A stretch of 53,075 nucleotides of DNA from Bacteroidales bacterium (GTDB taxonomy: Bacteria > Bacteroidota > Bacteroidia > Bacteroidales > F082). The notes under the pieces were generated by a model. It saw nothing but the letters and a program-made list of their open reading frames with translations, ran no database searches and had not been told where the DNA came from. Position numbers and translations under genes: made by a program. Positions 1 to 53,075 of the stretch are shown piece by piece (position 1 is the first letter of the stretch; every line of letters starts with the position of its first letter). Where the stretch lies: contig JAEETH010000018.1 in assembly GCA_016290215.1 (NCBI GenBank), positions 1 to 53,075 on the forward strand, written 5' to 3'.

Positions 1-1460
1 CACTCGAACGGCGCGGTGATGGTCTCGCGGAACGACACCGAAGGTGCGCCCACCGTGACCGGCACCTTGAATTCTTCCTTCAGGCGGTCGACGATGATTT
101 CCAGATGCAACTCTCCCATGCCCGCGATGATGGTCTCTTCCGTCTCCTCGTCAAAATGGGCGTGGAACGACGGGTCTTCGTTGCAGAGCTTGGCCAAGGC
201 CTCGCTCAACTTGCTGCGGTTCTTCTTATCGTCGAGGTTGACCTTCATCTCGATGACCGCAGGCGGTATATTGATGGATTCCAATAAGATAGGTTGTTCC
301 TCATCGCAGAGCGTGTCGCCCGTCTTGGTGTATTTCATGCCCACGAGAGCCACGATTTCGCCTGCGCTGGCCTCGTTGATTTCCTCGCGTTCTTTCGCCT
401 TGATGCGGAAGATGCGGCCCACGCGCTCACTCTTCAGTTTGTTGGTGTTGTAGACGCTCATGCCGTTGGTAAGCTTGCCGCTGAAGATGCGGATGAAGGT
501 CTGCTGGCCCACATACGGGTCGTTGATGAGCTTGAAAGCCAAGGCCGAGAAAGGCTCGTTTTCGGAGGGGTTGCGACGGTAGGTCTTCTCCTCGTTGGCG
601 GGGTCGTGTGCGATGACGGCACCCAAGTCGTTGGGCGAAGGCAGGTAATCAACGATGGCATCCAAAAGGAGCTGAATACCTTTATTCTTGTAGGCAGCAC
701 CGCAGAGCACCGGCACCATCATCAGTTTGATGGTGGCCTGACGGATAGCAGCCATCAGCTTGTCGGTCGGGATTTCTTTGTCTTCGAGGTAAAGCTCGGC
801 GATCTCGTCGTCGAGGTCGGCGACCTTCTCGATGAGGTTGCGGCGGGCTTCCTGGGCCTGCTCCATCATGTTTTCCGGGATGGGACCCACGATGCGTTCC
901 TTCTCGATGAAACGCACCGAGTTCATCTGCACCAGGTCGACCATGCCCTCAAAATCGGACTCTGCTCCGATGGGGAGATGCAGCGGCACAGCATTGGCAC
1001 CCAGGTATTTATGCATCTGGTTGACCACCTCTTGGAAGTCGGCACCCGTGCGGTCCATCTTGTTGACGAAGGCGATGCGGGGTACGCGGTATTTGTCGGC
1101 TTGGTTCCACACCGTCTCCGACTGCGGCTCCACGCCACCCACGGCGCAAAACACCGCCACCATGCCGTCGATGACACGCAGCGAGCGCTCCACCTCAACG
1201 GTGAAGTCGACGTGACCGGGAGTATCGATAAGGTTGATCTGATAGCCGTTCCAATGGGCAGTGATGGCTGCCGAAGCGATGGTGATGCCGCGCTCCTGTT
1301 CTTGTTTCATGAAGTCCATGGTGGCTTGTCCATCATGCGTTTCACCCACCTTACGGTTGACACCCGTGAAGAACAGGATGCGTTCCGAAACCGTAGTCTT
1401 ACCAGCATCGATATGCGCAGCGATACCGATGTTTCTCAATTTTGAAATGTTTAAACTCAT
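1..1460 (-). CDS. fusA: Elongation factor G family GTPase (3' end cut by window)
   Basis: Translocation GTPase of protein synthesis. The 486 residues present cover the N-terminal two thirds of a protein usually near 700 residues. Visible in order: P-loop AHIDAGKTT, switch I RGITI, DTPGH with the catalytic His, NKMD, then domain II and the start of domain III ([16 protein letters not shown]). The start [23 protein letters not shown] is the only ATG that fits the family, and a TACCTTTG box lies 58 bases upstream. The gene follows a sialidase on the same strand, not rpsL-rpsG, so it is not in a classical str operon. It may be a second EF-G paralogue, or the main copy relocated. The intact DTPGH argues for an active GTPase. 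The family is certain; paralogue status is open. Confidence 0.95.
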
Positions 1461-1517
1461 TATTTTAGCTGATTATCAATTTAGTAAAAGCCCGAACCAG
1501 GTTTTTGATTCGGGCTG

Positions 1518-1525
1518 CAAAGGTA
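1518..1525 (-). promoter_or_regulatory. Bacteroidota -7 box for the EF-G gene
   Basis: TACCTTTG on the minus strand matches TAnnTTTG. It lies between the sialidase stop and the EF-G start, so EF-G probably has its own promoter. No clear -33 element is seen. Confidence 0.55.
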
Positions 1526-1556
1526 GGGAAAAACTTTGAAACTGCAATTCAAATCG

Positions 1557-2972
1557 TCATTTGACCAATCTGCCGCTTTTCTTCATGCCGTTAGCATCAA
1601 TGCCTTCAACCAAATACGCTCCCACATTCCATTCAGAGACATCCAAACGGACTTCCGAAGCCCCTTGGGTCGAAACCGACTTGACGAGTTGTCCCCAAGC
1701 ATTATAAACGTTGATGGTCTGCATGCCCTCGGCTTCAATCGTGATGAAGGATGAAGAGGGATTAGGATAAATTTTCAAGGAATCCGTTTGGTTTTGATAA
1801 TCAGCTACTCCCAATGGATCAAAAGTGTCGTTACCATCGGTGAGCCATTCGAGGCTGAAGTTGTAGAACACCATCGAATAGCCCGAAGCTCCATTTTCGG
1901 CTTCTTCCACATAAAGGCCTATGGTGCCATCGGGCAGGATGCAAAGCGAAGAATAGGCAGAGCTGTAAGGCACAATGCATTTGCTCACGGGCCAGGTCTC
2001 GCCCTCGTCATAACTGACATAGACGGTGACCTTTTCGCGGTTGGCACCAAATGGCACGGAATGCAGCAGACGATTCTTGTCGTGGCCTTGGTTCACAGAG
2101 GTGTAACGAATTAAATCACCATTACAAGCGGGTGCAGTGATGTCGTACCAAGTGGAAGTGGTGGGCTGCCAGGTTTCGCCGCCATCCTCGGAGATGTTGT
2201 ACCAACGGTTGCCTGCGTGGCGGATGCTCATCAGGATGCGACCATCCACCAACTCCACGACTTTGGCCTCGTCGCCTGAAGTGGAGGCACGACCCGACAC
2301 ATGCCATGTCTGGCCGTTGTCGTCGGAATAAACCGCATGGTTGTAGAGTACTTGCGCCGTATTCTCACGTATGGCAGCCACGAACATAATGCGGCCCGAG
2401 GAGGTACGCAGCCCGTTGCCCGAACCGAAGAACGAGGCGCGCCATGTGCGCTGCTCAGGGACGATGCAGTTGTCGCCAAAGATGAAGTCGGTGATGTCTT
2501 CGGGGTCGGTCCAAGTCTGGCCGTTATCGTAACTCTTGGCGATATAGGTCCGAATGGGATTCGAAGGTGTGGAGTTCCACAGTCCGGGACCACCCACAAA
2601 ACCCGCGATGAGGCCATTGTCGTCGTTACTCCAAGCCAAGGCGCAGTCACCGAAGCCATGGTTGACACCCGTACCCAAGGCGATGGTGTAAGGCTCGCTC
2701 CAAGTGCGACCACCGTCAGTGCTGCGGTTGCATACGATATCGATGTCCTGCGGCAGGTCGCCTTCGTTGAACTTGCGCTTGTCAGTGGCAATCACTAACG
2801 AGCCGTCTTTGGCTGTTATGATGGCAGGAATGCGATAATTGGTGGAGCCATAGTCTCCAGGCCGGTAAATCACAGTGCGGGTTAAGGTATCGCTACTGCG
2901 CTGAAAACTTGGTTGGCCACAAGCAGCAAAAACAGCCATCAGTAGTGCGGCAAGAGCAAGGATTTTTTTCAT
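1557..2972 (-). CDS. Secreted exo-alpha-sialidase (BNR/Asp-box) with T9SS type A sorting domain
   Basis: Predicted GH33-type sialidase that removes terminal sialic acids from host glycans. Signal peptide MKKILALAALLMAVFAAC fixes the start; an upstream in-frame start would add 21 unlikely residues. The body has the sialidase YRIPAI motif and at least five Asp-box repeats of the form S.D.G.TW (STDGGRTW, SYDNGQTW, SDDNGQTW, SEDGGETW, SYDEGETW). The last ~80 residues (from LKIYPNPSSS to SGRLVK) form a type A T9SS tail, pointing to export and cell-surface attachment or release. Oddly, FAACG at the end of the signal peptide could also be a lipobox. It has its own promoter and is not in a visible sialic acid catabolic operon. 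Family call is firm; substrate is inferred. Confidence 0.93.
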   Translation of the reverse strand: MKKILALAALLMAVFAACGQPSFQRSSDTLTRTVIYRPGDYGSTNYRIPAIITAKDGSLVIATDKRKFNEGDLPQDIDIVCNRSTDGGRTWSEPYTIALGTGVNHGFGDCALAWSNDDNGLIAGFVGGPGLWNSTPSNPIRTYIAKSYDNGQTWTDPEDITDFIFGDNCIVPEQRTWRASFFGSGNGLRTSSGRIMFVAAIRENTAQVLYNHAVYSDDNGQTWHVSGRASTSGDEAKVVELVDGRILMSIRHAGNRWYNISEDGGETWQPTTSTWYDITAPACNGDLIRYTSVNQGHDKNRLLHSVPFGANREKVTVYVSYDEGETWPVSKCIVPYSSAYSSLCILPDGTIGLYVEEAENGASGYSMVFYNFSLEWLTDGNDTFDPLGVADYQNQTDSLKIYPNPSSSFITIEAEGMQTINVYNAWGQLVKSVSTQGASEVRLDVSEWNVGAYLVEGIDANGMKKSGRLVK

Positions 2973-3004
2973 AATGGAAGCTTTTAGGTGTATTATATTG
3001 CCGA

Positions 3005-3012
3005 CAAAACTA
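3005..3012 (-). promoter_or_regulatory. -7 box for the sialidase gene
   Basis: TAGTTTTG on the minus strand fits TAnnTTTG, 33 bases upstream of the chosen sialidase start. This also argues against the longer upstream start. Confidence 0.5.
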
Positions 3013-3043
3013 ACAATAATTCGGCACACACACAACTTTTTGC

Positions 3044-3051
3044 TATTTTTG
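3044..3051 (+). promoter_or_regulatory. -7 box for the hypothetical gene at 3110
   Basis: TATTTTTG on the plus strand, 58 bases before the ATG. Together with the box at 3005-3012 it makes a compact divergent promoter region. Confidence 0.5.
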
Positions 3052-3109
3052 CTTCACGAAATATGACAGACCATCAACAAAAGTAAAGGTTTCGGCAAAA
3101 CTCAAGATT

Positions 3110-3772
3110 ATGACTAGAATTATTAAAGATCATTACAATCTGACCCACAACGACAATTTCGTGGGGAGTTATTATGTTTTCGACAACCACACCTACGACT
3201 ATAGGGTCAGCAGTTGGGAATCCGACATCAAGGACTGCAAGGACCTGCTGGCACAGATGGGCCTGCTGAAAGACATAGAATCGAAGAAACCCGTCGCCGC
3301 CATTGAGGCGATGATGAAGGAGGAATACCGCGTGGCAGGCAGGAAGAGACCTATTTACAAGTTCGGAGACTTCACCTTGAAGCGAATCCCTCAGGAGACT
3401 AACGACCGCTTCATAGTATATCGCCGTGACGCCAAAAAGAACGAGTTGGGCTATTCGGACAAAGACCATTCCGCTCCGCATTATGAGGGGCCCAAAACGC
3501 CGGAAGGGATGAAAGAATGGACCACCTGGTATGCCTTCGTCAAGATGGACGATGGCACATACGAGGCGGCACTCGATGAATCATGGTGGTGGGGCGGCGG
3601 CCACAACGACGGCGGCACCATCCACACCGACATCCCCGAGGAATGGTTCGATCTGCCCTACGACGAATTCCTTGAAAATGTGGTGACGCTTTCGGCTGCA
3701 GCACACTATGGTTTTACGCCAGAAGAGTTGAAAGAAAAGCAAGGCTTGAAAGAATTCTTTGGTTTCAAATGA
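3110..3772 (+). CDS. Hypothetical cytosolic protein, 220 aa
   Basis: Not recognised. It is a soluble, charged protein with no signal peptide or membrane segment. It is rich in aromatic residues, with a YYVFDNHTYDYRVSSW block near residue 20-36 and a WTTWYAFVKMDDGTYEAALDE block followed by WWWGGGHNDGG around residue 155-190. The C-terminal third (DIPEEWFDLPYDEFLENVVTL) looks helical. A -7 box upstream, normal codon use and a full-length frame support a real gene. It stands alone between a divergent sialidase and a convergent acetyltransferase gene, so context suggests no function. Confidence 0.75.
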   Translation: MTRIIKDHYNLTHNDNFVGSYYVFDNHTYDYRVSSWESDIKDCKDLLAQMGLLKDIESKKPVAAIEAMMKEEYRVAGRKRPIYKFGDFTLKRIPQETNDRFIVYRRDAKKNELGYSDKDHSAPHYEGPKTPEGMKEWTTWYAFVKMDDGTYEAALDESWWWGGGHNDGGTIHTDIPEEWFDLPYDEFLENVVTLSAAAHYGFTPEELKEKQGLKEFFGFK

Positions 3773-3903
3773 CCAAAACTTCCAGCCACTTAGTCCTGTA
3801 TCCTCTCTACAATCAATTCCACGGAGTTATCCTCCAAAGAATTGTATTCGCCGAGATGAAAGTGTGAACGCATAGATTCCTAATCGGTGAGTGCCATAAA
3901 ATG

Positions 3904-4425
3904 TCATTCCTCCGATGCAAACTTTTTCAAGGCCGTTTCGTCCAAGCGCTGCACTGTCCATTCGTCCATCGGCACGGCACCTATGCTGCGGTAAACCGTC
4001 AGGGCGGGTTTGTTCCAATCGAGGCAGATCCATTCCATGCGGCCGCAGTTACGCTCCACGGCAATCTTGGCCAGGTATTTCAGCAATGCTTTGCCATAAC
4101 CCCGACCACGTTTCTCGGGAAGGATAAACAGGTCTTCGAGATACAGGCCCTTGCGCCCGACAAAGGTGGAGAAGTTGTGGAAAAACAGGGCAAATCCGAT
4201 GACCGCGCCGTCTTCCTCGGCAAAGACCACCTCGGCGGAATGCTCCACAAAAAGGGAATGATAGATGGTGGCTTCGTCGGCCACAACTTCATCGGCGCAT
4301 TTCTCGTAAACAGCGAGTTTCTTGATGAATTCAAGGACGAGACCAGCCTCTTCGGGCTTTGCGGGACGTATAGTGAATTGCGTGTTCATAGTTTTATCAT
4401 AAATCATTGCCGATTCTTCTGACAT
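3904..4425 (-). CDS. GNAT N-acetyltransferase, diamine/spermidine acetyltransferase type
   Basis: Transfers an acetyl group from acetyl-CoA to a small amine. The order FTIRPAKPEEAG..., GFALFFHNFSTFVGRKGLYLED, FILPEKRGRGYGKALL and WNKPALTVYRSIGA resembles animal and bacterial spermidine/spermine N1-acetyltransferases (SAT1-like). RGRGYGKAL is the acetyl-CoA pyrophosphate loop. It is the last gene of a three-gene minus-strand run, starting 4 bases after the PAP2-VanX fusion gene. An alternative ATG at 4389 (MNTQFTIRP) matches family N-termini better and gives 161 residues; the longer start is kept because it couples tightly to the upstream stop. Polyamine substrate is inferred from family resemblance only. 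Confidence 0.88.
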   Translation of the reverse strand: MSEESAMIYDKTMNTQFTIRPAKPEEAGLVLEFIKKLAVYEKCADEVVADEATIYHSLFVEHSAEVVFAEEDGAVIGFALFFHNFSTFVGRKGLYLEDLFILPEKRGRGYGKALLKYLAKIAVERNCGRMEWICLDWNKPALTVYRSIGAVPMDEWTVQRLDETALKKFASEE

Positions 4426-4429
4426 AATT

Positions 4430-5830
4430 CTAGTTCATCAATCTCTTCACTGGGAAGGTAAAATAAGTATTCGGGAATGGCTCATTTTCCAAAGTGAAGT
4501 GCCACCACTCCTCATCGAGAGGTTTGAAGCCGTGACGCATCATAGCCTCGCGCAGAATCATGCGATTATGGAATTGCTCGGCAGTGATTTGGGCGTTGCC
4601 TTTATACTTGCCCGTCTTGGGATTGCCTCCGTAATCGGGATGGCTTTCGCGACCAAACCAATCGAAAGTGCCACCCATGTCCACTTCTTTTTCAGTCGCC
4701 ATGTCGAACAAGGTCAGGTCAACGGTGGAACCGCGTGTATGACCACTCTTCTCCAAGATATAACCCAACTTGAAGAGTTTATCTCGGGGCACATCGGGAT
4801 AAAAATAAGGCTTCATAAGCGTATCGTTGACATCGGCGGCCCAGCGCATAAAGTGGTCGACGGCACACTGCGGACGGTAGGCATCATAAATCTTAAGGCG
4901 GTAGCCTTGCTTCAGCAAGTCGTCGCTCACGGCACACAGACTGTCGGCAGCCTGACGGGTAAGCAGTGCGACCGGCTCTTCATAGCCATCCACACGTGCC
5001 CCAACGAAGTTATATGTGCTGTAATAGCGGATCTCCAAAATGGCATCGGGGACGGCCTCCGCCAGATTCACGAATTGGCTGTAGTCGTCGGTGGAGGGCA
5101 ATGCTCCTGTCAACGACTTAAATTCCATCTGTGCCTTGTCGAGTTGCGCAAGGAACTCAGGGCTGGTATGCAGGCGAGCCATACCGATGGCAGCACAGAG
5201 ACGGCTGGCCTCCACGTCACTCTGCCAGTGCGCGCCTGCGATGACACGGCTCTCGCCATACATGAAACCCCGAGCCATGATGGTATCGGCATTGGCTGGG
5301 TTGACCTCTGAGAGCAGCAAAGCGGCGGCATAACCACGCTGGCTGTGCCCCGAGGGATAAGAGCCCTCGCCTGACAGTTCAGCTTCTTCATACATAGTAA
5401 GCATGTGCTCATGGAAACGCTCAAACGGGCGCTTGCGATGGTAATAAGCCTTCGGCTTGACGCGTGTCTGGTCGATGGTGGAGAGGCTGTTCACCAGATA
5501 TTTATAGATTTCAGGGGTGCCATCTTTGGAAATCTCGAGGCCGAAAGGCACACTAAAAACGGCAAAAAGCGAATCATAATTCCATACCGCATCACGGAAC
5601 ACGAGGGAGGCGCGAACCGAGTCATTCCTCTGCGTCTTGCCCCACATATAACGCATGATGTCATGGGCAAAATCAACCCCAACAGTGTCGGGCGGAGGTG
5701 GTAAACATTTGATAAGGTCAGGCATCTCGTCGGCGCTGAAATACAACTTAACATCGTTGTTTTGTGCCTTGATTTGAAGGCTGCCGCAAAACAAAATGGC
5801 GGCTATCATTGCTAAGACAAGTCGTTTCAT
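4430..5830 (-). CDS. Secreted PAP2 acid phosphatase fused to VanX-like D-Ala-D-Ala dipeptidase
   Basis: A 466-residue two-domain exported protein. Signal peptide at residues 1-22 (ends KAQ). The N-terminal half is a class A acid phosphatase/PAP2 domain with all three motifs: K127 to R134-P135 (KX6RP), PSGH at 159-162, and S194-R195...H201...D205 (SRX5HX3D). From about residue 245 it becomes an M15D dipeptidase: YRP with R319, SGH364 to D371, and E441-W-W-H444, which supply the zinc ligands (H364, D371, H444) and the general base (E441) of VanX. It probably dephosphorylates a lipid or sugar phosphate and cleaves D-Ala-D-Ala in the periplasm, serving cell-wall turnover. It starts 2 bases after bcp. 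Both active sites look intact. No van regulators are nearby, so a resistance role is not implied. Confidence 0.92.
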   Translation of the reverse strand: MKRLVLAMIAAILFCGSLQIKAQNNDVKLYFSADEMPDLIKCLPPPPDTVGVDFAHDIMRYMWGKTQRNDSVRASLVFRDAVWNYDSLFAVFSVPFGLEISKDGTPEIYKYLVNSLSTIDQTRVKPKAYYHRKRPFERFHEHMLTMYEEAELSGEGSYPSGHSQRGYAAALLLSEVNPANADTIMARGFMYGESRVIAGAHWQSDVEASRLCAAIGMARLHTSPEFLAQLDKAQMEFKSLTGALPSTDDYSQFVNLAEAVPDAILEIRYYSTYNFVGARVDGYEEPVALLTRQAADSLCAVSDDLLKQGYRLKIYDAYRPQCAVDHFMRWAADVNDTLMKPYFYPDVPRDKLFKLGYILEKSGHTRGSTVDLTLFDMATEKEVDMGGTFDWFGRESHPDYGGNPKTGKYKGNAQITAEQFHNRMILREAMMRHGFKPLDEEWWHFTLENEPFPNTYFTFPVKRLMN

Positions 5831-5832
5831 AT

Positions 5833-6276
5833 TTATAGAATTTGAGATGTGTGATTTTTAGTGTCAACTTTGCCGATGGCGTCAATGATAATGCCTTCTT
5901 CATCGATGACGTAAGTGGTGCGCAACGTGCCTTCAGTCACTTTGCCGTACATCTTTTTCTCGCCCCAAGCCTCGTAAGCCTTCAAGATGGTCAGGTCAGT
6001 ATCAGCGATGAGATGGAAAGGCAGGTTGTATTTGGCGATGAAGTTTTGGTGCGACTTGGCACTATCGCGGCTGACACCCAGCACGTTATAGCCCAAAGCG
6101 AGGAAACGCTCATAGTTATCGCGCAGGTCGCAGGCCTCGGCGGTGCAGCCTGGGGTGCTGTCCTTGGGATAGAAATAGAGCACCAGTTTCTTTCCGACAA
6201 AATCGGTGAGTCTCACGAGGTTGCCGTTCTCGTCTTGCCCTTCAAAGTAAGGGGCTTTTGTTCCTTTTTGTAGCAT
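5833..6276 (-). CDS. bcp: Thioredoxin-dependent peroxiredoxin, BCP/PrxQ type
   Basis: Reduces H2O2 and organic hydroperoxides in the cytoplasm using thioredoxin. The 147 residues match the usual BCP length. The signature STPGCTAEACDLRD puts the peroxidatic Cys at 44 and the resolving Cys at 49, the BCP/PrxQ spacing. Other family landmarks are LVLYFYPKD, VLGVSRDS and TYVIDEEG. It is the first gene of a three-gene run with the PAP2-VanX fusion (2-base gap) and the acetyltransferase. A TAATTTTG box lies 35 bases upstream. Confidence 0.96.
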   Translation of the reverse strand: MLQKGTKAPYFEGQDENGNLVRLTDFVGKKLVLYFYPKDSTPGCTAEACDLRDNYERFLALGYNVLGVSRDSAKSHQNFIAKYNLPFHLIADTDLTILKAYEAWGEKKMYGKVTEGTLRTTYVIDEEGIIIDAIGKVDTKNHTSQIL

Positions 6277-6310
6277 GGTTTGTTAGTTTTAATTCTTCAC
6301 ATCATGGGCG

Positions 6311-6318
6311 CAAAATTA
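6311..6318 (-). promoter_or_regulatory. -7 box for the bcp operon
   Basis: TAATTTTG on the minus strand matches TAnnTTTG and precedes bcp and the two genes tightly packed behind it. Confidence 0.45.
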
Positions 6319-6419
6319 CACAATTTGTCACCAATTCAAACAAAAACAGATCTTTTCTCGACTTAACCGTCAGTGGATTGGGGCGTGGTTTGGGAGGGAT
6401 AGGAAAGATTAGTCTACTA

Positions 6420-7289
6420 TTACAGTTTTTTCAACAATTCACCTCCTTCTAACCCCAACTTGGAAAAAGCAAAAAGTTTCTTACCTAAATCCTTCAATGA
6501 CGCGCCTATGTGATACACTATATTATCGACGATAAGGAACCGATCATGAACATTAGTCTGTGTCAGCATTTTGATAGGATCGTATTGAGCATTATGTTTA
6601 ACAAGATCTTGTTGTAGCTCATGCGAAACACATTTTGTATAAATGGTAGCAGAAACGTTTTTCTTCCTTTTGGCTAATAGCAACAAAACACTTTCATCAA
6701 CATAATTGTCAATCAACACAATGCATTTCTTTGCAGACCTCACTAATTTGGAAGCAAAGACGTATGCATCGAAGATTTGTCCATCACAAAACACTCCTTC
6801 GACTGGAGGCATTGCTGTCCGTACAAAAAAACCGATTTGTTTTTCATTGTTTGAGATTCGTTGTTCATGTTCCAAAAGTTTCGCATCAATTCTTCGCTCC
6901 ATTTGGGCCATCTTACCATTGACAGCATAGCCTTTGAGCAAATACTCTTTAAGCACTTGGTTCGCCCAAATGCGAAATCTCGTACCTCTTTGAGACTTTA
7001 CCCTATAGCCAACTGAAATGAAAACATCCAAATTATAATATTCTATCTGTCGTACAATCGATCTGCCGTTTTCTATTTGAACTGTTGCATTTTTTGCAAC
7101 GGTTGAATCTTTGACAAGCTCTTTTTCTTTGTAAATATTACTGATATGCCTGGATATCACTGACTTATCCATATCAAACAACATCGCAATCTGATTTAAT
7201 GACAGCCAAACCGACTCGTTCTCAACCCTTACTTCAAGATTGACAATCTCATCAGGTTGATAAACAACTATTTCATTCAACTTTTCCAT
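6420..7289 (-). CDS. RhuM-like DNA-binding protein with degenerate PLD-like C-terminal half
   Basis: The N-terminal ~120 residues match the virulence RhuM/KilA-like family found in genomic islands: VWLSLNQIAMLFDMDKSVISRHI is a helix-turn-helix region, followed by YYNLDVFISVGYRVKS and GTRFRIWANQVL. After a charged coiled-coil stretch (125-155), residues ~170-289 look like one half of a phospholipase D fold, with H248-D-R-F-L-I-V-D255 in place of HxKx4D and GASLKDLG after it. The Lys-to-Arg change makes phosphodiesterase activity doubtful. The start lies 3 bases after the comM stop, so it is probably cotranscribed. It is visibly AT-richer than its neighbours, which suggests transfer. Function is unknown; defence or island regulation is only a guess. 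Confidence 0.82.
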   Translation of the reverse strand: MEKLNEIVVYQPDEIVNLEVRVENESVWLSLNQIAMLFDMDKSVISRHISNIYKEKELVKDSTVAKNATVQIENGRSIVRQIEYYNLDVFISVGYRVKSQRGTRFRIWANQVLKEYLLKGYAVNGKMAQMERRIDAKLLEHEQRISNNEKQIGFFVRTAMPPVEGVFCDGQIFDAYVFASKLVRSAKKCIVLIDNYVDESVLLLLAKRKKNVSATIYTKCVSHELQQDLVKHNAQYDPIKMLTQTNVHDRFLIVDNIVYHIGASLKDLGKKLFAFSKLGLEGGELLKKL

Positions 7290-7292
7290 TAC

Positions 7293-8825
7293 TCAGCTCC
7301 CCCAATTATCCCGATCCAAGCTTCTATAATTAATAGCCTCGGCCAAATGGCCTGTTTGAATGTTTTCACTGCTCTCAAGGTCGGCAATAGTGCGGGAGAC
7401 TTTTAGGATTCTATCATAGGCTCGAGCCGATAGACCTAAACGATTCATGGCATTTTTGAGGATGGCACGACAATCCTCGTCCAACTCGCAGTATTTCTGG
7501 ATGAGTTGGGAGGTCATTTGTGCATTGGCATGGATGGTAGGATATTCGGCATAGCGTTCCTCCTGAATTTTCCTTGCCCTGATAACACGCTCGCGCACCG
7601 CCGCACTCGACTCGCCACTGCTTTTCGACGACAAATCTTTATAAGCGACTGGCACGACCTCGACATGCAGGTCGATGCGGTCCATCAAAGGCCCACTGAT
7701 ACGGTTGAGGTATTGCTGCACCATGCCAGGCTTGCAGGTACATTCCTTGTCGGGGTGGTTGTAATACCCACAGGGACAAGGATTCATCGCCGCCACCATC
7801 ATAAAATTAGCTGGAAAGTCAACGGTCATCTTGGCTCGTGAAATCGTCACAATCCGATCTTCCATTGGCTGTCGCATTACTTCCAAGACAGTACGTTTGA
7901 ACTCTGGAAGCTCGTCAAGGAAGAGCACGCCATTGTGTGCCAATGAAATCTCTCCAGGTTGCGGATAAGTGCCACCGCCAACCAAGCCGGCGTCGCTTAT
8001 CGTGTGATGAGGACTGCGGAACGGCCGCGTTCTGACTAAGGCCGCATTGCGACCAATTAACCCTGCCACGGAATGAATTTTAGTCGTCTCTAACGCCTCT
8101 GCCATCGTCAAAGGCGGAAGGATGGTGGGCATACGCTTGGCAAGCATGGTCTTACCACTGCCAGGGGGACCGATAAGAATGACATTGTGTCCGCCAGCAG
8201 CTGCGATCTCCAAGGCACGCTTGATGTTTTCCTGACCTTTCACGTCGCTGAAGTCGAATTCATAATCCCCAATTTGTTCGCTCTCCAAGCCTTCGATTAC
8301 GACAGGTTGAATTAGCATCTCACCATTGAGTATGGAGACGACTTCATGGATACTCTCAACGCCATACACTTCCAGGCCCTCCACCACGGCAGCTTCGCGC
8401 GCATTTGCCTTTGGAACAATGAGCCCCCGGAAACCATCTTGCTTCGCCTTGATGGCAATAGGCAAAGTCCCTTTGATGGGTTTGAGCGTCCCGTCGAGCG
8501 AAAGCTCACCCATGATGACAAACTGCTCCAACATGTCCGAATTAATCTGTTCAGATGCCGCCAAAATGCCGATAGCAATAGGCAAGTCATAAGCCGAGCC
8601 TTCTTTTCGGATGTCGGCGGGGGCCATATTAATGACGATTTTTTTGTGGGGATAATAATAGCCAAGGTTGACAATAGCCGCCTCGATGCGCTGCTGGCTT
8701 TCCTTGACTGCGTTGTCGGGCAGGCCGACCAAATAGAAGTTGATACCTCTGTCAATGTTCACCTCAATGGTGACCTGAATGGCTTCGATGCCGAAAAGGG
8801 CACATCCAAATGTCTTTACTAGCAT
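7293..8825 (-). CDS. comM: YifB/ComM family Mg-chelatase-like AAA+ ATPase
   Basis: Hexameric AAA+ motor; ComM in Vibrio drives branch migration during natural transformation. The 510 residues have the usual order: N-terminal Lon-protease-like fold (to ~170), Walker A GPPGSGKT at 219-226, the YPQPGEISLAHNGVLFLDELPEF Walker B region, a CPCGYYNHPDKECTC cysteine cluster, and a C-terminal Mg_chelatase_C domain ending INYRSLDRDNW. The start MLVKTFGCALFGIEA is the family N-terminus. A weak -7-like TTCCTTTG lies 29 bases upstream (8854-8861, minus). cinA, also linked to competence by name, lies about 1.5 kb away but is not in the same transcript. Confidence 0.95.
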   Translation of the reverse strand: MLVKTFGCALFGIEAIQVTIEVNIDRGINFYLVGLPDNAVKESQQRIEAAIVNLGYYYPHKKIVINMAPADIRKEGSAYDLPIAIGILAASEQINSDMLEQFVIMGELSLDGTLKPIKGTLPIAIKAKQDGFRGLIVPKANAREAAVVEGLEVYGVESIHEVVSILNGEMLIQPVVIEGLESEQIGDYEFDFSDVKGQENIKRALEIAAAGGHNVILIGPPGSGKTMLAKRMPTILPPLTMAEALETTKIHSVAGLIGRNAALVRTRPFRSPHHTISDAGLVGGGTYPQPGEISLAHNGVLFLDELPEFKRTVLEVMRQPMEDRIVTISRAKMTVDFPANFMMVAAMNPCPCGYYNHPDKECTCKPGMVQQYLNRISGPLMDRIDLHVEVVPVAYKDLSSKSSGESSAAVRERVIRARKIQEERYAEYPTIHANAQMTSQLIQKYCELDEDCRAILKNAMNRLGLSARAYDRILKVSRTIADLESSENIQTGHLAEAINYRSLDRDNWGS

Positions 8826-8971
8826 AACTCTTAATTTTTAAAGATTGATGCTGCAAAGGAAATACAACTGTCAAGAAAAAGCCGTTGATTAAACGTTTGT
8901 AGTCGACAGTAGTCGTTTGTTGTCGTTTGCTGTCGGATATATATCTGACAATCAAACATATAAAAATATCA

Positions 8972-9002
8972 CAAAAAAAAAGGCTGCCACGGTGTGACAG
9001 CC
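8972..9002 (-). terminator. Rho-independent terminator after gldB
   Basis: On the minus strand a GGCTG/CAGCC stem with inner CAC/GTG pairs and a 3-base loop is followed by nine U residues. It is well placed to end gldB transcription before comM. Confidence 0.75.
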
Positions 9003-9015
9003 CTACATCCCTCAA

Positions 9016-9043
9016 CTCTAAACTCTAAACTCTAAACTCTAAA
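9016..9043. repeat. Four tandem copies of the heptamer CTCTAAA
   Basis: Four exact 7-base units end at the base before the gldB stop codon. A related AGAGTTG array lies behind hflX (42652-42679). Confidence 0.85.
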
Positions 9044-10051
9044 CTATTTCTTCGGCTTATAGCCTGATTCTTGGAAAACACCTTGCAAATCCGTTCGTTG
9101 CAACAGCCGAGGCAAGTCAAAAACATTATTGGATGCGTAGGCACGAATAATGTTCAAGCCAAAGAATTCGCCCAAACGCGAAGGAGCGTCGTTGCTGTAG
9201 GCTTGCGTAAAAGGTCCATCGCCGAACAACATCATATAGGAATCCAAACTGGAATCATACAATCTACGACTGCCCACAATGTCGGCCCACACCGCACCTT
9301 CGTTCTCCACCGCCCAACGCCATTGCTTTGACGAGTAGCCAAGCAACACACTATCAGGCAACAAGGGACACATTGCTTCAATGAAGAAGTCGACCTCGCC
9401 ATTATAGACCATCTCGTCAACGACCAAACCTTGCTTGCGCCACTGGTAAACATAATTCATATACAACTCCTTGGCCACATCTTTCGCCAAAGTCGACACA
9501 TTTCTTCGCAAAGCGATGTATTTTGGCATCCCAATTCGGTCGTACACCTTTTCATCGTCAAGATACCAATCCAATGACACCACCATCACATCATCGAAAA
9601 TTTGGACAGCAGGCACATCGGCCGTGACACCCGTCACGCAAGTAAACACTTTCGTAGGCAATTGAACATCGGGATAATAGTAATGAAAATGCGCCATCAC
9701 ATCCTCCACCACCGGTTCCACTTTCTTCAAGTCGGGAAAAACCTCTTTCACTTTGTTATAGAGGGCGATGCTGAATGGGTCGACAGCGAAATCCTTGAGA
9801 TAGCTAACCGCTTCGGGGTCGCTGAGGTCGCCGCCAAGGAAGACGCGATAACGGTCTTGGAGCTTCATCAGCTCCTGCTGAAAATTGGCGGTGTCAAGGT
9901 TGAAGAGCACCTCTTCGTAGCGGTCAAATTCAATATCAATCGGCTCAGGCTTGATATTTAACTTGGATTTATAGGCAGGCTCTTTTTCTTGGCAGGCAGC
10001 CATGATGAGGATGAGACTGATTAGGGTTAGTGTTTTTACTATGGTATTCAT
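9044..10051 (-). CDS. gldB: Gliding motility lipoprotein GldB
   Basis: Outer-membrane-associated lipoprotein needed for gliding and T9SS stability in Flavobacterium relatives; in non-gliders it probably supports the T9SS. Residues 1-20 form a lipoprotein signal with lipobox MAAC. The body of 335 residues has family landmarks: LNIKPEPIDIEFDRYEEVLF, FLGGDLSDPE, a mid-region DDVMVVSLDWYL and GDGPFTQAYSNDAPSRLGEFFG near the C-terminus. Its upstream region is a tandem repeat that has copied the first bases of the gene (see 10066). The hit fits with gldE and gldD elsewhere in this window. Confidence 0.9.
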   Translation of the reverse strand: MNTIVKTLTLISLILIMAACQEKEPAYKSKLNIKPEPIDIEFDRYEEVLFNLDTANFQQELMKLQDRYRVFLGGDLSDPEAVSYLKDFAVDPFSIALYNKVKEVFPDLKKVEPVVEDVMAHFHYYYPDVQLPTKVFTCVTGVTADVPAVQIFDDVMVVSLDWYLDDEKVYDRIGMPKYIALRRNVSTLAKDVAKELYMNYVYQWRKQGLVVDEMVYNGEVDFFIEAMCPLLPDSVLLGYSSKQWRWAVENEGAVWADIVGSRRLYDSSLDSYMMLFGDGPFTQAYSNDAPSRLGEFFGLNIIRAYASNNVFDLPRLLQRTDLQGVFQESGYKPKK

Positions 10052-10065
10052 ATTGTGTTATTTAT

Positions 10066-10318
10066 CGCCCCTATGGGGCTTGGGGTGGTACTCTGTTCTC
10101 AGGCAGGGACTCACGTCTCCTGTTTACTTACTATGGTATTCATACTGTGGTATTAATCGCCTCTACGGGGCTTGGGGTGGTACTCTCTTCTCAGGCAGGG
10201 ACTCACGTCGCCTGTTTACTGATATGTCGCCCCTACGGGGGGCTTGGTGTGGTACTCTGTTCTCATGCAGGGACTCACGTCTCCTGTTTACTGATATGTC
10301 GCCCCTACGGGGCTACTA
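10066..10318. repeat. Tandem repeat array, units of 92, 70 and 72 bp plus a partial unit
   Basis: Units begin at 10066, 10158, 10228 and 10300. Each starts with a GC-rich hairpin (CGCCCCTACGGGGC type) and continues GGTACTCTGTTCTCAGGCAG, GGGACTCACGTCTCC, TGTTTACT. The first unit carries an extra 28-base tail (10130-10157) that repeats 10038-10065, including the first codons of gldB, with 25 of 28 matches. The array runs from the gldB start to the cinA stop and contains no convincing gene. The frames across it are repeat translations (MSPLRG-like peptides). Confidence 0.85.
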
Positions 10319-11572
10319 TGGGGCTGAAGTGATAAGTATTTGTTGTCGTAGCATTTCGTAAGCCGCTATCGTGGCGCGGTTGATGACATTCTCGCGGTCC
10401 TTACCGAAGTTGAAACGTTTGGAAACCACTCCGTTGGGGGTCGCCACTCCAATCCACACTGTGCCGACAGGGTTTTCATCCGTTCCGCCACTCGGCCCAG
10501 CCACACCCGTTGTGGCCACGCCAAAGTCGGCATCCATTAATTCCCGGACACCTTTAGCCATGGCTTCCACCACTTCCTGACTCACGACTCCACATCTCTC
10601 GATGGTCTCGGCAGGCACGCCCAACACTTTGGTTTTCATCGGCGTGGCATAGGTAACCGCTGTGCCTTTATACACCTCCGAACTTCCAGATATCAACGTA
10701 AACACATGGGCGATATTGCCTCCCGTACAACTCTCAGCCGAAGCGAAGGTCATACCTTTATTAATAAGCAAGTCGAAAACCGTTCGTTCAATGGGTTGGT
10801 CTTGCATGGAAAAGATAAACTCTGAAATCAATTGTGTCAATTTCTCAACCTCGACATCCAATGTCTTACGAAGCAGTTCGGCATCCTCGTGTCGGCCACT
10901 CAAACGCAGGCGCACCATGCCATATTGAGGCAGATAAGCCAAGGAAAGGAAATCGGGCAAAGCCTCTTCCCAGTCCTTGATGCGGTCGGCCAAAAACGAC
11001 TCGCCAATGCCTGTGGTCATGATGACACGCTTCTCGTAAGGCACCGAATGGAACCTCTCCTTGATGCGCGGCAATAGCTCATCGTTGAAGATACCCTTCA
11101 TCTCGAACGGCACGCCAGGCATGAAAACAAAGACAACGCCTTTCTTCTCCAACCACATACAAGGAGCAGTACCATAAGTATTTGGAATATAACAACATGA
11201 CTTGGGCAACATGGCCTGACTACGGTTGCGCTCGCTCATCTGAAAGCCACGACGATTAAAGAGAGAGACGATGTTGTCGTAAGCCTCTTGGCAAAACTCC
11301 AATTCAGTTTCGAAGAACTTGCAAACCGTCGGTTTTGTGATGTCGTCGGCAGTAGGTCCGAGGCCACCAGTCACCAACACCAAGTCGGCATCCATGCAGG
11401 CATTGAAGGCTTCAAGGATGGCTTTCTCGGAGTCACCGATAGTCAGTGCCGAATCCAATTGAAAGCCGGCATCCGAAAGGTGTTCTCCAAGCCATGCCGC
11501 ATTGGTATTAATTACCTGACCGATAAGCAGTTCATCACCGATAGAGATATTCTTTATTACTATTCCTTTCAT
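10316..11572 (-). CDS. cinA: CinA-like protein (nicotinamide-nucleotide amidohydrolase family)
   Basis: The 418 residues have the two-domain CinA layout: an N-terminal MoCF-biosynthesis fold (SIGDELLIGQVINTNAAWLGE, LVLVTGGLGPTADDITK) and a C-terminal PncC amidase (SAESCTGGNIAHVFT, VTYATPMK, GVATTGVAGPSGGT, VGTVWIG). PncC deamidates NMN to recycle pyridine nucleotide by-products; the N-terminal domain may act on ADP-ribose. The start MKGIVIKNISIGDELL is a normal family N-terminus with a TATCTTTG box 18 bases upstream. Its last codons run into the final partial repeat, so the extreme C-terminus may be shaped by that repeat. Confidence 0.95.
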   Translation of the reverse strand: MKGIVIKNISIGDELLIGQVINTNAAWLGEHLSDAGFQLDSALTIGDSEKAILEAFNACMDADLVLVTGGLGPTADDITKPTVCKFFETELEFCQEAYDNIVSLFNRRGFQMSERNRSQAMLPKSCCYIPNTYGTAPCMWLEKKGVVFVFMPGVPFEMKGIFNDELLPRIKERFHSVPYEKRVIMTTGIGESFLADRIKDWEEALPDFLSLAYLPQYGMVRLRLSGRHEDAELLRKTLDVEVEKLTQLISEFIFSMQDQPIERTVFDLLINKGMTFASAESCTGGNIAHVFTLISGSSEVYKGTAVTYATPMKTKVLGVPAETIERCGVVSQEVVEAMAKGVRELMDADFGVATTGVAGPSGGTDENPVGTVWIGVATPNGVVSKRFNFGKDRENVINRATIAAYEMLRQQILITSAP

Positions 11573-11589
11573 CGCATTTCAAATTTGTG

Positions 11590-11597
11590 CAAAGATA
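11590..11597 (-). promoter_or_regulatory. -7 box for cinA
   Basis: TATCTTTG on the minus strand, 18 bases upstream of the cinA ATG. Confidence 0.5.
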
Positions 11598-11649
11598 GGC
11601 CATTTTTCGGCTGTCAGCACCAAAATAACGGGCATTTCAATTATTTTCG

Positions 11650-11657
11650 TATTTTTG
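11650..11657 (+). promoter_or_regulatory. -7 box for the nucleoside phosphorylase gene
   Basis: TATTTTTG on the plus strand, 22 bases before the ATG at 11679. It overlaps the TTG that would begin a longer frame, which supports the shorter start. Confidence 0.5.
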
Positions 11658-11678
11658 CATTTTCAAATCCATCAAACC

Positions 11679-12560
11679 ATGAATCAACCTATCCCAGCAT
11701 CACAACTTGTCCTCAATGCCGAGGGCGCAGTATATCACCTTAACCTTCATCCCGACCAGCTTGCCGATGACGTCATCCTTGTCGGCGACCCCGCTCGCGT
11801 CGACGAGATTGCCTCTTTCTTTGACAAAATTGAATTAAAACGCCAGAATCGCGAACTTGTCACATGCACTGGCTATTTCAACGGCAAGCGCATCACTGCC
11901 ATGTCGACAGGCATGGGCACCGACAACCTCGACATCGTAATGAACGAACTCGACGCCTTAGCCAACATCGACCTGAAAACCAGGATGCCCAAGGAAGAAC
12001 ATCGCTCGCTGAACCTCATCCGATTAGGCACTTGTGGAGCCTTGCAGCCCGACATCGAAGTCGGTGACAGCTATGTGGCCACACGTTACGCCATTGGTTT
12101 GGACGGTCTGCTTTACTTCTACGAGAAGAATAAAGAGGTGAATGAAATCGCGATGCGCGATGCCTTCATCAAGCAGATGAACTACCCGACAGACCTCCCC
12201 AAGCCCTACGTTGTGGAAGGCTCGAAAGAACTGTATGACCGCTTGGCACAAGGCTATTATCAAGGCGTTACAGCCACTGCGCCAGGATTTTACGGTCCAC
12301 AAGGCCGCACGCTAAGGATGCATCTTTCTTACCCCGAACTCAACCGCAAGATTGAAGCGTTTGAATATCAAGGATGGCACGTTTGCAATTTCGAGATGGA
12401 ATCATCGGCGCTCTATGGTCTTGGCAAGATGATGGGGCACAACTGCCTGACCATTTGCGTGGCCATCGCCAACCGAGTGACCGAAAAGTTCGCCAGCGAC
12501 TATCATCCATACATTAGGAAACTCGTTTCGAACACCTTGGAAAGACTTACCGAAAGATAA
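11679..12560 (+). CDS. Nucleoside phosphorylase (PNP/uridine phosphorylase family)
   Basis: Cleaves a nucleoside with phosphate to a base and ribose 1-phosphate for salvage. Family motifs are in order: VILVGDPARVDEIASFF near residue 35, STGMGTDNLDIVMNEL (phosphate-binding turn), RLGTCGALQPDIEVGD and the nucleoside-binding FEMESSALYGLGKM. The length of 293 residues is normal for NP-I enzymes. The ATG gives MNQPIPASQLVLN; an upstream TTG would start inside the promoter box and is rejected. The gene is monocistronic. The substrate (uridine or purine nucleoside) cannot be fixed from sequence alone, although the Glu-Met-Glu motif is shared with uridine phosphorylases. Confidence 0.92.
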   Translation: MNQPIPASQLVLNAEGAVYHLNLHPDQLADDVILVGDPARVDEIASFFDKIELKRQNRELVTCTGYFNGKRITAMSTGMGTDNLDIVMNELDALANIDLKTRMPKEEHRSLNLIRLGTCGALQPDIEVGDSYVATRYAIGLDGLLYFYEKNKEVNEIAMRDAFIKQMNYPTDLPKPYVVEGSKELYDRLAQGYYQGVTATAPGFYGPQGRTLRMHLSYPELNRKIEAFEYQGWHVCNFEMESSALYGLGKMMGHNCLTICVAIANRVTEKFASDYHPYIRKLVSNTLERLTER

Positions 12561-12627
12561 ACAACATCAAAAAGATAGGAAAATAAGTTTTTTTTCTATT
12601 ATTATTATAATATATGAAAAAAATGTC

Positions 12628-12635
12628 TATCTTTG
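12628..12635 (+). promoter_or_regulatory. -7 box for the OmpA-like gene
   Basis: TATCTTTG on the plus strand in an AT-rich region 53 bases before the ATG. Confidence 0.5.
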
Positions 12636-12687
12636 CAAGTTGATATTGTTCAGTTTTGATTATTAAAACTAATAGCATATTAAAACC

Positions 12688-13980
12688 ATGAAGAAAGTAT
12701 TTATCACATTAATCGCGGTTTTCGCCATAGCTTCATCGGTAATGGCCAATGGGCATGTGGATTCAGTTCGTTATCTGACGACCAAAGCGTGGAAAAACTG
12801 GTACATCTCGGCCAGCGGAACCTGCAATTGGTGGCAAGGTAGTTTGAGACTGCCAGAGGGCTTTACCAATAGTTATACAAAAGTGTATTGGGATCAACCT
12901 CATTTCGGTGTTTCGGTTAATTTCGGAAAGTGGATTAATCACAGAATTGCCGTGAGATTCTCTTACGACAATACCGTAATCAACAGTTTTATCTTTGGTA
13001 GGCACGCCGGCCTTCCTCATATTCAATACCTTTATGGTGATGAACCTGAATTAGTTGAGTCTGTAAATGGCGATGAAGTTTATAAAACTTTCATGCATTA
13101 CAAAAACCTTACAGCACAATTCATGATTAGCCCCATTGATTTCTTCCAAGGCTATTACAATCCTAAAAGAATATGGACACCTGTGCTTTATGTCAGTGCT
13201 GGAGGTGCATTGACTTCCAACAGAGTGTTCCTTACCCAAAACGTGTTGGATTTTATCAATTACAACAACTATTTTGATATCACTAAGATCGATGGAACTA
13301 ATTTTGAGTTGTCATTAGGCGCTGGTTTACTCAATAATTTCAGAATAAGCGAACATTTTGACCTCAGCCTCGACATCAAATGGAATTTCCACAGATGGAC
13401 CCTTGACTCTTGGGCACATGAATATCCTGACGGTGGCCAAGCCTTCTTTGCCGAGAACAATCGTGATATTAGGCCCAAAAGATTCGACAACATGTACACT
13501 ATTGGTGCTGGCCTTACCTACTACTTCTCCAGAGAATATGACCTGCCCGTCAACTGTTGCGAAGAGATGGATTCCTTCAGAAAGAAACTTGATGAATTTG
13601 TCGAATGCGACACCATCGTGAAGTTCGTCAACGTAGAGTCTGAAGACGCTATCAGCTATCCTTTCTCCATCTTCTTCCACCGCGATTCTTATCAGCTGAT
13701 GTCAAGAAGAGACATCGTCAATTTGAAAGAGATTGCCCAAGTGGCCATGGAAAATGGTTACAAGATCAAACTGACGGGTTCATGTGATAGCGCCACCGCT
13801 ACTCCGGCCTACAACCAGACCCTTTCGGAGAACCGATGCCGCAAAATCATGATAGAGCTTTTGGAATTGGGTGTTCCCGAGAGCCAAATCATCCTCGACC
13901 CGATTGGTGGTGTGAAGCATCTCGACCCAACGGAATACGACCGCCGTGTCCTCGTCCAATTAGTTAGGGAAGCTCAATAA
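12688..13980 (+). CDS. Outer-membrane beta-barrel protein with C-terminal OmpA domain
   Basis: A 430-residue envelope protein. Signal peptide MKKVFITLIAVFAIASSVMA; then a barrel-like region of alternating aromatic strands to about residue 285 (ending YTIGAGLTYYFSREYD). After a linker comes an OmpA-like peptidoglycan-binding domain (SYPFSIFFHRDSYQLMSRRD, ending NRCRKIMIELLELGVPESQI). It likely anchors the outer membrane to the cell wall. The ligand residues are less canonical than in E. coli OmpA: the usual TD.G motif reads TGSCDS. It is monocistronic with its own promoter and a strong terminator shared with the convergent gene. Confidence 0.88.
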   Translation: MKKVFITLIAVFAIASSVMANGHVDSVRYLTTKAWKNWYISASGTCNWWQGSLRLPEGFTNSYTKVYWDQPHFGVSVNFGKWINHRIAVRFSYDNTVINSFIFGRHAGLPHIQYLYGDEPELVESVNGDEVYKTFMHYKNLTAQFMISPIDFFQGYYNPKRIWTPVLYVSAGGALTSNRVFLTQNVLDFINYNNYFDITKIDGTNFELSLGAGLLNNFRISEHFDLSLDIKWNFHRWTLDSWAHEYPDGGQAFFAENNRDIRPKRFDNMYTIGAGLTYYFSREYDLPVNCCEEMDSFRKKLDEFVECDTIVKFVNVESEDAISYPFSIFFHRDSYQLMSRRDIVNLKEIAQVAMENGYKIKLTGSCDSATATPAYNQTLSENRCRKIMIELLELGVPESQIILDPIGGVKHLDPTEYDRRVLVQLVREAQ

Positions 13981-14004
13981 ACAAAACTAACTTAACCTAT
14001 AGAA

Positions 14005-14035
14005 AAGCCTGACGGAAATCCGCCAGGCTTTTTTC
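14005..14035. terminator. Bidirectional terminator between convergent barrel genes
   Basis: A 12-bp stem (AAGCCTGACGGA / TCCGCCAGGCTT, one mismatch) with a 2-base loop has a T run on the plus strand and a shorter T-rich tract on the other. It can serve both convergent genes. Confidence 0.8.
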
Positions 14036-14059
14036 GTTACTCAAGGTGAGGTCTTTAAC

Positions 14060-14752
14060 TCATAACATGATACCGACCTCAATACCGATGAAATTGTTGC
14101 GCAAGATGATCCCCGTTTGCTTCTCCAATGAACTGACAAAAGCATTGACGAATGCATGGTTGAATGTCAGCTGGGCAAAAACACTCAATAATTGATTGAG
14201 CTCATATTCGGCTCCCACACCGAAAACCAACGACGGTTGGAAAGCACGATACTGATTGGTGCAGTCCTCGTATGTATCGCCATGGAAGTCGGTCCAATAT
14301 AAGCTATACTCATCCTTGCCAAAGTCCTTAAGGTTAAAGCCTAAGCTACCACCAGCCTCAACATAAGCATCGAACAAGCCCGCAATATCAAACTTGGCTT
14401 TAACTTTAATCGGAATCTCAAGGTTGGAAGCCTTCAGTCGACGCGAAACCGACACATTGTTCTCATATAAATGGTCTTCAGTCATCCTATAGTCAATGAA
14501 ACGATATTTCATGCGATAGAAATTAATATCCGTACCCGTCGACACTGCAATATTGTCAGTAAAATAATAGTCGAGGACGAGGCCTGCATTGAAACCTAAC
14601 CCCATCTCTTCGTGTTGTGTCACAACGGATCCTGAGCTGGCCCAATCGAAACTCGGACCCAGCTTCAAACCGATTCTGAAATCACCACTTTGTGCGATGC
14701 CACCTAATGCAAACAGCACTACAAAACTGAAAATCAATGATATTTTCTTCAT
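14060..14752 (-). CDS. Outer-membrane beta-barrel protein (porin-like, PorT/OMP_b-brl type)
   Basis: A 230-residue protein with signal peptide MKKISLIFSFVVLFALGGIAQ and a small 8-10 strand barrel: FRIGLKLGPSFDWAS, GFNAGLVLDYYFTDNIAVSTG, NLEIPIKVKAKF, FGVGAEYELNQLLSVFAQLTF, ending FIGIEVGIML. The 'LEIPI' strand and the GxxxGLVxDYYF pattern are typical of Bacteroidota porin-family proteins. It resembles the barrel at 15676-16434 (same KxGPxxxW opening and 'YEIPIMLK' strand), so the two are probably paralogues. Ligand unknown. Confidence 0.85.
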   Translation of the reverse strand: MKKISLIFSFVVLFALGGIAQSGDFRIGLKLGPSFDWASSGSVVTQHEEMGLGFNAGLVLDYYFTDNIAVSTGTDINFYRMKYRFIDYRMTEDHLYENNVSVSRRLKASNLEIPIKVKAKFDIAGLFDAYVEAGGSLGFNLKDFGKDEYSLYWTDFHGDTYEDCTNQYRAFQPSLVFGVGAEYELNQLLSVFAQLTFNHAFVNAFVSSLEKQTGIILRNNFIGIEVGIML

Positions 14753-14772
14753 AACAAATAGATTTAGACCTA

Positions 14773-14780
14773 CAAAAGTA
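14773..14780 (-). promoter_or_regulatory. -7 box for the barrel gene at 14060
   Basis: TACTTTTG on the minus strand, 20 bases before the start codon. Confidence 0.5.
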
Positions 14781-14822
14781 ATTTATTTTGCCGACATTTC
14801 CCCAAAATCCGAAAATGATTGT

Positions 14823-14830
14823 TACTTTTG
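14823..14830 (+). promoter_or_regulatory. -7 box for the barrel gene at 14870
   Basis: TACTTTTG on the plus strand. With the box at 14773-14780 it forms a divergent promoter pair in a 117-base gap. Confidence 0.5.
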
Positions 14831-14869
14831 CGGTCAAATTGAACTAATCATCAATCAAATCACATTAAA

Positions 14870-15598
14870 ATGAAAAAGACATTATTAATGATGGCTGTCC
14901 TGCTCATGATGGGTAGCGCAGCATTTGCCGGTGGCGGCTTCGACATTGCCATCGGCCCTAAAGTAGGTTACCAAACCGCTAAACTCTCCTACAAGAAAGC
15001 CGACATCAAGGACGGATTCTCCAACCACTTCACAGCTGGTATTTTTGGCCGCGTCACCTTTGGCAGGCTCTATGTGCAGCCTGAATTAATGTATTTCAAG
15101 ACTTCGAACGTCTTCGACGTCAGGTTCACGGGAACAGATTCCGACAACATTTTCAACATTCCGACTGGCGCCAATGTGAACCTCACCTTAAACCAAGCCA
15201 ACCTGCAACTTCCCATCTTAGTTGGCGTCAAAATCATCGACCTTGACGTCGTCTCCGTGCGTGGCCATGTTGGACCTACCGCCAACTTCGTCCTGAAATC
15301 AAAGACTTTGGTCGACTACTCTTACTCCGCTACTGGTGACGGCACAGAACAACATGGGCAATCCACCAGCGAGAAGAACGAGACCTTCAACACCAAGTCC
15401 ATTACATGGGGTGCACAAGTCGGCGTCGGTGTCGATGTGCTGAAGCGCATCACGCTCGACATCAACTACAACTTCGGCTTGAGCAAAGTGTTCGAGCAGC
15501 TGAACACCACCACTTTAGGCGAGTATTTCGATTTCGGCAATACCGACTACTCCAGACAAAACACGTTCATGGTGACCGTGGGTTTCAAGTTCTTCTAA
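14870..15598 (+). CDS. Outer-membrane beta-barrel protein, 242 aa
   Basis: Signal peptide MKKTLLMMAVLLMMGSAAFAG, then a barrel of alternating strands: DIAIGPKVGYQTAKLSY, FTAGIFGRVTFGRLYVQPELMY, LQLPILVGVKIID, VRGHVGPTANFVL, WGAQVGVGVDVLKRITLDINYNF, ending FMVTVGFKFF with a terminal aromatic as expected for BAM recognition. It belongs to the broad porin/OMP_b-brl class but is divergent from the two flanking minus-strand barrels. Ligand unknown. It is divergent from 14060-14752 and convergent with 15676-16434. Confidence 0.85.
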   Translation: MKKTLLMMAVLLMMGSAAFAGGGFDIAIGPKVGYQTAKLSYKKADIKDGFSNHFTAGIFGRVTFGRLYVQPELMYFKTSNVFDVRFTGTDSDNIFNIPTGANVNLTLNQANLQLPILVGVKIIDLDVVSVRGHVGPTANFVLKSKTLVDYSYSATGDGTEQHGQSTSEKNETFNTKSITWGAQVGVGVDVLKRITLDINYNFGLSKVFEQLNTTTLGEYFDFGNTDYSRQNTFMVTVGFKFF

Positions 15599-15620
15599 AC
15601 CATTGGTTACAAGCACAAAA

Positions 15621-15654
15621 AAGGAGAGCGGCTCAATCGAGTCGCTCTCTTTGT
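15621..15654. terminator. Terminator between convergent barrel genes
   Basis: GAGAGCGGCTC / GAGTCGCTCTC stem (one mismatch) with a 4-base loop and a T-rich tail. It sits between two converging genes and has A-rich sequence on the other side, so it can act both ways. Confidence 0.7.
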
Positions 15655-15675
15655 GTTTCTTAGCCAAGCGGTTTT

Positions 15676-16434
15676 TTAGAAGAGGACGCCCATTTCGAAA
15701 CCGACACGGTTTTGAAGAACATTCAACTTGGTATCACGATCACCGATTTTTTCTCCGTTCTCATTGTAGTAATTACCCGCATAATTGGGGGAAATGTGGT
15801 TGATATTGTTGATGAAATCGTGTGAGAAATAGAAACCGGCGAAGAGGCGGGTCGACTCATCAAGGGCATACTGGGCACCAGCTCCAATCTTCAGAGAAGT
15901 ACGGAAAAGGCTGTATTCCTTATTAGTGATGCTCCACTTATCAGGGGTAACAATTCCATCGGCAGGGATGGCATCCTTCACCCTAACTTTTTGAGGAACC
16001 AGACCCAAGCCAGCACCCACTTGTGCGTAAATGCGAACAGGAGCATTACCGAGTTCATTCGTGACCATCTTCAGCATGATCGGAATCTCGTAAATGGTCG
16101 TCTTGTAGATTCTGTCAACGCCATACATTTCAAGGTATGGCTCGGGATTTAAGCTATCCGTAACCATTCGGCCATTATCAAACATGTAATGACCACCCAT
16201 GAAACCCACATTGACACCTGTGGAAATGGCATAGTTTTCAGCAAAATAGAATTCGGCAACTACGCCTAAGTCGAAGCCTGCCCTGGAGCCTTCTCTAACG
16301 GCTGCAGCGGTGGTTGAACCCGTCCAACCCAAGTTCGGACCTACCTTGAAACCAAAGGCAAAACCATCATTTTGCGCTGATGCGCTCAGCGACAAGGCCA
16401 ACATAAGGCCAATGAAAAGTAAGTTTTTCTTCAT
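15676..16434 (-). CDS. Outer-membrane beta-barrel protein, 252 aa
   Basis: Signal peptide MKKNLLFIGLMLALSLSASAQ followed by FAFGFKVGPNLGWTGS, GFDLGVVAEFYFAENYAISTGVNVGF, YEIPIMLKMVTNELG, VRIYAQVGAGLGLVPQ, LKIGAGAQYALDESTRLFAGFYFSHDF and a final VGFEMGVLF. This matches the layout of the barrel at 14060-14752, so the two are probably paralogues. No partner gene is cotranscribed. It is likely a small surface barrel of unknown cargo. Confidence 0.85.
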   Translation of the reverse strand: MKKNLLFIGLMLALSLSASAQNDGFAFGFKVGPNLGWTGSTTAAAVREGSRAGFDLGVVAEFYFAENYAISTGVNVGFMGGHYMFDNGRMVTDSLNPEPYLEMYGVDRIYKTTIYEIPIMLKMVTNELGNAPVRIYAQVGAGLGLVPQKVRVKDAIPADGIVTPDKWSITNKEYSLFRTSLKIGAGAQYALDESTRLFAGFYFSHDFINNINHISPNYAGNYYNENGEKIGDRDTKLNVLQNRVGFEMGVLF

Positions 16435-16459
16435 TTTGATAGATTTTTGAATTACATGG

Positions 16460-16467
16460 CAAAAGTA
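16460..16467 (-). promoter_or_regulatory. -7 box for the barrel gene at 15676
   Basis: TACTTTTG on the minus strand, 25 bases upstream of the ATG. Confidence 0.5.
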
Positions 16468-16507
16468 GTCTTTTTTTCAATAACACTCATAAATCATGGA
16501 AAATTTC

Positions 16508-16515
16508 TACCTTTG
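16508..16515 (+). promoter_or_regulatory. -7 box for pepP
   Basis: TACCTTTG on the plus strand, 29 bases upstream of the ATG. It is divergent from the box at 16460-16467. Confidence 0.5.
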
Positions 16516-16544
16516 TAGGATGAAACCAGCATAATCGCATCATT

Positions 16545-17837
16545 ATGAATACTACGATTCCCAACCGTCTTTTTATCAGAAACAGAGCAAATTTTGCCGC
16601 CCAGTTGCCACCTAAGTCAGTGGCCGTCTTCACTGCCAACGAAGCCATGCCTCGCAATGGCGACGAGTTCTATCCTTTCCGGCAACAGTCGGATTTCTTC
16701 TATCTTACGGGCATCAACGAGGAGAATGCCTTCCTCATCATCGCGCCCGACTATCCCGATGAAACCATGCGAGAAATCCTCTTCATCGAACCCTACGACG
16801 AGGTGAAGGCCACTTGGCAAGGCGAGATGCTTGACAACAAGCAAGCCACCGAGCTTTCAGGCATTCAAACCGTCAAAGGCAGCGACGCTTTTTGGATGAC
16901 CTTGAACGACATTGCTTTTTCGGGCTATGGCGACACGATTTTCTTGAATAGTTACGAATATCCTAAATATGAGTGTGCAGTGGAGACCATCCAAAAACGC
17001 TTTGTGCAGCAAGTCAAGTCACAATACCCGATGCACAACTTTGGTCGCACCGCCCCGATTCTCAACGCCTTACGCATGGTGAAATCGGACGACGAAATCG
17101 CCATAACGCGACAGGCCTGCGACATTACTGCGAAGGCTTTCCGCCGCTGTTTGAGCACCGTGAAGCCTGGCATGTATGAATATGAGGTGCAGGCTGAAAT
17201 CGAATACATTTTCAAGCAAAACAACGCCACGGGCCATGCCTACGCGCCCATCATTGCAGGAGGCAAAAATGGTTGTTGCTTGCATTACTCGAAGAACCAA
17301 AGCCTGCTCAACGATGGCGAACTGCTCCTCTTCGACATCGGCTGCGAGTTGAAAAACTACTCGTCCGACCTCAGCCGAACCATACCTATTAACGGTACAT
17401 TCACCGAAAGGCAAAAGGACTGCTACAATGCCGTGCTCCGTGTGATGAAAGAAATCAGGAAACTTTATCGTCCAGGCGGCACCATCAACGAAATCAATGA
17501 GACCACCCACCGCCTGATGGAGCAAGAGATGATCAAACTCGGACTTTTCACTGCTGAAGACGTGAAGAACCAAAACCCCGACAAGCCATTGGAGCGTAAA
17601 TACTTGATGCATGGCATGTCGCACCACATCGGCCTTGACGTGCACGACAGCATCGACAAGTTCAAACCATTTGCGCCAGGAATGATACTTACTTGCGAAC
17701 CAGGAATTTACATCCGCGAGGAAGGCATCGGCATCCGCATCGAGAACGACCTGCTCATCACCGAAGGCGAGCCCATTAATTTGTTTGAAGGTCTGCCCAC
17801 GGAAATCGAAGAAATTGAAGAGGCGATGAAAAAATGA
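16545..17837 (+). CDS. pepP: Xaa-Pro aminopeptidase (M24B)
   Basis: Cytosolic dimetal exopeptidase that removes the N-terminal residue before proline. The N-terminal AMP_N domain has MPRNGDEFYPFRQQSDFFYLTG, and the C-terminal pita-bread domain carries the five metal ligands in FDIG, SSDLSRT, GMSHHIGLDVHD, CEPGIY and IRIENDLL. Length of 430 residues is normal. A second M24 enzyme follows on the same strand after a 133-base gap that holds a repeat element and a -7 box. The two are probably separately promoted paralogues. Confidence 0.95.
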   Translation: MNTTIPNRLFIRNRANFAAQLPPKSVAVFTANEAMPRNGDEFYPFRQQSDFFYLTGINEENAFLIIAPDYPDETMREILFIEPYDEVKATWQGEMLDNKQATELSGIQTVKGSDAFWMTLNDIAFSGYGDTIFLNSYEYPKYECAVETIQKRFVQQVKSQYPMHNFGRTAPILNALRMVKSDDEIAITRQACDITAKAFRRCLSTVKPGMYEYEVQAEIEYIFKQNNATGHAYAPIIAGGKNGCCLHYSKNQSLLNDGELLLFDIGCELKNYSSDLSRTIPINGTFTERQKDCYNAVLRVMKEIRKLYRPGGTINEINETTHRLMEQEMIKLGLFTAEDVKNQNPDKPLERKYLMHGMSHHIGLDVHDSIDKFKPFAPGMILTCEPGIYIREEGIGIRIENDLLITEGEPINLFEGLPTEIEEIEEAMKK

Positions 17838-17838
17838 T

Positions 17839-17846
17839 TATTTTTG
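17839..17846 (+). promoter_or_regulatory. -7 box for the second M24 gene
   Basis: TATTTTTG on the plus strand, directly after the pepP stop and before the paired hairpin repeat. Confidence 0.45.
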
Positions 17847-17850
17847 CATT

Positions 17851-17923
17851 TTGTAGAGACGCATTGAATGCGTCTCCAAGATTATTACCAATACAATGAG
17901 ACGCAAGCATTGCGTCTCTACAA
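17851..17923. repeat. REP-like doublet of GAGACGCA hairpins
   Basis: Two short hairpins (17856-17876 and 17898-17918; GAGACGCAT/ATGCGTCTC and GAGACGCAA/TTGCGTCTC) are themselves enclosed in an inverted repeat whose ends are TTGTAGAGACGCA and TGCGTCTCTACAA. The following AT-rich tract (17924-17970) repeats CAATCAACAATTAAA. Confidence 0.8.
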
Positions 17924-17970
17924 CAATCAACAATTAAACAATTAAACAATCAACAATTAAACAACAATAT

Positions 17971-19392
17971 ATGTTCACAAAAGACGTTTACAGTGGCCGT
18001 CGCGCCACATTGAAGAAAATGATTTCGAAGGGCATTGCCTTCTTCCCCGCCAACAACGAAGCGCCCTTCAACTACCCTGACAACACCTACATCTATCGTC
18101 AGGACAGCAACTTCTCCTATTATTTTGGCCTCAACCACCCCGATTTGGTCGGTGTGATCGACTTCGAAACAGGCGAAGAAATCCTTTTCGGCGTTGAAGT
18201 CACCATCGACGACGTGATTTGGTGCGGTCCCCTGCCCTCACTGAAGGAACAAGGCGACTGCATCGGCATCACCGACTGCCGCGACTTCAACAAATTCGGC
18301 GAGTACATCCAACAAGCCATAGCTAAAGGTCGCCAAATCCATATCCTGCCGACTTATCGCGCCGATACCAAAATTCAATGCTCCGAATGGCTGAATTGCA
18401 ATATTAATAAGGTGCAGGACTTTGTCAGCCTCGAACTCATCAAGGCCGTCATCGCCATGCGTGAAGTGAAGAGCGAACTCGAAATCGCCGAAATAGAACG
18501 CGCCGCCAACACCGCATATTACATGCACACCACTGCCATGAAGATGTGTAAACCCGGCATGGTGGAGCAAGAGATTGCCGGCGTGGTGGAAGGCCTCTCG
18601 CTGTCGGGCGGCGGCCCCGTGTCATTCCCTGTCATTTTGAGCGTCGACGGTCAAACCTTGCACAACCACGGTCATCACAATGTGCTGAAAGAAGGCCGCA
18701 TGATGGTGTGTGATGCCGGTGCCGAAACAGAGAACTACTATGCCTCCGACTTCACCCGCACCACGCCTGTGGGTGGCAAGTTCAACACCCGCCAACGCGA
18801 AATCTATGAAATCGTGCTCGCCGCCAACCAAGCCGTGGCGGAACAAACGCGTCCCTACATGCCTTACATGGTGATGCACACTTTGGCCTGCCGCACCTTG
18901 ATTGAAGGTCTTAAAGGCGTCGGCCTGATGAAAGGCGACACCGAAGAAGCTTTGATGAATGGTGCCCACTGGCTCTTCATGCCTCACGGCCTTGGACACA
19001 TGCTCGGCATGGACGTTCACGACATGGAAGGCCTCGGCGAGACCTATGTAGGCTACGACGACATCACGCCGCGTTCCACCAAGTTGGGCTTCAGCGGACT
19101 GCGTTGTGGCAAGACCTTGAAACCTGGTTTTGTAGTCACCGATGAGCCAGGTATCTACTTCATCCCCACCCTTATCGATTTATGGAAGGCAGAAGGCAAG
19201 TTCAAGGAGTTCATTAATTACGACAAGTTGGAAACCTACAAGGACTTTGGTGGCATCCGCATCGAAGACGACCTGCTCATCACCGAAGACGGCTGCCGCA
19301 TCCTTGGCCGCCCGATTCCTAAGACCGTCGCAGAAGTCGAAGACATGTGCGCGCAAGGGCGCGAGTGGATTAAGATGACCGCGATGTATTAA
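17971..19392 (+). CDS. M24 family aminopeptidase (Xaa-Pro peptidase-like)
   Basis: A 473-residue M24B-type metallopeptidase. N-terminal creatinase/AMP_N-like domain (RATLKKMISKGIAFFPANNE, YRQDSNFSYYFGLNHPDLVGVID), then the catalytic domain with metal ligands in CDAGAETENYYASDFTRT, PHGLGHMLGMDVHD, TDEPGIYF and IRIEDDLLIT. Compared with pepP it has an insertion around residues 360-400 (GETYVGYDDITPRSTKLGFSG). It likely acts on Pro-containing peptides. Adjacent placement with pepP suggests a shared role in peptide catabolism. Confidence 0.93.
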   Translation: MFTKDVYSGRRATLKKMISKGIAFFPANNEAPFNYPDNTYIYRQDSNFSYYFGLNHPDLVGVIDFETGEEILFGVEVTIDDVIWCGPLPSLKEQGDCIGITDCRDFNKFGEYIQQAIAKGRQIHILPTYRADTKIQCSEWLNCNINKVQDFVSLELIKAVIAMREVKSELEIAEIERAANTAYYMHTTAMKMCKPGMVEQEIAGVVEGLSLSGGGPVSFPVILSVDGQTLHNHGHHNVLKEGRMMVCDAGAETENYYASDFTRTTPVGGKFNTRQREIYEIVLAANQAVAEQTRPYMPYMVMHTLACRTLIEGLKGVGLMKGDTEEALMNGAHWLFMPHGLGHMLGMDVHDMEGLGETYVGYDDITPRSTKLGFSGLRCGKTLKPGFVVTDEPGIYFIPTLIDLWKAEGKFKEFINYDKLETYKDFGGIRIEDDLLITEDGCRILGRPIPKTVAEVEDMCAQGREWIKMTAMY

Positions 19393-19402
19393 AGAATTGT
19401 CT

Positions 19403-19489
19403 CACGCAGAATCCGCAGAATCATTTGAAACGCGAAGCGACGCTTGATTTGCGTCCGATAGTTTCTGCGATTTCTGTGGATTCTGCGTG
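19403..19489. repeat. Interrupted palindrome with CACGCAGAATCC arms
   Basis: Arms 19403-19414 and 19478-19489 are perfect 12-base inverted repeats, and the match continues imperfectly inward (GCAGAATC / GATTTCTGT). It fills the gap between convergent genes, so it may also act as a structured transcript end. Confidence 0.75.
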
Positions 19490-19497
19490 CTAAAACA

Positions 19498-22020
19498 TCA
19501 AAACTCCATTACCAATTTCACGTTGACATAGCGTGGTGTCAAGTAATTTGGTGCGCCATAGTAGCGGTGGTCGATGTATTTCACCCAATTGAATGAAATC
19601 ACGTTGGGGATATTCAACAAGTTGAAGACATCGACGCTGACATACATATTCTTGATGTAACGCAGCGGATTCCCTTTGCTGAAGCTGCTCGCCTCGCTGA
19701 TGAGTTGCTTGCTGAAACCAATATCGACACGGCGATAGGATTGATAACGTCCAGAAGGCTCGTAGAAGTCGGAATTGTCGCTATTATATGGAATACCCGT
19801 ACCGAACGATAAAGTCATGTTGACGCGCCATGTCGGGAAACCGGGGATGTAATCCTGGAAGAACAGCGAGAAATTGACCAACTGGTCAGATGGACGGCTG
19901 TGCCAACCCAAGGCAATGGTATCAGCAACTTGGTCGTCGGAATGGTTGTAGAAAGGAAGACGATTGCCTTCGGAATCCACCAAATAATAGTCACCGCGTA
20001 TGTCTTCTTTGGTCTGCATGATGGAAAGGCTGGCCCAGCTGTCGATGCCTTTCACAAACTCACCGTTCACCTTGAAATCAATACCTGTGGCGTAGGCGCG
20101 TGCCGACTGGTCGGCATAATAACAAATGCGCACATTGTCGACATCGTACGGAATCACATGGGTGAACCACTTGAAGTACGCCTCTGTTGTCAGGATGAAA
20201 GGCCGGTTCCAAGCGTGGAACTTGAAATCGTTGCCCACTACAATCTGATACGACTGTTGCGCCCTCGCATCCTTGAAGAGGCTACCGTCGCGGTTGCGGA
20301 TCTCACGATAGAACGGCGTTTGGTTATACACACCGCCCGACAGACGATAAACCATCTCATTTTTCTCATTATCAGGCTTATAGGCAATACCCGCCCTTGG
20401 GCTGACATACACCTTATGATTATAGCCCCAATAATTGGCCCTCACACCTCCAGTGATAACAAACTCGCCTTTATCTTTGTAAGGAATCGTCCACGAGTTT
20501 TGGACAAAGCCATCCACATTGTTGATAGACAGCCGATTGTGCGCCTTATGCGTAAAGTCCGTCTCGATATCAGGCAACACATCAGGATAGCCGCCAATCA
20601 CATCGGGGAAATGTGGCAAGCTGTAACCTGCCGAGTCCATCATCTGCCATTCGTCCACAACGTCGTCGATTTCCTGATGCTGGAAGCGAAGCCCCCATTT
20701 CAGCAGCTGATTGTCCATGGCATAGAGCCCTTTATGGTCAAGGTTGTAGACTTGCGAATAGAAACCATTACGGGCGTGCTCGGTTAATGTGCCTATCTCA
20801 TGGTTTTCGACCAACTCACCAAAGTTTTCAGAACCGATAGAAGTGTTGCGGATGCCGAAAAAATACTGTTCCTGAAGGTCGAAGGTTTCGGTTTCGTAAG
20901 CCGAATAACCCGAAGCTATCCATTTCAGGTTCATGTCTTTATTGGGCTTGTACGACAATGTCAAAGCACCAAGGCCCGTGGTATAGTCATCAACTTCCTG
21001 ACCGTCGAAAAACACATTGATTTGAATGGGGAAATCTATGGTTCCCGTATTAATCTTAGCATTTTCAGGGATGAGCATATAACGGTTCTTGGAATAATAG
21101 CCCAACAAGGACAACTCCCATTTTTCATTGAATTTGTAGCCAAACAAAGCCTGGACGTCGGTGAAATTCGGCCGATAATCGCCTTTGGTGTCCATCATGC
21201 CAAGGGCAAGCGCCGTGTTCTTATAGCGTGCACCAACCAAATAGCTGAACTTCTCATCCTTTGTCGCACCTTCCACATGGGCTTCGGCTCCCAAGAGGCT
21301 GAGACTCAATGAAGCCGCAAACTCTCGCGGGGTCTTGTAGGTCACATCGAGGACGGACGACATCTTGTCGCCATACTCAGCTGCGAAGCCGCCTGCTGAG
21401 AATTCGATATTGTTGACCAACTGCGAGTTGACAAAACTAAGGCCTTCTTGTTGTCCCGAGCCAACGAGGAAAGGACGATAGATTTCGACGCCGTTCACGT
21501 AGATGAGGTTCTCGTCGAAGTTGCCGCCTCGCACACGGTATTGAGAGCTAAGCTCGTTGTTTGACACCACGCCCGGCAAAGTCTTGATGAGGGTCTCAAC
21601 ACCACCACCCATAGTGGGCAACAAGGTGGCCTGTTTAGGGTTGAGGCGTGTCAGGCTGGAGGCATCCACGGCGCGGTCGCTGATGACGGCATCGGGCAGC
21701 ACCATAGCTGAAGATTTCAGGACCACATCTAATTTCTTCTTCTCCCCTTTCTTCAGTCGCACCGTCGCCTGACTCTGTTCGTAGCCCACAAACGAGAAAT
21801 GGAGGGTCCAAGTGGAATCCGACAGCAGCGAAAGTTCATAATATCCCCTTGAGTTGGTCGTATAGCCTACCAACAATTCGGGCACAACCACGTTGGCCAT
21901 CTCGATGGGATGACCATGTTCGTCGATCACCTTGCCATACACCGTGCCTACCGGCAAATCCTGGGCCTTGGCGACAAGCGAAAGCAGCATTAATGCTATG
22001 AGGATAAACTTGGTTCGCAT
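19498..22020 (-). CDS. TonB-dependent receptor with CarboxypepD-reg-like domain
   Basis: An 840-residue outer-membrane transporter. Signal peptide MRTKFILIALMLLSLVAKAQ; residues ~25-105 form a carboxypeptidase-regulatory-like extension (VYGKVIDEHGHPIEMANVVV, GYYELSLL, LDVVLKSS); the plug follows (LTRLNPKQATLLPTMGGGVE, LIKTLPGVVSNNELSSQYRVRGG, IYVNGVEIYRPF); and a 22-strand-type barrel ends VNVKLVMEF. It lacks a SusD partner here, so it is not a typical SusCD pair; cargo is unknown. It sits downstream of rpmB on the same strand with a terminator between. No clear -7 box was found in the gap. Confidence 0.92.
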   Translation of the reverse strand: MRTKFILIALMLLSLVAKAQDLPVGTVYGKVIDEHGHPIEMANVVVPELLVGYTTNSRGYYELSLLSDSTWTLHFSFVGYEQSQATVRLKKGEKKKLDVVLKSSAMVLPDAVISDRAVDASSLTRLNPKQATLLPTMGGGVETLIKTLPGVVSNNELSSQYRVRGGNFDENLIYVNGVEIYRPFLVGSGQQEGLSFVNSQLVNNIEFSAGGFAAEYGDKMSSVLDVTYKTPREFAASLSLSLLGAEAHVEGATKDEKFSYLVGARYKNTALALGMMDTKGDYRPNFTDVQALFGYKFNEKWELSLLGYYSKNRYMLIPENAKINTGTIDFPIQINVFFDGQEVDDYTTGLGALTLSYKPNKDMNLKWIASGYSAYETETFDLQEQYFFGIRNTSIGSENFGELVENHEIGTLTEHARNGFYSQVYNLDHKGLYAMDNQLLKWGLRFQHQEIDDVVDEWQMMDSAGYSLPHFPDVIGGYPDVLPDIETDFTHKAHNRLSINNVDGFVQNSWTIPYKDKGEFVITGGVRANYWGYNHKVYVSPRAGIAYKPDNEKNEMVYRLSGGVYNQTPFYREIRNRDGSLFKDARAQQSYQIVVGNDFKFHAWNRPFILTTEAYFKWFTHVIPYDVDNVRICYYADQSARAYATGIDFKVNGEFVKGIDSWASLSIMQTKEDIRGDYYLVDSEGNRLPFYNHSDDQVADTIALGWHSRPSDQLVNFSLFFQDYIPGFPTWRVNMTLSFGTGIPYNSDNSDFYEPSGRYQSYRRVDIGFSKQLISEASSFSKGNPLRYIKNMYVSVDVFNLLNIPNVISFNWVKYIDHRYYGAPNYLTPRYVNVKLVMEF

Positions 22021-22061
22021 GAAGGGATAACTGAAAATGAAGGGAAATATTATCTGAAACG

Positions 22062-22094
22062 AAAAAAGCTGCTGCGCAAGGCACAGCAGCTTTT
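22062..22094 (-). terminator. Rho-independent terminator after rpmB
   Basis: Minus-strand stem AAAAGCTGCTG(T)GC / GC(G)CAGCAGCTTTT with a short loop and a U run. It separates rpmB from the TonB-dependent receptor. Confidence 0.75.
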
Positions 22095-22119
22095 GATATT
22101 GTTCACATCGGTGATGGAA

Positions 22120-22362
22120 TTACCAACGTTCGAGGTTGCCCTTTTCAGAAGCATCCATGATGGCTTGATAGACACCCTTCTTGTTGATGGTGCGCATGCC
22201 GGCAGCCGAAACCTTCAGCACAATCCACTCATCCCATTCCGGAACATAGAACTTCTTGATTTTCAAATTCGGCTCAAACGTTCTCTTCGTCCTCTTATTG
22301 GAGTGAGAAACATTGTTGCCATGCATGACCTTTTTTCCTGTAATTTGACAAACTTTTGACAT
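22120..22362 (-). CDS. rpmB: 50S ribosomal protein bL28
   Basis: The 80-residue protein starts [21 protein letters not shown] and continues [12 protein letters not shown] and [14 protein letters not shown], the bL28 signature in full. It binds 23S rRNA near the exit site. Unlike the common Bacteroidota arrangement, no rpmG (bL33) or small companion gene follows. A terminator and a TonB-dependent receptor come next. It has its own TATTTTTG promoter box. Confidence 0.97.
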
Positions 22363-22407
22363 GACTCTTATCCTTTATTATTTACACTATTCTTCTCTAA
22401 CGGGCTG

Positions 22408-22415
22408 CAAAAATA
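22408..22415 (-). promoter_or_regulatory. -7 box for rpmB
   Basis: TATTTTTG on the minus strand, 46 bases upstream of the rpmB ATG. Confidence 0.5.
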
Positions 22416-22473
22416 CATAATTTTTCGTTTCGGCAACCCATTCTTCAAAAATTGAGTCAAAAAAATCTATTTC

Positions 22474-22737
22474 TCAACTATTTTTTCTCTTCTTCCCCAA
22501 CAGGTAAGCACCACCCAAGACGGAGAGCAAAGCAATGCCGCTGCCCAAGGGGGCATAATCTTCCTCGGGCGCCTCTTCGGCTTGGTCGAAGTCCCTTTCG
22601 TGGATAGGAATAATCAATCCGATATCTTCCCACTGGCCATCACGTTCCTTATCCAAGTCATTCTGGGTCATGAACACCTGCGATTGGAGTGGCATTGACA
22701 GCAGCACTGCTGCGGTCATCAGTATAAGTGTCTTCTT
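22474..22737 (-). CDS. Small secreted protein with C-terminal PLGSG-hydrophobic-basic tail (partner 2)
   Basis: Not a known family that I recognise. The 87 residues have three parts: signal peptide MKKTLILMTAAVLLSMPLQS, an acidic middle (QVFMTQNDLDKERDG... QAEEAPEEDY), and a C-terminal tail APLGSG, then a hydrophobic stretch IALLSVLGGAYLLG and basic KKRKNS. Such a motif-hydrophobic-basic tail is the layout of exosortase/sortase substrates. It is the last gene of a four-gene run, 42 bases behind the 2010-residue protein. An upstream ATG at 22761 would add MKHNNKN; the MKK start is preferred. It resembles the protein at 28829-29098 in layout, in QVF after the signal peptide, and in the tail. 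Confidence 0.8.
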   Translation of the reverse strand, partial: KKTLILMTAAVLLSMPLQSQVFMTQNDLDKERDGQWEDIGLIIPIHERDFDQAEEAPEEDYAPLGSGIALLSVLGGAYLLGKKRKNS

Positions 22738-22779
22738 CATATTTTTATTGTTGTGTTTCATTTTTTCTATGTTTTTGGG

Positions 22780-25700
22780 TTATTTACTTATGACCATTCT
22801 CTGTACTCTGCTCTGCATGCCTTCCGTCAGGCGAAGCATGTAGACGCCGTTGGCGACATTGGGCAGCATTACTGTGCTCTGCACGCCATGCAGTTCGCGG
22901 CTCATCACTAAGCGGCCGTTCACGTCGAACACCTGGAGCACGCCTTCGCCGTTAACCACCATCTCATCGCCCATCATGAAGGCGAAGGTTGGGGCAGCCT
23001 CGGCTTCGGTGTCCTCCTCAATGCCTGTGTAGCCAAACACCAACTTGAAGCGGCTTGCATAGTCCGAGGTGCTTGAGCTGAACTTGTACTCGCTCTCGCT
23101 CAGGCAGTCCACGTTGGCTCCCGTAATGTTGTCGATGAGGTGCAGGTAGCTGAACTCGCCGTTTTGGGTGTCCCAGCGCAGCGTATACTCGGTGTCCTCG
23201 GCTGTCTCGAAGCGGATGCCCACTTCTGTGATTCCAGATTGCGTGTAGGCTATTGCCCAGTCCTCGTCGTTGTAGTGGCACCAAATCTTCCCATTGCCGG
23301 TGCGCAGCCCCTTCATCAGAGGTGCTCCGCCGCAGTCGGGGCGTCCCAGTTCTATGGTGACTCTGTCACCGTTGCCGCTCGCCTCCTTCACGTAAAGGTT
23401 CACCAACGGATAATTTGGACGCTCACCGTCGCGGAACTTCACGCTTTCTGCCGTCACATTGCGCATCACAGGCTCGAAGGTCGCTGCGGCGTTATCGCGG
23501 TCTCTCAGCAACACAAAGAAGCCCTGATGGGGATAGATGAAGCGGCCTGCATAAGCGGGATTGTTGGATGCATCGTACGAGAAGGTCACGTAGTCTTGCG
23601 AATCCTCGTCGATTACCGTGTAGCTCGCCGTTTCTGGGGTGTTCCAAATGGCATCCTCAGCGATAGTGCTGGAGTTGGCTACAGCAAACGCGTTGAAGTC
23701 GAGATAGGCTTGGTAAGGATTGCCGATGAGGTTGTAGCCATGGCGCGGCACGCCTGCAGTCTGCGTAAGGTTATTGAACTCCACGCTGCCATTGTTCAGC
23801 GTACCGTAGCACTGCAGGAAGGTCTCCTCGCGAGTGGCAGCGAAATAGCCCTTGCCAGGGAACATACTTGGCTCGTTACTGTAAGTAATCTGCCATGTAT
23901 GGTCGTCGATATGCCAGTGGCTTGCGCTGTTGCGCTTGAAGTTGATCCAGTGGTACTGCGGCTCGTCGTATGAGTAGAAATCCCACTCCGTATAGTAGTT
24001 GCCTCCAACGGTGGCACTGTTGTCAGCTTCACTATATTCCGTACCGAAGCGGTGGCTCGGGAAGTAGCCGTGTTTCGGGTCGTTCTTCGGGTAGAAGCGA
24101 TAGTAAGGCATCCCGTCAGGATGACCGTAGCTGAACTCGAATTGATTTTCATTGGTGCTGTAGTTGATACCAATGGGTGCCTGGGTCAACGGGCTTGAGA
24201 TCATGTGCCAGTCGGTGGCGTCGGTCATGCCTTCAGAAGCTACACCGCCTTGCGGGTTGGCGCCGTTCACACCGGCTGAGTTGTCAAGCGTGATGCCTAC
24301 ATAAGCATTCAACAAATTATGGTTGATAAGAGCAACGTACTCAGCAATGTAGAGCTTTGATTCGGCATTCACATTAGTGCCTTGCACATTGCCATTGTTG
24401 CGATACATCCATATAGCCTCATCAGCTGCGGTGTAGTTCACCAACAAAGTGTCGATGGGGCGGTAGTAAAGGTACGGGTCGCCTTGCTGGGCAGCCACGG
24501 CGTCAGCCGATGGCATCTTCAGTATCGGGAAGTCGTTATTCAGCGGCTTTAGGTCGTTGCTCTCATGCCATGGACGGTCCCACTTCGTGTAGGTCATGTC
24601 TTCGCTGCTCATCTCGTTCACCCAGTTGTTCAAGGCGATGAGCATCTGCTTATCGACATCTTCTCCTTCGGGTACATAGCCGTTGTCGCTATCAGCCAGC
24701 GACACCTGCGTGTCGCGGTGGCAGTAGAGGTAGGGCAGGAAGCTATCGCCGTAGTTGCCGTGGCCCGTGGGGGCAGTGCCTGCCGCCTTGTAGTTGGTCA
24801 TGCCAGCAGGGGCATAGCAGTAGTTCACCTCGCCATCGTTGTTACCTACTAGGATGCCGAAGTTGCCGCTTGGAGCTTCACCGCGCAAGCGGGCGTAGCA
24901 ATTCTCCACCGTACCGGCGTTGATGGCTACCAGGCCACCTGAATACTTGTTGGTGTCCTTGCTGTTGAACAGGGAGTTGGCGAAGCTGTTATAGAGGTTG
25001 CCGCCAGCGAGTTCGGCGACCAGGCCGCCCATCCTGCCGCCCGTCATGTCGGCGACGCCGATGGACGAGTGCAATGTGCCGGCAGTCTGTTTGCCCACCA
25101 AGCCGCCAATGAGCGTCTCGGCGCTCTGCGAAATCAGCTTAGCCTGCACCTCGCTGTTGCACAATACACCACCCTCATTCTCACCGACCAGGCCGCCCAA
25201 AATCAAGCTGCCGTTGTTGTCGGTGTAGTATTCCATGCCGTGCACGAACACGTCCTGAACAAGGCCACCAGTGACATAACCGAACAGGCCGTAGTCAACG
25301 ACGCCGTTCTCGCCCTGGCCGTACACCATGCCATTTACGCCAGTGATAAGGTGACCATTGCCGTTGAACGTGCCGTTAAACGGTTTCGGGGTCACGCCAC
25401 TGACGCCCCTGAAGCCAATCGGCACCCAACCGAATTCCTTCATGTCGACGTCAGCCTCGAGGTTGACAACGAGGTCGGCGCTGGTGTGGGGATCCGAGCC
25501 GTTCAGGCCGTTGACGTAGCTGATGAGCCAGGCTAAGCCTTCCTTGTTTCTGATGGTGACGGTGTTGCCGTCGACGGTGAAGCCATCATCGGGCACGTCG
25601 TCAAGGCTCCTCACTGCCTCCGGCCAGAAGCCGTAGAGGTAGACATGATCGGGGTCGAAGGCCTCAGGCCAGCCGGTGTAGTGCACCGACAGATAGTGAT

Positions 25701-28700
25701 CCGTGTCGTCGAAAAGACGCGTGTTCAAGTCATGTTCCGGACCAGTGGTGAAGCGGTCGAGGTAATCCCAGCTCGTATCCGAACGCTCGCAATAGATGAC
25801 TGGCACGTGGTTGCGTGGCACACTGAAGCCCACATGCGACTCGGCACCAATGCCGTTCTCAATGACGGTAATTACATCGCGGTGGATGTCGCTTGTATAG
25901 GGATTAGCAATGGGTTCGGGAAGATATATATTGTTACGCGTCGTGTTGTTGCATTCGTAGGTCTCGGGGCTGTTCGTCGTGAAGGCGAAGTTGTCCTCAG
26001 CCAAGATAGAGGTCTCGGTCTTGGAGGCCTCACCCACAACGACCGTGCCTCTCAAATAGACACCGCCGCCCTTCATGCCCGTAGGCACGTGGTTACGGCT
26101 CAAAACGGCATTGCCCTTTAGGTAGAGTATGCCTTCGTCGTTGACGTACATGCCGCCGCCGGCTTGGCTGGCGTAGTTGTAGTTGACGTTACCGTCGGTG
26201 AACACTACGGAACCACGGTTGGCGTAAATGCCGCCGCCGTTTACAGCAGTGTTGTATTGCATATAGCTCAGATCGTTGCCTTCCTTGGTGATAAGCACGG
26301 TGGCATCAAGGCCGTTGCTGTAGATGCCTCCGCCATCGACAGTGGCGTTGTTGTAGTCAATATGACCACCATTGACGGTGATGTCGCCACCAGCGGAGTA
26401 AATGCCTCCGCCGAATCTGGCACTGTTGGCATAAGTGGCATTCTCGCCACCAATCTTGGCACCGCCCAACAATATGCAGGTGCCGCCTTCCATATAGATA
26501 CCGCCGCCGTAGCCTTCCGTAGCGGTGTTACCGCTGATGCTACCGCCAGCGAGCGTGGCAATGCCGTCGCCCATGTAAAGACCGCCACCGTAGCTCGCGT
26601 TGGCCGTGGTGCTGTTGCCCTGAGCCGTCGTGCCGCCGATGACGCCGCCACTCATGTCGAAGTTGCCGCCGCCCACGAACACACCGCCGCCGCGGTTTTT
26701 GGCCATGTTGCCGCTGATGGCGGCATCATCACCGCTGACAGTGATGAGACCGTTGCCTAAGTATAAGCCGCCGCCGTCGTTGTTAGTAGCCGTGTTCGTC
26801 TGCATCTTGGCGTTGGTGTAAGTCACAGTGCCATTGGCCATGTAGATGCCACCGCCTGAGGTGGTGGCTGTATTGCTCGTGATGTTGGTAGCTTCATCCT
26901 GGATGATGAGCAGGCCTTGGTTGACATAGGCACCACCGCCGTTGACAGCCGTGTTATTAGCAATTGTGGCGCCACCCATAATAAAAGTGGTGTCGGAAGT
27001 ACTGGAGGTGTTCACATAAAAGCCGCCGCCGTTGTTGTCTGCATCGTTGTAGGCGATGGTACCGCCTTGCACGGCACACCTGCCACCGATAATGTAGAAG
27101 CCTCCTCCATCTTGCGCAGCCTCGTTGTGGTTGGTCTTGTATTCCTCTGGGCTGGAGTAGGGCACCAAAGCCGTGCCGTCCATGCCTATGGTACCACCTG
27201 TCATGGTAAAGAAACCTCCAGCAAGATAGATGCCTGCACCGTGTTTTTCAGCACTGTTGCCAAAAATCTGCGTGGTGCCGCTCACGTTCACATAACAGTT
27301 GCTTATCTTGTCGCTTTCGAAGTCATTTTTGATGTAAAATGCTCCGCCGCATCCCGTATTGTCATCGGAACTTGTTCCATTATAAGCATTGTTTTGGTAA
27401 ATCTCACCTCCGGAAATGTCAATGGTCAACGTTCCAAAATTGGTTGTATAGTCGATATCATTAATATTGGATTTAATAATACAAAGACCTCCTCCGAATT
27501 CAATGTCTTCATCTCCGGAATTGCTGCCGCTATCAGTATAATTGCCGAAAATTTTCGCTCCTGGTTTGATTCTGATGTTACGGACATACGGTCCACTATC
27601 TTTGTTGTTGAATCTGGCTATATAGGGAGCACCGTCCACGATATAAATGCCTCCACCATTGGGAGCATGGTTACCGTTGATTTCACCGCCTTCGATGTCG
27701 AGGTTGAAGTGAGCAGTAACAGCATTGCCATCAGGATCATACGCGACATCCGGTGATGACTCATAGGTCAAGAATATACCACCACCAAATTTTCCTGCGC
27801 TGTTATTGCATACCCTCACCGAATCGGTGATGGTCAGATTATATCCTTCTCCTAAATACTGAGACATACCTCCAGAATAGGGGCTCATTCTGATGCCACC
27901 GCCTTCATTGGTTGCATAATTGTCATGGATATAAGCCGAACTGATGTTCATAATGGCGCAGTTGTAGATGCCACCATTATTGTTTATGGATGTGTTGTAG
28001 GCTATTTCAGTATCGCCATAAATGTCGCAACGCGAATCCGTACGTCCACCCGCGTTCCAGTGGATGGCACCACCTTCGGTTATATTATGGAAAAACTTAC
28101 AGTCTTTCATTTTAAGACTCGATCTCGTGGCTCCATTGGTACGGACACATGCGCCCCAAGGGTCAACGCCATGGGTTACCTCATTATATTGGAAGGTTAC
28201 ATTCTGTAAGGTCGTTCTGTGATAATCAGAGCCTTCCATGAAAAACGCGCTGCCACCATAACAGCCTTGGATCGTGCAATTCGTAATCTCACAATTATAA
28301 CTTGACGTGGTAGACTTATTCTCAAGATCGATAAAGCCGGTTTCATTTGGGTGATAGAAATTCTGGACCGTAACATTATTCATGGTCAAGTGGCCGTTAC
28401 ACCAGATAGCTCTACCGTAATTTGAAGGTGTAGTTGTAAAACCGGAGGTGGCATCGTTGGGCGTATTGTACACCGCTCCACCGTCGATGGTAATGGTATA
28501 GTCACCTCCATCTATGTCAATGTTACACCTATTATCAACATTATTTGCGGTTTCGCAGAACATCCAACCATCAAAACCGGATCTGTGAATGGTGTAGTTT
28601 CCATTGGTTCTAATGGTTAGGGTCTTCCACTGAGCGACCTTGATAGACCCCTTTAGGTAAACATCGCCAGTAAGGATTACTTCCGTATTGGAGGAAATCG

Positions 28701-28812
28701 TCTGTCCGTTGACATTTCCACTCCAACTGACACGCGTCTGTGCTTGTAGTATGGGCATGACTCCCATTAATGCAAGGACTAGTAAAAACTTTAGTTTTCG
28801 AATTGTCTTCAT
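22780..28812 (-). CDS. Giant beta-helix/GLUG surface protein with T9SS type A tail (copy 2)
   Basis: A 2010-residue exported protein. Signal peptide to about residue 25 (ends LQAQ). Residues ~100-950 are a right-handed beta-helix built of polymorphic-outer-membrane-protein-like repeats (NTATxxGGGIYx, GGGLYxGxGxxT..G..I..N.A). Residues ~1115-1340 carry KEGLAWLISYVNGLN, GTFNGNGHLITGVNG and GLUG-like repeats (GGLVGENEGGVLCNSE, GGLVAINAGTVENCYA). The region ~1500-1800 (DWHMISSPLTQAPIG, GHGYNLIGNPYQAYLDFN-like) is typical of T9SS cargo, and the last ~75 residues (VVNGEGVLQVFDVNGRLV, ending QRMVISK) are the sorting domain. It starts 16 bases after the first small gene. It is clearly paralogous to the giant gene at 29099. 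Probable adhesin or surface coat; target unknown. Confidence 0.9.
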   Translation of the reverse strand: MKTIRKLKFLLVLALMGVMPILQAQTRVSWSGNVNGQTISSNTEVILTGDVYLKGSIKVAQWKTLTIRTNGNYTIHRSGFDGWMFCETANNVDNRCNIDIDGGDYTITIDGGAVYNTPNDATSGFTTTPSNYGRAIWCNGHLTMNNVTVQNFYHPNETGFIDLENKSTTSSYNCEITNCTIQGCYGGSAFFMEGSDYHRTTLQNVTFQYNEVTHGVDPWGACVRTNGATRSSLKMKDCKFFHNITEGGAIHWNAGGRTDSRCDIYGDTEIAYNTSINNNGGIYNCAIMNISSAYIHDNYATNEGGGIRMSPYSGGMSQYLGEGYNLTITDSVRVCNNSAGKFGGGIFLTYESSPDVAYDPDGNAVTAHFNLDIEGGEINGNHAPNGGGIYIVDGAPYIARFNNKDSGPYVRNIRIKPGAKIFGNYTDSGSNSGDEDIEFGGGLCIIKSNINDIDYTTNFGTLTIDISGGEIYQNNAYNGTSSDDNTGCGGAFYIKNDFESDKISNCYVNVSGTTQIFGNSAEKHGAGIYLAGGFFTMTGGTIGMDGTALVPYSSPEEYKTNHNEAAQDGGGFYIIGGRCAVQGGTIAYNDADNNGGGFYVNTSSTSDTTFIMGGATIANNTAVNGGGAYVNQGLLIIQDEATNITSNTATTSGGGIYMANGTVTYTNAKMQTNTATNNDGGGLYLGNGLITVSGDDAAISGNMAKNRGGGVFVGGGNFDMSGGVIGGTTAQGNSTTANASYGGGLYMGDGIATLAGGSISGNTATEGYGGGIYMEGGTCILLGGAKIGGENATYANSARFGGGIYSAGGDITVNGGHIDYNNATVDGGGIYSNGLDATVLITKEGNDLSYMQYNTAVNGGGIYANRGSVVFTDGNVNYNYASQAGGGMYVNDEGILYLKGNAVLSRNHVPTGMKGGGVYLRGTVVVGEASKTETSILAEDNFAFTTNSPETYECNNTTRNNIYLPEPIANPYTSDIHRDVITVIENGIGAESHVGFSVPRNHVPVIYCERSDTSWDYLDRFTTGPEHDLNTRLFDDTDHYLSVHYTGWPEAFDPDHVYLYGFWPEAVRSLDDVPDDGFTVDGNTVTIRNKEGLAWLISYVNGLNGSDPHTSADLVVNLEADVDMKEFGWVPIGFRGVSGVTPKPFNGTFNGNGHLITGVNGMVYGQGENGVVDYGLFGYVTGGLVQDVFVHGMEYYTDNNGSLILGGLVGENEGGVLCNSEVQAKLISQSAETLIGGLVGKQTAGTLHSSIGVADMTGGRMGGLVAELAGGNLYNSFANSLFNSKDTNKYSGGLVAINAGTVENCYARLRGEAPSGNFGILVGNNDGEVNYCYAPAGMTNYKAAGTAPTGHGNYGDSFLPYLYCHRDTQVSLADSDNGYVPEGEDVDKQMLIALNNWVNEMSSEDMTYTKWDRPWHESNDLKPLNNDFPILKMPSADAVAAQQGDPYLYYRPIDTLLVNYTAADEAIWMYRNNGNVQGTNVNAESKLYIAEYVALINHNLLNAYVGITLDNSAGVNGANPQGGVASEGMTDATDWHMISSPLTQAPIGINYSTNENQFEFSYGHPDGMPYYRFYPKNDPKHGYFPSHRFGTEYSEADNSATVGGNYYTEWDFYSYDEPQYHWINFKRNSASHWHIDDHTWQITYSNEPSMFPGKGYFAATREETFLQCYGTLNNGSVEFNNLTQTAGVPRHGYNLIGNPYQAYLDFNAFAVANSSTIAEDAIWNTPETASYTVIDEDSQDYVTFSYDASNNPAYAGRFIYPHQGFFVLLRDRDNAAATFEPVMRNVTAESVKFRDGERPNYPLVNLYVKEASGNGDRVTIELGRPDCGGAPLMKGLRTGNGKIWCHYNDEDWAIAYTQSGITEVGIRFETAEDTEYTLRWDTQNGEFSYLHLIDNITGANVDCLSESEYKFSSSTSDYASRFKLVFGYTGIEEDTEAEAAPTFAFMMGDEMVVNGEGVLQVFDVNGRLVMSRELHGVQSTVMLPNVANGVYMLRLTEGMQSRVQRMVISK

Positions 28813-28828
28813 TTTTTTATAATTTTAA

Positions 28829-29098
28829 TTATTTGTTTCTTGCTTGACTTTCTTTGTTCCGTTTGCCCAACAAGTAGACGCTACCCAATGCCGTGAGCAA
28901 GAGCAGGCCGCCGCCTAAAGGCACCCAGTTGGTCTGGTCATCGGGGCTGCCGTGGAGAATCGTGTTGTTCCACTCGCCGTTGCCGAAGACGTTTCTGTAC
29001 TGGTTCTCATCTTCCTCCATGATGAACACCTGGGCGCGCATCGGTGCCGCCAAGGTGAGGAGTAAGGTGAGTATGAGTAATATCTTTTTCATGGTCAT
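28829..29098 (-). CDS. Small secreted protein with C-terminal PLGGG-hydrophobic-basic tail (partner 1)
   Basis: Same layout as the protein at 22474-22737: signal peptide (MKKILLILTLLLTLAAPMRA), QVFIMEEDENQ and a short polar/acidic middle, then NWVPLGGG, the hydrophobic LLLLTALGSVYLLG and basic KRNKESQARNK. VPLGGG plus a hydrophobic helix plus basic residues recalls the VPxP/VPLPA-type sorting tails cut by exosortases; this exact motif is not one I can assign to a named family. Its ATG follows directly on the TAA of the upstream giant gene (TAA-ATG), so translation is probably coupled. The internal ATG at 29092 would give the same signal peptide. Confidence 0.82.
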   Translation of the reverse strand: MTMKKILLILTLLLTLAAPMRAQVFIMEEDENQYRNVFGNGEWNNTILHGSPDDQTNWVPLGGGLLLLTALGSVYLLGKRNKESQARNK

Positions 29099-32000
29099 TT
29101 AGTCCAATATGATTTTCTGTGTTCTTGTTCCGTTTTCAGTGATAAGGCGCAACACGTAGAGTCCTGCCGGAATGTCGGGCAATGCCACTGTGCTTTGCGT
29201 ATCGTTTATATTGTAATTGGTCAGCATCCTGCCGTTCAGGTCGATCAGTTGCATGATGCCCGTGCCGTTCACCACGAGTTCACCGTTCATGATAAAGGCG
29301 AAAGCCGTGTCGGTCCCTAAGCCTGTCGAAGGGCCGTCCTCTCCATTTTCATCGATGCCCGTGTAGTCGAACATCAGGCGGAAGCGGCTGTTGTAGTCGG
29401 AGGCGTGTGCAGTGAATTTGTATTCGCTCTTGCTCAGGCAATCGATGTCGGTGCCCATTATATTATCAATAAGGTGCAGGTAGCTGAACTCACCGTTCTG
29501 CGTGTTCCATGTCATTGTGTATTCGCCGTCCTCGTCACAGGCGAAGCGGATATTGGCATATTCGAGTCCAGGCTGCGTGAACACGAGGGCGTAGTCCTCG
29601 TCCTCGTAGCGGCACCACAGGCTGCCCTTGCCAGTGCGCCATGCGTCCTGCTTCAAGGCACCGCCCTTGTCGGGACGGCCTAGCTCCACCGTCACGATGT
29701 CGCGGTTGCCGTAGCCGTCGGTGGCCATCAAGTTGACCAAGGGATAGTCGGGCTGGCTGTCATCCCTGAAGTCACCCGTCCAGCTACCTTCCAGCGTCGT
29801 GGTGCGCATCGCATTGCAGAATCTAGCGCTGCCATTCTTGTCGACATCAATCATGAAGCCTTGGTGTGGGTGCAGGTAGCGTGAGGCTTGTTCCGTGTTC
29901 TTGGACTGACTCATGGTATAAATTACATAGTCCTGCTTGTCCTCATCCATTATGATGTAGAACGGATCCCTTCCCTCGTTCCATAGCGTGGCGTTCTCTG
30001 CGTCCGTGGCAAACTTGTTGAAGTCTAAGTAGCTCTGGTAGGGGTTGCCCAAGAGGTTGTGGCCCTCACGTGTCGTCCAGGCGATTTCGGGCGTATAGGA
30101 AACAGGGACAGAGAGGAAGTCATCGTTTTCACCGCTGTTGGTGTTCAACGTGCCGTAGCCTTGCAGATAGCCTTCGTCCTTCAGGGCCACCATGTAGCCG
30201 CGGCCCGGCACAAATTCGGTATCGTTGGTGTAGGGATAGATATGTGTGTCGGGGTAGTCCTCATGCCAGTGGCTCGCGCTGTTGCGCTTCAGGTTAATCC
30301 AGTGGTAGTCGGGCTCATGGTAGGCGTAGAGATCCCAATCGAAGTAGTAGTTGTTGTTGCTGAAGTCGGTTATTGGGAAGTAGCCATTGACGGCATTCGA
30401 AGCTGTGAAGTTGGCTTGCCACGTGGGATAGTGGTATGCCTCATAGAGGTCTTGATCGCCATACACCAGTCCTATGGGTGCATCAGCCAAGGCGCTCGAG
30501 AAGAAGTGCCAATCAATGGCATCGGGCGGGTTGATATGGAAACTCGGGTTAGCACCGCCAGTTCCAGCCGTGTTGTCGATGGTGATACCCACATGGGCCT
30601 TGATGGTGCTGGTATGCATCATCACCACATCCTCGTGGATGTAAAGCTCTGTGGCTTTGCCGCTATTGCTCAAAGAAGAGGTGACGTCAGCCGAGGGACT
30701 CTGGTAAAGAAAGATGTTGCCTATGTTGGCTGAAACGTATTCGTGGAACTTGGCGTTGAAATCGGCGTCATATTCTAACAGGATGTTATCCTTGGAACCC
30801 ACGCAAACATAATTCGAATAGTTGTGTATCGGGTAGTCGTCATTGATGGGGCTGGCGCAGGTACGCATCCATTTGGAATAAGTATTACTATTGCCCACCC
30901 ATTTGTTGAGCGTGGCGAGCAGGCCTTTCAGCCCGTTTCTGTCCAAAGCGCCGTTGACAATGTTGTCATTGTTGCTGTTGGTGGTCATCTGGTTGTCGGC
31001 ATGCTTATATAAATAAGGTATGGAAGTGGGACCGTAGGTTGTGCATTTATTGTCAGCTGCCGTACCGTTCTTTACGTATGTAGCACCATAATTATTGACG
31101 GGCATGTAGCAATAGGTGATGGTGCCACTGTTGTTTTGTCCTGCTATCCAGCCAAAGTAGGTATCAGAAGGGTTGGAAGTGTTTTGAAGGCGCGAATAGC
31201 AGTTCTCGATGCGACCGGCATTGACGCCGACCAGTCCGCCCATGTATTTATTGCTGCCACTTTGTGCCGTAAAGAGCGCATTAGCAAAGCTGTTGTAGAG
31301 GTTGCCGCCCGAAGTCAATTCGCCCACGATGCCGCCCATCTGGTATCCTGTCATCTTGGGCATGGCAGCCGTCGAGTGAATGGTGCCGCTGGTAAGCTTG
31401 CCCACCAAGCCGCCCATCGTGGTGTTGGCCATGGTGCTCACCATGGTAGCATCGGCGATGCAGTTGTAGATACTAGTGCTGCCCTTGGCTTCGTTGACGA
31501 TGGAGCCCATCACGTAGGCATCGCTGCCCGTCTGGCCGTGCACGTCAAGCTCCACACCATGGAGGAACACATCATGGATAGTGGCGCCGTCCGTAGTGCC
31601 GAACATGCCTAAACCCCGGCCCGTGCCGCCAACTAACAAGTCGCCCAGATAGCTGCAATAGATGTTAGATATGGTATGTCCGTTGCCATTGAAGGTGCCC
31701 TTGAACGTTTTCGGCGCATCCGACGCGTTCATGCCGATAGGCACCCAGATGTGGGCCTTCATGTCAACGTCCGCGGTGAGGGTGACCGTTTTTCCGCTCA
31801 TGTCGTGAGCATCACCCTCCACGCTATTCAGACCATTTACGTAAGAGATGAGCCAAGCCAACCCTTCTTTTGTGCTGATGGTTACGTTGCCTGAACCGTC
31901 AACGGAGAATCCTGTTGCTGGTTGGCTTGTCACCGCCTGCACCCAAGTGTCGGCAGAGAGGTAGATAAAATTGGGATAATAGCCGGCAGATTGGTTGTCG

Positions 32001-35000
32001 GCGTAGTATTTTTGTGTGTATCGGTCGCTGTCTTCAAAAATAACGTTTGAATTTATGAGCGTGGAGGACAAATAACTTGCCGTTTGGCAGTAGATGACCG
32101 GCACGAAATTGTGGGGCACGCTGAAGCCAATGCTTGAGTTATTGAGGTCGAGTCCGTTATTGACCACGGTGATAACAGTAGGCCAAGAGTCAGGAGTGGT
32201 TGGTGTATCGGTAGGATTGGGCAAGTAGATGTTGTTGCGCGTGTTGGCACCGCCCTCCTCATATTCGTAACTGTTGCCGGCATAGTTGGTGGACACGTTG
32301 ATGGCATCGCTGGAGCTATTGCCAGCCTGCACGGTACCCAGCAAGTACACACCACCACCCAATTTCCCGTATGGCACATGGTTGCCCGCAAGGGTAGTTG
32401 TGCCCGTCAGGTTGAGCATGCCAGTGGAAGGGATGTAGAGGCCGCCTCCCTTTTCTGCAGCATAGTTGTTGTTGATCGTGGAGTTATTGACGGTTACTAC
32501 ACCTCCTTCAGCATAGATGCCACCACCATCGGTAGAGGCTTGGTTGCTTGAAATATCAGCGTTGTTGAGGTTGACGTTTCCGCCGCCAGCGTAAAGACCG
32601 CCACCAGCACCCGTAGTGGATTCGTTGTTGGTAAGGTTCACAGTGGTGTTTGCGAGAGTGTAGGAGATAATAATGTTGTCGACATAAAAAGAGTCATCAT
32701 TTCTGTCGTCTTTCCAGTCCTTTTTGTATGTCCATCTAAAGGTATGGTAACCAGCATTTACAGCGTAGGAATAATCAATCCATCCACCATCACCAGAAAT
32801 CTCGAACTGTTGTACATCATCAATATAGAAATAACCATAGTCGTAGTTGGTTTCCGACGAAATCCTTGCCCGGAAACTTATGGTTCCGCCTCCTTCGAAG
32901 AAAATAGTAGAGGAAATATTTGAATAAGACCAATTATTATTTGATCCAAAAGTTACCCCACCGTTTCCGCTCTTCATACAGTAGGAATCGCCATTGGGAT
33001 TGCCGTCTGTCGTAACAAACCAAGGATAGGTGGCATCGTTGGTCCATACACCTTGGCTGAGGTCGCCTGTCTTAAAGTCAATTGTATCATTCACATTGAC
33101 ATCCACATTACCGCTGTGCACATAAAGGCCGCCGCCCTGGTTGGTTGCCGTGTTGTAGCTCACCGTGGCACCGTTGTATAAGGCTGTGCGTCCGTTGTTA
33201 GACGGATCCACGTAGAGGCCGCCGCCATTGTTGCTTGCCGTATTGTGGTGGATGTTGGTGGCTGCCGAGGCAATCACCAAAGTGCCGCTCGCCACGTAGG
33301 CGCCAGCACCGTCCACCGCTGTATTGTTGTTAATGTTGGTGGTGGCACTGCTACTGTTGATATTAGTGGCGGTACTCGAGCCAGGGTCTACATAGAAGCC
33401 TCCGCCGTTGCGGTCAGCGTCATTGTAGGAAATGGTGCCGCCCTGAATGGAGCACGAGCCGCCCTTGATGTAAAAGCCGCCGCCGTCTTGTGAAGCCACG
33501 TTGTGGTTGGTCTTGCCCAAAGTCGTGCCGTCCTTGCCTATGGTACCTCCTGTCATGGTGAAGTTACCGCCATTAAGATAGATGCCTGCACCGTTGTTTT
33601 CGGCGGAATTGCCATACAATTGTACCGTGCCACTCACGTTCACATTGCAGTTGCTTGTCTTGCCGCTTGCGAAATCATTCATGATGAAAAACGCCCCACC
33701 GCATCCCGTATTGGCATCGCTACCCGAACCATTATAAGCGGTGTTTTGGTAAATCTCTCCACCAGACATGTCTACAGTCAGCGTTCCGAAATCGTCGGTA
33801 TAGGTAATATTGTCATTATTGTTTTTCACAATACCAAAGGCACCTCCATGTTCGTTGTCGCTACTTCCTGTATTGGCTCCTGCCCAAGTGTAGTTGCCGT
33901 ATATCTTTCCACCTGTAATCTCCACGTTCCTTATGTATTCTCCACTCCATTTATTATTATACTTCACCTTTTTGGGAGCAAAGTCGCGAATACAAATGCC
34001 CCCTCCCACGGGTGCATAGTTATTGTAAATTTCACCCCCTGTAACCTGAAGATGGAAATGGGCATCGATGGCATTGCCTGATGTATTATAACCCACATCG
34101 GCAGACGGACCGAACTCCAAACAAATACCCCCTCCATAACCACCGGCTCGGTTGTTGTACACCTTCACCGAATCTGTAATGGTCAAAGAATAGCCCTCTC
34201 CTGTATAGCCAGCAGTGCCACCAACGTAGGTACTCATACGGATGCCCCCACCATCAAGAGCGGCTATATTGTCGTGGATATCGGCTGATGAGATGTTCAT
34301 ATTGGCGCAGTTGTAGACACCACCAGTATTGCCTATACATTCGTTGTAGGCTATTTCAGTGTTGCCATAGATGTTGCACACCGTAGTCGCACGTCCTAAT
34401 GCGTTCCAGTGGATGGCACCGGCTTGGACCTTGTTATGGAGCAATTTGCAATCTTTTATGGTAAGACTCGACCTCACAGAACCATTGGTGCGGATACATG
34501 CCCCATAAGGGTCCTCTCCATGGGTTGCATCATTATATTGAAAGGTTACATTCTTTAAGATTGCATTATGATTATCTTGAGACTCCATGTAAAACATGCT
34601 GCCACCATAATTGCCCTGGATGGTGCAATTCGTAAGCGTGCAATTATAAGTGGATGCATCATACCTAAGATCAAGATCGATAAAACCAGATTCATTTGGT
34701 CGATAAAAATTCTGGACCACAACATTATTCAAAGTTAAACCACCGTTACACCAAATGGCTCTACCTGTTTTAGGTGAATTTGTCAAACCAGAGGTGGCAT
34801 CGTTGGGCGTACTATACACCGCTCCACCGTCAAGGGTAATGCTATAGGCACCTCCATCCATCTGAAGGTTAGGCCTGGCATCATCGCCATTCGATTTAAA
34901 AAACCATTCGCCGCTAAAGTTAGACGCCCTTCTGATGGTATAATCTCCAGTGGTCGTTATTTTAAGCGTTGTACCAGTGTTCATATTTATCGGCCCTGTC

Positions 35001-35185
35001 AAGTACACATCACCTGTAATTCTTACATTATATACCGTGTTGGCAGTAAGAGTCCTCCCATTAACAGTACCAGACCAATCCTCTCGAGTTTGCGCTAACG
35101 CCAATGGCATCGTACCCAGCAGGGTCAATAATATAATAAGATGTCGCTTTTTTGTCTTAGTAATATGTTTGTATTCTCCACTCAT
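29099..35185 (-). CDS. Giant beta-helix/GLUG surface protein with T9SS type A tail (copy 1)
   Basis: From the preferred start the protein has 2028 residues; an ATG at 35284 would add 33 residues that bury the signal peptide. The signal region TKKRHLIILLTLLGTMPLALAQ ends at about residue 32. The first ~450 residues closely follow the copy at 22780. A beta-helix of GGGIY/GGGLY repeats runs from ~60 to 1000. Unlike copy 2, residues ~693-848 hold an inserted jelly-roll-like domain (FEGGGTISFRARISSE, DYGYFYIDD, AGYHTFRWTYKKD, DSFYVDNIIISY). GLUG-like repeats lie at ~1250-1340 (MGGLVGVNAGRIENCYS). The T9SS tail ends IPAGLYVLRLITENG...QKIILD. A short repeat word contributes PSTGLGT before the tail. 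Probable surface adhesin; ligand unknown. Confidence 0.9.
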   Translation of the reverse strand: MSGEYKHITKTKKRHLIILLTLLGTMPLALAQTREDWSGTVNGRTLTANTVYNVRITGDVYLTGPINMNTGTTLKITTTGDYTIRRASNFSGEWFFKSNGDDARPNLQMDGGAYSITLDGGAVYSTPNDATSGLTNSPKTGRAIWCNGGLTLNNVVVQNFYRPNESGFIDLDLRYDASTYNCTLTNCTIQGNYGGSMFYMESQDNHNAILKNVTFQYNDATHGEDPYGACIRTNGSVRSSLTIKDCKLLHNKVQAGAIHWNALGRATTVCNIYGNTEIAYNECIGNTGGVYNCANMNISSADIHDNIAALDGGGIRMSTYVGGTAGYTGEGYSLTITDSVKVYNNRAGGYGGGICLEFGPSADVGYNTSGNAIDAHFHLQVTGGEIYNNYAPVGGGICIRDFAPKKVKYNNKWSGEYIRNVEITGGKIYGNYTWAGANTGSSDNEHGGAFGIVKNNNDNITYTDDFGTLTVDMSGGEIYQNTAYNGSGSDANTGCGGAFFIMNDFASGKTSNCNVNVSGTVQLYGNSAENNGAGIYLNGGNFTMTGGTIGKDGTTLGKTNHNVASQDGGGFYIKGGSCSIQGGTISYNDADRNGGGFYVDPGSSTATNINSSSATTNINNNTAVDGAGAYVASGTLVIASAATNIHHNTASNNGGGLYVDPSNNGRTALYNGATVSYNTATNQGGGLYVHSGNVDVNVNDTIDFKTGDLSQGVWTNDATYPWFVTTDGNPNGDSYCMKSGNGGVTFGSNNNWSYSNISSTIFFEGGGTISFRARISSETNYDYGYFYIDDVQQFEISGDGGWIDYSYAVNAGYHTFRWTYKKDWKDDRNDDSFYVDNIIISYTLANTTVNLTNNESTTGAGGGLYAGGGNVNLNNADISSNQASTDGGGIYAEGGVVTVNNSTINNNYAAEKGGGLYIPSTGMLNLTGTTTLAGNHVPYGKLGGGVYLLGTVQAGNSSSDAINVSTNYAGNSYEYEEGGANTRNNIYLPNPTDTPTTPDSWPTVITVVNNGLDLNNSSIGFSVPHNFVPVIYCQTASYLSSTLINSNVIFEDSDRYTQKYYADNQSAGYYPNFIYLSADTWVQAVTSQPATGFSVDGSGNVTISTKEGLAWLISYVNGLNSVEGDAHDMSGKTVTLTADVDMKAHIWVPIGMNASDAPKTFKGTFNGNGHTISNIYCSYLGDLLVGGTGRGLGMFGTTDGATIHDVFLHGVELDVHGQTGSDAYVMGSIVNEAKGSTSIYNCIADATMVSTMANTTMGGLVGKLTSGTIHSTAAMPKMTGYQMGGIVGELTSGGNLYNSFANALFTAQSGSNKYMGGLVGVNAGRIENCYSRLQNTSNPSDTYFGWIAGQNNSGTITYCYMPVNNYGATYVKNGTAADNKCTTYGPTSIPYLYKHADNQMTTNSNNDNIVNGALDRNGLKGLLATLNKWVGNSNTYSKWMRTCASPINDDYPIHNYSNYVCVGSKDNILLEYDADFNAKFHEYVSANIGNIFLYQSPSADVTSSLSNSGKATELYIHEDVVMMHTSTIKAHVGITIDNTAGTGGANPSFHINPPDAIDWHFFSSALADAPIGLVYGDQDLYEAYHYPTWQANFTASNAVNGYFPITDFSNNNYYFDWDLYAYHEPDYHWINLKRNSASHWHEDYPDTHIYPYTNDTEFVPGRGYMVALKDEGYLQGYGTLNTNSGENDDFLSVPVSYTPEIAWTTREGHNLLGNPYQSYLDFNKFATDAENATLWNEGRDPFYIIMDEDKQDYVIYTMSQSKNTEQASRYLHPHQGFMIDVDKNGSARFCNAMRTTTLEGSWTGDFRDDSQPDYPLVNLMATDGYGNRDIVTVELGRPDKGGALKQDAWRTGKGSLWCRYEDEDYALVFTQPGLEYANIRFACDEDGEYTMTWNTQNGEFSYLHLIDNIMGTDIDCLSKSEYKFTAHASDYNSRFRLMFDYTGIDENGEDGPSTGLGTDTAFAFIMNGELVVNGTGIMQLIDLNGRMLTNYNINDTQSTVALPDIPAGLYVLRLITENGTRTQKIILD
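29312..29335. repeat. Dispersed 24-bp repeat word inside the giant gene
   Basis: GGTCCCTAAGC...GAAGGGCC matches the words at 40993, 50476 and 50519 with few changes. It is in frame and encodes GPSTGLGT, just before the sorting domain. Confidence 0.75.
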
Positions 35186-35367
35186 TCTGTTTAGCCAATG
35201 CACAATATGCCCCTTTTCCTGCAAGATAAGGTGCAGAAAACGACCGACATGGAAGCTATCAAAGCTTTGTATCTCCTTTGGCATCAGTTATTTATATTTC
35301 CATTCAATCCATTAATATAGTCATTCATGCCGTGCAATACACATCACGACACAATACAATTCGGTTG

Positions 35368-35375
35368 CAAAAATA
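35368..35375 (-). promoter_or_regulatory. -7 box for the giant/small four-gene operon
   Basis: TATTTTTG on the minus strand, about 183 bases upstream of the preferred giant-gene start. If used, it leaves a long untranslated leader. No other -7 box was seen between the four genes, so one transcript of nearly 13 kb is likely. Confidence 0.4.
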
Positions 35376-35579
35376 TTGCTTTTTTACGATATAACCACTA
35401 TGTTATGCGATATTTTTTTAAAAATATTGCAATTTTTTCACCGTTTTTTTTCTTACAAAATGGAAAGAATTTTCAATCGGATGAACTGCAACAATTCGTG
35501 CCGCAATAAAAACACAGTGCTTTTGGAGGCGAAAAAAGACACTTTTTTTGAGGGGGAGGGATACCTTATTAATATATAG

Positions 35580-35880
35580 TTGTTCAGTTGGGAGTTGGCA
35601 GTTGTTCAGTTGGAAGTTGTTCAGTTTACAGTTAATAGTTTGCAGTTGTCGCTTTGCGTCATTGCGAGGAGGAACGACGAAGCAATCCAGTGAATCAGTT
35701 GTTCAGTTTGCAGTTGTTCAGTTTGCAGTTGTTCAGTTTGCAGTTGTTCAGTTTGCAGTTGTCGCTTTGCGTCATTGAGTCGCTTTGCATCGTCGAATCG
35801 GAGATTTGCGAGGAGGAACGACGAAGCAATCCAGATAGCAGTTGATAGTTGACAGTTAATAGTTTGCAGTTATTAAGTTA
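35580..35880. repeat. Gene-free repeat region: four perfect 15-bp tandem copies and a 29-bp direct repeat
   Basis: GTTCAGTTTGCAGTT is repeated four times exactly at 35701-35760, with looser CAGTT-rich copies around it. A 29-bp word beginning TTGCGAGGAGGAACGACGAA occurs at 35662-35690 and 35806-35834, and GTCGCTTTGCGTCATT at 35648 and 35761. In one frame the word reads CEEERRSNP, a common repeat-derived pseudo-peptide. No gene is credible here. Bases 35376-35579 are AT-rich without clear signals. Confidence 0.88.
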
Positions 35881-35893
35881 CCATGATCGGTTT

Positions 35894-35981
35894 GGGCGAA
35901 ATCTATGCATTTTTAGGTAGATTTCGCCCGAGATATTGACTTTTGGGGCGAAATCTATGCGATTTTGGGTAGATTTCGCCC
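35894..35981. repeat. Twin hairpins behind mscS
   Basis: Two copies, spaced 52 bases, of a perfect 12-bp stem GGGCGAAATCTA / TAGATTTCGCCC with a 12-base loop (35894-35929 and 35946-35981). They lie 5 bases past the mscS stop and could stabilise or end its transcript, although no U run follows. Confidence 0.85.
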
Positions 35982-35986
35982 GAGAG

Positions 35987-36892
35987 TTACTTCATGTGAA
36001 CATCCACTTGCGGGAACGGGATATTCAATCCTTCCTGAGCGAAGGCCTTGTAGACCTTTTCGTTCATGCTGAAAAACACAGGCCAGTAGTCAGCGGAGTT
36101 GACCCAAGCGCGCACGGTGATGTCGACCGAGCTGCTGTTGAGTTTACCCAATTCAATAAAAGGTTCGGGCGATTTCAGGATGCTTTGGTTTTCGTCAATC
36201 AGTCGACGCAACACGGTTTTTGCCTTGTCGTAATCGTCGCCATAAGCGATGGAAAACACCCAGTCGACGCGCCTCGTGCCTTGCTTTGAGTAATTGGTCA
36301 TCACACCCGTGGCAAGAGGGCCGTTGGGCAAGATGACCTCCTTGTTGTCGGTGGTCAGCAGATGTGTGTTGAAGATTTGGATCTCGCTCACCACGCCTTC
36401 CATGCCTTGCGCCGAGATGAAATCACCCACCTTGAAGGGTCGGAACATGATGATAAGCACGCCACCGGCAAAATTCTGCAACGTGCCACCCAACGACATG
36501 CCCACGGCCAAGCCAGCCGAGGCCAACAAGGCCACCAACGACGAGGTGTTGATGCCCAAAATGCCAATGATGGCGATAATCAGGAGGAAATAAAGCAGCA
36601 CCGAGACCAAATGCGACAAGAAACTATGCAAGGTGGCATCGCCATGGCGGCTCATCAATCCATTGGCCATCCATCTCTGAATCAGCTTGATAATCCATCG
36701 GCCCAAAAGGAAGACCACAACCGCAGCCAAAATCTTGAGCCCAAGCGGGATGAGATAAGTTTTCGCCAAATCAGGCAACCAATCCGAAACGGGAGTGGAA
36801 GCCAACTTTTTCACACCATCCACCATGCTATTGACCGCAGTAGTGTCTTGGATGGTCTCAGTTACTTGTTCAACAATGGTATCGTTTTCCAT
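35987..36892 (-). CDS. mscS: MscS family mechanosensitive ion channel
   Basis: A 301-residue inner-membrane channel that opens under osmotic downshock. Three hydrophobic segments lie at about residues 45-150: LIPLGLKILAAVVVFLLGRWI, VSVLLYFLLIIAIIGILGI, and the pore helix SLVALLASAGLAVGMSLGGTLQNFAGGVLI with the Ala/Gly packing pattern of MscS TM3. The beta domain (FKVGDFISAQGMEGVVSEIQIFNTHL) and C-terminal vestibule follow. The ATG giving MENDTIVEQ is chosen; the 27-residue longer frame would cross the promoter. Divergent from the exosortase gene. Confidence 0.95.
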   Translation of the reverse strand: MENDTIVEQVTETIQDTTAVNSMVDGVKKLASTPVSDWLPDLAKTYLIPLGLKILAAVVVFLLGRWIIKLIQRWMANGLMSRHGDATLHSFLSHLVSVLLYFLLIIAIIGILGINTSSLVALLASAGLAVGMSLGGTLQNFAGGVLIIMFRPFKVGDFISAQGMEGVVSEIQIFNTHLLTTDNKEVILPNGPLATGVMTNYSKQGTRRVDWVFSIAYGDDYDKAKTVLRRLIDENQSILKSPEPFIELGKLNSSSVDITVRAWVNSADYWPVFFSMNEKVYKAFAQEGLNIPFPQVDVHMK

Positions 36893-36914
36893 AATTCCGA
36901 AAAAATTTGGATGC

Positions 36915-36922
36915 AAAGGTAA
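36915..36922 (-). promoter_or_regulatory. -7 box for mscS
   Basis: TACCTTTG on the minus strand, 23 bases before the mscS ATG at 36892. It supports the shorter start. Confidence 0.5.
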
Positions 36923-36965
36923 GGATAATTCATTAATTATGTAATTTAGCCCCCAAATTTTACTT

Positions 36966-37565
36966 ATGGACATTCAAAGCATCAAGGCATACTGCAAGGA
37001 TCCCCAAAACCGTAGCACCGTCAATGTAGGGCTGTTTATTTTATTGATAATCAGCTTCCATTTCCTGTATTTGGGATGGCAAGCCTTAGGGTATTGGCCT
37101 ATAGGAAAATTAGTTTACAGCCTTATGGTTTGGTCGGTCGACATGGTTTACAGCCAATCCTGCTGGGTGCTTGACCACATTTTCCACATTGATATCACCA
37201 CAGTAAGCGAGCAAAGACTCATCGCCACACCCAATAAAGAAGGCGGTTGGGCGCGGGTTATCATCGCCCCCGAATGTGCAAGCCTGAAGCAATGGATGCA
37301 CTGGCTCTTCCTCATGATCCTCTTCCCTGGCCCATGGAAACACAAGTTGTGGTACATCCCCATGGGCTTGGTCATCATCGAATGGACCAATGTCATAAGG
37401 ATTTGCGGTGTGTTGATGATGCAGATTCCGTGGCCCCACAGTTTCCACCTTGCCCACGATTACATCTTCAAGTTGTTCTTCTACTTCATCATTTTCCTCA
37501 TGTGGATGATTTGGGTGGAGAAATTCTACAATCCGACATTAACAAAAACAAAACAAGATGAATAA
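36966..37565 (+). CDS. Exosortase/archaeosortase family protein
   Basis: A 199-residue multi-pass membrane protein that fits the short Bacteroidota exosortases. Hydrophobic segments lie near 20-45, 45-65, 110-120, 128-140 and 170-185. The predicted catalytic set is in family order: Cys104 in APECASLKQW, Arg145 in TNVIRICGVL, and His164 in HLAHDYIFK. Exosortases cut C-terminal sorting tails at the inner membrane and pass the protein on for surface attachment. Known Bacteroidota exosortases often have no assigned target. Here two candidate tails (at 28829 and 22474) lie on the other strand within 15 kb. It overlaps the ROK kinase gene by 8 bases. Family call is good; subfamily and substrates are inferred. 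Confidence 0.87.
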   Translation: MDIQSIKAYCKDPQNRSTVNVGLFILLIISFHFLYLGWQALGYWPIGKLVYSLMVWSVDMVYSQSCWVLDHIFHIDITTVSEQRLIATPNKEGGWARVIIAPECASLKQWMHWLFLMILFPGPWKHKLWYIPMGLVIIEWTNVIRICGVLMMQIPWPHSFHLAHDYIFKLFFYFIIFLMWMIWVEKFYNPTLTKTKQDE

Positions 37566-38655
37566 CGAACCTATTATCTTCATCCTCGATGCCGGAGGCA
37601 CGGGGTTTAAATTCTCTGCTGTACAAAACTGGCACGAAATCATCGAGCCGTTCACTATCCCTTCGGCTGCGCCCACCCTTGAAGAAGTGCTGCAGAAGCT
37701 CATCACGGGTTTCCATGAGTGCGAGACGCGCTGTGGTGCCAAGGCTTCGGCCATCAGCTTCTGCTTCCCCGGTCCCGCCGACTATCCGAACGGCATCATC
37801 GGCGACTTGGAGAACCTGCCCACCTTCCAAGGTGGTGTCCCGCTGAAAGCCATGCTTGAGAACGAATTTCATGTGCCCGTCTACATCAACAACGACGGCG
37901 ACCTGTTTGCTTACGGCGAGGCCTTGAACGGCTTGCTGCCTGAGGTGAACAAACTGCTTGAGCAGCAACGCAACCCGAAGCGCTACAAGAACCTGTTGGG
38001 AGTCACTCTCGGAACGGGCTTTGGTGGCGGCATAGTTATTAATAAGGTGTTGCTCAACGGCGACAACTCGGCGGGCGGCGAGATCAACCGCCACCGCAAC
38101 CCGCTCTACCCCACCACCAGTGCCGAAGACAGCATCAGCATCCGAGCGGTGCGCCGTGTGTATGGCCGTGAGGCAGGCATCGAATACAACGACACGCCCC
38201 ACCCTTACGACATCTACAAGATTGCCATGGGACAACTGCCTGGCAACAAGGAAGCCGCCATCGCCTCGTGGAACGAATTGGCCACAGCCTTGGCTGACGT
38301 GTTAGCCAATGCCATCTCGCTCATCGACGGCATCATCGTCATCGGCGGCGGCCTATCGGGAGCCTGGCCTGTCTTCATGCCCATGCTCATCAAGAAGATG
38401 AACGAGCCCTTTGCCGGCCTCAGCGACGGACACTCCTTCAGCCGAATGGAGACCGAAGCCTACAACCTGATGGATGCCCAAGACATGATTCGCTTCACCG
38501 AAAAGTCGGGCAAGATGGTCAAAGTGCCCTTCAGTGAACAGTCGGTGTGGTACGACCCGACCAAGCGTGTCGGTGTGGGCATCACCAAACTCGGCACTTC
38601 ATCAGCAGTGGCCATTGGCGCCTATGCATACGCCATCGAGCAGCTGAAAAACTAA
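37558..38655 (+). CDS. ROK family sugar kinase
   Basis: A 365-residue cytosolic kinase, likely acting on glucose, N-acetylglucosamine or a related sugar. N-terminal phosphate loop DAGGTGFKFSAV, CFPGPADYPNGIIGDLENLP, sugar-binding INNDGDLFAYGEAL, LGTGFGGGIVINKVLL and GGEIN follow ROK order, and a C-terminal GGGLSGAWPVF closes the ATP site. The usual ROK zinc motif CxCGxxGCxE after GGEIN is absent (region reads HRNPLYPTTSAED), so it belongs to a zinc-less branch. Its ATG lies inside the end of the exosortase gene, so the two are cotranscribed. Substrate unproven. Confidence 0.88.
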   Translation: MNNEPIIFILDAGGTGFKFSAVQNWHEIIEPFTIPSAAPTLEEVLQKLITGFHECETRCGAKASAISFCFPGPADYPNGIIGDLENLPTFQGGVPLKAMLENEFHVPVYINNDGDLFAYGEALNGLLPEVNKLLEQQRNPKRYKNLLGVTLGTGFGGGIVINKVLLNGDNSAGGEINRHRNPLYPTTSAEDSISIRAVRRVYGREAGIEYNDTPHPYDIYKIAMGQLPGNKEAAIASWNELATALADVLANAISLIDGIIVIGGGLSGAWPVFMPMLIKKMNEPFAGLSDGHSFSRMETEAYNLMDAQDMIRFTEKSGKMVKVPFSEQSVWYDPTKRVGVGITKLGTSSAVAIGAYAYAIEQLKN

Positions 38656-38688
38656 AAAAACTTATCAACATCCATTGTTGATAAAAAC

Positions 38689-38719
38689 AAGCCCCGAAAA
38701 TTGAATTTTTCGGGGCTTT
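38689..38719 (+). terminator. Rho-independent terminator after the ROK kinase
   Basis: AAGCCCCGAAAA / TTTTTCGGGGCTT stem with a 5-6 base loop and T-rich end. A second small palindrome (TTATCAACA / TGTTGATAA, 38662-38684) precedes it. Confidence 0.8.
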
Positions 38720-38807
38720 ATTGATGCATCTTTATTAATTTCGCAAACTGAAAAAGAGCAGACAATTATCTATTGTCTTTGTTTGTAACTATAAAAAAAT
38801 CAGATAG

Positions 38808-41615
38808 ATGAAATCAAACCATACGCAGATGGAAATTGAGGGAGACCTGTTTAGTGGCCTTGAGAACGAGGAAGCCTTTCAGCCTGAAGTCAACCCGTAT
38901 GACAAAATCATAGAGACCCGCAAAAACGCCTCTTTTGCGGCCGAACAGCTTGAGAGTCAGGACGAGGTTCAAGTGGTAGAAAAGGAGCAAAGCACGGAGG
39001 AGGCCATCGTGGAAGAAAAGCCCAAAATCGAATACCACGCCTACCCCATCGAGAAAGTGAAGGCCGCAGCCAAGGCCTATTTCCACGGCGACGCGCTGGC
39101 GGGTGACGTGTGGGCCAACAAATATGCCTTGAAGGACAGTGACGGCAACACCTACGAGCTCACTCCTGACGACATGCACCACCGTATCGCCCGAGAGATA
39201 GCCCGCATCGAACGCCGCTATCCCAACCCGATGACGGAAGAGGAAATCTATGAGGTGCTGAAGGACTTCCGTTACATCGTGCCCCAAGGCAGCCCCATGA
39301 CCGGCATCGGCAACGACTTCCAAATCTCGTCGCTGTCGAACTGCTTCGTCATCGGCAACAACGGCGACTCCGACTCCTACGGCGGCATCATGAAGACCGA
39401 CCAGGAGCAGGTGCAGCTGATGAAACGCCGTGGTGGTGTGGGTCACGACCTGTCGCACCTCCGCCCCGCTGGTAGCCCTGTGAAAAACTGCGCGTTAACA
39501 TCAACTGGCGTGGTGCCTTTCATGGAACGCTTTTCCAACTCCACCAAGGAGGTGGCCCAAGACGGCCGTCGCGGTGCCCTGATGATGACCATCAGCATCA
39601 AGCACCCCGACTCGGAAGCGTTCATCGACGCCAAGATGACCCAAGGGCGCATCACCAACGCCAACATCTCGGTGCGCATCACCGATGAATTCATGCAATG
39701 CGTCAAGGAAGGCAAGCCCTTCATCCAGCAATACCCCATCGACTCGCCCAACCCGAAATACACCAAGGAAGTGGATGCCCGCGCCTTGTGGAACAAAATC
39801 ATCCACAACGCGTGGCAATCAGCGGAGCCTGGCGTGATGTTTTGGGACACCATCATCCGCGAGTCTATCCCCGACTGCTATGCCGACCTTGGCTTCAAGA
39901 CCTTGAGCACCAACCCCTGCGGCGAGATTCCGCTGTGTGCCTATGACAGCTGCCGTTTGTTGGCCATCAACCTCTACAGCTATGTCGACCACCCCTTCAC
40001 GCCTGAGGCCCGCTTCAACCACCAGCTGTTCTCGAAGCATGTGGCCATCGCCCAGCGCATGATGGACGACATCGTCGACCTTGAAATCGAAAAGGTGGAC
40101 GGCATCTTAGCCAAAATCGCAGCCGACCCCGAAGACGACGAGGTGAAACGCACCGAAGCCAACCTCTGGAAGAACATCAAGGCGAAATGTCTACAAGGCC
40201 GCCGCACGGGCATCGGCATCACCGCCGAGGGCGACATGCTCGCCGCCTTGGGCAAACGCTATGCCTCCGACGAAGCCATCGCCTTCTCTACTGAGATACA
40301 AAAACTGTTAGCTTACAACGCCTACCGTTCGTCTGTCAACTTGGCTGAAGAACGCGGCAAGTTCCCGATGTATGATGCCAAACGCGAAGAGAACAACCCC
40401 TTCATCAAACGCCTGCGCGCCTTGGATGAAGACCTCTACCAAAAGATGACACGCGTGGGACGCCGCAACATCGCCATGCTGACCATCGCCCCCACAGGCA
40501 CTGTCAGCATCTGTACCCAAACCACTTCGGGCATCGAACCTGTCTTCATGGTGGCCTACAAACGTCGCCGCAAGGTGAACCCCAACGACAAGGACGTCAA
40601 CGTCACCTTCACCGACTCGTCGGGCAACTCGTTTGAAGAATACAACGTGTTCCACCACAAGTTCATCACTTGGTTAGAGGTGAATGGCTACAACGTGGAA
40701 GAGGTTCTGAAATATGACGACGAAAAGCTCAACGCCGTCATTGCCAAGTCGCCTTACTACAAAGCCACTGCCAACGACATCGACTGGGTGAATAAGGTGA
40801 AGATGCAAGGCTCGATGCAGAAATGGGTCGACCACTCCATCAGCGTGACGGTCAACATACCGAAAGAAACGACGGAAGAGCTGGTCAGCCAGATCTATAT
40901 GACCGCTTGGGAGAGTGGCTGCAAAGGCATGACCATCTACCGCGACGGCTCGCGCGACGGTGTGTTGGTCTCAAAAGACGAAAAGAAAGACAGCCCTTCG
41001 ACGGGCTCAGGGACCGCAGGGACAGCAAAAGAAGCCAAGAGCCAAGACGGTGCGCGTCCTGACGACATCCATGAGAACTCCGCCCCGCCGCGTCCGAAGG
41101 AATTGGAATGTGACGTGGTACGTTTCCAAAACAACTACGAGAAATGGATTGCCTTTGTCGGCAAGTTGCACGGTAAGCCTTACGAAATCTTCTTGGGCAA
41201 GGCCGAGGACTTTTTCCTCCCGCCCTACGTCGAAAAAGGCGTGATTATCAAGGAGAAAATCAAAGGCGAAAACACGCGCTACGACTTCCGCTACACCGAC
41301 AAGGACGGTTACGAAGTGATGATGCAGGGGCTGTCGCGCTCCTTCGATAAAGAGTATTGGAACTATGCCAAACTCATCTCGGGCGTTCTGCGTCACGGCA
41401 TGCCTATCCAATATGTGATTGAGCTGGTGCAAAACCTCAACGTGGAGGAAGAAAGCATCAACACCTGGAAGAACGGCATCGCCCGTGCACTGAAGAAATA
41501 TGTGCCTGATGGCGTAATCGACGAAAAGGAGAAATGCCCTAACTGCGGCGAGAAGCTCGTCTTTGAGGACGGTTGCAAGCATTGCAGAAACTGTGGCTAT
41601 TCGAAGTGTGGATAA
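38808..41615 (+). CDS. nrdJ: Adenosylcobalamin-dependent class II ribonucleotide reductase
   Basis: Makes deoxyribonucleotides for DNA synthesis with a B12-derived radical, independent of oxygen. The 935 residues show the class II catalytic core: FQISSLSNCFVIGN with the first redox Cys, KRRGGVGHDLSHLRP, STNPCGEIPL with catalytic Cys and Glu, and APTGTVSICTQTTSGIEP. The C-terminal zinc ribbon with CPNCGEKL and CKHCRNCGYSKCG is typical of the long NrdJ form. Between core and tail, residues ~725-765 form a low-complexity linker (SPSTGSGTAGTAKE) that contains a copy of a dispersed repeat word. It is monocistronic and ends in a strong terminator. Confidence 0.97.
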   Translation: MKSNHTQMEIEGDLFSGLENEEAFQPEVNPYDKIIETRKNASFAAEQLESQDEVQVVEKEQSTEEAIVEEKPKIEYHAYPIEKVKAAAKAYFHGDALAGDVWANKYALKDSDGNTYELTPDDMHHRIAREIARIERRYPNPMTEEEIYEVLKDFRYIVPQGSPMTGIGNDFQISSLSNCFVIGNNGDSDSYGGIMKTDQEQVQLMKRRGGVGHDLSHLRPAGSPVKNCALTSTGVVPFMERFSNSTKEVAQDGRRGALMMTISIKHPDSEAFIDAKMTQGRITNANISVRITDEFMQCVKEGKPFIQQYPIDSPNPKYTKEVDARALWNKIIHNAWQSAEPGVMFWDTIIRESIPDCYADLGFKTLSTNPCGEIPLCAYDSCRLLAINLYSYVDHPFTPEARFNHQLFSKHVAIAQRMMDDIVDLEIEKVDGILAKIAADPEDDEVKRTEANLWKNIKAKCLQGRRTGIGITAEGDMLAALGKRYASDEAIAFSTEIQKLLAYNAYRSSVNLAEERGKFPMYDAKREENNPFIKRLRALDEDLYQKMTRVGRRNIAMLTIAPTGTVSICTQTTSGIEPVFMVAYKRRRKVNPNDKDVNVTFTDSSGNSFEEYNVFHHKFITWLEVNGYNVEEVLKYDDEKLNAVIAKSPYYKATANDIDWVNKVKMQGSMQKWVDHSISVTVNIPKETTEELVSQIYMTAWESGCKGMTIYRDGSRDGVLVSKDEKKDSPSTGSGTAGTAKEAKSQDGARPDDIHENSAPPRPKELECDVVRFQNNYEKWIAFVGKLHGKPYEIFLGKAEDFFLPPYVEKGVIIKEKIKGENTRYDFRYTDKDGYEVMMQGLSRSFDKEYWNYAKLISGVLRHGMPIQYVIELVQNLNVEEESINTWKNGIARALKKYVPDGVIDEKEKCPNCGEKLVFEDGCKHCRNCGYSKCG
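40993..41015. repeat. Dispersed repeat word inside nrdJ
   Basis: GCCCTTCGACGG...CAGGGACC is the complement orientation of the words at 29312 and 50519. It encodes SPSTGSGT in the linker before the NrdJ C-terminal region and keeps the frame open. Confidence 0.75.
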
Positions 41616-41651
41616 ACGAAGAACAGTTGTTTTATTATCTTCATAATGGTG

Positions 41652-41683
41652 GGTCGCCGGCGCGTAAGTCGGCGACCTTTTTT
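41652..41683 (+). terminator. Rho-independent terminator after nrdJ
   Basis: Perfect 8-bp stem GGTCGCCG / CGGCGACC followed by six T residues. Confidence 0.85.
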
Positions 41684-41688
41684 ATGGG

Positions 41689-41814
41689 GATTCCCTTCGG
41701 GAATGGAAAACTAACCTTTTACTATCTAACGGCGGCCCATGGTATTTACGATTTGCAAAACCTTCCTGCCGCCGTATATAAGCCATTGCTATCGCTCCAT
41801 TCCCGCAGGGAATC
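41689..41814. repeat. 126-bp MITE-like palindrome between nrdJ and tatD
   Basis: Ends GATTCCCTTCGGGAATGG (41689-41706) and CCATTCCCGCAGGGAATC (41797-41814) are inverted repeats with one mismatch, and each is also a small hairpin. An inner pair ACGGCGGC / GCCGCCGT (41729-41736, 41768-41775) makes it cruciform-like. The right end stops exactly at the tatD stop codon. No target-site duplication is visible. Confidence 0.7.
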
Positions 41815-42642
41815 TCATAGCTGGAACAATGTTTGAACGTTTTTCGTTGTAGCCTCCGCCAGTTCCTCAAGGGGAATTTGCAAAATCTCTGCAATCTTCT
41901 GCGCTGTGTGGACCAAAAACGCTGGTTCATTGCGCTTGCCGCGACAAGGCACGGGAGCGAGATAGGGGGCATCCGTTTCCAACACGATTCTGTCAAGGGG
42001 TAAATTGGGCAGAAAATCTTTCACGCTGCAATTCTTATAGGTGGTCACGCCACCCAAGCCGAGGTGGAAACCAAGGTCAAGATAAACTTTGGCTTCTTCC
42101 TCCGTGCCCGTGAAACAGTGCATAATGCCGCGCAGGCCGCCATCTTGTTTCTTTTCGAGGATGCGCACCATCTTGTCGAAAGCGTTGCGGCAATGGATGG
42201 AGAGGGGAAGACTCAATTGTTTGGCCCAATCCAATTGCGTCTCGAAGGCATCAAGTTGCTGTTTTTCGTAGGTGGCGTCCCAATAGAAATCGAGGCCGAC
42301 CTCCCCCACCCCGACGTAATGGACGCGGGACGGAGGACGGGGGACGGAGGACGGGGGACGGAGGACAGAGGACGCGGGACTTGCATTACTCAGTTCCTTT
42401 TCCATGACGGATAACACTTCCTTGTAGTCTTCCTTGACTTCCTCGGGTTGAAGGCCCATCATCACTCGGGTGCAGTCGGGGTATTGCTCATGTAATTCGA
42501 GCATCGGAGTGATGGTGGAGGCATCCACATTGGGCATGAGCATCATTTTGACGCCTGCTTCCAATGCACGTTGAACTGTCTCGTTTCCGTCGAGGCTGAA
42601 TTGGTGGTCGTATATGTGAGTGTGGGTATCGATGAGGTACAT
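41815..42642 (-). CDS. tatD: TatD family metal-dependent deoxyribonuclease
   Basis: TIM-barrel hydrolase of the TatD family, 275 residues, with 3'-5' exonuclease-type activity in relatives. Motifs: MYLIDTHTHIYDHQF (HxH metal site), YVGVGEVGLDFYWD (metal-binding Glu), LPLSIHCRNAFDKMVRIL, GIMHCFTGTEEEA, LETDAPYLAPVPCRGKRNEP. The start giving MYLIDTHTH is chosen. Residues ~92-107 (ASPASSVLRPPSSVPRPPSR) come from a GGACGGGGGACGGA-type simple repeat and look like a surface-loop insertion; the catalytic motifs are untouched. It follows hflX by 40 bases and is probably cotranscribed. Confidence 0.94.
   Translation of the reverse strand: MYLIDTHTHIYDHQFSLDGNETVQRALEAGVKMMLMPNVDASTITPMLELHEQYPDCTRVMMGLQPEEVKEDYKEVLSVMEKELSNASPASSVLRPPSSVPRPPSRVHYVGVGEVGLDFYWDATYEKQQLDAFETQLDWAKQLSLPLSIHCRNAFDKMVRILEKKQDGGLRGIMHCFTGTEEEAKVYLDLGFHLGLGGVTTYKNCSVKDFLPNLPLDRIVLETDAPYLAPVPCRGKRNEPAFLVHTAQKIAEILQIPLEELAEATTKNVQTLFQL
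42328..42386. repeat. In-frame GGAC-rich simple repeat within tatD
   Basis: Repeats of GGACGGAGGACGGG on the plus strand are read on the minus strand as Pro/Ser/Arg-rich residues (RPPSSV, PRPPSR). The period near 14 is not a multiple of three, yet the frame stays open over the whole tract. Confidence 0.8.
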
Positions 42643-42682
42643 CTTTAGTTTAGAGTTGAGAGTTGAGAGTTGAGAGAAGGGG

Positions 42683-43876
42683 TTAATAGAGGAAATTGTC
42701 GTATGGATACCGAATCGCGTGCATATCACGGATTTCCTTGTAGAGCAAATCCCTGAATTCCTGATAGTTGTCGCGGTTCTTAGCGGAGATGAAGATGCAG
42801 TTTTCGTTCATCTTGGCCATCCAGGTCTTTTTCAGCTCATCGTAGGAGACATTGCGCTTGGTGGGCGGCGTCAAGTCGTCGGGGTCTTTCTCCTCCCAAG
42901 TGTAGGCATCGGTTTTGTTGAAGACAACAATGGTCTTCTTGTCGGCACAGCCCAACTCGGCCAAGGTCTGATTCACCACCTCCATCTGCGCCTCAAAGTC
43001 GGGATGCGAGATGTCGACCACATGGAGCAAAATGTCAGATTCTCTAACCTCATCCAAGGTCGACTTAAACGACTCTACCAGATGATGTGGCAATTTGCGG
43101 ATAAACCCCACAGTATCAGACAAGAGAAACGGCAGGTTCTCCACCACGACCTTACGCACGGTGGTATCCAAAGTGGCAAAAAGTTTATTCTCAGTGTAGA
43201 CCTCCGACTTGCTCAGCAGGTTCATGATGGTCGACTTGCCCACATTGGTGTAGCCCACCAAGGCCACACGCACCAACTTGCCACGGTTCTTGCGCTGCAC
43301 AGTCTTCTGTTTGTCGATATCCTTCAACTTCTCTTTCAGCAAGGCGATACGTTCCAGAATCAAGCGGCGGTCGGTCTCGATCTGGGTCTCACCAGGGCCA
43401 CGCATACCGATACCACCTCTTTGTCTCTCCAAGTGGGTCCACATACGGGTCAGGCGGGGCAGCAGATATTGGTATTGTGCCAGTTCCACCTGTGCCTTGG
43501 CGTGTGCGGTGTGGGCATTGGAGGCGAAAATGTCGAGAATGAGGCTTGTTCTATCCAGCACTCGACACTCCAAAGCCTGTTCCATGTTTCGGGCTTGGGT
43601 CGCGCTGAGTTCATCGTCGATGACGGCAATCTCGATGTTTTCCGCCTTGATGTATTGGTGGATCTCCTCCAACTTGCCCGAACCAAGGTAGGTCACGCTG
43701 CTCGGATGGTCCATGGCTTGCATGAAACGCGCCACAGGCACGCCACCAGCCGTTTCCAACAGGAAAGCCAGTTCATCGAGATATTCTTCCGTGCGCTCAC
43801 GGCCTTGCTGCTTGCTGGCCACGGCGATAAGCACGGCCCTTTCGGGGATTTTTTCGTATGTGATAAAGTCACCCAT
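42683..43876 (-). CDS. hflX: Ribosome-associated GTPase HflX
   Basis: GTPase that binds the 50S subunit and splits stalled or hibernating ribosomes. N-terminal HflX domain with YLGSGKLEEI, VIDDELSATQARNMEQ and VLDRTSLILDIFASNAHTAHAK; signature GGIGMRGPGETQIE at 154-167; G1 GYTNVGKST at 208-216; G3 SDTVGF; G4 NKTD; G5 ISAKN. Length of 397 is normal. The region between trpS and hflX holds CAGTT-type repeats (43880-43945) that form an inverted repeat. No clear -7 box. Confidence 0.96.
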   Translation of the reverse strand: MGDFITYEKIPERAVLIAVASKQQGRERTEEYLDELAFLLETAGGVPVARFMQAMDHPSSVTYLGSGKLEEIHQYIKAENIEIAVIDDELSATQARNMEQALECRVLDRTSLILDIFASNAHTAHAKAQVELAQYQYLLPRLTRMWTHLERQRGGIGMRGPGETQIETDRRLILERIALLKEKLKDIDKQKTVQRKNRGKLVRVALVGYTNVGKSTIMNLLSKSEVYTENKLFATLDTTVRKVVVENLPFLLSDTVGFIRKLPHHLVESFKSTLDEVRESDILLHVVDISHPDFEAQMEVVNQTLAELGCADKKTIVVFNKTDAYTWEEKDPDDLTPPTKRNVSYDELKKTWMAKMNENCIFISAKNRDNYQEFRDLLYKEIRDMHAIRYPYDNFLY

Positions 43877-43879
43877 TTT

Positions 43880-43945
43880 TTCAGTTGTTCAGTTATCAGT
43901 TGTTCAGTTATCAGTTATCACTCGCCTTTCAACTGAACAACTGCA
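43880..43945. repeat. CAGTTGTTCAGTTAT tandem repeats with inverted arm
   Basis: Two to three copies of TCAGTTGTTCAGTTA followed by AACTGAACAACTG in the opposite orientation (43930-43943). The same words make up the repeats at 35580-35880. Confidence 0.7.
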
Positions 43946-43954
43946 AACTATAAA

Positions 43955-44950
43955 CTAATATACTCTAAATCCGATGATCTTCCTCACTTCGTTCAAGGTC
44001 TTCGCTGCGCTCTCGCGGGCCTTTTCGGCACCCATGCGAGCAATGCGGTCGAGGCGGGCTTCGTCGGAAGAGAACTCTTTAATCCGCTCACGAATGGGAG
44101 CGACTGTCTTTTCGAGGTCTTCGGCCAACTGCTTCTTCATGTCGCCATAGCGGATGGAGCAGTCGTTCCACTTCTCGTCGAAATATTTCACCGTCTCGGG
44201 CTCGCTGACGATGTTCATCATCGTGAAGAGATTTTGAATCACTTCTGGCTTGGGACTGTTGGGCTCGGTCGGGCCGCTGTCGGTGACAGCGCGCATCACC
44301 TTCTTGCGCATGGTTTTTTCGTCTTCAAAGAGATAGATGCAGTTGCCATCACTCTTGCCCATCTTGCCGCTGCCGTCGAGGCCAGGCACCTTGATGGCGT
44401 CGCCTCCGAAGTAGTAGTTTTGCGGCTCAGGGAAGAACTCCACCTTATAGATGTTGTTGAAGCGGCGGGCACACTTGCGGGCCATCTCCATGTTCTGTTC
44501 CTGGTCCTTACCTACTGGCACCCATTTAGCACGGTGTTGCAGGATGTCGGCTGCCATCAGCGTAGGATAGGTAAACAAGCCAGCGTTCACATTGTCGGGC
44601 TGTTGGCGGGCTTTCTCCTTAAAAGTGGTCACGCGACCCAGCTCGCCGATGTAGGCGTTCATGTTGAAGTAGAGGTACAACTCAATGGTCTCAGGCACAT
44701 CGCTTTGGATGTAGATGGTGGCCTTTTCAGGATCAATGCCGCAGGCGAGATATTCGGCCAAAATGGTTCGAGCCGACTTCTGTATGTTTTCGGGCGTGGG
44801 ATGCGTGGTCAGCGAATGCCAGTCGGCGATGAAGAAATAGCAGTTGTAGTCTTCCTGCATCTTCACGAAGCTACGCACGGCGCCATAGTAGTTGCCGAGG
44901 TGAAGGTTTCCGGTGGGACGGATGCCGCTTAATACGATGTCTTTATTCAT
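43955..44950 (-). CDS. trpS: Tryptophanyl-tRNA synthetase
   Basis: Class I aminoacyl-tRNA synthetase that charges tRNA-Trp. The 331 residues have the HIGH-type motif in SGIRPTGNLHLGNYYGAV, FIADWHSLTT, the indole-binding AADILQHRAKWVPVGKDQEQ and the KMSKS-type GSGKMGKSDGN. The C-terminus IGFRVY is the family end. A TATTTTTG box lies ~119 bases upstream, so the leader is long for a housekeeping gene. No tryptophan-rich leader peptide was found in it. Confidence 0.97.
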   Translation of the reverse strand: MNKDIVLSGIRPTGNLHLGNYYGAVRSFVKMQEDYNCYFFIADWHSLTTHPTPENIQKSARTILAEYLACGIDPEKATIYIQSDVPETIELYLYFNMNAYIGELGRVTTFKEKARQQPDNVNAGLFTYPTLMAADILQHRAKWVPVGKDQEQNMEMARKCARRFNNIYKVEFFPEPQNYYFGGDAIKVPGLDGSGKMGKSDGNCIYLFEDEKTMRKKVMRAVTDSGPTEPNSPKPEVIQNLFTMMNIVSEPETVKYFDEKWNDCSIRYGDMKKQLAEDLEKTVAPIRERIKEFSSDEARLDRIARMGAEKARESAAKTLNEVRKIIGFRVY

Positions 44951-45068
44951 GTTGAAGTGTTGGCTGTTGAAGTGTTTAATTGTTGATTGACGCGAGACTG
45001 CGAGACTACGAGACTTTGGTAACCCGTATCTCGTGTCCCGAAGCCCCTTGTCATCGATTATTTGGGTG

Positions 45069-45076
45069 CAAAAATA
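45069..45076 (-). promoter_or_regulatory. -7 box for trpS
   Basis: TATTTTTG on the minus strand between the rng terminator and trpS, leaving a leader of about 110 bases. Confidence 0.4.
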
Positions 45077-45079
45077 AGA

Positions 45080-45106
45080 AAAAGCCCGCTCGCAGAGCAG
45101 GCTTTT
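45080..45106 (-). terminator. Rho-independent terminator after rng
   Basis: AAGCC(C)GCTC / GAGC(A)GGCTT stem with a 3-base loop; on the minus strand it is followed by a U run. It lies just past the rng stop. Confidence 0.75.
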
Positions 45107-45135
45107 TGAGGTTTTTTTGTGGCAGTGACTTCCGA

Positions 45136-46725
45136 TCAGAGCTTAATGTCGTCGCCGTTGGCGTTTTGGAAGTTGTACTGCAACGCGTGAAATTCGGGCA
45201 TCGACTGCACCTTGAATTTCTTGCCGTATTTCTTTTGCCACTTGTGATGAATCGAACGCCACCAACCTATGCAAAGATAGGAATAAATGAAAGGATGCAC
45301 CTGCAAAGTGAGGTGGTTCTCGTTTTGGTCGACGAGGAGGTACTTGAGGTGGTTTTCGATTTCGTCGATGTAGAGGATGGCGGGGCGGATCTTGCCTTCA
45401 CCGTCGCAGACGGGGCATTTCTCCTGCACCTGCACCTCGGTTTCAGGACGCACGCGCTGGCGTGTGATTTGGATGAGACCAAACTGGGTGGCAGGCAGGA
45501 TTTTGTGCTTGGCGCGGTCGTGCGACATGGCTTCGACCAAGGCGTCGTAGAGTTCCTTGCGATGTTTGGCTTCGTGCAAGTCGATAAAGTCCACAATGAT
45601 GATGCCGCCCATGTCGCGCAAGCGCAGTTGGCGCGCAATCTCCTTGGCAGCATCGAGGTTGACTTGGAGGGCGTTTTCTTCCGGAGAGTTGTCCTTGTTG
45701 AGCCTATGGCCGCTGTTCACGTCAATGACGTGCATGGCCTCGGTGTGCTCGATGACAAGGTAAACGCCGTTTTTGATGGTGACAATCTTACCGAAAAAGC
45801 CTTTGATTTGCTTGGTAACGTTATAATAGTCAAAGATGGAGTCTTTGCCTTTGTAAAGTTGCACAATCTCAGCCTTTTGCGGTGCAATGGTACGGATGTA
45901 ACCTTGGATTTCTTCATAGAGTCTTTCGTCGTTCACATGGATGTTGTTGAACGACTCGTTCAGCAAATCGCGCAGCATGACGCTGGTTTGGCCCATTTCG
46001 CTGACCATCCTGCCGTAAGTGGTCATCTTTTTCATCTCGATGATGCACTGTTCCCACTTGGCGATGAGTGCCCTGAGGTCGGCGTCGAGTTCGGCCACCT
46101 TCTTGCCTTCGGCGACGGTGCGGATGATGACGCCATAGTTGTTGGGCTTGATGCTTTGGATGAGACGGCGAAGGCGGTTGCGCTCTTCACCACTGCGGAT
46201 TTTCTGCGATACCGAAATGCGGTTGGAGAAGGGAACGAGGACGAGATAACGTCCTGCAAACGAGACCTCTGCCGTGATTCTCGGGCCTTTGGTGTGAATC
46301 GGCTCCTTGGCGATTTGCACCGGGATCAAGTCGCCCACGTTAAGTACATCGGCGATTTTGCCGTTTTTCGGCAGGTCGGGCTCAAGCTTGAACTTGTCCA
46401 TGGCAATGTCTTCGCCAGCCACTACCCGCTTCTTGAACTTAAGCATCGAATGGGCCTGCAAGCCCAAGTCGAGATAGTGCAGGAAGGCTTCTTTGGGATA
46501 GCCCACTTCGACAAATGCCGCATTGAGGCCTGGCAGCAGTTTCTTCACCCTGCCCAAATAAACGTCTCCGACTGCAAACTGGTTGTTGGTCTTCTCTCTG
46601 TGAAGTTCGACAAGAATGTTGTCCTCCAATAGAGCAATGTCAACCTCCGAAGCGTGCGAGTTGATAACCAAGTCGCGCGTCACTGTCTTCACTTCCACAA
46701 CCTCTTGTTGTTGTTCTTCAGACAT
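45136..46725 (-). CDS. rng: Ribonuclease G/E family endoribonuclease
   Basis: Processes rRNA and decays mRNA. The 529 residues show an S1 RNA-binding domain at ~35-130 (GDVYLGRVKKLLPGLNAAFVEVG), the RNase H-like/DNase I-like catalytic core with metal-binding Asp in HVIDVNSGH and in GGIIIVDFIDL, and the zinc-link CPVCDGEG with its two Cys. This is the RNase G length; the RNase E scaffold is absent. Upstream on the same strand lie the bS22/mS38-like gene and hup, separated by a terminator, an arrangement common in Bacteroidota. Confidence 0.96.
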   Translation of the reverse strand: MSEEQQQEVVEVKTVTRDLVINSHASEVDIALLEDNILVELHREKTNNQFAVGDVYLGRVKKLLPGLNAAFVEVGYPKEAFLHYLDLGLQAHSMLKFKKRVVAGEDIAMDKFKLEPDLPKNGKIADVLNVGDLIPVQIAKEPIHTKGPRITAEVSFAGRYLVLVPFSNRISVSQKIRSGEERNRLRRLIQSIKPNNYGVIIRTVAEGKKVAELDADLRALIAKWEQCIIEMKKMTTYGRMVSEMGQTSVMLRDLLNESFNNIHVNDERLYEEIQGYIRTIAPQKAEIVQLYKGKDSIFDYYNVTKQIKGFFGKIVTIKNGVYLVIEHTEAMHVIDVNSGHRLNKDNSPEENALQVNLDAAKEIARQLRLRDMGGIIIVDFIDLHEAKHRKELYDALVEAMSHDRAKHKILPATQFGLIQITRQRVRPETEVQVQEKCPVCDGEGKIRPAILYIDEIENHLKYLLVDQNENHLTLQVHPFIYSYLCIGWWRSIHHKWQKKYGKKFKVQSMPEFHALQYNFQNANGDDIKL

Positions 46726-46764
46726 AGTGTTTTTACTTTGGGGTTAACGAATAGATTGATAAAA

Positions 46765-46803
46765 TAAAACAAAACACAACATTGGTATGAGCCAATGCTG
46801 TGT
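46765..46803 (-). terminator. Rho-independent terminator after the bS22/mS38-like gene
   Basis: Minus-strand stem ACACAGCATTGG / CCAATGTTGTGT (one mismatch, 6-base loop) followed by TTTGTTTTATTTT. It lies 29 bases past the small gene's stop. Confidence 0.75.
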
Positions 46804-46831
46804 TGTCGTCGTGTTTAGGCTCAAGAAGAGC

Positions 46832-46921
46832 TTATTTCTTCTTGTGTCTATCCTTTCTCAAGCGTTTTTTGCGCTTGTGTGTCGACATCTTGTGTCTCTT
46901 GTGTTTTTTACCGTTTGGCAT
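46832..46921 (-). CDS. bS22/mS38-like small basic ribosomal protein (AURKAIP1/COX24 domain)
   Basis: A 29-residue protein, below usual gene-calling limits, starting MPNGKKHKRHKMSTHKRKKR and ending DRHKKK. It matches the conserved HKM.THKRKKRLRK.RHKK core of the AURKAIP1/COX24 (mS38) family; the mycobacterial homologue is ribosomal protein bS22. It is extremely basic, with over half Lys, Arg or His. It lies 26 bases behind hup on the same strand and ends before a terminator, so hup and this gene probably form one transcript. The ribosomal role in Bacteroidota is by homology. Confidence 0.88.
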   Translation of the reverse strand: MPNGKKHKRHKMSTHKRKKRLRKDRHKKK

Positions 46922-46947
46922 AATATTGCTTTTTTAGTTGTTGTTTC

Positions 46948-47220
46948 TTATTTGACAGCGTTCATGAAAGTCTTGGCAGGCTTGAAAGCCGGAATCTTAT
47001 GAGCCGGGATGGTGATGGCGACGTTCTTACCAATATTGCGGCCGGTCTTTTCAGCTCTTGTCTTGATGATGAAACTACCAAAGCCTCTCAGATACACGTT
47101 CTCACCTTTGGCCATAGAGCTCTTCACTACTTCCATGAAGTTTTCAACAACATTCTGGACAGCACCTTTTTCAATGCCGGTCTTGCTTGCGATTTCAGCA
47201 ACGATTTCTGCTTTAGTCAT
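46948..47220 (-). CDS. hup: HU family DNA-binding protein
   Basis: A 90-residue nucleoid protein: MTKAEIVAEIASKTGIEKG, VENFMEVVKSSMAKGENVYLRGFGSF, the DNA-clasping arm RNIGKNVAITIPAHKIPAF with its intercalating Pro, and KPAKTFMNAVK at the end. It bends and packs DNA as a dimer. A TACCTTTG box lies 50 bases upstream. It is divergent from the mutY-ssb-gldE-gldD run; this neighbourhood (rng, hup, mutY, ssb, gldE, gldD) is well conserved in Bacteroidota. Confidence 0.96.
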   Translation of the reverse strand: MTKAEIVAEIASKTGIEKGAVQNVVENFMEVVKSSMAKGENVYLRGFGSFIIKTRAEKTGRNIGKNVAITIPAHKIPAFKPAKTFMNAVK

Positions 47221-47269
47221 TTTTTTCCTTATTTAATGGTTAGTTATTATGTTTGTTGTAAATTTGCGG

Positions 47270-47277
47270 CAAAGGTA
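47270..47277 (-). promoter_or_regulatory. -7 box for hup
   Basis: TACCTTTG on the minus strand, 50 bases upstream of the hup ATG. Confidence 0.5.
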
Positions 47278-47363
47278 CGAACATTTTCGATACGAAAACC
47301 CTATTAATGCAATTTTTTTCTTCTAATGAGTTATAAATAAAGAATTTCGCAACAAAAAGGACG

Positions 47364-48413
47364 ATGAATATCCTACATGACACCTTAATTAATTGGTTTG
47401 CCGAAAACCGCCGCGACTTGCCATGGCGACATAGCCCGAGCCCTTATCAGGTATGGCTTTCAGAGATTATCCTACAACAAACGCGAGTAAACCAAGGCTG
47501 GGACTATTACCTGCGTTTCATCGAGCGTTGGCCAACCGTCACCGACCTCGCCCAAGCCTCCGAAGAAGAGGTGCTTAAGATGTGGCAAGGTCTCGGTTAT
47601 TATTCACGCGCCCGCAACCTGCATCATTGTGCACAACAAGTCGTGAACGAATATGGAGGCCAATTTCCTCCTGATTTCGAAAAACTTAAGCAGTTGAAAG
47701 GCATCGGCGACTACACCGCCGCCGCCATCGCTTCCATCGCCTTCAACCTGCCCCATGCCGTGGTCGATGGCAATGTGTACCGTGTGCTGTCACGACTTTA
47801 CGACATCGACACACCTATTAATATTAATGAAGGCCAGACACTTTTTGCCCAACTCGCTGACGAACTCCTCAACCGTGAGCAACCCGGCCTCCACAACCAA
47901 GCCATGATGGAATTCGGTGCCTTGCATTGCACTCCCAAGAATCCCAACTGCCTGCTTTGCCCCTTTCAGGCCCAATGCCTCGCCTTTGCCCACCAAACCG
48001 TGATGCAACGTCCCGTGAAACTGCCCAAAGTCAAAGTCACCACACGGTATTTCAACTATCTGGTCGTCCACATTAATGGCAGTATGTATCTGCACAAACG
48101 CAGCGGCAACGACATCTGGAAAAACCTCTACGATTTTCCCTGCATCGAAAGCGAAACACCGATGACAGTAGAAGAAGTGGTGGCTTCCGAAAAATTCATT
48201 CAACTCATTGAAGAAAAGCCTTTTAGCATCACTAAAGTCTCACCTGTTTACACCCACAAGCTCACCCATCGCACCCTGTTAGCGCAGTTTATCGAAATAA
48301 AACTTGAACAAAAAATGTTGCAGATTGAAACAAAAGATTTATTTTTGACGCCTGAATCGGAATTGGGCAGTTTTCCCATTCCACGCTTAATCGACTTATA
48401 CTTAAACCATTAA
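47364..48413 (+). CDS. mutY: A/G-specific adenine DNA glycosylase
   Basis: Removes adenine mispaired with 8-oxoguanine. The 349 residues contain catalytic Glu34 in WLSEIILQQTRV, helix-hairpin-helix LKGIGDYTAAAIASIAF (111-127), catalytic Asp135 in AVVDGNVYRVLSR, and the 4Fe-4S ligands Cys189, 196, 199 and 205 (C-x6-C-x2-C-x5-C). The C-terminal NUDIX-like domain (YLHKRSGNDIWKNLYDFPCIE) reads the 8-oxoG strand. ssb starts 12 bases later and is probably cotranscribed. Confidence 0.97.
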   Translation: MNILHDTLINWFAENRRDLPWRHSPSPYQVWLSEIILQQTRVNQGWDYYLRFIERWPTVTDLAQASEEEVLKMWQGLGYYSRARNLHHCAQQVVNEYGGQFPPDFEKLKQLKGIGDYTAAAIASIAFNLPHAVVDGNVYRVLSRLYDIDTPININEGQTLFAQLADELLNREQPGLHNQAMMEFGALHCTPKNPNCLLCPFQAQCLAFAHQTVMQRPVKLPKVKVTTRYFNYLVVHINGSMYLHKRSGNDIWKNLYDFPCIESETPMTVEEVVASEKFIQLIEEKPFSITKVSPVYTHKLTHRTLLAQFIEIKLEQKMLQIETKDLFLTPESELGSFPIPRLIDLYLNH

Positions 48414-48425
48414 AAACACTACACC

Positions 48426-48884
48426 ATGGCAAGCTTGAACAAAGTCATCCTCATAGGCCGACTCGGAAAAGACCCCGAAATCACCACATTCGACAATGGC
48501 AACCGCAAAATATCCGCCACCTTGGCCACCTCCGAACGTTACCGCGACCGCGAAAACAACTGGGTGGAACAAACCGACTGGCACAATATTGTTGTTTGGG
48601 GCAACTTAGCCAACGACATCGCTGAAGGACGCCGCAACTATGCCAAAGGCGACTTGATGTATGTGGAAGGCAAACTGCGCACCCGTCAATACACTGATCA
48701 GCAAGGCATTATACGTTATGTCACCGAAGTCCACGCCGACAAGATGATGCAGATGGCTCCCGCACGTCCAGTACAACAATCGTCGTACGGACAGCCTTAC
48801 ACTCCCGCACCCGAACCGACGCCAGGCTATGTGCCGCAAAACAATTCAGGCACTCCCGAAGAAGGCAACGACCTTCCGTTCTGA
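48426..48884 (+). CDS. ssb: Single-stranded DNA-binding protein
   Basis: The 152 residues start MASLNKVILIGRLGKDPEIT and form one OB fold (ISATLATSERYRDRENNWVEQTDWHNIVVWG, YVEGKLRTRQYTDQQG). A Pro/Gln/Gly-rich linker leads to the acidic tip PEEGNDLPF that recruits repair and replication partners. It is second in the mutY-ssb pair, with an interrupted palindrome behind it and a separate promoter for gldE. Confidence 0.96.
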   Translation: MASLNKVILIGRLGKDPEITTFDNGNRKISATLATSERYRDRENNWVEQTDWHNIVVWGNLANDIAEGRRNYAKGDLMYVEGKLRTRQYTDQQGIIRYVTEVHADKMMQMAPARPVQQSSYGQPYTPAPEPTPGYVPQNNSGTPEEGNDLPF

Positions 48885-48926
48885 ATCAACACTTGAATCA
48901 CCAAAAGTCACTTTTTCTTTATTTTT

Positions 48927-49011
48927 AACACGAATTATCACGAATGGTTCACGAATTATTTGAAATTACATTTATGAAACAATTTGTGTCAAATTATTGA
49001 TAATTCGTGTT
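48927..49011. repeat. Interrupted palindrome with AACACGAATTATC arms
   Basis: Arms 48927-48939 and 48999-49011 are perfect 13-base inverted repeats. The left arm is followed by further CACGAAT words (48939-48957). It fills the gap between ssb and gldE. Confidence 0.75.
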
Positions 49012-49082
49012 TTACAGAGAAGAACAATTGACATAAGCATTGGTGTTTTAAGATTATCGCGATAAATGTCGGAATATTTTTC

Positions 49083-49090
49083 TATTTTTG
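49083..49090 (+). promoter_or_regulatory. -7 box for gldE-gldD
   Basis: TATTTTTG on the plus strand, 26 bases before the TTG start of gldE. Confidence 0.5.
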
Positions 49091-49116
49091 CACCCTGAAT
49101 TTTAAATCATAAGATT

Positions 49117-50469
49117 TTGGAAACACCCGACCCTGACCCTCTCATAGGACTGATTACCGTTCTTCGATACGGACTTGAGCCGCATAACTTTTTCACTGGA
49201 TTTACCGTCAACGCCATCATCGGATTGGTCGTATTGTGCCTGCTCCTCATTGCTTCGGCCCTGATTTCGAGCAGCGAAACGGCATTTTTCTCCCTACAAC
49301 CTGCCGACATCGACGACCTCGAATCGCGCACCGACGTGAAAAGCAAACTCGTGCTCTCCTTGCGTGAAAAACCCAAGACATTATTAGCTACCATCTTGAT
49401 AGGCAACAACTTCGTCAACGTGACGATTACTTTGTTGTCGACCTATATCATGGCGCAGCTGTTCGACATGGTCAACTATCCCGTGGCGGCTTTCTTCCTC
49501 GAAGTGGTGATTGTCACCTCATTAATATTAATTGCAGGCGAAATCACGCCTAAGATTTATGCCGGCAAGCGCCCCGTCAAGGTGGCTCGTTTCATGGCAC
49601 GCCCCTTGCGTTTCCTCAACGGCTTATTCAAGCCGCTGAGCAAGCTCTTAGTCAACTCCACTTCGTTCATGGACAAACATTTGGAGAAGAAAAAAGGTGA
49701 GATTTCGATGGAAGACCTCTCCACCGCCGTGGAAATCGCCACCGAGCAGTCGACACCGCCCGAAGAGAAACAGATGCTGATGGGCATCGCCTCGTTCAGC
49801 GAGAAGGAAGTGAGTGCCGTGATGATTCCACGCGTCGACATCATCGGTGTCGACAAAGACATGGACTTCACCGAAATGTTAGCCATCGTCATAAAAAGCG
49901 GATTCTCAAGGATTCCCGTTTACGACGAGACCATGGACAAAGTGGAAGGCATCCTGTATGTGAAGGACCTCCTTCCCTACCTCGATGCCCAATCATATGA
50001 ATGGCAGAAACTGATTCGCCCCGCTTTCTTCGTACCAGAAAACCGCAAAATCAACGACCTGTTCCAAGACTTCCGCGAGAAAAAGATACATATCGCCATC
50101 GTCGTCGACGAATACGGTGGCACTTCGGGTCTCATCACTATGGAAGACGTGATTGAGGAAATCGTGGGTGAGATTAATGACGAGTTTGACGAAGCCAGCG
50201 TTGAAGAACATTACAAGAAACTCGATGACGGCAGCTATCTCTTTAAGGCTCAGACCAGTATCGTCGACTTCTGCAAGGTGTTTGACGTGGAAGAAGACTA
50301 CTTCGAGCCCATGCAAGGCGAAGCCGACACCCTCGCCGGCCTCATCCTCGAAATCGAAGGGCGCATCCCTGAGATCGGGTTCAAGTTCACCTTCGAGAAG
50401 TTCCATTTCGAAATCACCGACGCCGATGCCAAACGCATCAAGGAGGTAAAAGTGGTATTTGATGATTAA
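49117..50469 (+). CDS. gldE: Gliding motility-associated protein GldE (CNNM/CBS domain membrane protein)
   Basis: An inner-membrane protein of the hemolysin C/CorC-like family that in Flavobacterium supports GldD and gliding. The 450 residues have an N-terminal CNNM/DUF21 domain with hydrophobic segments near 27-50, 85-110 and 120-145 (SSSETAFFSLQPADIDDLE at ~52-70), two CBS domains (~205-325; FSRIPVYDETMDKVEGILYVKD, AIVVDEYGGTSGLITMEDVIEEIVGEI) and a CorC_HlyC tail. The start is a TTG giving METPDPDPLIG; there is no ATG in the first part of the frame. A hairpin of two repeat words lies between it and gldD. Confidence 0.93.
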   Translation: METPDPDPLIGLITVLRYGLEPHNFFTGFTVNAIIGLVVLCLLLIASALISSSETAFFSLQPADIDDLESRTDVKSKLVLSLREKPKTLLATILIGNNFVNVTITLLSTYIMAQLFDMVNYPVAAFFLEVVIVTSLILIAGEITPKIYAGKRPVKVARFMARPLRFLNGLFKPLSKLLVNSTSFMDKHLEKKKGEISMEDLSTAVEIATEQSTPPEEKQMLMGIASFSEKEVSAVMIPRVDIIGVDKDMDFTEMLAIVIKSGFSRIPVYDETMDKVEGILYVKDLLPYLDAQSYEWQKLIRPAFFVPENRKINDLFQDFREKKIHIAIVVDEYGGTSGLITMEDVIEEIVGEINDEFDEASVEEHYKKLDDGSYLFKAQTSIVDFCKVFDVEEDYFEPMQGEADTLAGLILEIEGRIPEIGFKFTFEKFHFEITDADAKRIKEVKVVFDD

Positions 50470-50475
50470 TAAACC

Positions 50476-50542
50476 GGCCCTTCGACAAGCTCAGGGACCT
50501 AAAATAACATAAAACCCAGGTCCCTGAGCCTGTCGAAGGGCC
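50476..50542. repeat. Inverted pair of the dispersed 24-bp repeat word between gldE and gldD
   Basis: The words at 50476-50499 (GGCCCTTCGACA...CAGGGACC) and 50519-50542 (its complement) form a near-perfect stem with a 19-base loop. It sits inside a two-gene operon and could set differential gldE/gldD expression or mRNA stability. The same word occurs in frame at 29312 and 40993. Confidence 0.8.
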
Positions 50543-50561
50543 GACAACAGAAGACAAAACA

Positions 50562-51149
50562 ATGCACAACAAACTTTCCATAATATTCGCCATCCTCTCC
50601 CTCATCACCGTCGCCGTCTCCTGCAACGACAGCGACAACTACCTTCCCAAGCCTCGCGGCTATTTCCGCATCGACCTGCCCGAAAAATCCTACACCAAGG
50701 TTGACACCATCGAGAAATACAGCTTCGAGTGCCCCAACTATGCCCTCGTCACGCCTGACATCTATTCACCTAACGAAAAGAACTGGGTCAACATCGAAAT
50801 GCCACAGTTCAAAGGCTCCATCCACATGACACACAAGCCTGTGAACGGCAACTTGGGCGAGTATTTGGAGGATGTTCACACCATGGTCGTCAAGCACTTA
50901 CAGAAAGCCAACGGTATGCGCGACAGCCTGATTGTCAACGAAGAGCACAACGTCTACGGTATGTTCATTGAGATGGACGGCAAGGGCGTGGCCACCCCGA
51001 TGCAGTTCTACCTCACCGACAGCACGAAGAACTTTGTCCGCGGCGCCCTTTACTTCAACTTCCAGCCCGACAATGACTCGATGCAGCCCGTGATTAACTT
51101 CATCCGAGCTGACATCGACCACTTGATTAATACTTTTGAGTGGAAATAA
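50562..51149 (+). CDS. gldD: Gliding motility lipoprotein GldD
   Basis: A 195-residue lipoprotein: signal MHNKLSIIFAILSLITVAVSC with lipobox VAVSC, then the family hallmark NYLPKPRGYFRIDLPEKSY and a compact domain with PQFKGSIHMTH, GMFIEMDGKGVATPMQFYLTD and FVRGALYFNFQP. In relatives it is required for gliding and T9SS function. It follows gldE as in other Bacteroidota. It converges on abiEii with only 3 bases between the stops and no visible terminator. Confidence 0.95.
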   Translation: MHNKLSIIFAILSLITVAVSCNDSDNYLPKPRGYFRIDLPEKSYTKVDTIEKYSFECPNYALVTPDIYSPNEKNWVNIEMPQFKGSIHMTHKPVNGNLGEYLEDVHTMVVKHLQKANGMRDSLIVNEEHNVYGMFIEMDGKGVATPMQFYLTDSTKNFVRGALYFNFQPDNDSMQPVINFIRADIDHLINTFEWK

Positions 51150-51152
51150 GAC

Positions 51153-51977
51153 TCAAACAAACTTGATTCTATCAGCCAGCTGGAGGAAATAGTCGTTACT
51201 CCAGATGTCGAGTTCATGCGGGTCTTCGACAAAACCCAACACATCCGCCTTAACCAAATCAATATCCGTTGAAGCCAACCGTTCACGAAGTACCTCAAGA
51301 AAATCCTCTTTGTTCAAATCGAGCCCGTTGAATTCCTTGATTCTGGTTCTCAAGTGGTTATAGTCCAACGGAACTTCATTCGTCACATACCATTCAAAAT
51401 CATACCAATCGCGACCCTTCACCCTTGTTTTCCATGTTCGGAAAGCCAAAGCGTGCATCTTTCCAGCATACAAGCAGGGAAGCGTCATGCAACGCACCAA
51501 AAACGTACCTGGATGATTCAGTTTCTTGAATTCCGTCTGAAACTCCAAAGGTGGCTTAATGTCGATTTCTATCTTTACTTTGATAGCCTTCTCTGTCTGA
51601 AAAGTGAGGTTGTAAACATCCGTCTCATCCTTCAAGAAGGCAGACTCCACTTTGCCAAGAGTCAACTTGTCTTTCTTCTTGATAATCACATCACGACCTA
51701 CCAATTTGAATTCTTCGATGATGTCTTGAAAATAATCTTCAAGATGGAATGTTGGATCTTCCTGAAGCAGTGTAAAGTCCATGTCTTCGGAAAACCGTCG
51801 CATTCCGTGAAAAATGCGCAAGCAAGTCCCACCATAAAATGCGGCTTTGTTGAAAAAGCCACTATGATGCAACCCGGCCAAGACAATTTGTTGCGTCACC
51901 TCATACTTGGCGTTCCATAACTTTCCTTCTGGTAAGTCACCGTAACGTTCCAGCATTTGATCAAAAATCGTATTCAT
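51153..51977 (-). CDS. abiEii: AbiEii/AbiGii family nucleotidyltransferase toxin
   Basis: Toxin half of a type IV toxin-antitoxin/abortive infection system; relatives are DNA polymerase beta-type nucleotidyltransferases, some of which modify tRNA 3' ends. The 274 residues show motif I FYGGTCLRIFHGMRRFSEDMDF (Gly49-Gly50-Thr51, Asp65, Asp67), Lys173 in YAGKMHALAFR, and KGRDWYDF (187-194). Its ATG overlaps the antitoxin stop (ATGA), so expression is coupled. The active-site residues look intact. The pair lies between gldD and corA and is AT-richer than its neighbours, suggesting acquisition. Confidence 0.93.
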   Translation of the reverse strand: MNTIFDQMLERYGDLPEGKLWNAKYEVTQQIVLAGLHHSGFFNKAAFYGGTCLRIFHGMRRFSEDMDFTLLQEDPTFHLEDYFQDIIEEFKLVGRDVIIKKKDKLTLGKVESAFLKDETDVYNLTFQTEKAIKVKIEIDIKPPLEFQTEFKKLNHPGTFLVRCMTLPCLYAGKMHALAFRTWKTRVKGRDWYDFEWYVTNEVPLDYNHLRTRIKEFNGLDLNKEDFLEVLRERLASTDIDLVKADVLGFVEDPHELDIWSNDYFLQLADRIKFV

Positions 51978-52603
51978 TGCTCTATGATTTTGATGAGTTG
52001 ATTAATCATATTCTTTTTCTTCCCGACTTTAGCGTATTCCCGTAAAATGCTTGTGTCGAAATGGAAAAACTCGTCCATATCGAAACGAAGGTCTTCTTCC
52101 AGCCAAACCAAAATTTCCTTCTTGTAGCGAAGATTCAAGTAGGAAATGGTGGAAATCAAGTCGCACAAGGCCTTTTCTGGAGTGGCAATCAGAAAAGACG
52201 AACTATTTTCAGTCTTTGCTTCTCTTATGCCAATTGGGAAAACATCATCATCAATATGGACATAATCAAATCTTGCTAAAGGAGTATAAAAAACCATACT
52301 GTGTTTCAAGGTCATGGAAGTCACCGTGAAAACTTGCTCGGGAATCAAGCCGTAATACCTCAAAGCATATTGCAGCGATACATACGAAGGGCCATAAAGA
52401 TGATTGGCGACCAAAACCTCCGACAGCCGCTGTCCCGAGACCTGCGAATTAGGCACATACAGCCCTTGCTTCAGTCGAATCAAGTCGCCTTTCTTCTCCA
52501 ACGAACTGACCTTGTTGTGCTTGTACTTGATTTCAGGGAACAAGGAAGCCACGGCAGCAAACTCCATCGGTGTATTTCCGAATTGAATCAGAGGGTTCTT
52601 CAT
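51974..52603 (-). CDS. abiEi: AbiEi-type antitoxin/transcriptional regulator
   Basis: The 209-residue antitoxin has an N-terminal winged-helix region (FAAVASLFPEIKYKHNKVSSLEKKGDLIRLKQGLYV) followed by the AbiEi middle domain (VANHLYGPSYVSLQYALRYYGLIPE, VTSMTLKH, FLIATPEKALCDLI). In Streptococcus and other AbiE systems AbiEi both neutralises AbiEii and binds inverted repeats in its own promoter. Here two compound inverted repeats lie directly upstream, one over the -7 box. It precedes abiEii with a 4-base overlap. Confidence 0.93.
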   Translation of the reverse strand: MKNPLIQFGNTPMEFAAVASLFPEIKYKHNKVSSLEKKGDLIRLKQGLYVPNSQVSGQRLSEVLVANHLYGPSYVSLQYALRYYGLIPEQVFTVTSMTLKHSMVFYTPLARFDYVHIDDDVFPIGIREAKTENSSSFLIATPEKALCDLISTISYLNLRYKKEILVWLEEDLRFDMDEFFHFDTSILREYAKVGKKKNMINQLIKIIEQ

Positions 52604-52629
52604 ATTGTTGTTTTTAAGTGTTTACACTG

Positions 52630-52637
52630 CAAAAATA
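52630..52637 (-). promoter_or_regulatory. -7 box for abiEi-abiEii
   Basis: TATTTTTG on the minus strand, 27 bases upstream of the abiEi ATG and touching the first inverted repeat. Confidence 0.5.
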
Positions 52638-52693
52638 GTAAAATTTTGAATACTAAATTGATTTTTTCTCAATTTGCTCAACAAAATATTACT
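52637..52693. promoter_or_regulatory. Candidate AbiEi operator 1 (compound inverted repeat)
   Basis: Outer arms AGTAAAATTTTG (52637-52648) and CAAAATATTACT (52682-52693) pair at 11 of 12 positions. Inner arms AAATTGA (52655-52661) and TCAATTT (52669-52675) pair perfectly. It covers the abiE promoter, where a repressor would block transcription. Confidence 0.6.
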
Positions 52694-52752
52694 GTTTTTG
52701 CAGATTTAAGTACAGGTAAAGAAGTTTTTCTTCCTTTTCTGCACCGTAAAAG

Positions 52753-52811
52753 TAGTAAAATTTTGCATACCTAATTGACTTTTTCTCAATTTGCTATGCA
52801 AAATTTTACTA
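52753..52811. promoter_or_regulatory. Candidate AbiEi operator 2 (compound inverted repeat)
   Basis: Outer arms at 52753-52769 and 52795-52811 are perfect 17-base inverted repeats (TAGTAAAATTTTGCATA and complement). An inner pair AATTGA / TCAATT matches operator 1. It is a second copy, 117 bases from the first, between abiEi and the corA promoter, so it might affect both genes. Confidence 0.6.
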
Positions 52812-52880
52812 TTTCATTCAAAAGAGCCATAGCAAGGGCAAAAAACCATGGTTTTTAACCGACTTTTAAACAAAAAAAAC

Positions 52881-52888
52881 TATTTTTG
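52881..52888 (+). promoter_or_regulatory. -7 box for the corA-like gene
   Basis: TATTTTTG on the plus strand. A GGCGC...GCGCC hairpin (52890-52911) begins right after it, so the transcript would start with or near this stem. No M-box riboswitch was recognised in the short leader. Confidence 0.5.
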
Positions 52889-52955
52889 CGGCGCGAAAAA
52901 TCTTTTGCGCCGATGTAAACTGAGTATTCACTTTTAAAGAAAGGGGGAAAGGCCT

Positions 52956-53075
52956 ATGATTAACAGCCTGAAAATCGGGGACTTGACTTGGCGTCATCTC
53001 AACAACCCAACGGAAGAAGACTTTGAATTCCTGAAAGACCGATTTCATTTCCACCCTTTGGACATCGAAGACTGC
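52956..53075 (+). CDS. corA: CorA family metal ion transporter (5' part, cut by window end)
   Basis: Only the first 40 residues are present: MINSLKIGDLTWRHLNNPTE and then EDFEFLKDRFHFHPLDIEDC. The W..L.NPTEE...L...F.FHPL.IEDC pattern is the N-terminal hallmark of CorA magnesium/cobalt transporters. A purine-rich AAAGGGGGAAAGG stretch lies just upstream of the ATG, an unusually good ribosome-binding site for this genome. The membrane part lies beyond the window. Confidence 0.85.
   Translation, partial: MINSLKIGDLTWRHLNNPTEEDFEFLKDRFHFHPLDIEDC

Follow-up and report, generated by a model that had tools for sequence, protein, structure and literature searches.

The window (the whole stretch of DNA analysed, 53,075 nt) carries two tandem gene units on its minus strand, each consisting of a giant gene followed by a small one: P0004 then P0002 in unit 1, and P0003 then P0001 in unit 2. 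P0003 (22780..28812) is a GGG-repeat protein of 2010 aa, and P0004 (29099..35284) is 2061 aa as called, its true start probably being internal to the called ORF. Both are type IX secretion system (T9SS) cargo, with scores of 25.5 and 39 bits to the T9SS type A sorting domain (TIGR04183, cut-off 23). The small protein P0001 (22474..22761; 95 aa from the first ATG, or 88 from an internal Met before the signal peptide) consists of a signal peptide, a short body and a PLGSG-hydrophobic-KKRK tail, and P0002 (28829..29098; 89 aa) ends in a PLGGG tail. By their coordinates, successive genes of the two units are separated by 0, 16 and 18 bp. In a BLASTP alignment the N-terminal thirds of the giants are 60% identical across 688 columns, and the small proteins share 43% identity as well as the tail, indicating that the two units arose by duplication. 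The coordinates, the T9SS scores and the PLG(S/G)G-hydrophobic-basic tails confirm both giant/small-protein units of the first-pass annotation. Its description of the giants as beta-helix/GLUG proteins held only in part: a long GGG-repeat region is directly visible in each, but the GLUG assignment on P0004 is a sub-threshold Pfam match (16.0 bits, cut-off 20.5), and no beta-helix Pfam model matched either giant at E ≤ 1. A sequence search of the PDB with P0003 returned nothing at E ≤ 0.01. A beta-helix fold for the giants is a conjecture from their sequence.

A PNP motif in the first part of the sorting domain is typical of T9SS cargo. The matches of the giants (P0003, 22789..22950, profile positions 19–71; P0004, 29105..29278, profile positions 17–71; both minus strand) cover only the later part of the profile, and the PNP-bearing first part is missing. 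Immediately ahead of the sorting domain of P0003 lies a further segment, here called the RF module (22981..23142, minus strand), with a counterpart in P0004 (29330..29476, minus strand). Among 30 cargo ends, no Pfam match covered this module in more than one member, and a fold search gave nothing at E ≤ 0.001, its weak matches being T9SS sorting domains and proteins of the DUF3244 family.

The exosortase gene P0005 (36966..37565, plus strand; 199 aa) sits 1.68 kb upstream of the units, with an MscS-type channel gene (35987–36973, minus strand) in between. It scores 56.5 bits to the exosortase/archaeosortase superfamily (TIGR04178, cut-off 23), and its Cys104, Arg145 and His164, presumably the catalytic residues, are invariant across 17 sequences. 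The score to Exosortase X (XrtX, NF046081) is 92.4 bits, below the cut-off of 170, and that to the XrtF family is 44 bits (cut-off 90). P0005 is the sole exosortase detected in this genome. The first-pass annotation had linked the units to this enzyme by position. The gene is indeed nearby on the opposite strand, but such proximity is weak evidence: among 51 exosortase loci of relatives, each covering up to 10 kb per side, giants adjoin the enzyme in only two, and nearness in the window was rejected as an argument. Tails were found near the exosortase in five of these loci (L025, L032, L034, L041 and L046), a tally from which two pattern hits, in L041 and L064, were discounted as they are not tails. 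The genes most often found next to the enzyme encode a ROK kinase and an MscS channel.

If the small proteins are exosortase substrates, then the tail family might be expected to track the enzyme across genomes, a test that the first-pass annotation had proposed, and it does. A tail model (A2) was built from 16 tails, 11 from this genome and five from exosortase loci of relatives, and the tail occurs in 12 copies in the genome of the window. Among 344 order-level genomes sampled, 55 bear tails and 51 of these carry an XrtX-type exosortase, compared with 138/344 overall and 87/289 of the others (Fisher p = 6e-19), and all 24 genomes with at least two tail matches have an XrtX match. None of the 344 exceeds the NF046081 cut-off of 170 bits. 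The 87 exosortase genomes without tails are so defined by the A2 model only. In a class-level sample (n = 70), PID-CTERM proteins (NF046080) occur in 36 of 46 XrtX genomes and in none of the 24 others (p = 3.7e-11); since the sampled genomes are related, the p-values here and below overstate the number of independent events. Widespread tails in genomes lacking the enzyme, the observation named beforehand as counting against the idea, failed to appear. Only four of the 55 tail genomes (G121, G175, G196 and G197; completeness 96–99%) have no intact exosortase detectable with NF046081 or at the TIGR04178 cut-off, and three of them retain a T9SS-plus-tail pair. The T9SS was considered as a hidden common cause. 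An exosortase is present in 138 of 325 genomes with SprA and in none of the 19 without, and SprA (325/344) is too widespread to explain the link between tail and enzyme.

The tail genes are also tied to T9SS cargo, the outcome favoured by the second test that the first-pass annotation had proposed. In the genome of the window, ten of the 12 tails lie directly behind a T9SS protein gene, more than chance would give. When the best tail of each genome was taken (30 loci), T9SS cargo lay upstream in 25 of the 27 loci whose upstream gene could be read. The three loci left out are L103 (no upstream gene), L076 (tail ORF shorter than the 60-aa limit) and L078 (tail not in an ORF of its own), and the two exceptions are L101 (opposite-strand gene) and L080 (gene without a T9SS match). 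Over all collected loci (72 distinct tail proteins), TIGR04183 matches 59 of the 65 C-termini encoded upstream on the same strand. Some tails are paired with a lipoprotein instead. At 30 class-level PID loci, T9SS cargo precedes the small protein in 13 and another same-strand gene in 10. A recount of adjacency, with an HMM scan of the upstream genes, upheld these 13 loci, the 25 of 27 above and the 21 of 29 single-PID genomes given below.

The cargo belongs to one subclass. Of the 65 same-strand upstream genes, 63 lie within a gap of less than 260 bp, including the non-T9SS-like genes of L080 and L157. None of the 63 has P[NS]P in its last 85 aa, and 57 show the RF pattern, compared with 0 of 12 T9SS proteins from the same loci that were selected for having PNP. 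The genome of the window encodes at least 150 T9SS sorting domains, and a companion, scored by eye, is present for 9/16 domains starting at profile position 10 or later, compared with 1/134 others (p = 1.3e-9); the remaining seven of the 16 variant domains have no adjacent companion. There are 28 RF matches to 12 tails in this genome. RF matches were further scored in 80 genomes from random draws (40 of 60, 25 of 30 and 15 of 15). At least three were found in 25 of 40 exosortase genomes compared with one of 40 T9SS genomes without exosortase, although some of the 15 tail-bearing genomes scored had also contributed to the RF model. Of the 25 exosortase genomes that have no A2 tail, 12 carry at least three (p = 1.3e-5). 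Any RF match at all occurs in 11/40 exosortase-less T9SS genomes, and the strict RF pattern is missing from 7/13 class-level cargo partners.

In relatives, tail and enzyme genes are repeatedly direct neighbours. At 10 of 30 order loci the exosortase is immediately preceded by a tail (eight by pattern, L121 and L133 by eye), these loci being those with the highest XrtX scores, a choice that favours canonical enzymes. L110, where the tail underlies an ORF on the other strand, is not counted, and at L129 a tail-like ORF runs on the opposite strand. Among the class genomes with a PID match, 29 of 36 have a single one, and in 21 of these 29 the PID tail lies 39–87 bases ahead of the exosortase match. 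The complete order of cargo, tail and exosortase was seen in the order at L121, L132, L133 and L144–L146 (L144–L148 are examples rather than a sample, chosen for having tail and exosortase on one contig), and at 8 of 30 class loci (L192, L195, L197, L198, L202, L203, L210 and L215). Adjacency of tail and enzyme formed part of the case for rhombosortase and GlyGly-CTERM (PMC3237569).

Compared with known systems, the window enzyme has the superfamily and the Cys/Arg/His positions of XrtX, and its small proteins, like PID-CTERM proteins, are secreted, mostly 75–100 aa in size and end in a three-part tail. Neighbouring accessions and co-occurrence in the class suggest that NCBIfam means XrtX and PID-CTERM as a pair, and canonical PID tails also show the order of cargo, small protein and exosortase. 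The window tails read PLGSG and PLGGG rather than PIDGG, the PID-CTERM profile (cut-off 26 bits) gave no match to P0001 or P0002 at E ≤ 10, and its best score in this genome is 22.9 bits. The window proteins are without the Cys-rich CWPPPC body, and 12 tails in one genome contrast with the single PID match of most class genomes (29/36). Under a working definition of our own, distinct from the NCBIfam text (small secreted protein, three-part tail, XrtX-type enzyme in the genome), the family qualifies as PID-CTERM, with the enzyme in 51/55 genomes. The giants share the sorting domain of T9SS type A cargo above the cut-off, but unlike the usual cargo they are without the PNP part, have an RF module before the domain and are followed by an exosortase-tail protein. 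The predicted fold resembles chains labelled NucA substrate (8glk), PorZ (5m11) and mirolase C-terminal domain (8qb1), but the E-values are weak (0.036–0.16). The GlyGly-CTERM/rhombosortase and LPXTG/sortase systems also use three-part tails, with the enzyme beside its target in most single-target genomes (PMC3237569). Rhombosortase and sortase are unrelated to exosortase, and their tail motifs differ from the window tails. At the loose LPXTG_anchor cut-off of 15.9 bits, P0002 passes (17.5) and P0001 equals it (15.9), but the LPXTG motif is absent from both tails, which places them outside the LPXTG/sortase system; GlyGly-CTERM is absent among the profile matches listed.

The XrtF system of Flavobacterium johnsoniae is likewise a Bacteroidota exosortase system but of another family than the window enzyme, and the accessible text of PMC10936215 does not mention a gene pairing with T9SS cargo. 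There, mutants deleted for xrtF or the gene associated with it match porU and porZ deletion mutants in their row of phenotypes; FJ0334 and FJ0651 mutants, which lie outside the T9SS, show that same row, and porV and sprA mutants differ from xrtF in one column (PMC10936215). The exosortase substrates are deferred to future research in the same text (PMC10936215). A literature search found no description of the substrates or roles of Bacteroidota exosortases, and no paper describing a coupling of XrtX/PID-CTERM to a T9SS cargo subclass. The first-pass annotation's term, an undescribed system, fits that coupling but its components only in part, as XrtX and PID-CTERM are known families, with the window proteins being divergent relatives that fall below their cut-offs. 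Taken together, the co-occurrence of tail and enzyme, the triads and the PNP-less cargo mark the system, at the level of sequence comparison, as a diverged form of XrtX and PID-CTERM that is coupled to one subclass of T9SS cargo.

The XrtX-like exosortase probably has the small proteins as its substrates, and these are probably companions dedicated to a single subclass of T9SS cargo. This reading is built on what genome comparison brings out: paired genes, an association of all three components and a distinct cargo subclass. A chance meeting of tail, T9SS and exosortase genes, each common here, together with lineage-specific duplication, is barely credible. The nearness of the exosortase in the window is itself accidental (2/51 relatives), and the genome has at least 150 sorting domains, but tails follow T9SS cargo too regularly (10/12 and 25/27), and the co-occurrence with the enzyme is too strong in both samples, for accident. 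It is also improbable that the small proteins stay uncut in the inner membrane, held there by their C-terminus (perhaps as periplasmic helpers of T9SS-bound cargo), with the exosortase acting on another target. The four tail genomes without a detected intact enzyme would suit such a role, but tails are otherwise nested almost completely within exosortase genomes in two samples, and tail and enzyme genes can be directly adjacent.

Somewhat less remote, though still unlikely, is that the exosortase does process the small proteins but that these share an operon with the cargo only for joint regulation, without contact or joint assembly, the peptides acting elsewhere in the envelope. Companions of another kind (lipoproteins) do occur, and several variant cargos are encoded with no companion gene next to them. 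The sequences of small proteins and sorting domains vary together: in the genome of the window the body correlates with the sorting domain at r = 0.68 over 10 pairs (reached by 0 of 5000 permutations; whole protein, p = 0.0008), and correlations were obtained in G245 (body r = 0.27, p = 0.07; whole r = 0.45, p = 0.02), G299 (r = 0.81, p = 0.007) and G314 (body r = 0.86, p = 0.09; whole r = 0.97, p = 0.03), with too few pairs in G176 and G093 and excluding L142, L143, L157, L159, L163, L166 and L169, which have no intact T9SS gene upstream. This was not accepted as proof of contact, as duplication of whole units mimics the signal. Joint regulation alone is nevertheless disfavoured because it does not predict which type of sorting domain is paired: a single cargo subclass is chosen (0/63 with PNP, 57/63 with RF), and the gene arrangement, with the tail behind the cargo, is conserved across the order and at 13 of the 30 class loci.

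For the companion reading, a scheme can be proposed in which cleavage, acceptor, contact and a role in holding the cargo are inferred. Cargo and small protein would be co-produced and taken across the inner membrane by Sec, where the tail would keep the small protein in the membrane with its basic end cytoplasmic. The exosortase, using Cys104/Arg145/His164, would cut at P-[LIV]-[GD]-x-G, releasing a body of about 40–60 residues, and would probably join its new C-terminus to a putative acceptor. The PNP-less sorting domain would lead the cargo through the T9SS across the outer membrane. More tentatively, and with the balance somewhat against it, the processed small protein would then associate with its cargo at the surface and help to hold or assemble it. 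In this way the small proteins may anchor or mature the giants, as first suggested.

In many relatives the genes for giant, small protein and enzyme are neighbours, suggesting that exosortase and T9SS, two systems of surface export, work together. In its widest form, which is an open possibility a little short of an even chance, exosortase and T9SS would constitute one Bacteroidota display pathway, in which PNP-less cargo, often with an RF module, needs a dedicated exosortase-processed peptide as its partner or anchor at the surface. The peptide would arrive by a route of its own and be joined to the cargo outside the cell, and the rumen lineage would have expanded this to at least 10 pairs under one enzyme. 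The recurring order of cargo, tail and exosortase, together with the matching cargo subclass, makes a joint role directly testable on one named cargo, and if it is true, two export systems that have been treated apart would become joined.

Two tandem units on the minus strand of the window each consist of a giant protein and a small one (P0004 with P0002, then P0003 with P0001), with gaps of 0–18 bp. Both giants carry a T9SS type A sorting domain at the C-terminal end, above the NCBIfam cut-off. The small proteins, P0001 (95 residues, or 88 from an internal Met) and P0002 (89 residues), are built alike: behind a signal peptide and a short body comes a tail in which PLG(S/G)G is followed by a brief hydrophobic segment and then basic residues. 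The called start of P0004 puts some 33 or more surplus residues ahead of its signal peptide (window 35150–35284); translation probably begins at an internal codon. The intergenic stretch at window 35590–35880 holds short repeated words such as cagttgttcagtttg; the 20-mer gaggaacgacgaagcaatcc has two copies in the window and was absent from the 17 other loci of the same genome that were checked.

The exosortase gene (P0005) lies on the opposite strand, 1.68 kb from these units. Its product is a member of the exosortase/archaeosortase superfamily, scoring 56.5 bits against a cut-off of 23, with XrtX as the nearest family (92 bits, below the cut-off of 170), and Cys104, Arg145 and His164 are unchanged across 17 aligned exosortases. 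It was the sole match in the host assembly (3.8 Mb, 85% complete), searched with both its own sequence and the XrtX model. The most similar exosortases come from assemblies of Bacteroidales and Bacteroidia, many of which have titles naming rumen or other gut samples. The order MscS gene (minus strand), exosortase, ROK kinase and ribonucleotide reductase gene (window 35987–41615) recurs in close relatives (L023–L048, L060); a ROK gene lies no more than 300 bp from the exosortase in 27/51 loci, and an MscS homologue is found in 27/51.

Searches with both small proteins found further copies of the tail. A tail-only model (A2, 16 tails) detected 12 in the host genome, where T9SS sorting domains number at least 150 (150 matches scored), and ten of the 12 tails are directly behind a same-strand T9SS protein. 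The other two are behind an AraC-type gene at 322 bp (L142) and ahead of a lipoprotein-like gene (L143). The best tail match per genome was taken at 30 loci; 27 of them have both a tail ORF and a gene upstream of it, and this gene is on the same strand and matches the sorting-domain model in 25. Over all loci there were 72 distinct tail proteins, 65 with a same-strand upstream gene, and 59 of these genes matched TIGR04183. The pairing of tail protein with T9SS cargo is general.

The cargo partners are a distinct T9SS subclass. P[NS]P is missing from the last 85 residues of all 63 close upstream genes, and in 57 of them the sorting domain is preceded at a short distance by R-F-x-[LIVM]-x-[FIYVL], a pattern found in 0/12 PNP-type T9SS proteins of the same loci. 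Sorting-domain matches starting at profile position 10 or later make up 16 of the 150 scored in the host genome, and a companion tail protein, assigned by eye, accompanies 9 of these versus 1 of the other 134 (p = 1.3e-9). Seven host T9SS proteins with the late-starting, PNP-less domain (L149–L155) are without an adjacent tail protein and may share companions in trans. The segment just before the sorting domain, the RF module, aligns to the consensus xLxDxxTGxxxDLxxxxxYxFxAxxxDxxxRFxLxF, whose R and F do not vary across 49/49 sequences, and is predicted to lie at the end of a beta-strand run ahead of the sorting domain (AlphaFold2, 30 sequences, mean pLDDT 83). Foldseek gave no match at E ≤ 0.001; weaker matches include T9SS-related chains (NucA substrate, mirolase, PorZ). 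Among Pfam families, Por_Secre_tail alone matched in more than one of 30 cargo members.

The order sample comprised 344 genomes, the host genome included; the others were requested at a completeness of at least 90%. Tails were present in 55 of the 344, an XrtX match in 138 and both in 51 (odds ratio 30, p = 6e-19), and in a class-wide sample of 70 an XrtX match was found in 36/36 PID-CTERM genomes and PID-CTERM in 0/24 XrtX-less genomes (p = 3.7e-11). Every genome that carries at least two tails (24) also has the exosortase. The four tail genomes lacking an XrtX match gave no TIGR04178 match above cut-off, and three of them (G121, G175, G196) still have the T9SS–tail pair. G196 keeps such pairs with no intact exosortase found, and contains a weak exosortase match with several stops (L219; G196:C65:36880-37014) that may be a decayed gene or chance; tblastn queries of 17 exosortases had no hit at E ≤ 0.01. 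The T9SS translocon protein SprA was found in 325/344 genomes, and the exosortase in 138 of these versus 0/19 others. Three or more RF modules were present in 25/40 exosortase genomes versus 1/40 exosortase-less T9SS genomes, the model having been built partly from some of the 15 tail-bearing genomes among those scored; among the exosortase genomes that lack A2 tails, 12/25 reached this number (p = 1.3e-5). None of these tests is corrected for relatedness between genomes.

At 30 exosortase loci of the order, one per genome and with the highest XrtX scores, a tail protein is directly upstream of the exosortase in ten (eight recognised by pattern, two by eye, namely L121 and L133). That tail protein is itself preceded, at L121, L132 and L133, by a gene whose end is T9SS-like as judged by eye. 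Triads of cargo, tail protein and exosortase at L144–L146 carry the tails APLGSG, APIGSG and TPIDGG, so that PLGSG tails grade into PID tails. Across 30 PID loci of the class, the T9SS model picks up 13 of the 23 genes that lie upstream on the same strand, the exosortase is directly downstream of the PID protein in 19, and the complete triad occurs in eight. PNP is absent from all 13 class cargo ends, and the strict RF pattern is present in six. In 21/29 single-PID genomes the tail ends 39–87 bases ahead of the exosortase match; the case for rhombosortase and GlyGly-CTERM (PMC3237569) also rested on co-distribution and on adjacency in single-target genomes. Many canonical PID-CTERM bodies (L190–L218, by eye) have CWPPPC just before PIDGG, a motif that might form a disulfide or be modified; mature P0001 and P0002 contain no cysteine.

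A lipoprotein-like protein can also accompany the tail. At L143 (5407–7259) in the host genome, and at L157, L166 and L169 in G245, of the same genus, a small tail protein is followed by a separate lipoprotein-like gene of about 480–540 residues, with no T9SS cargo ahead. Six further G245 tails are fused in frame ahead of a protein of this type (L158, 4713–6623; L160, 6839–8659; L162, 4870–6795; L164, 6052–7791; L170, 8124–9815 and 10302–11987), giving an internal exosortase-like signal at residues 41–63 of ORFs of 561–641 aa; a lipoprotein-type signal peptide comes soon after the tail, then a protein of about 500 residues. This second signal peptide would fit a basic end facing the cytoplasm and a cut on the outer side.

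XrtX (NF046081) and PID-CTERM (NF046080) already exist as NCBIfam models, and from their neighbouring accessions and the present data we infer that they are intended as a pair. The literature searched, mostly without subscription journals, yielded no paper on PID-CTERM, none relevant by title on XrtX and no description of exosortase–T9SS cargo coupling. The tail/exosortase set is thus a variant of known families, its T9SS link found in none of that literature.

In F. johnsoniae, mutants lacking xrtF or its associated gene have the same phenotype row as those lacking porU or porZ, with strongly reduced biofilm and no zorbs (PMC10936215). The likeness to T9SS mutants is suggestive and non-specific, since the porV and sprA rows depart from it in a single column and the non-T9SS mutants FJ0334 and FJ0651 share the row, and it is an analogy because XrtF is of another exosortase family. 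Co-occurrence and adjacency make trimming of the small protein by the exosortase highly probable. A functional link with the cargo is likely, since the pairing singles out one cargo subclass and the same order is found across a whole class. We favour a reading in which the trimmed peptide would be a partner dedicated to PNP-less T9SS cargo, and as a tentative guess it might hold or assemble that cargo at the surface.
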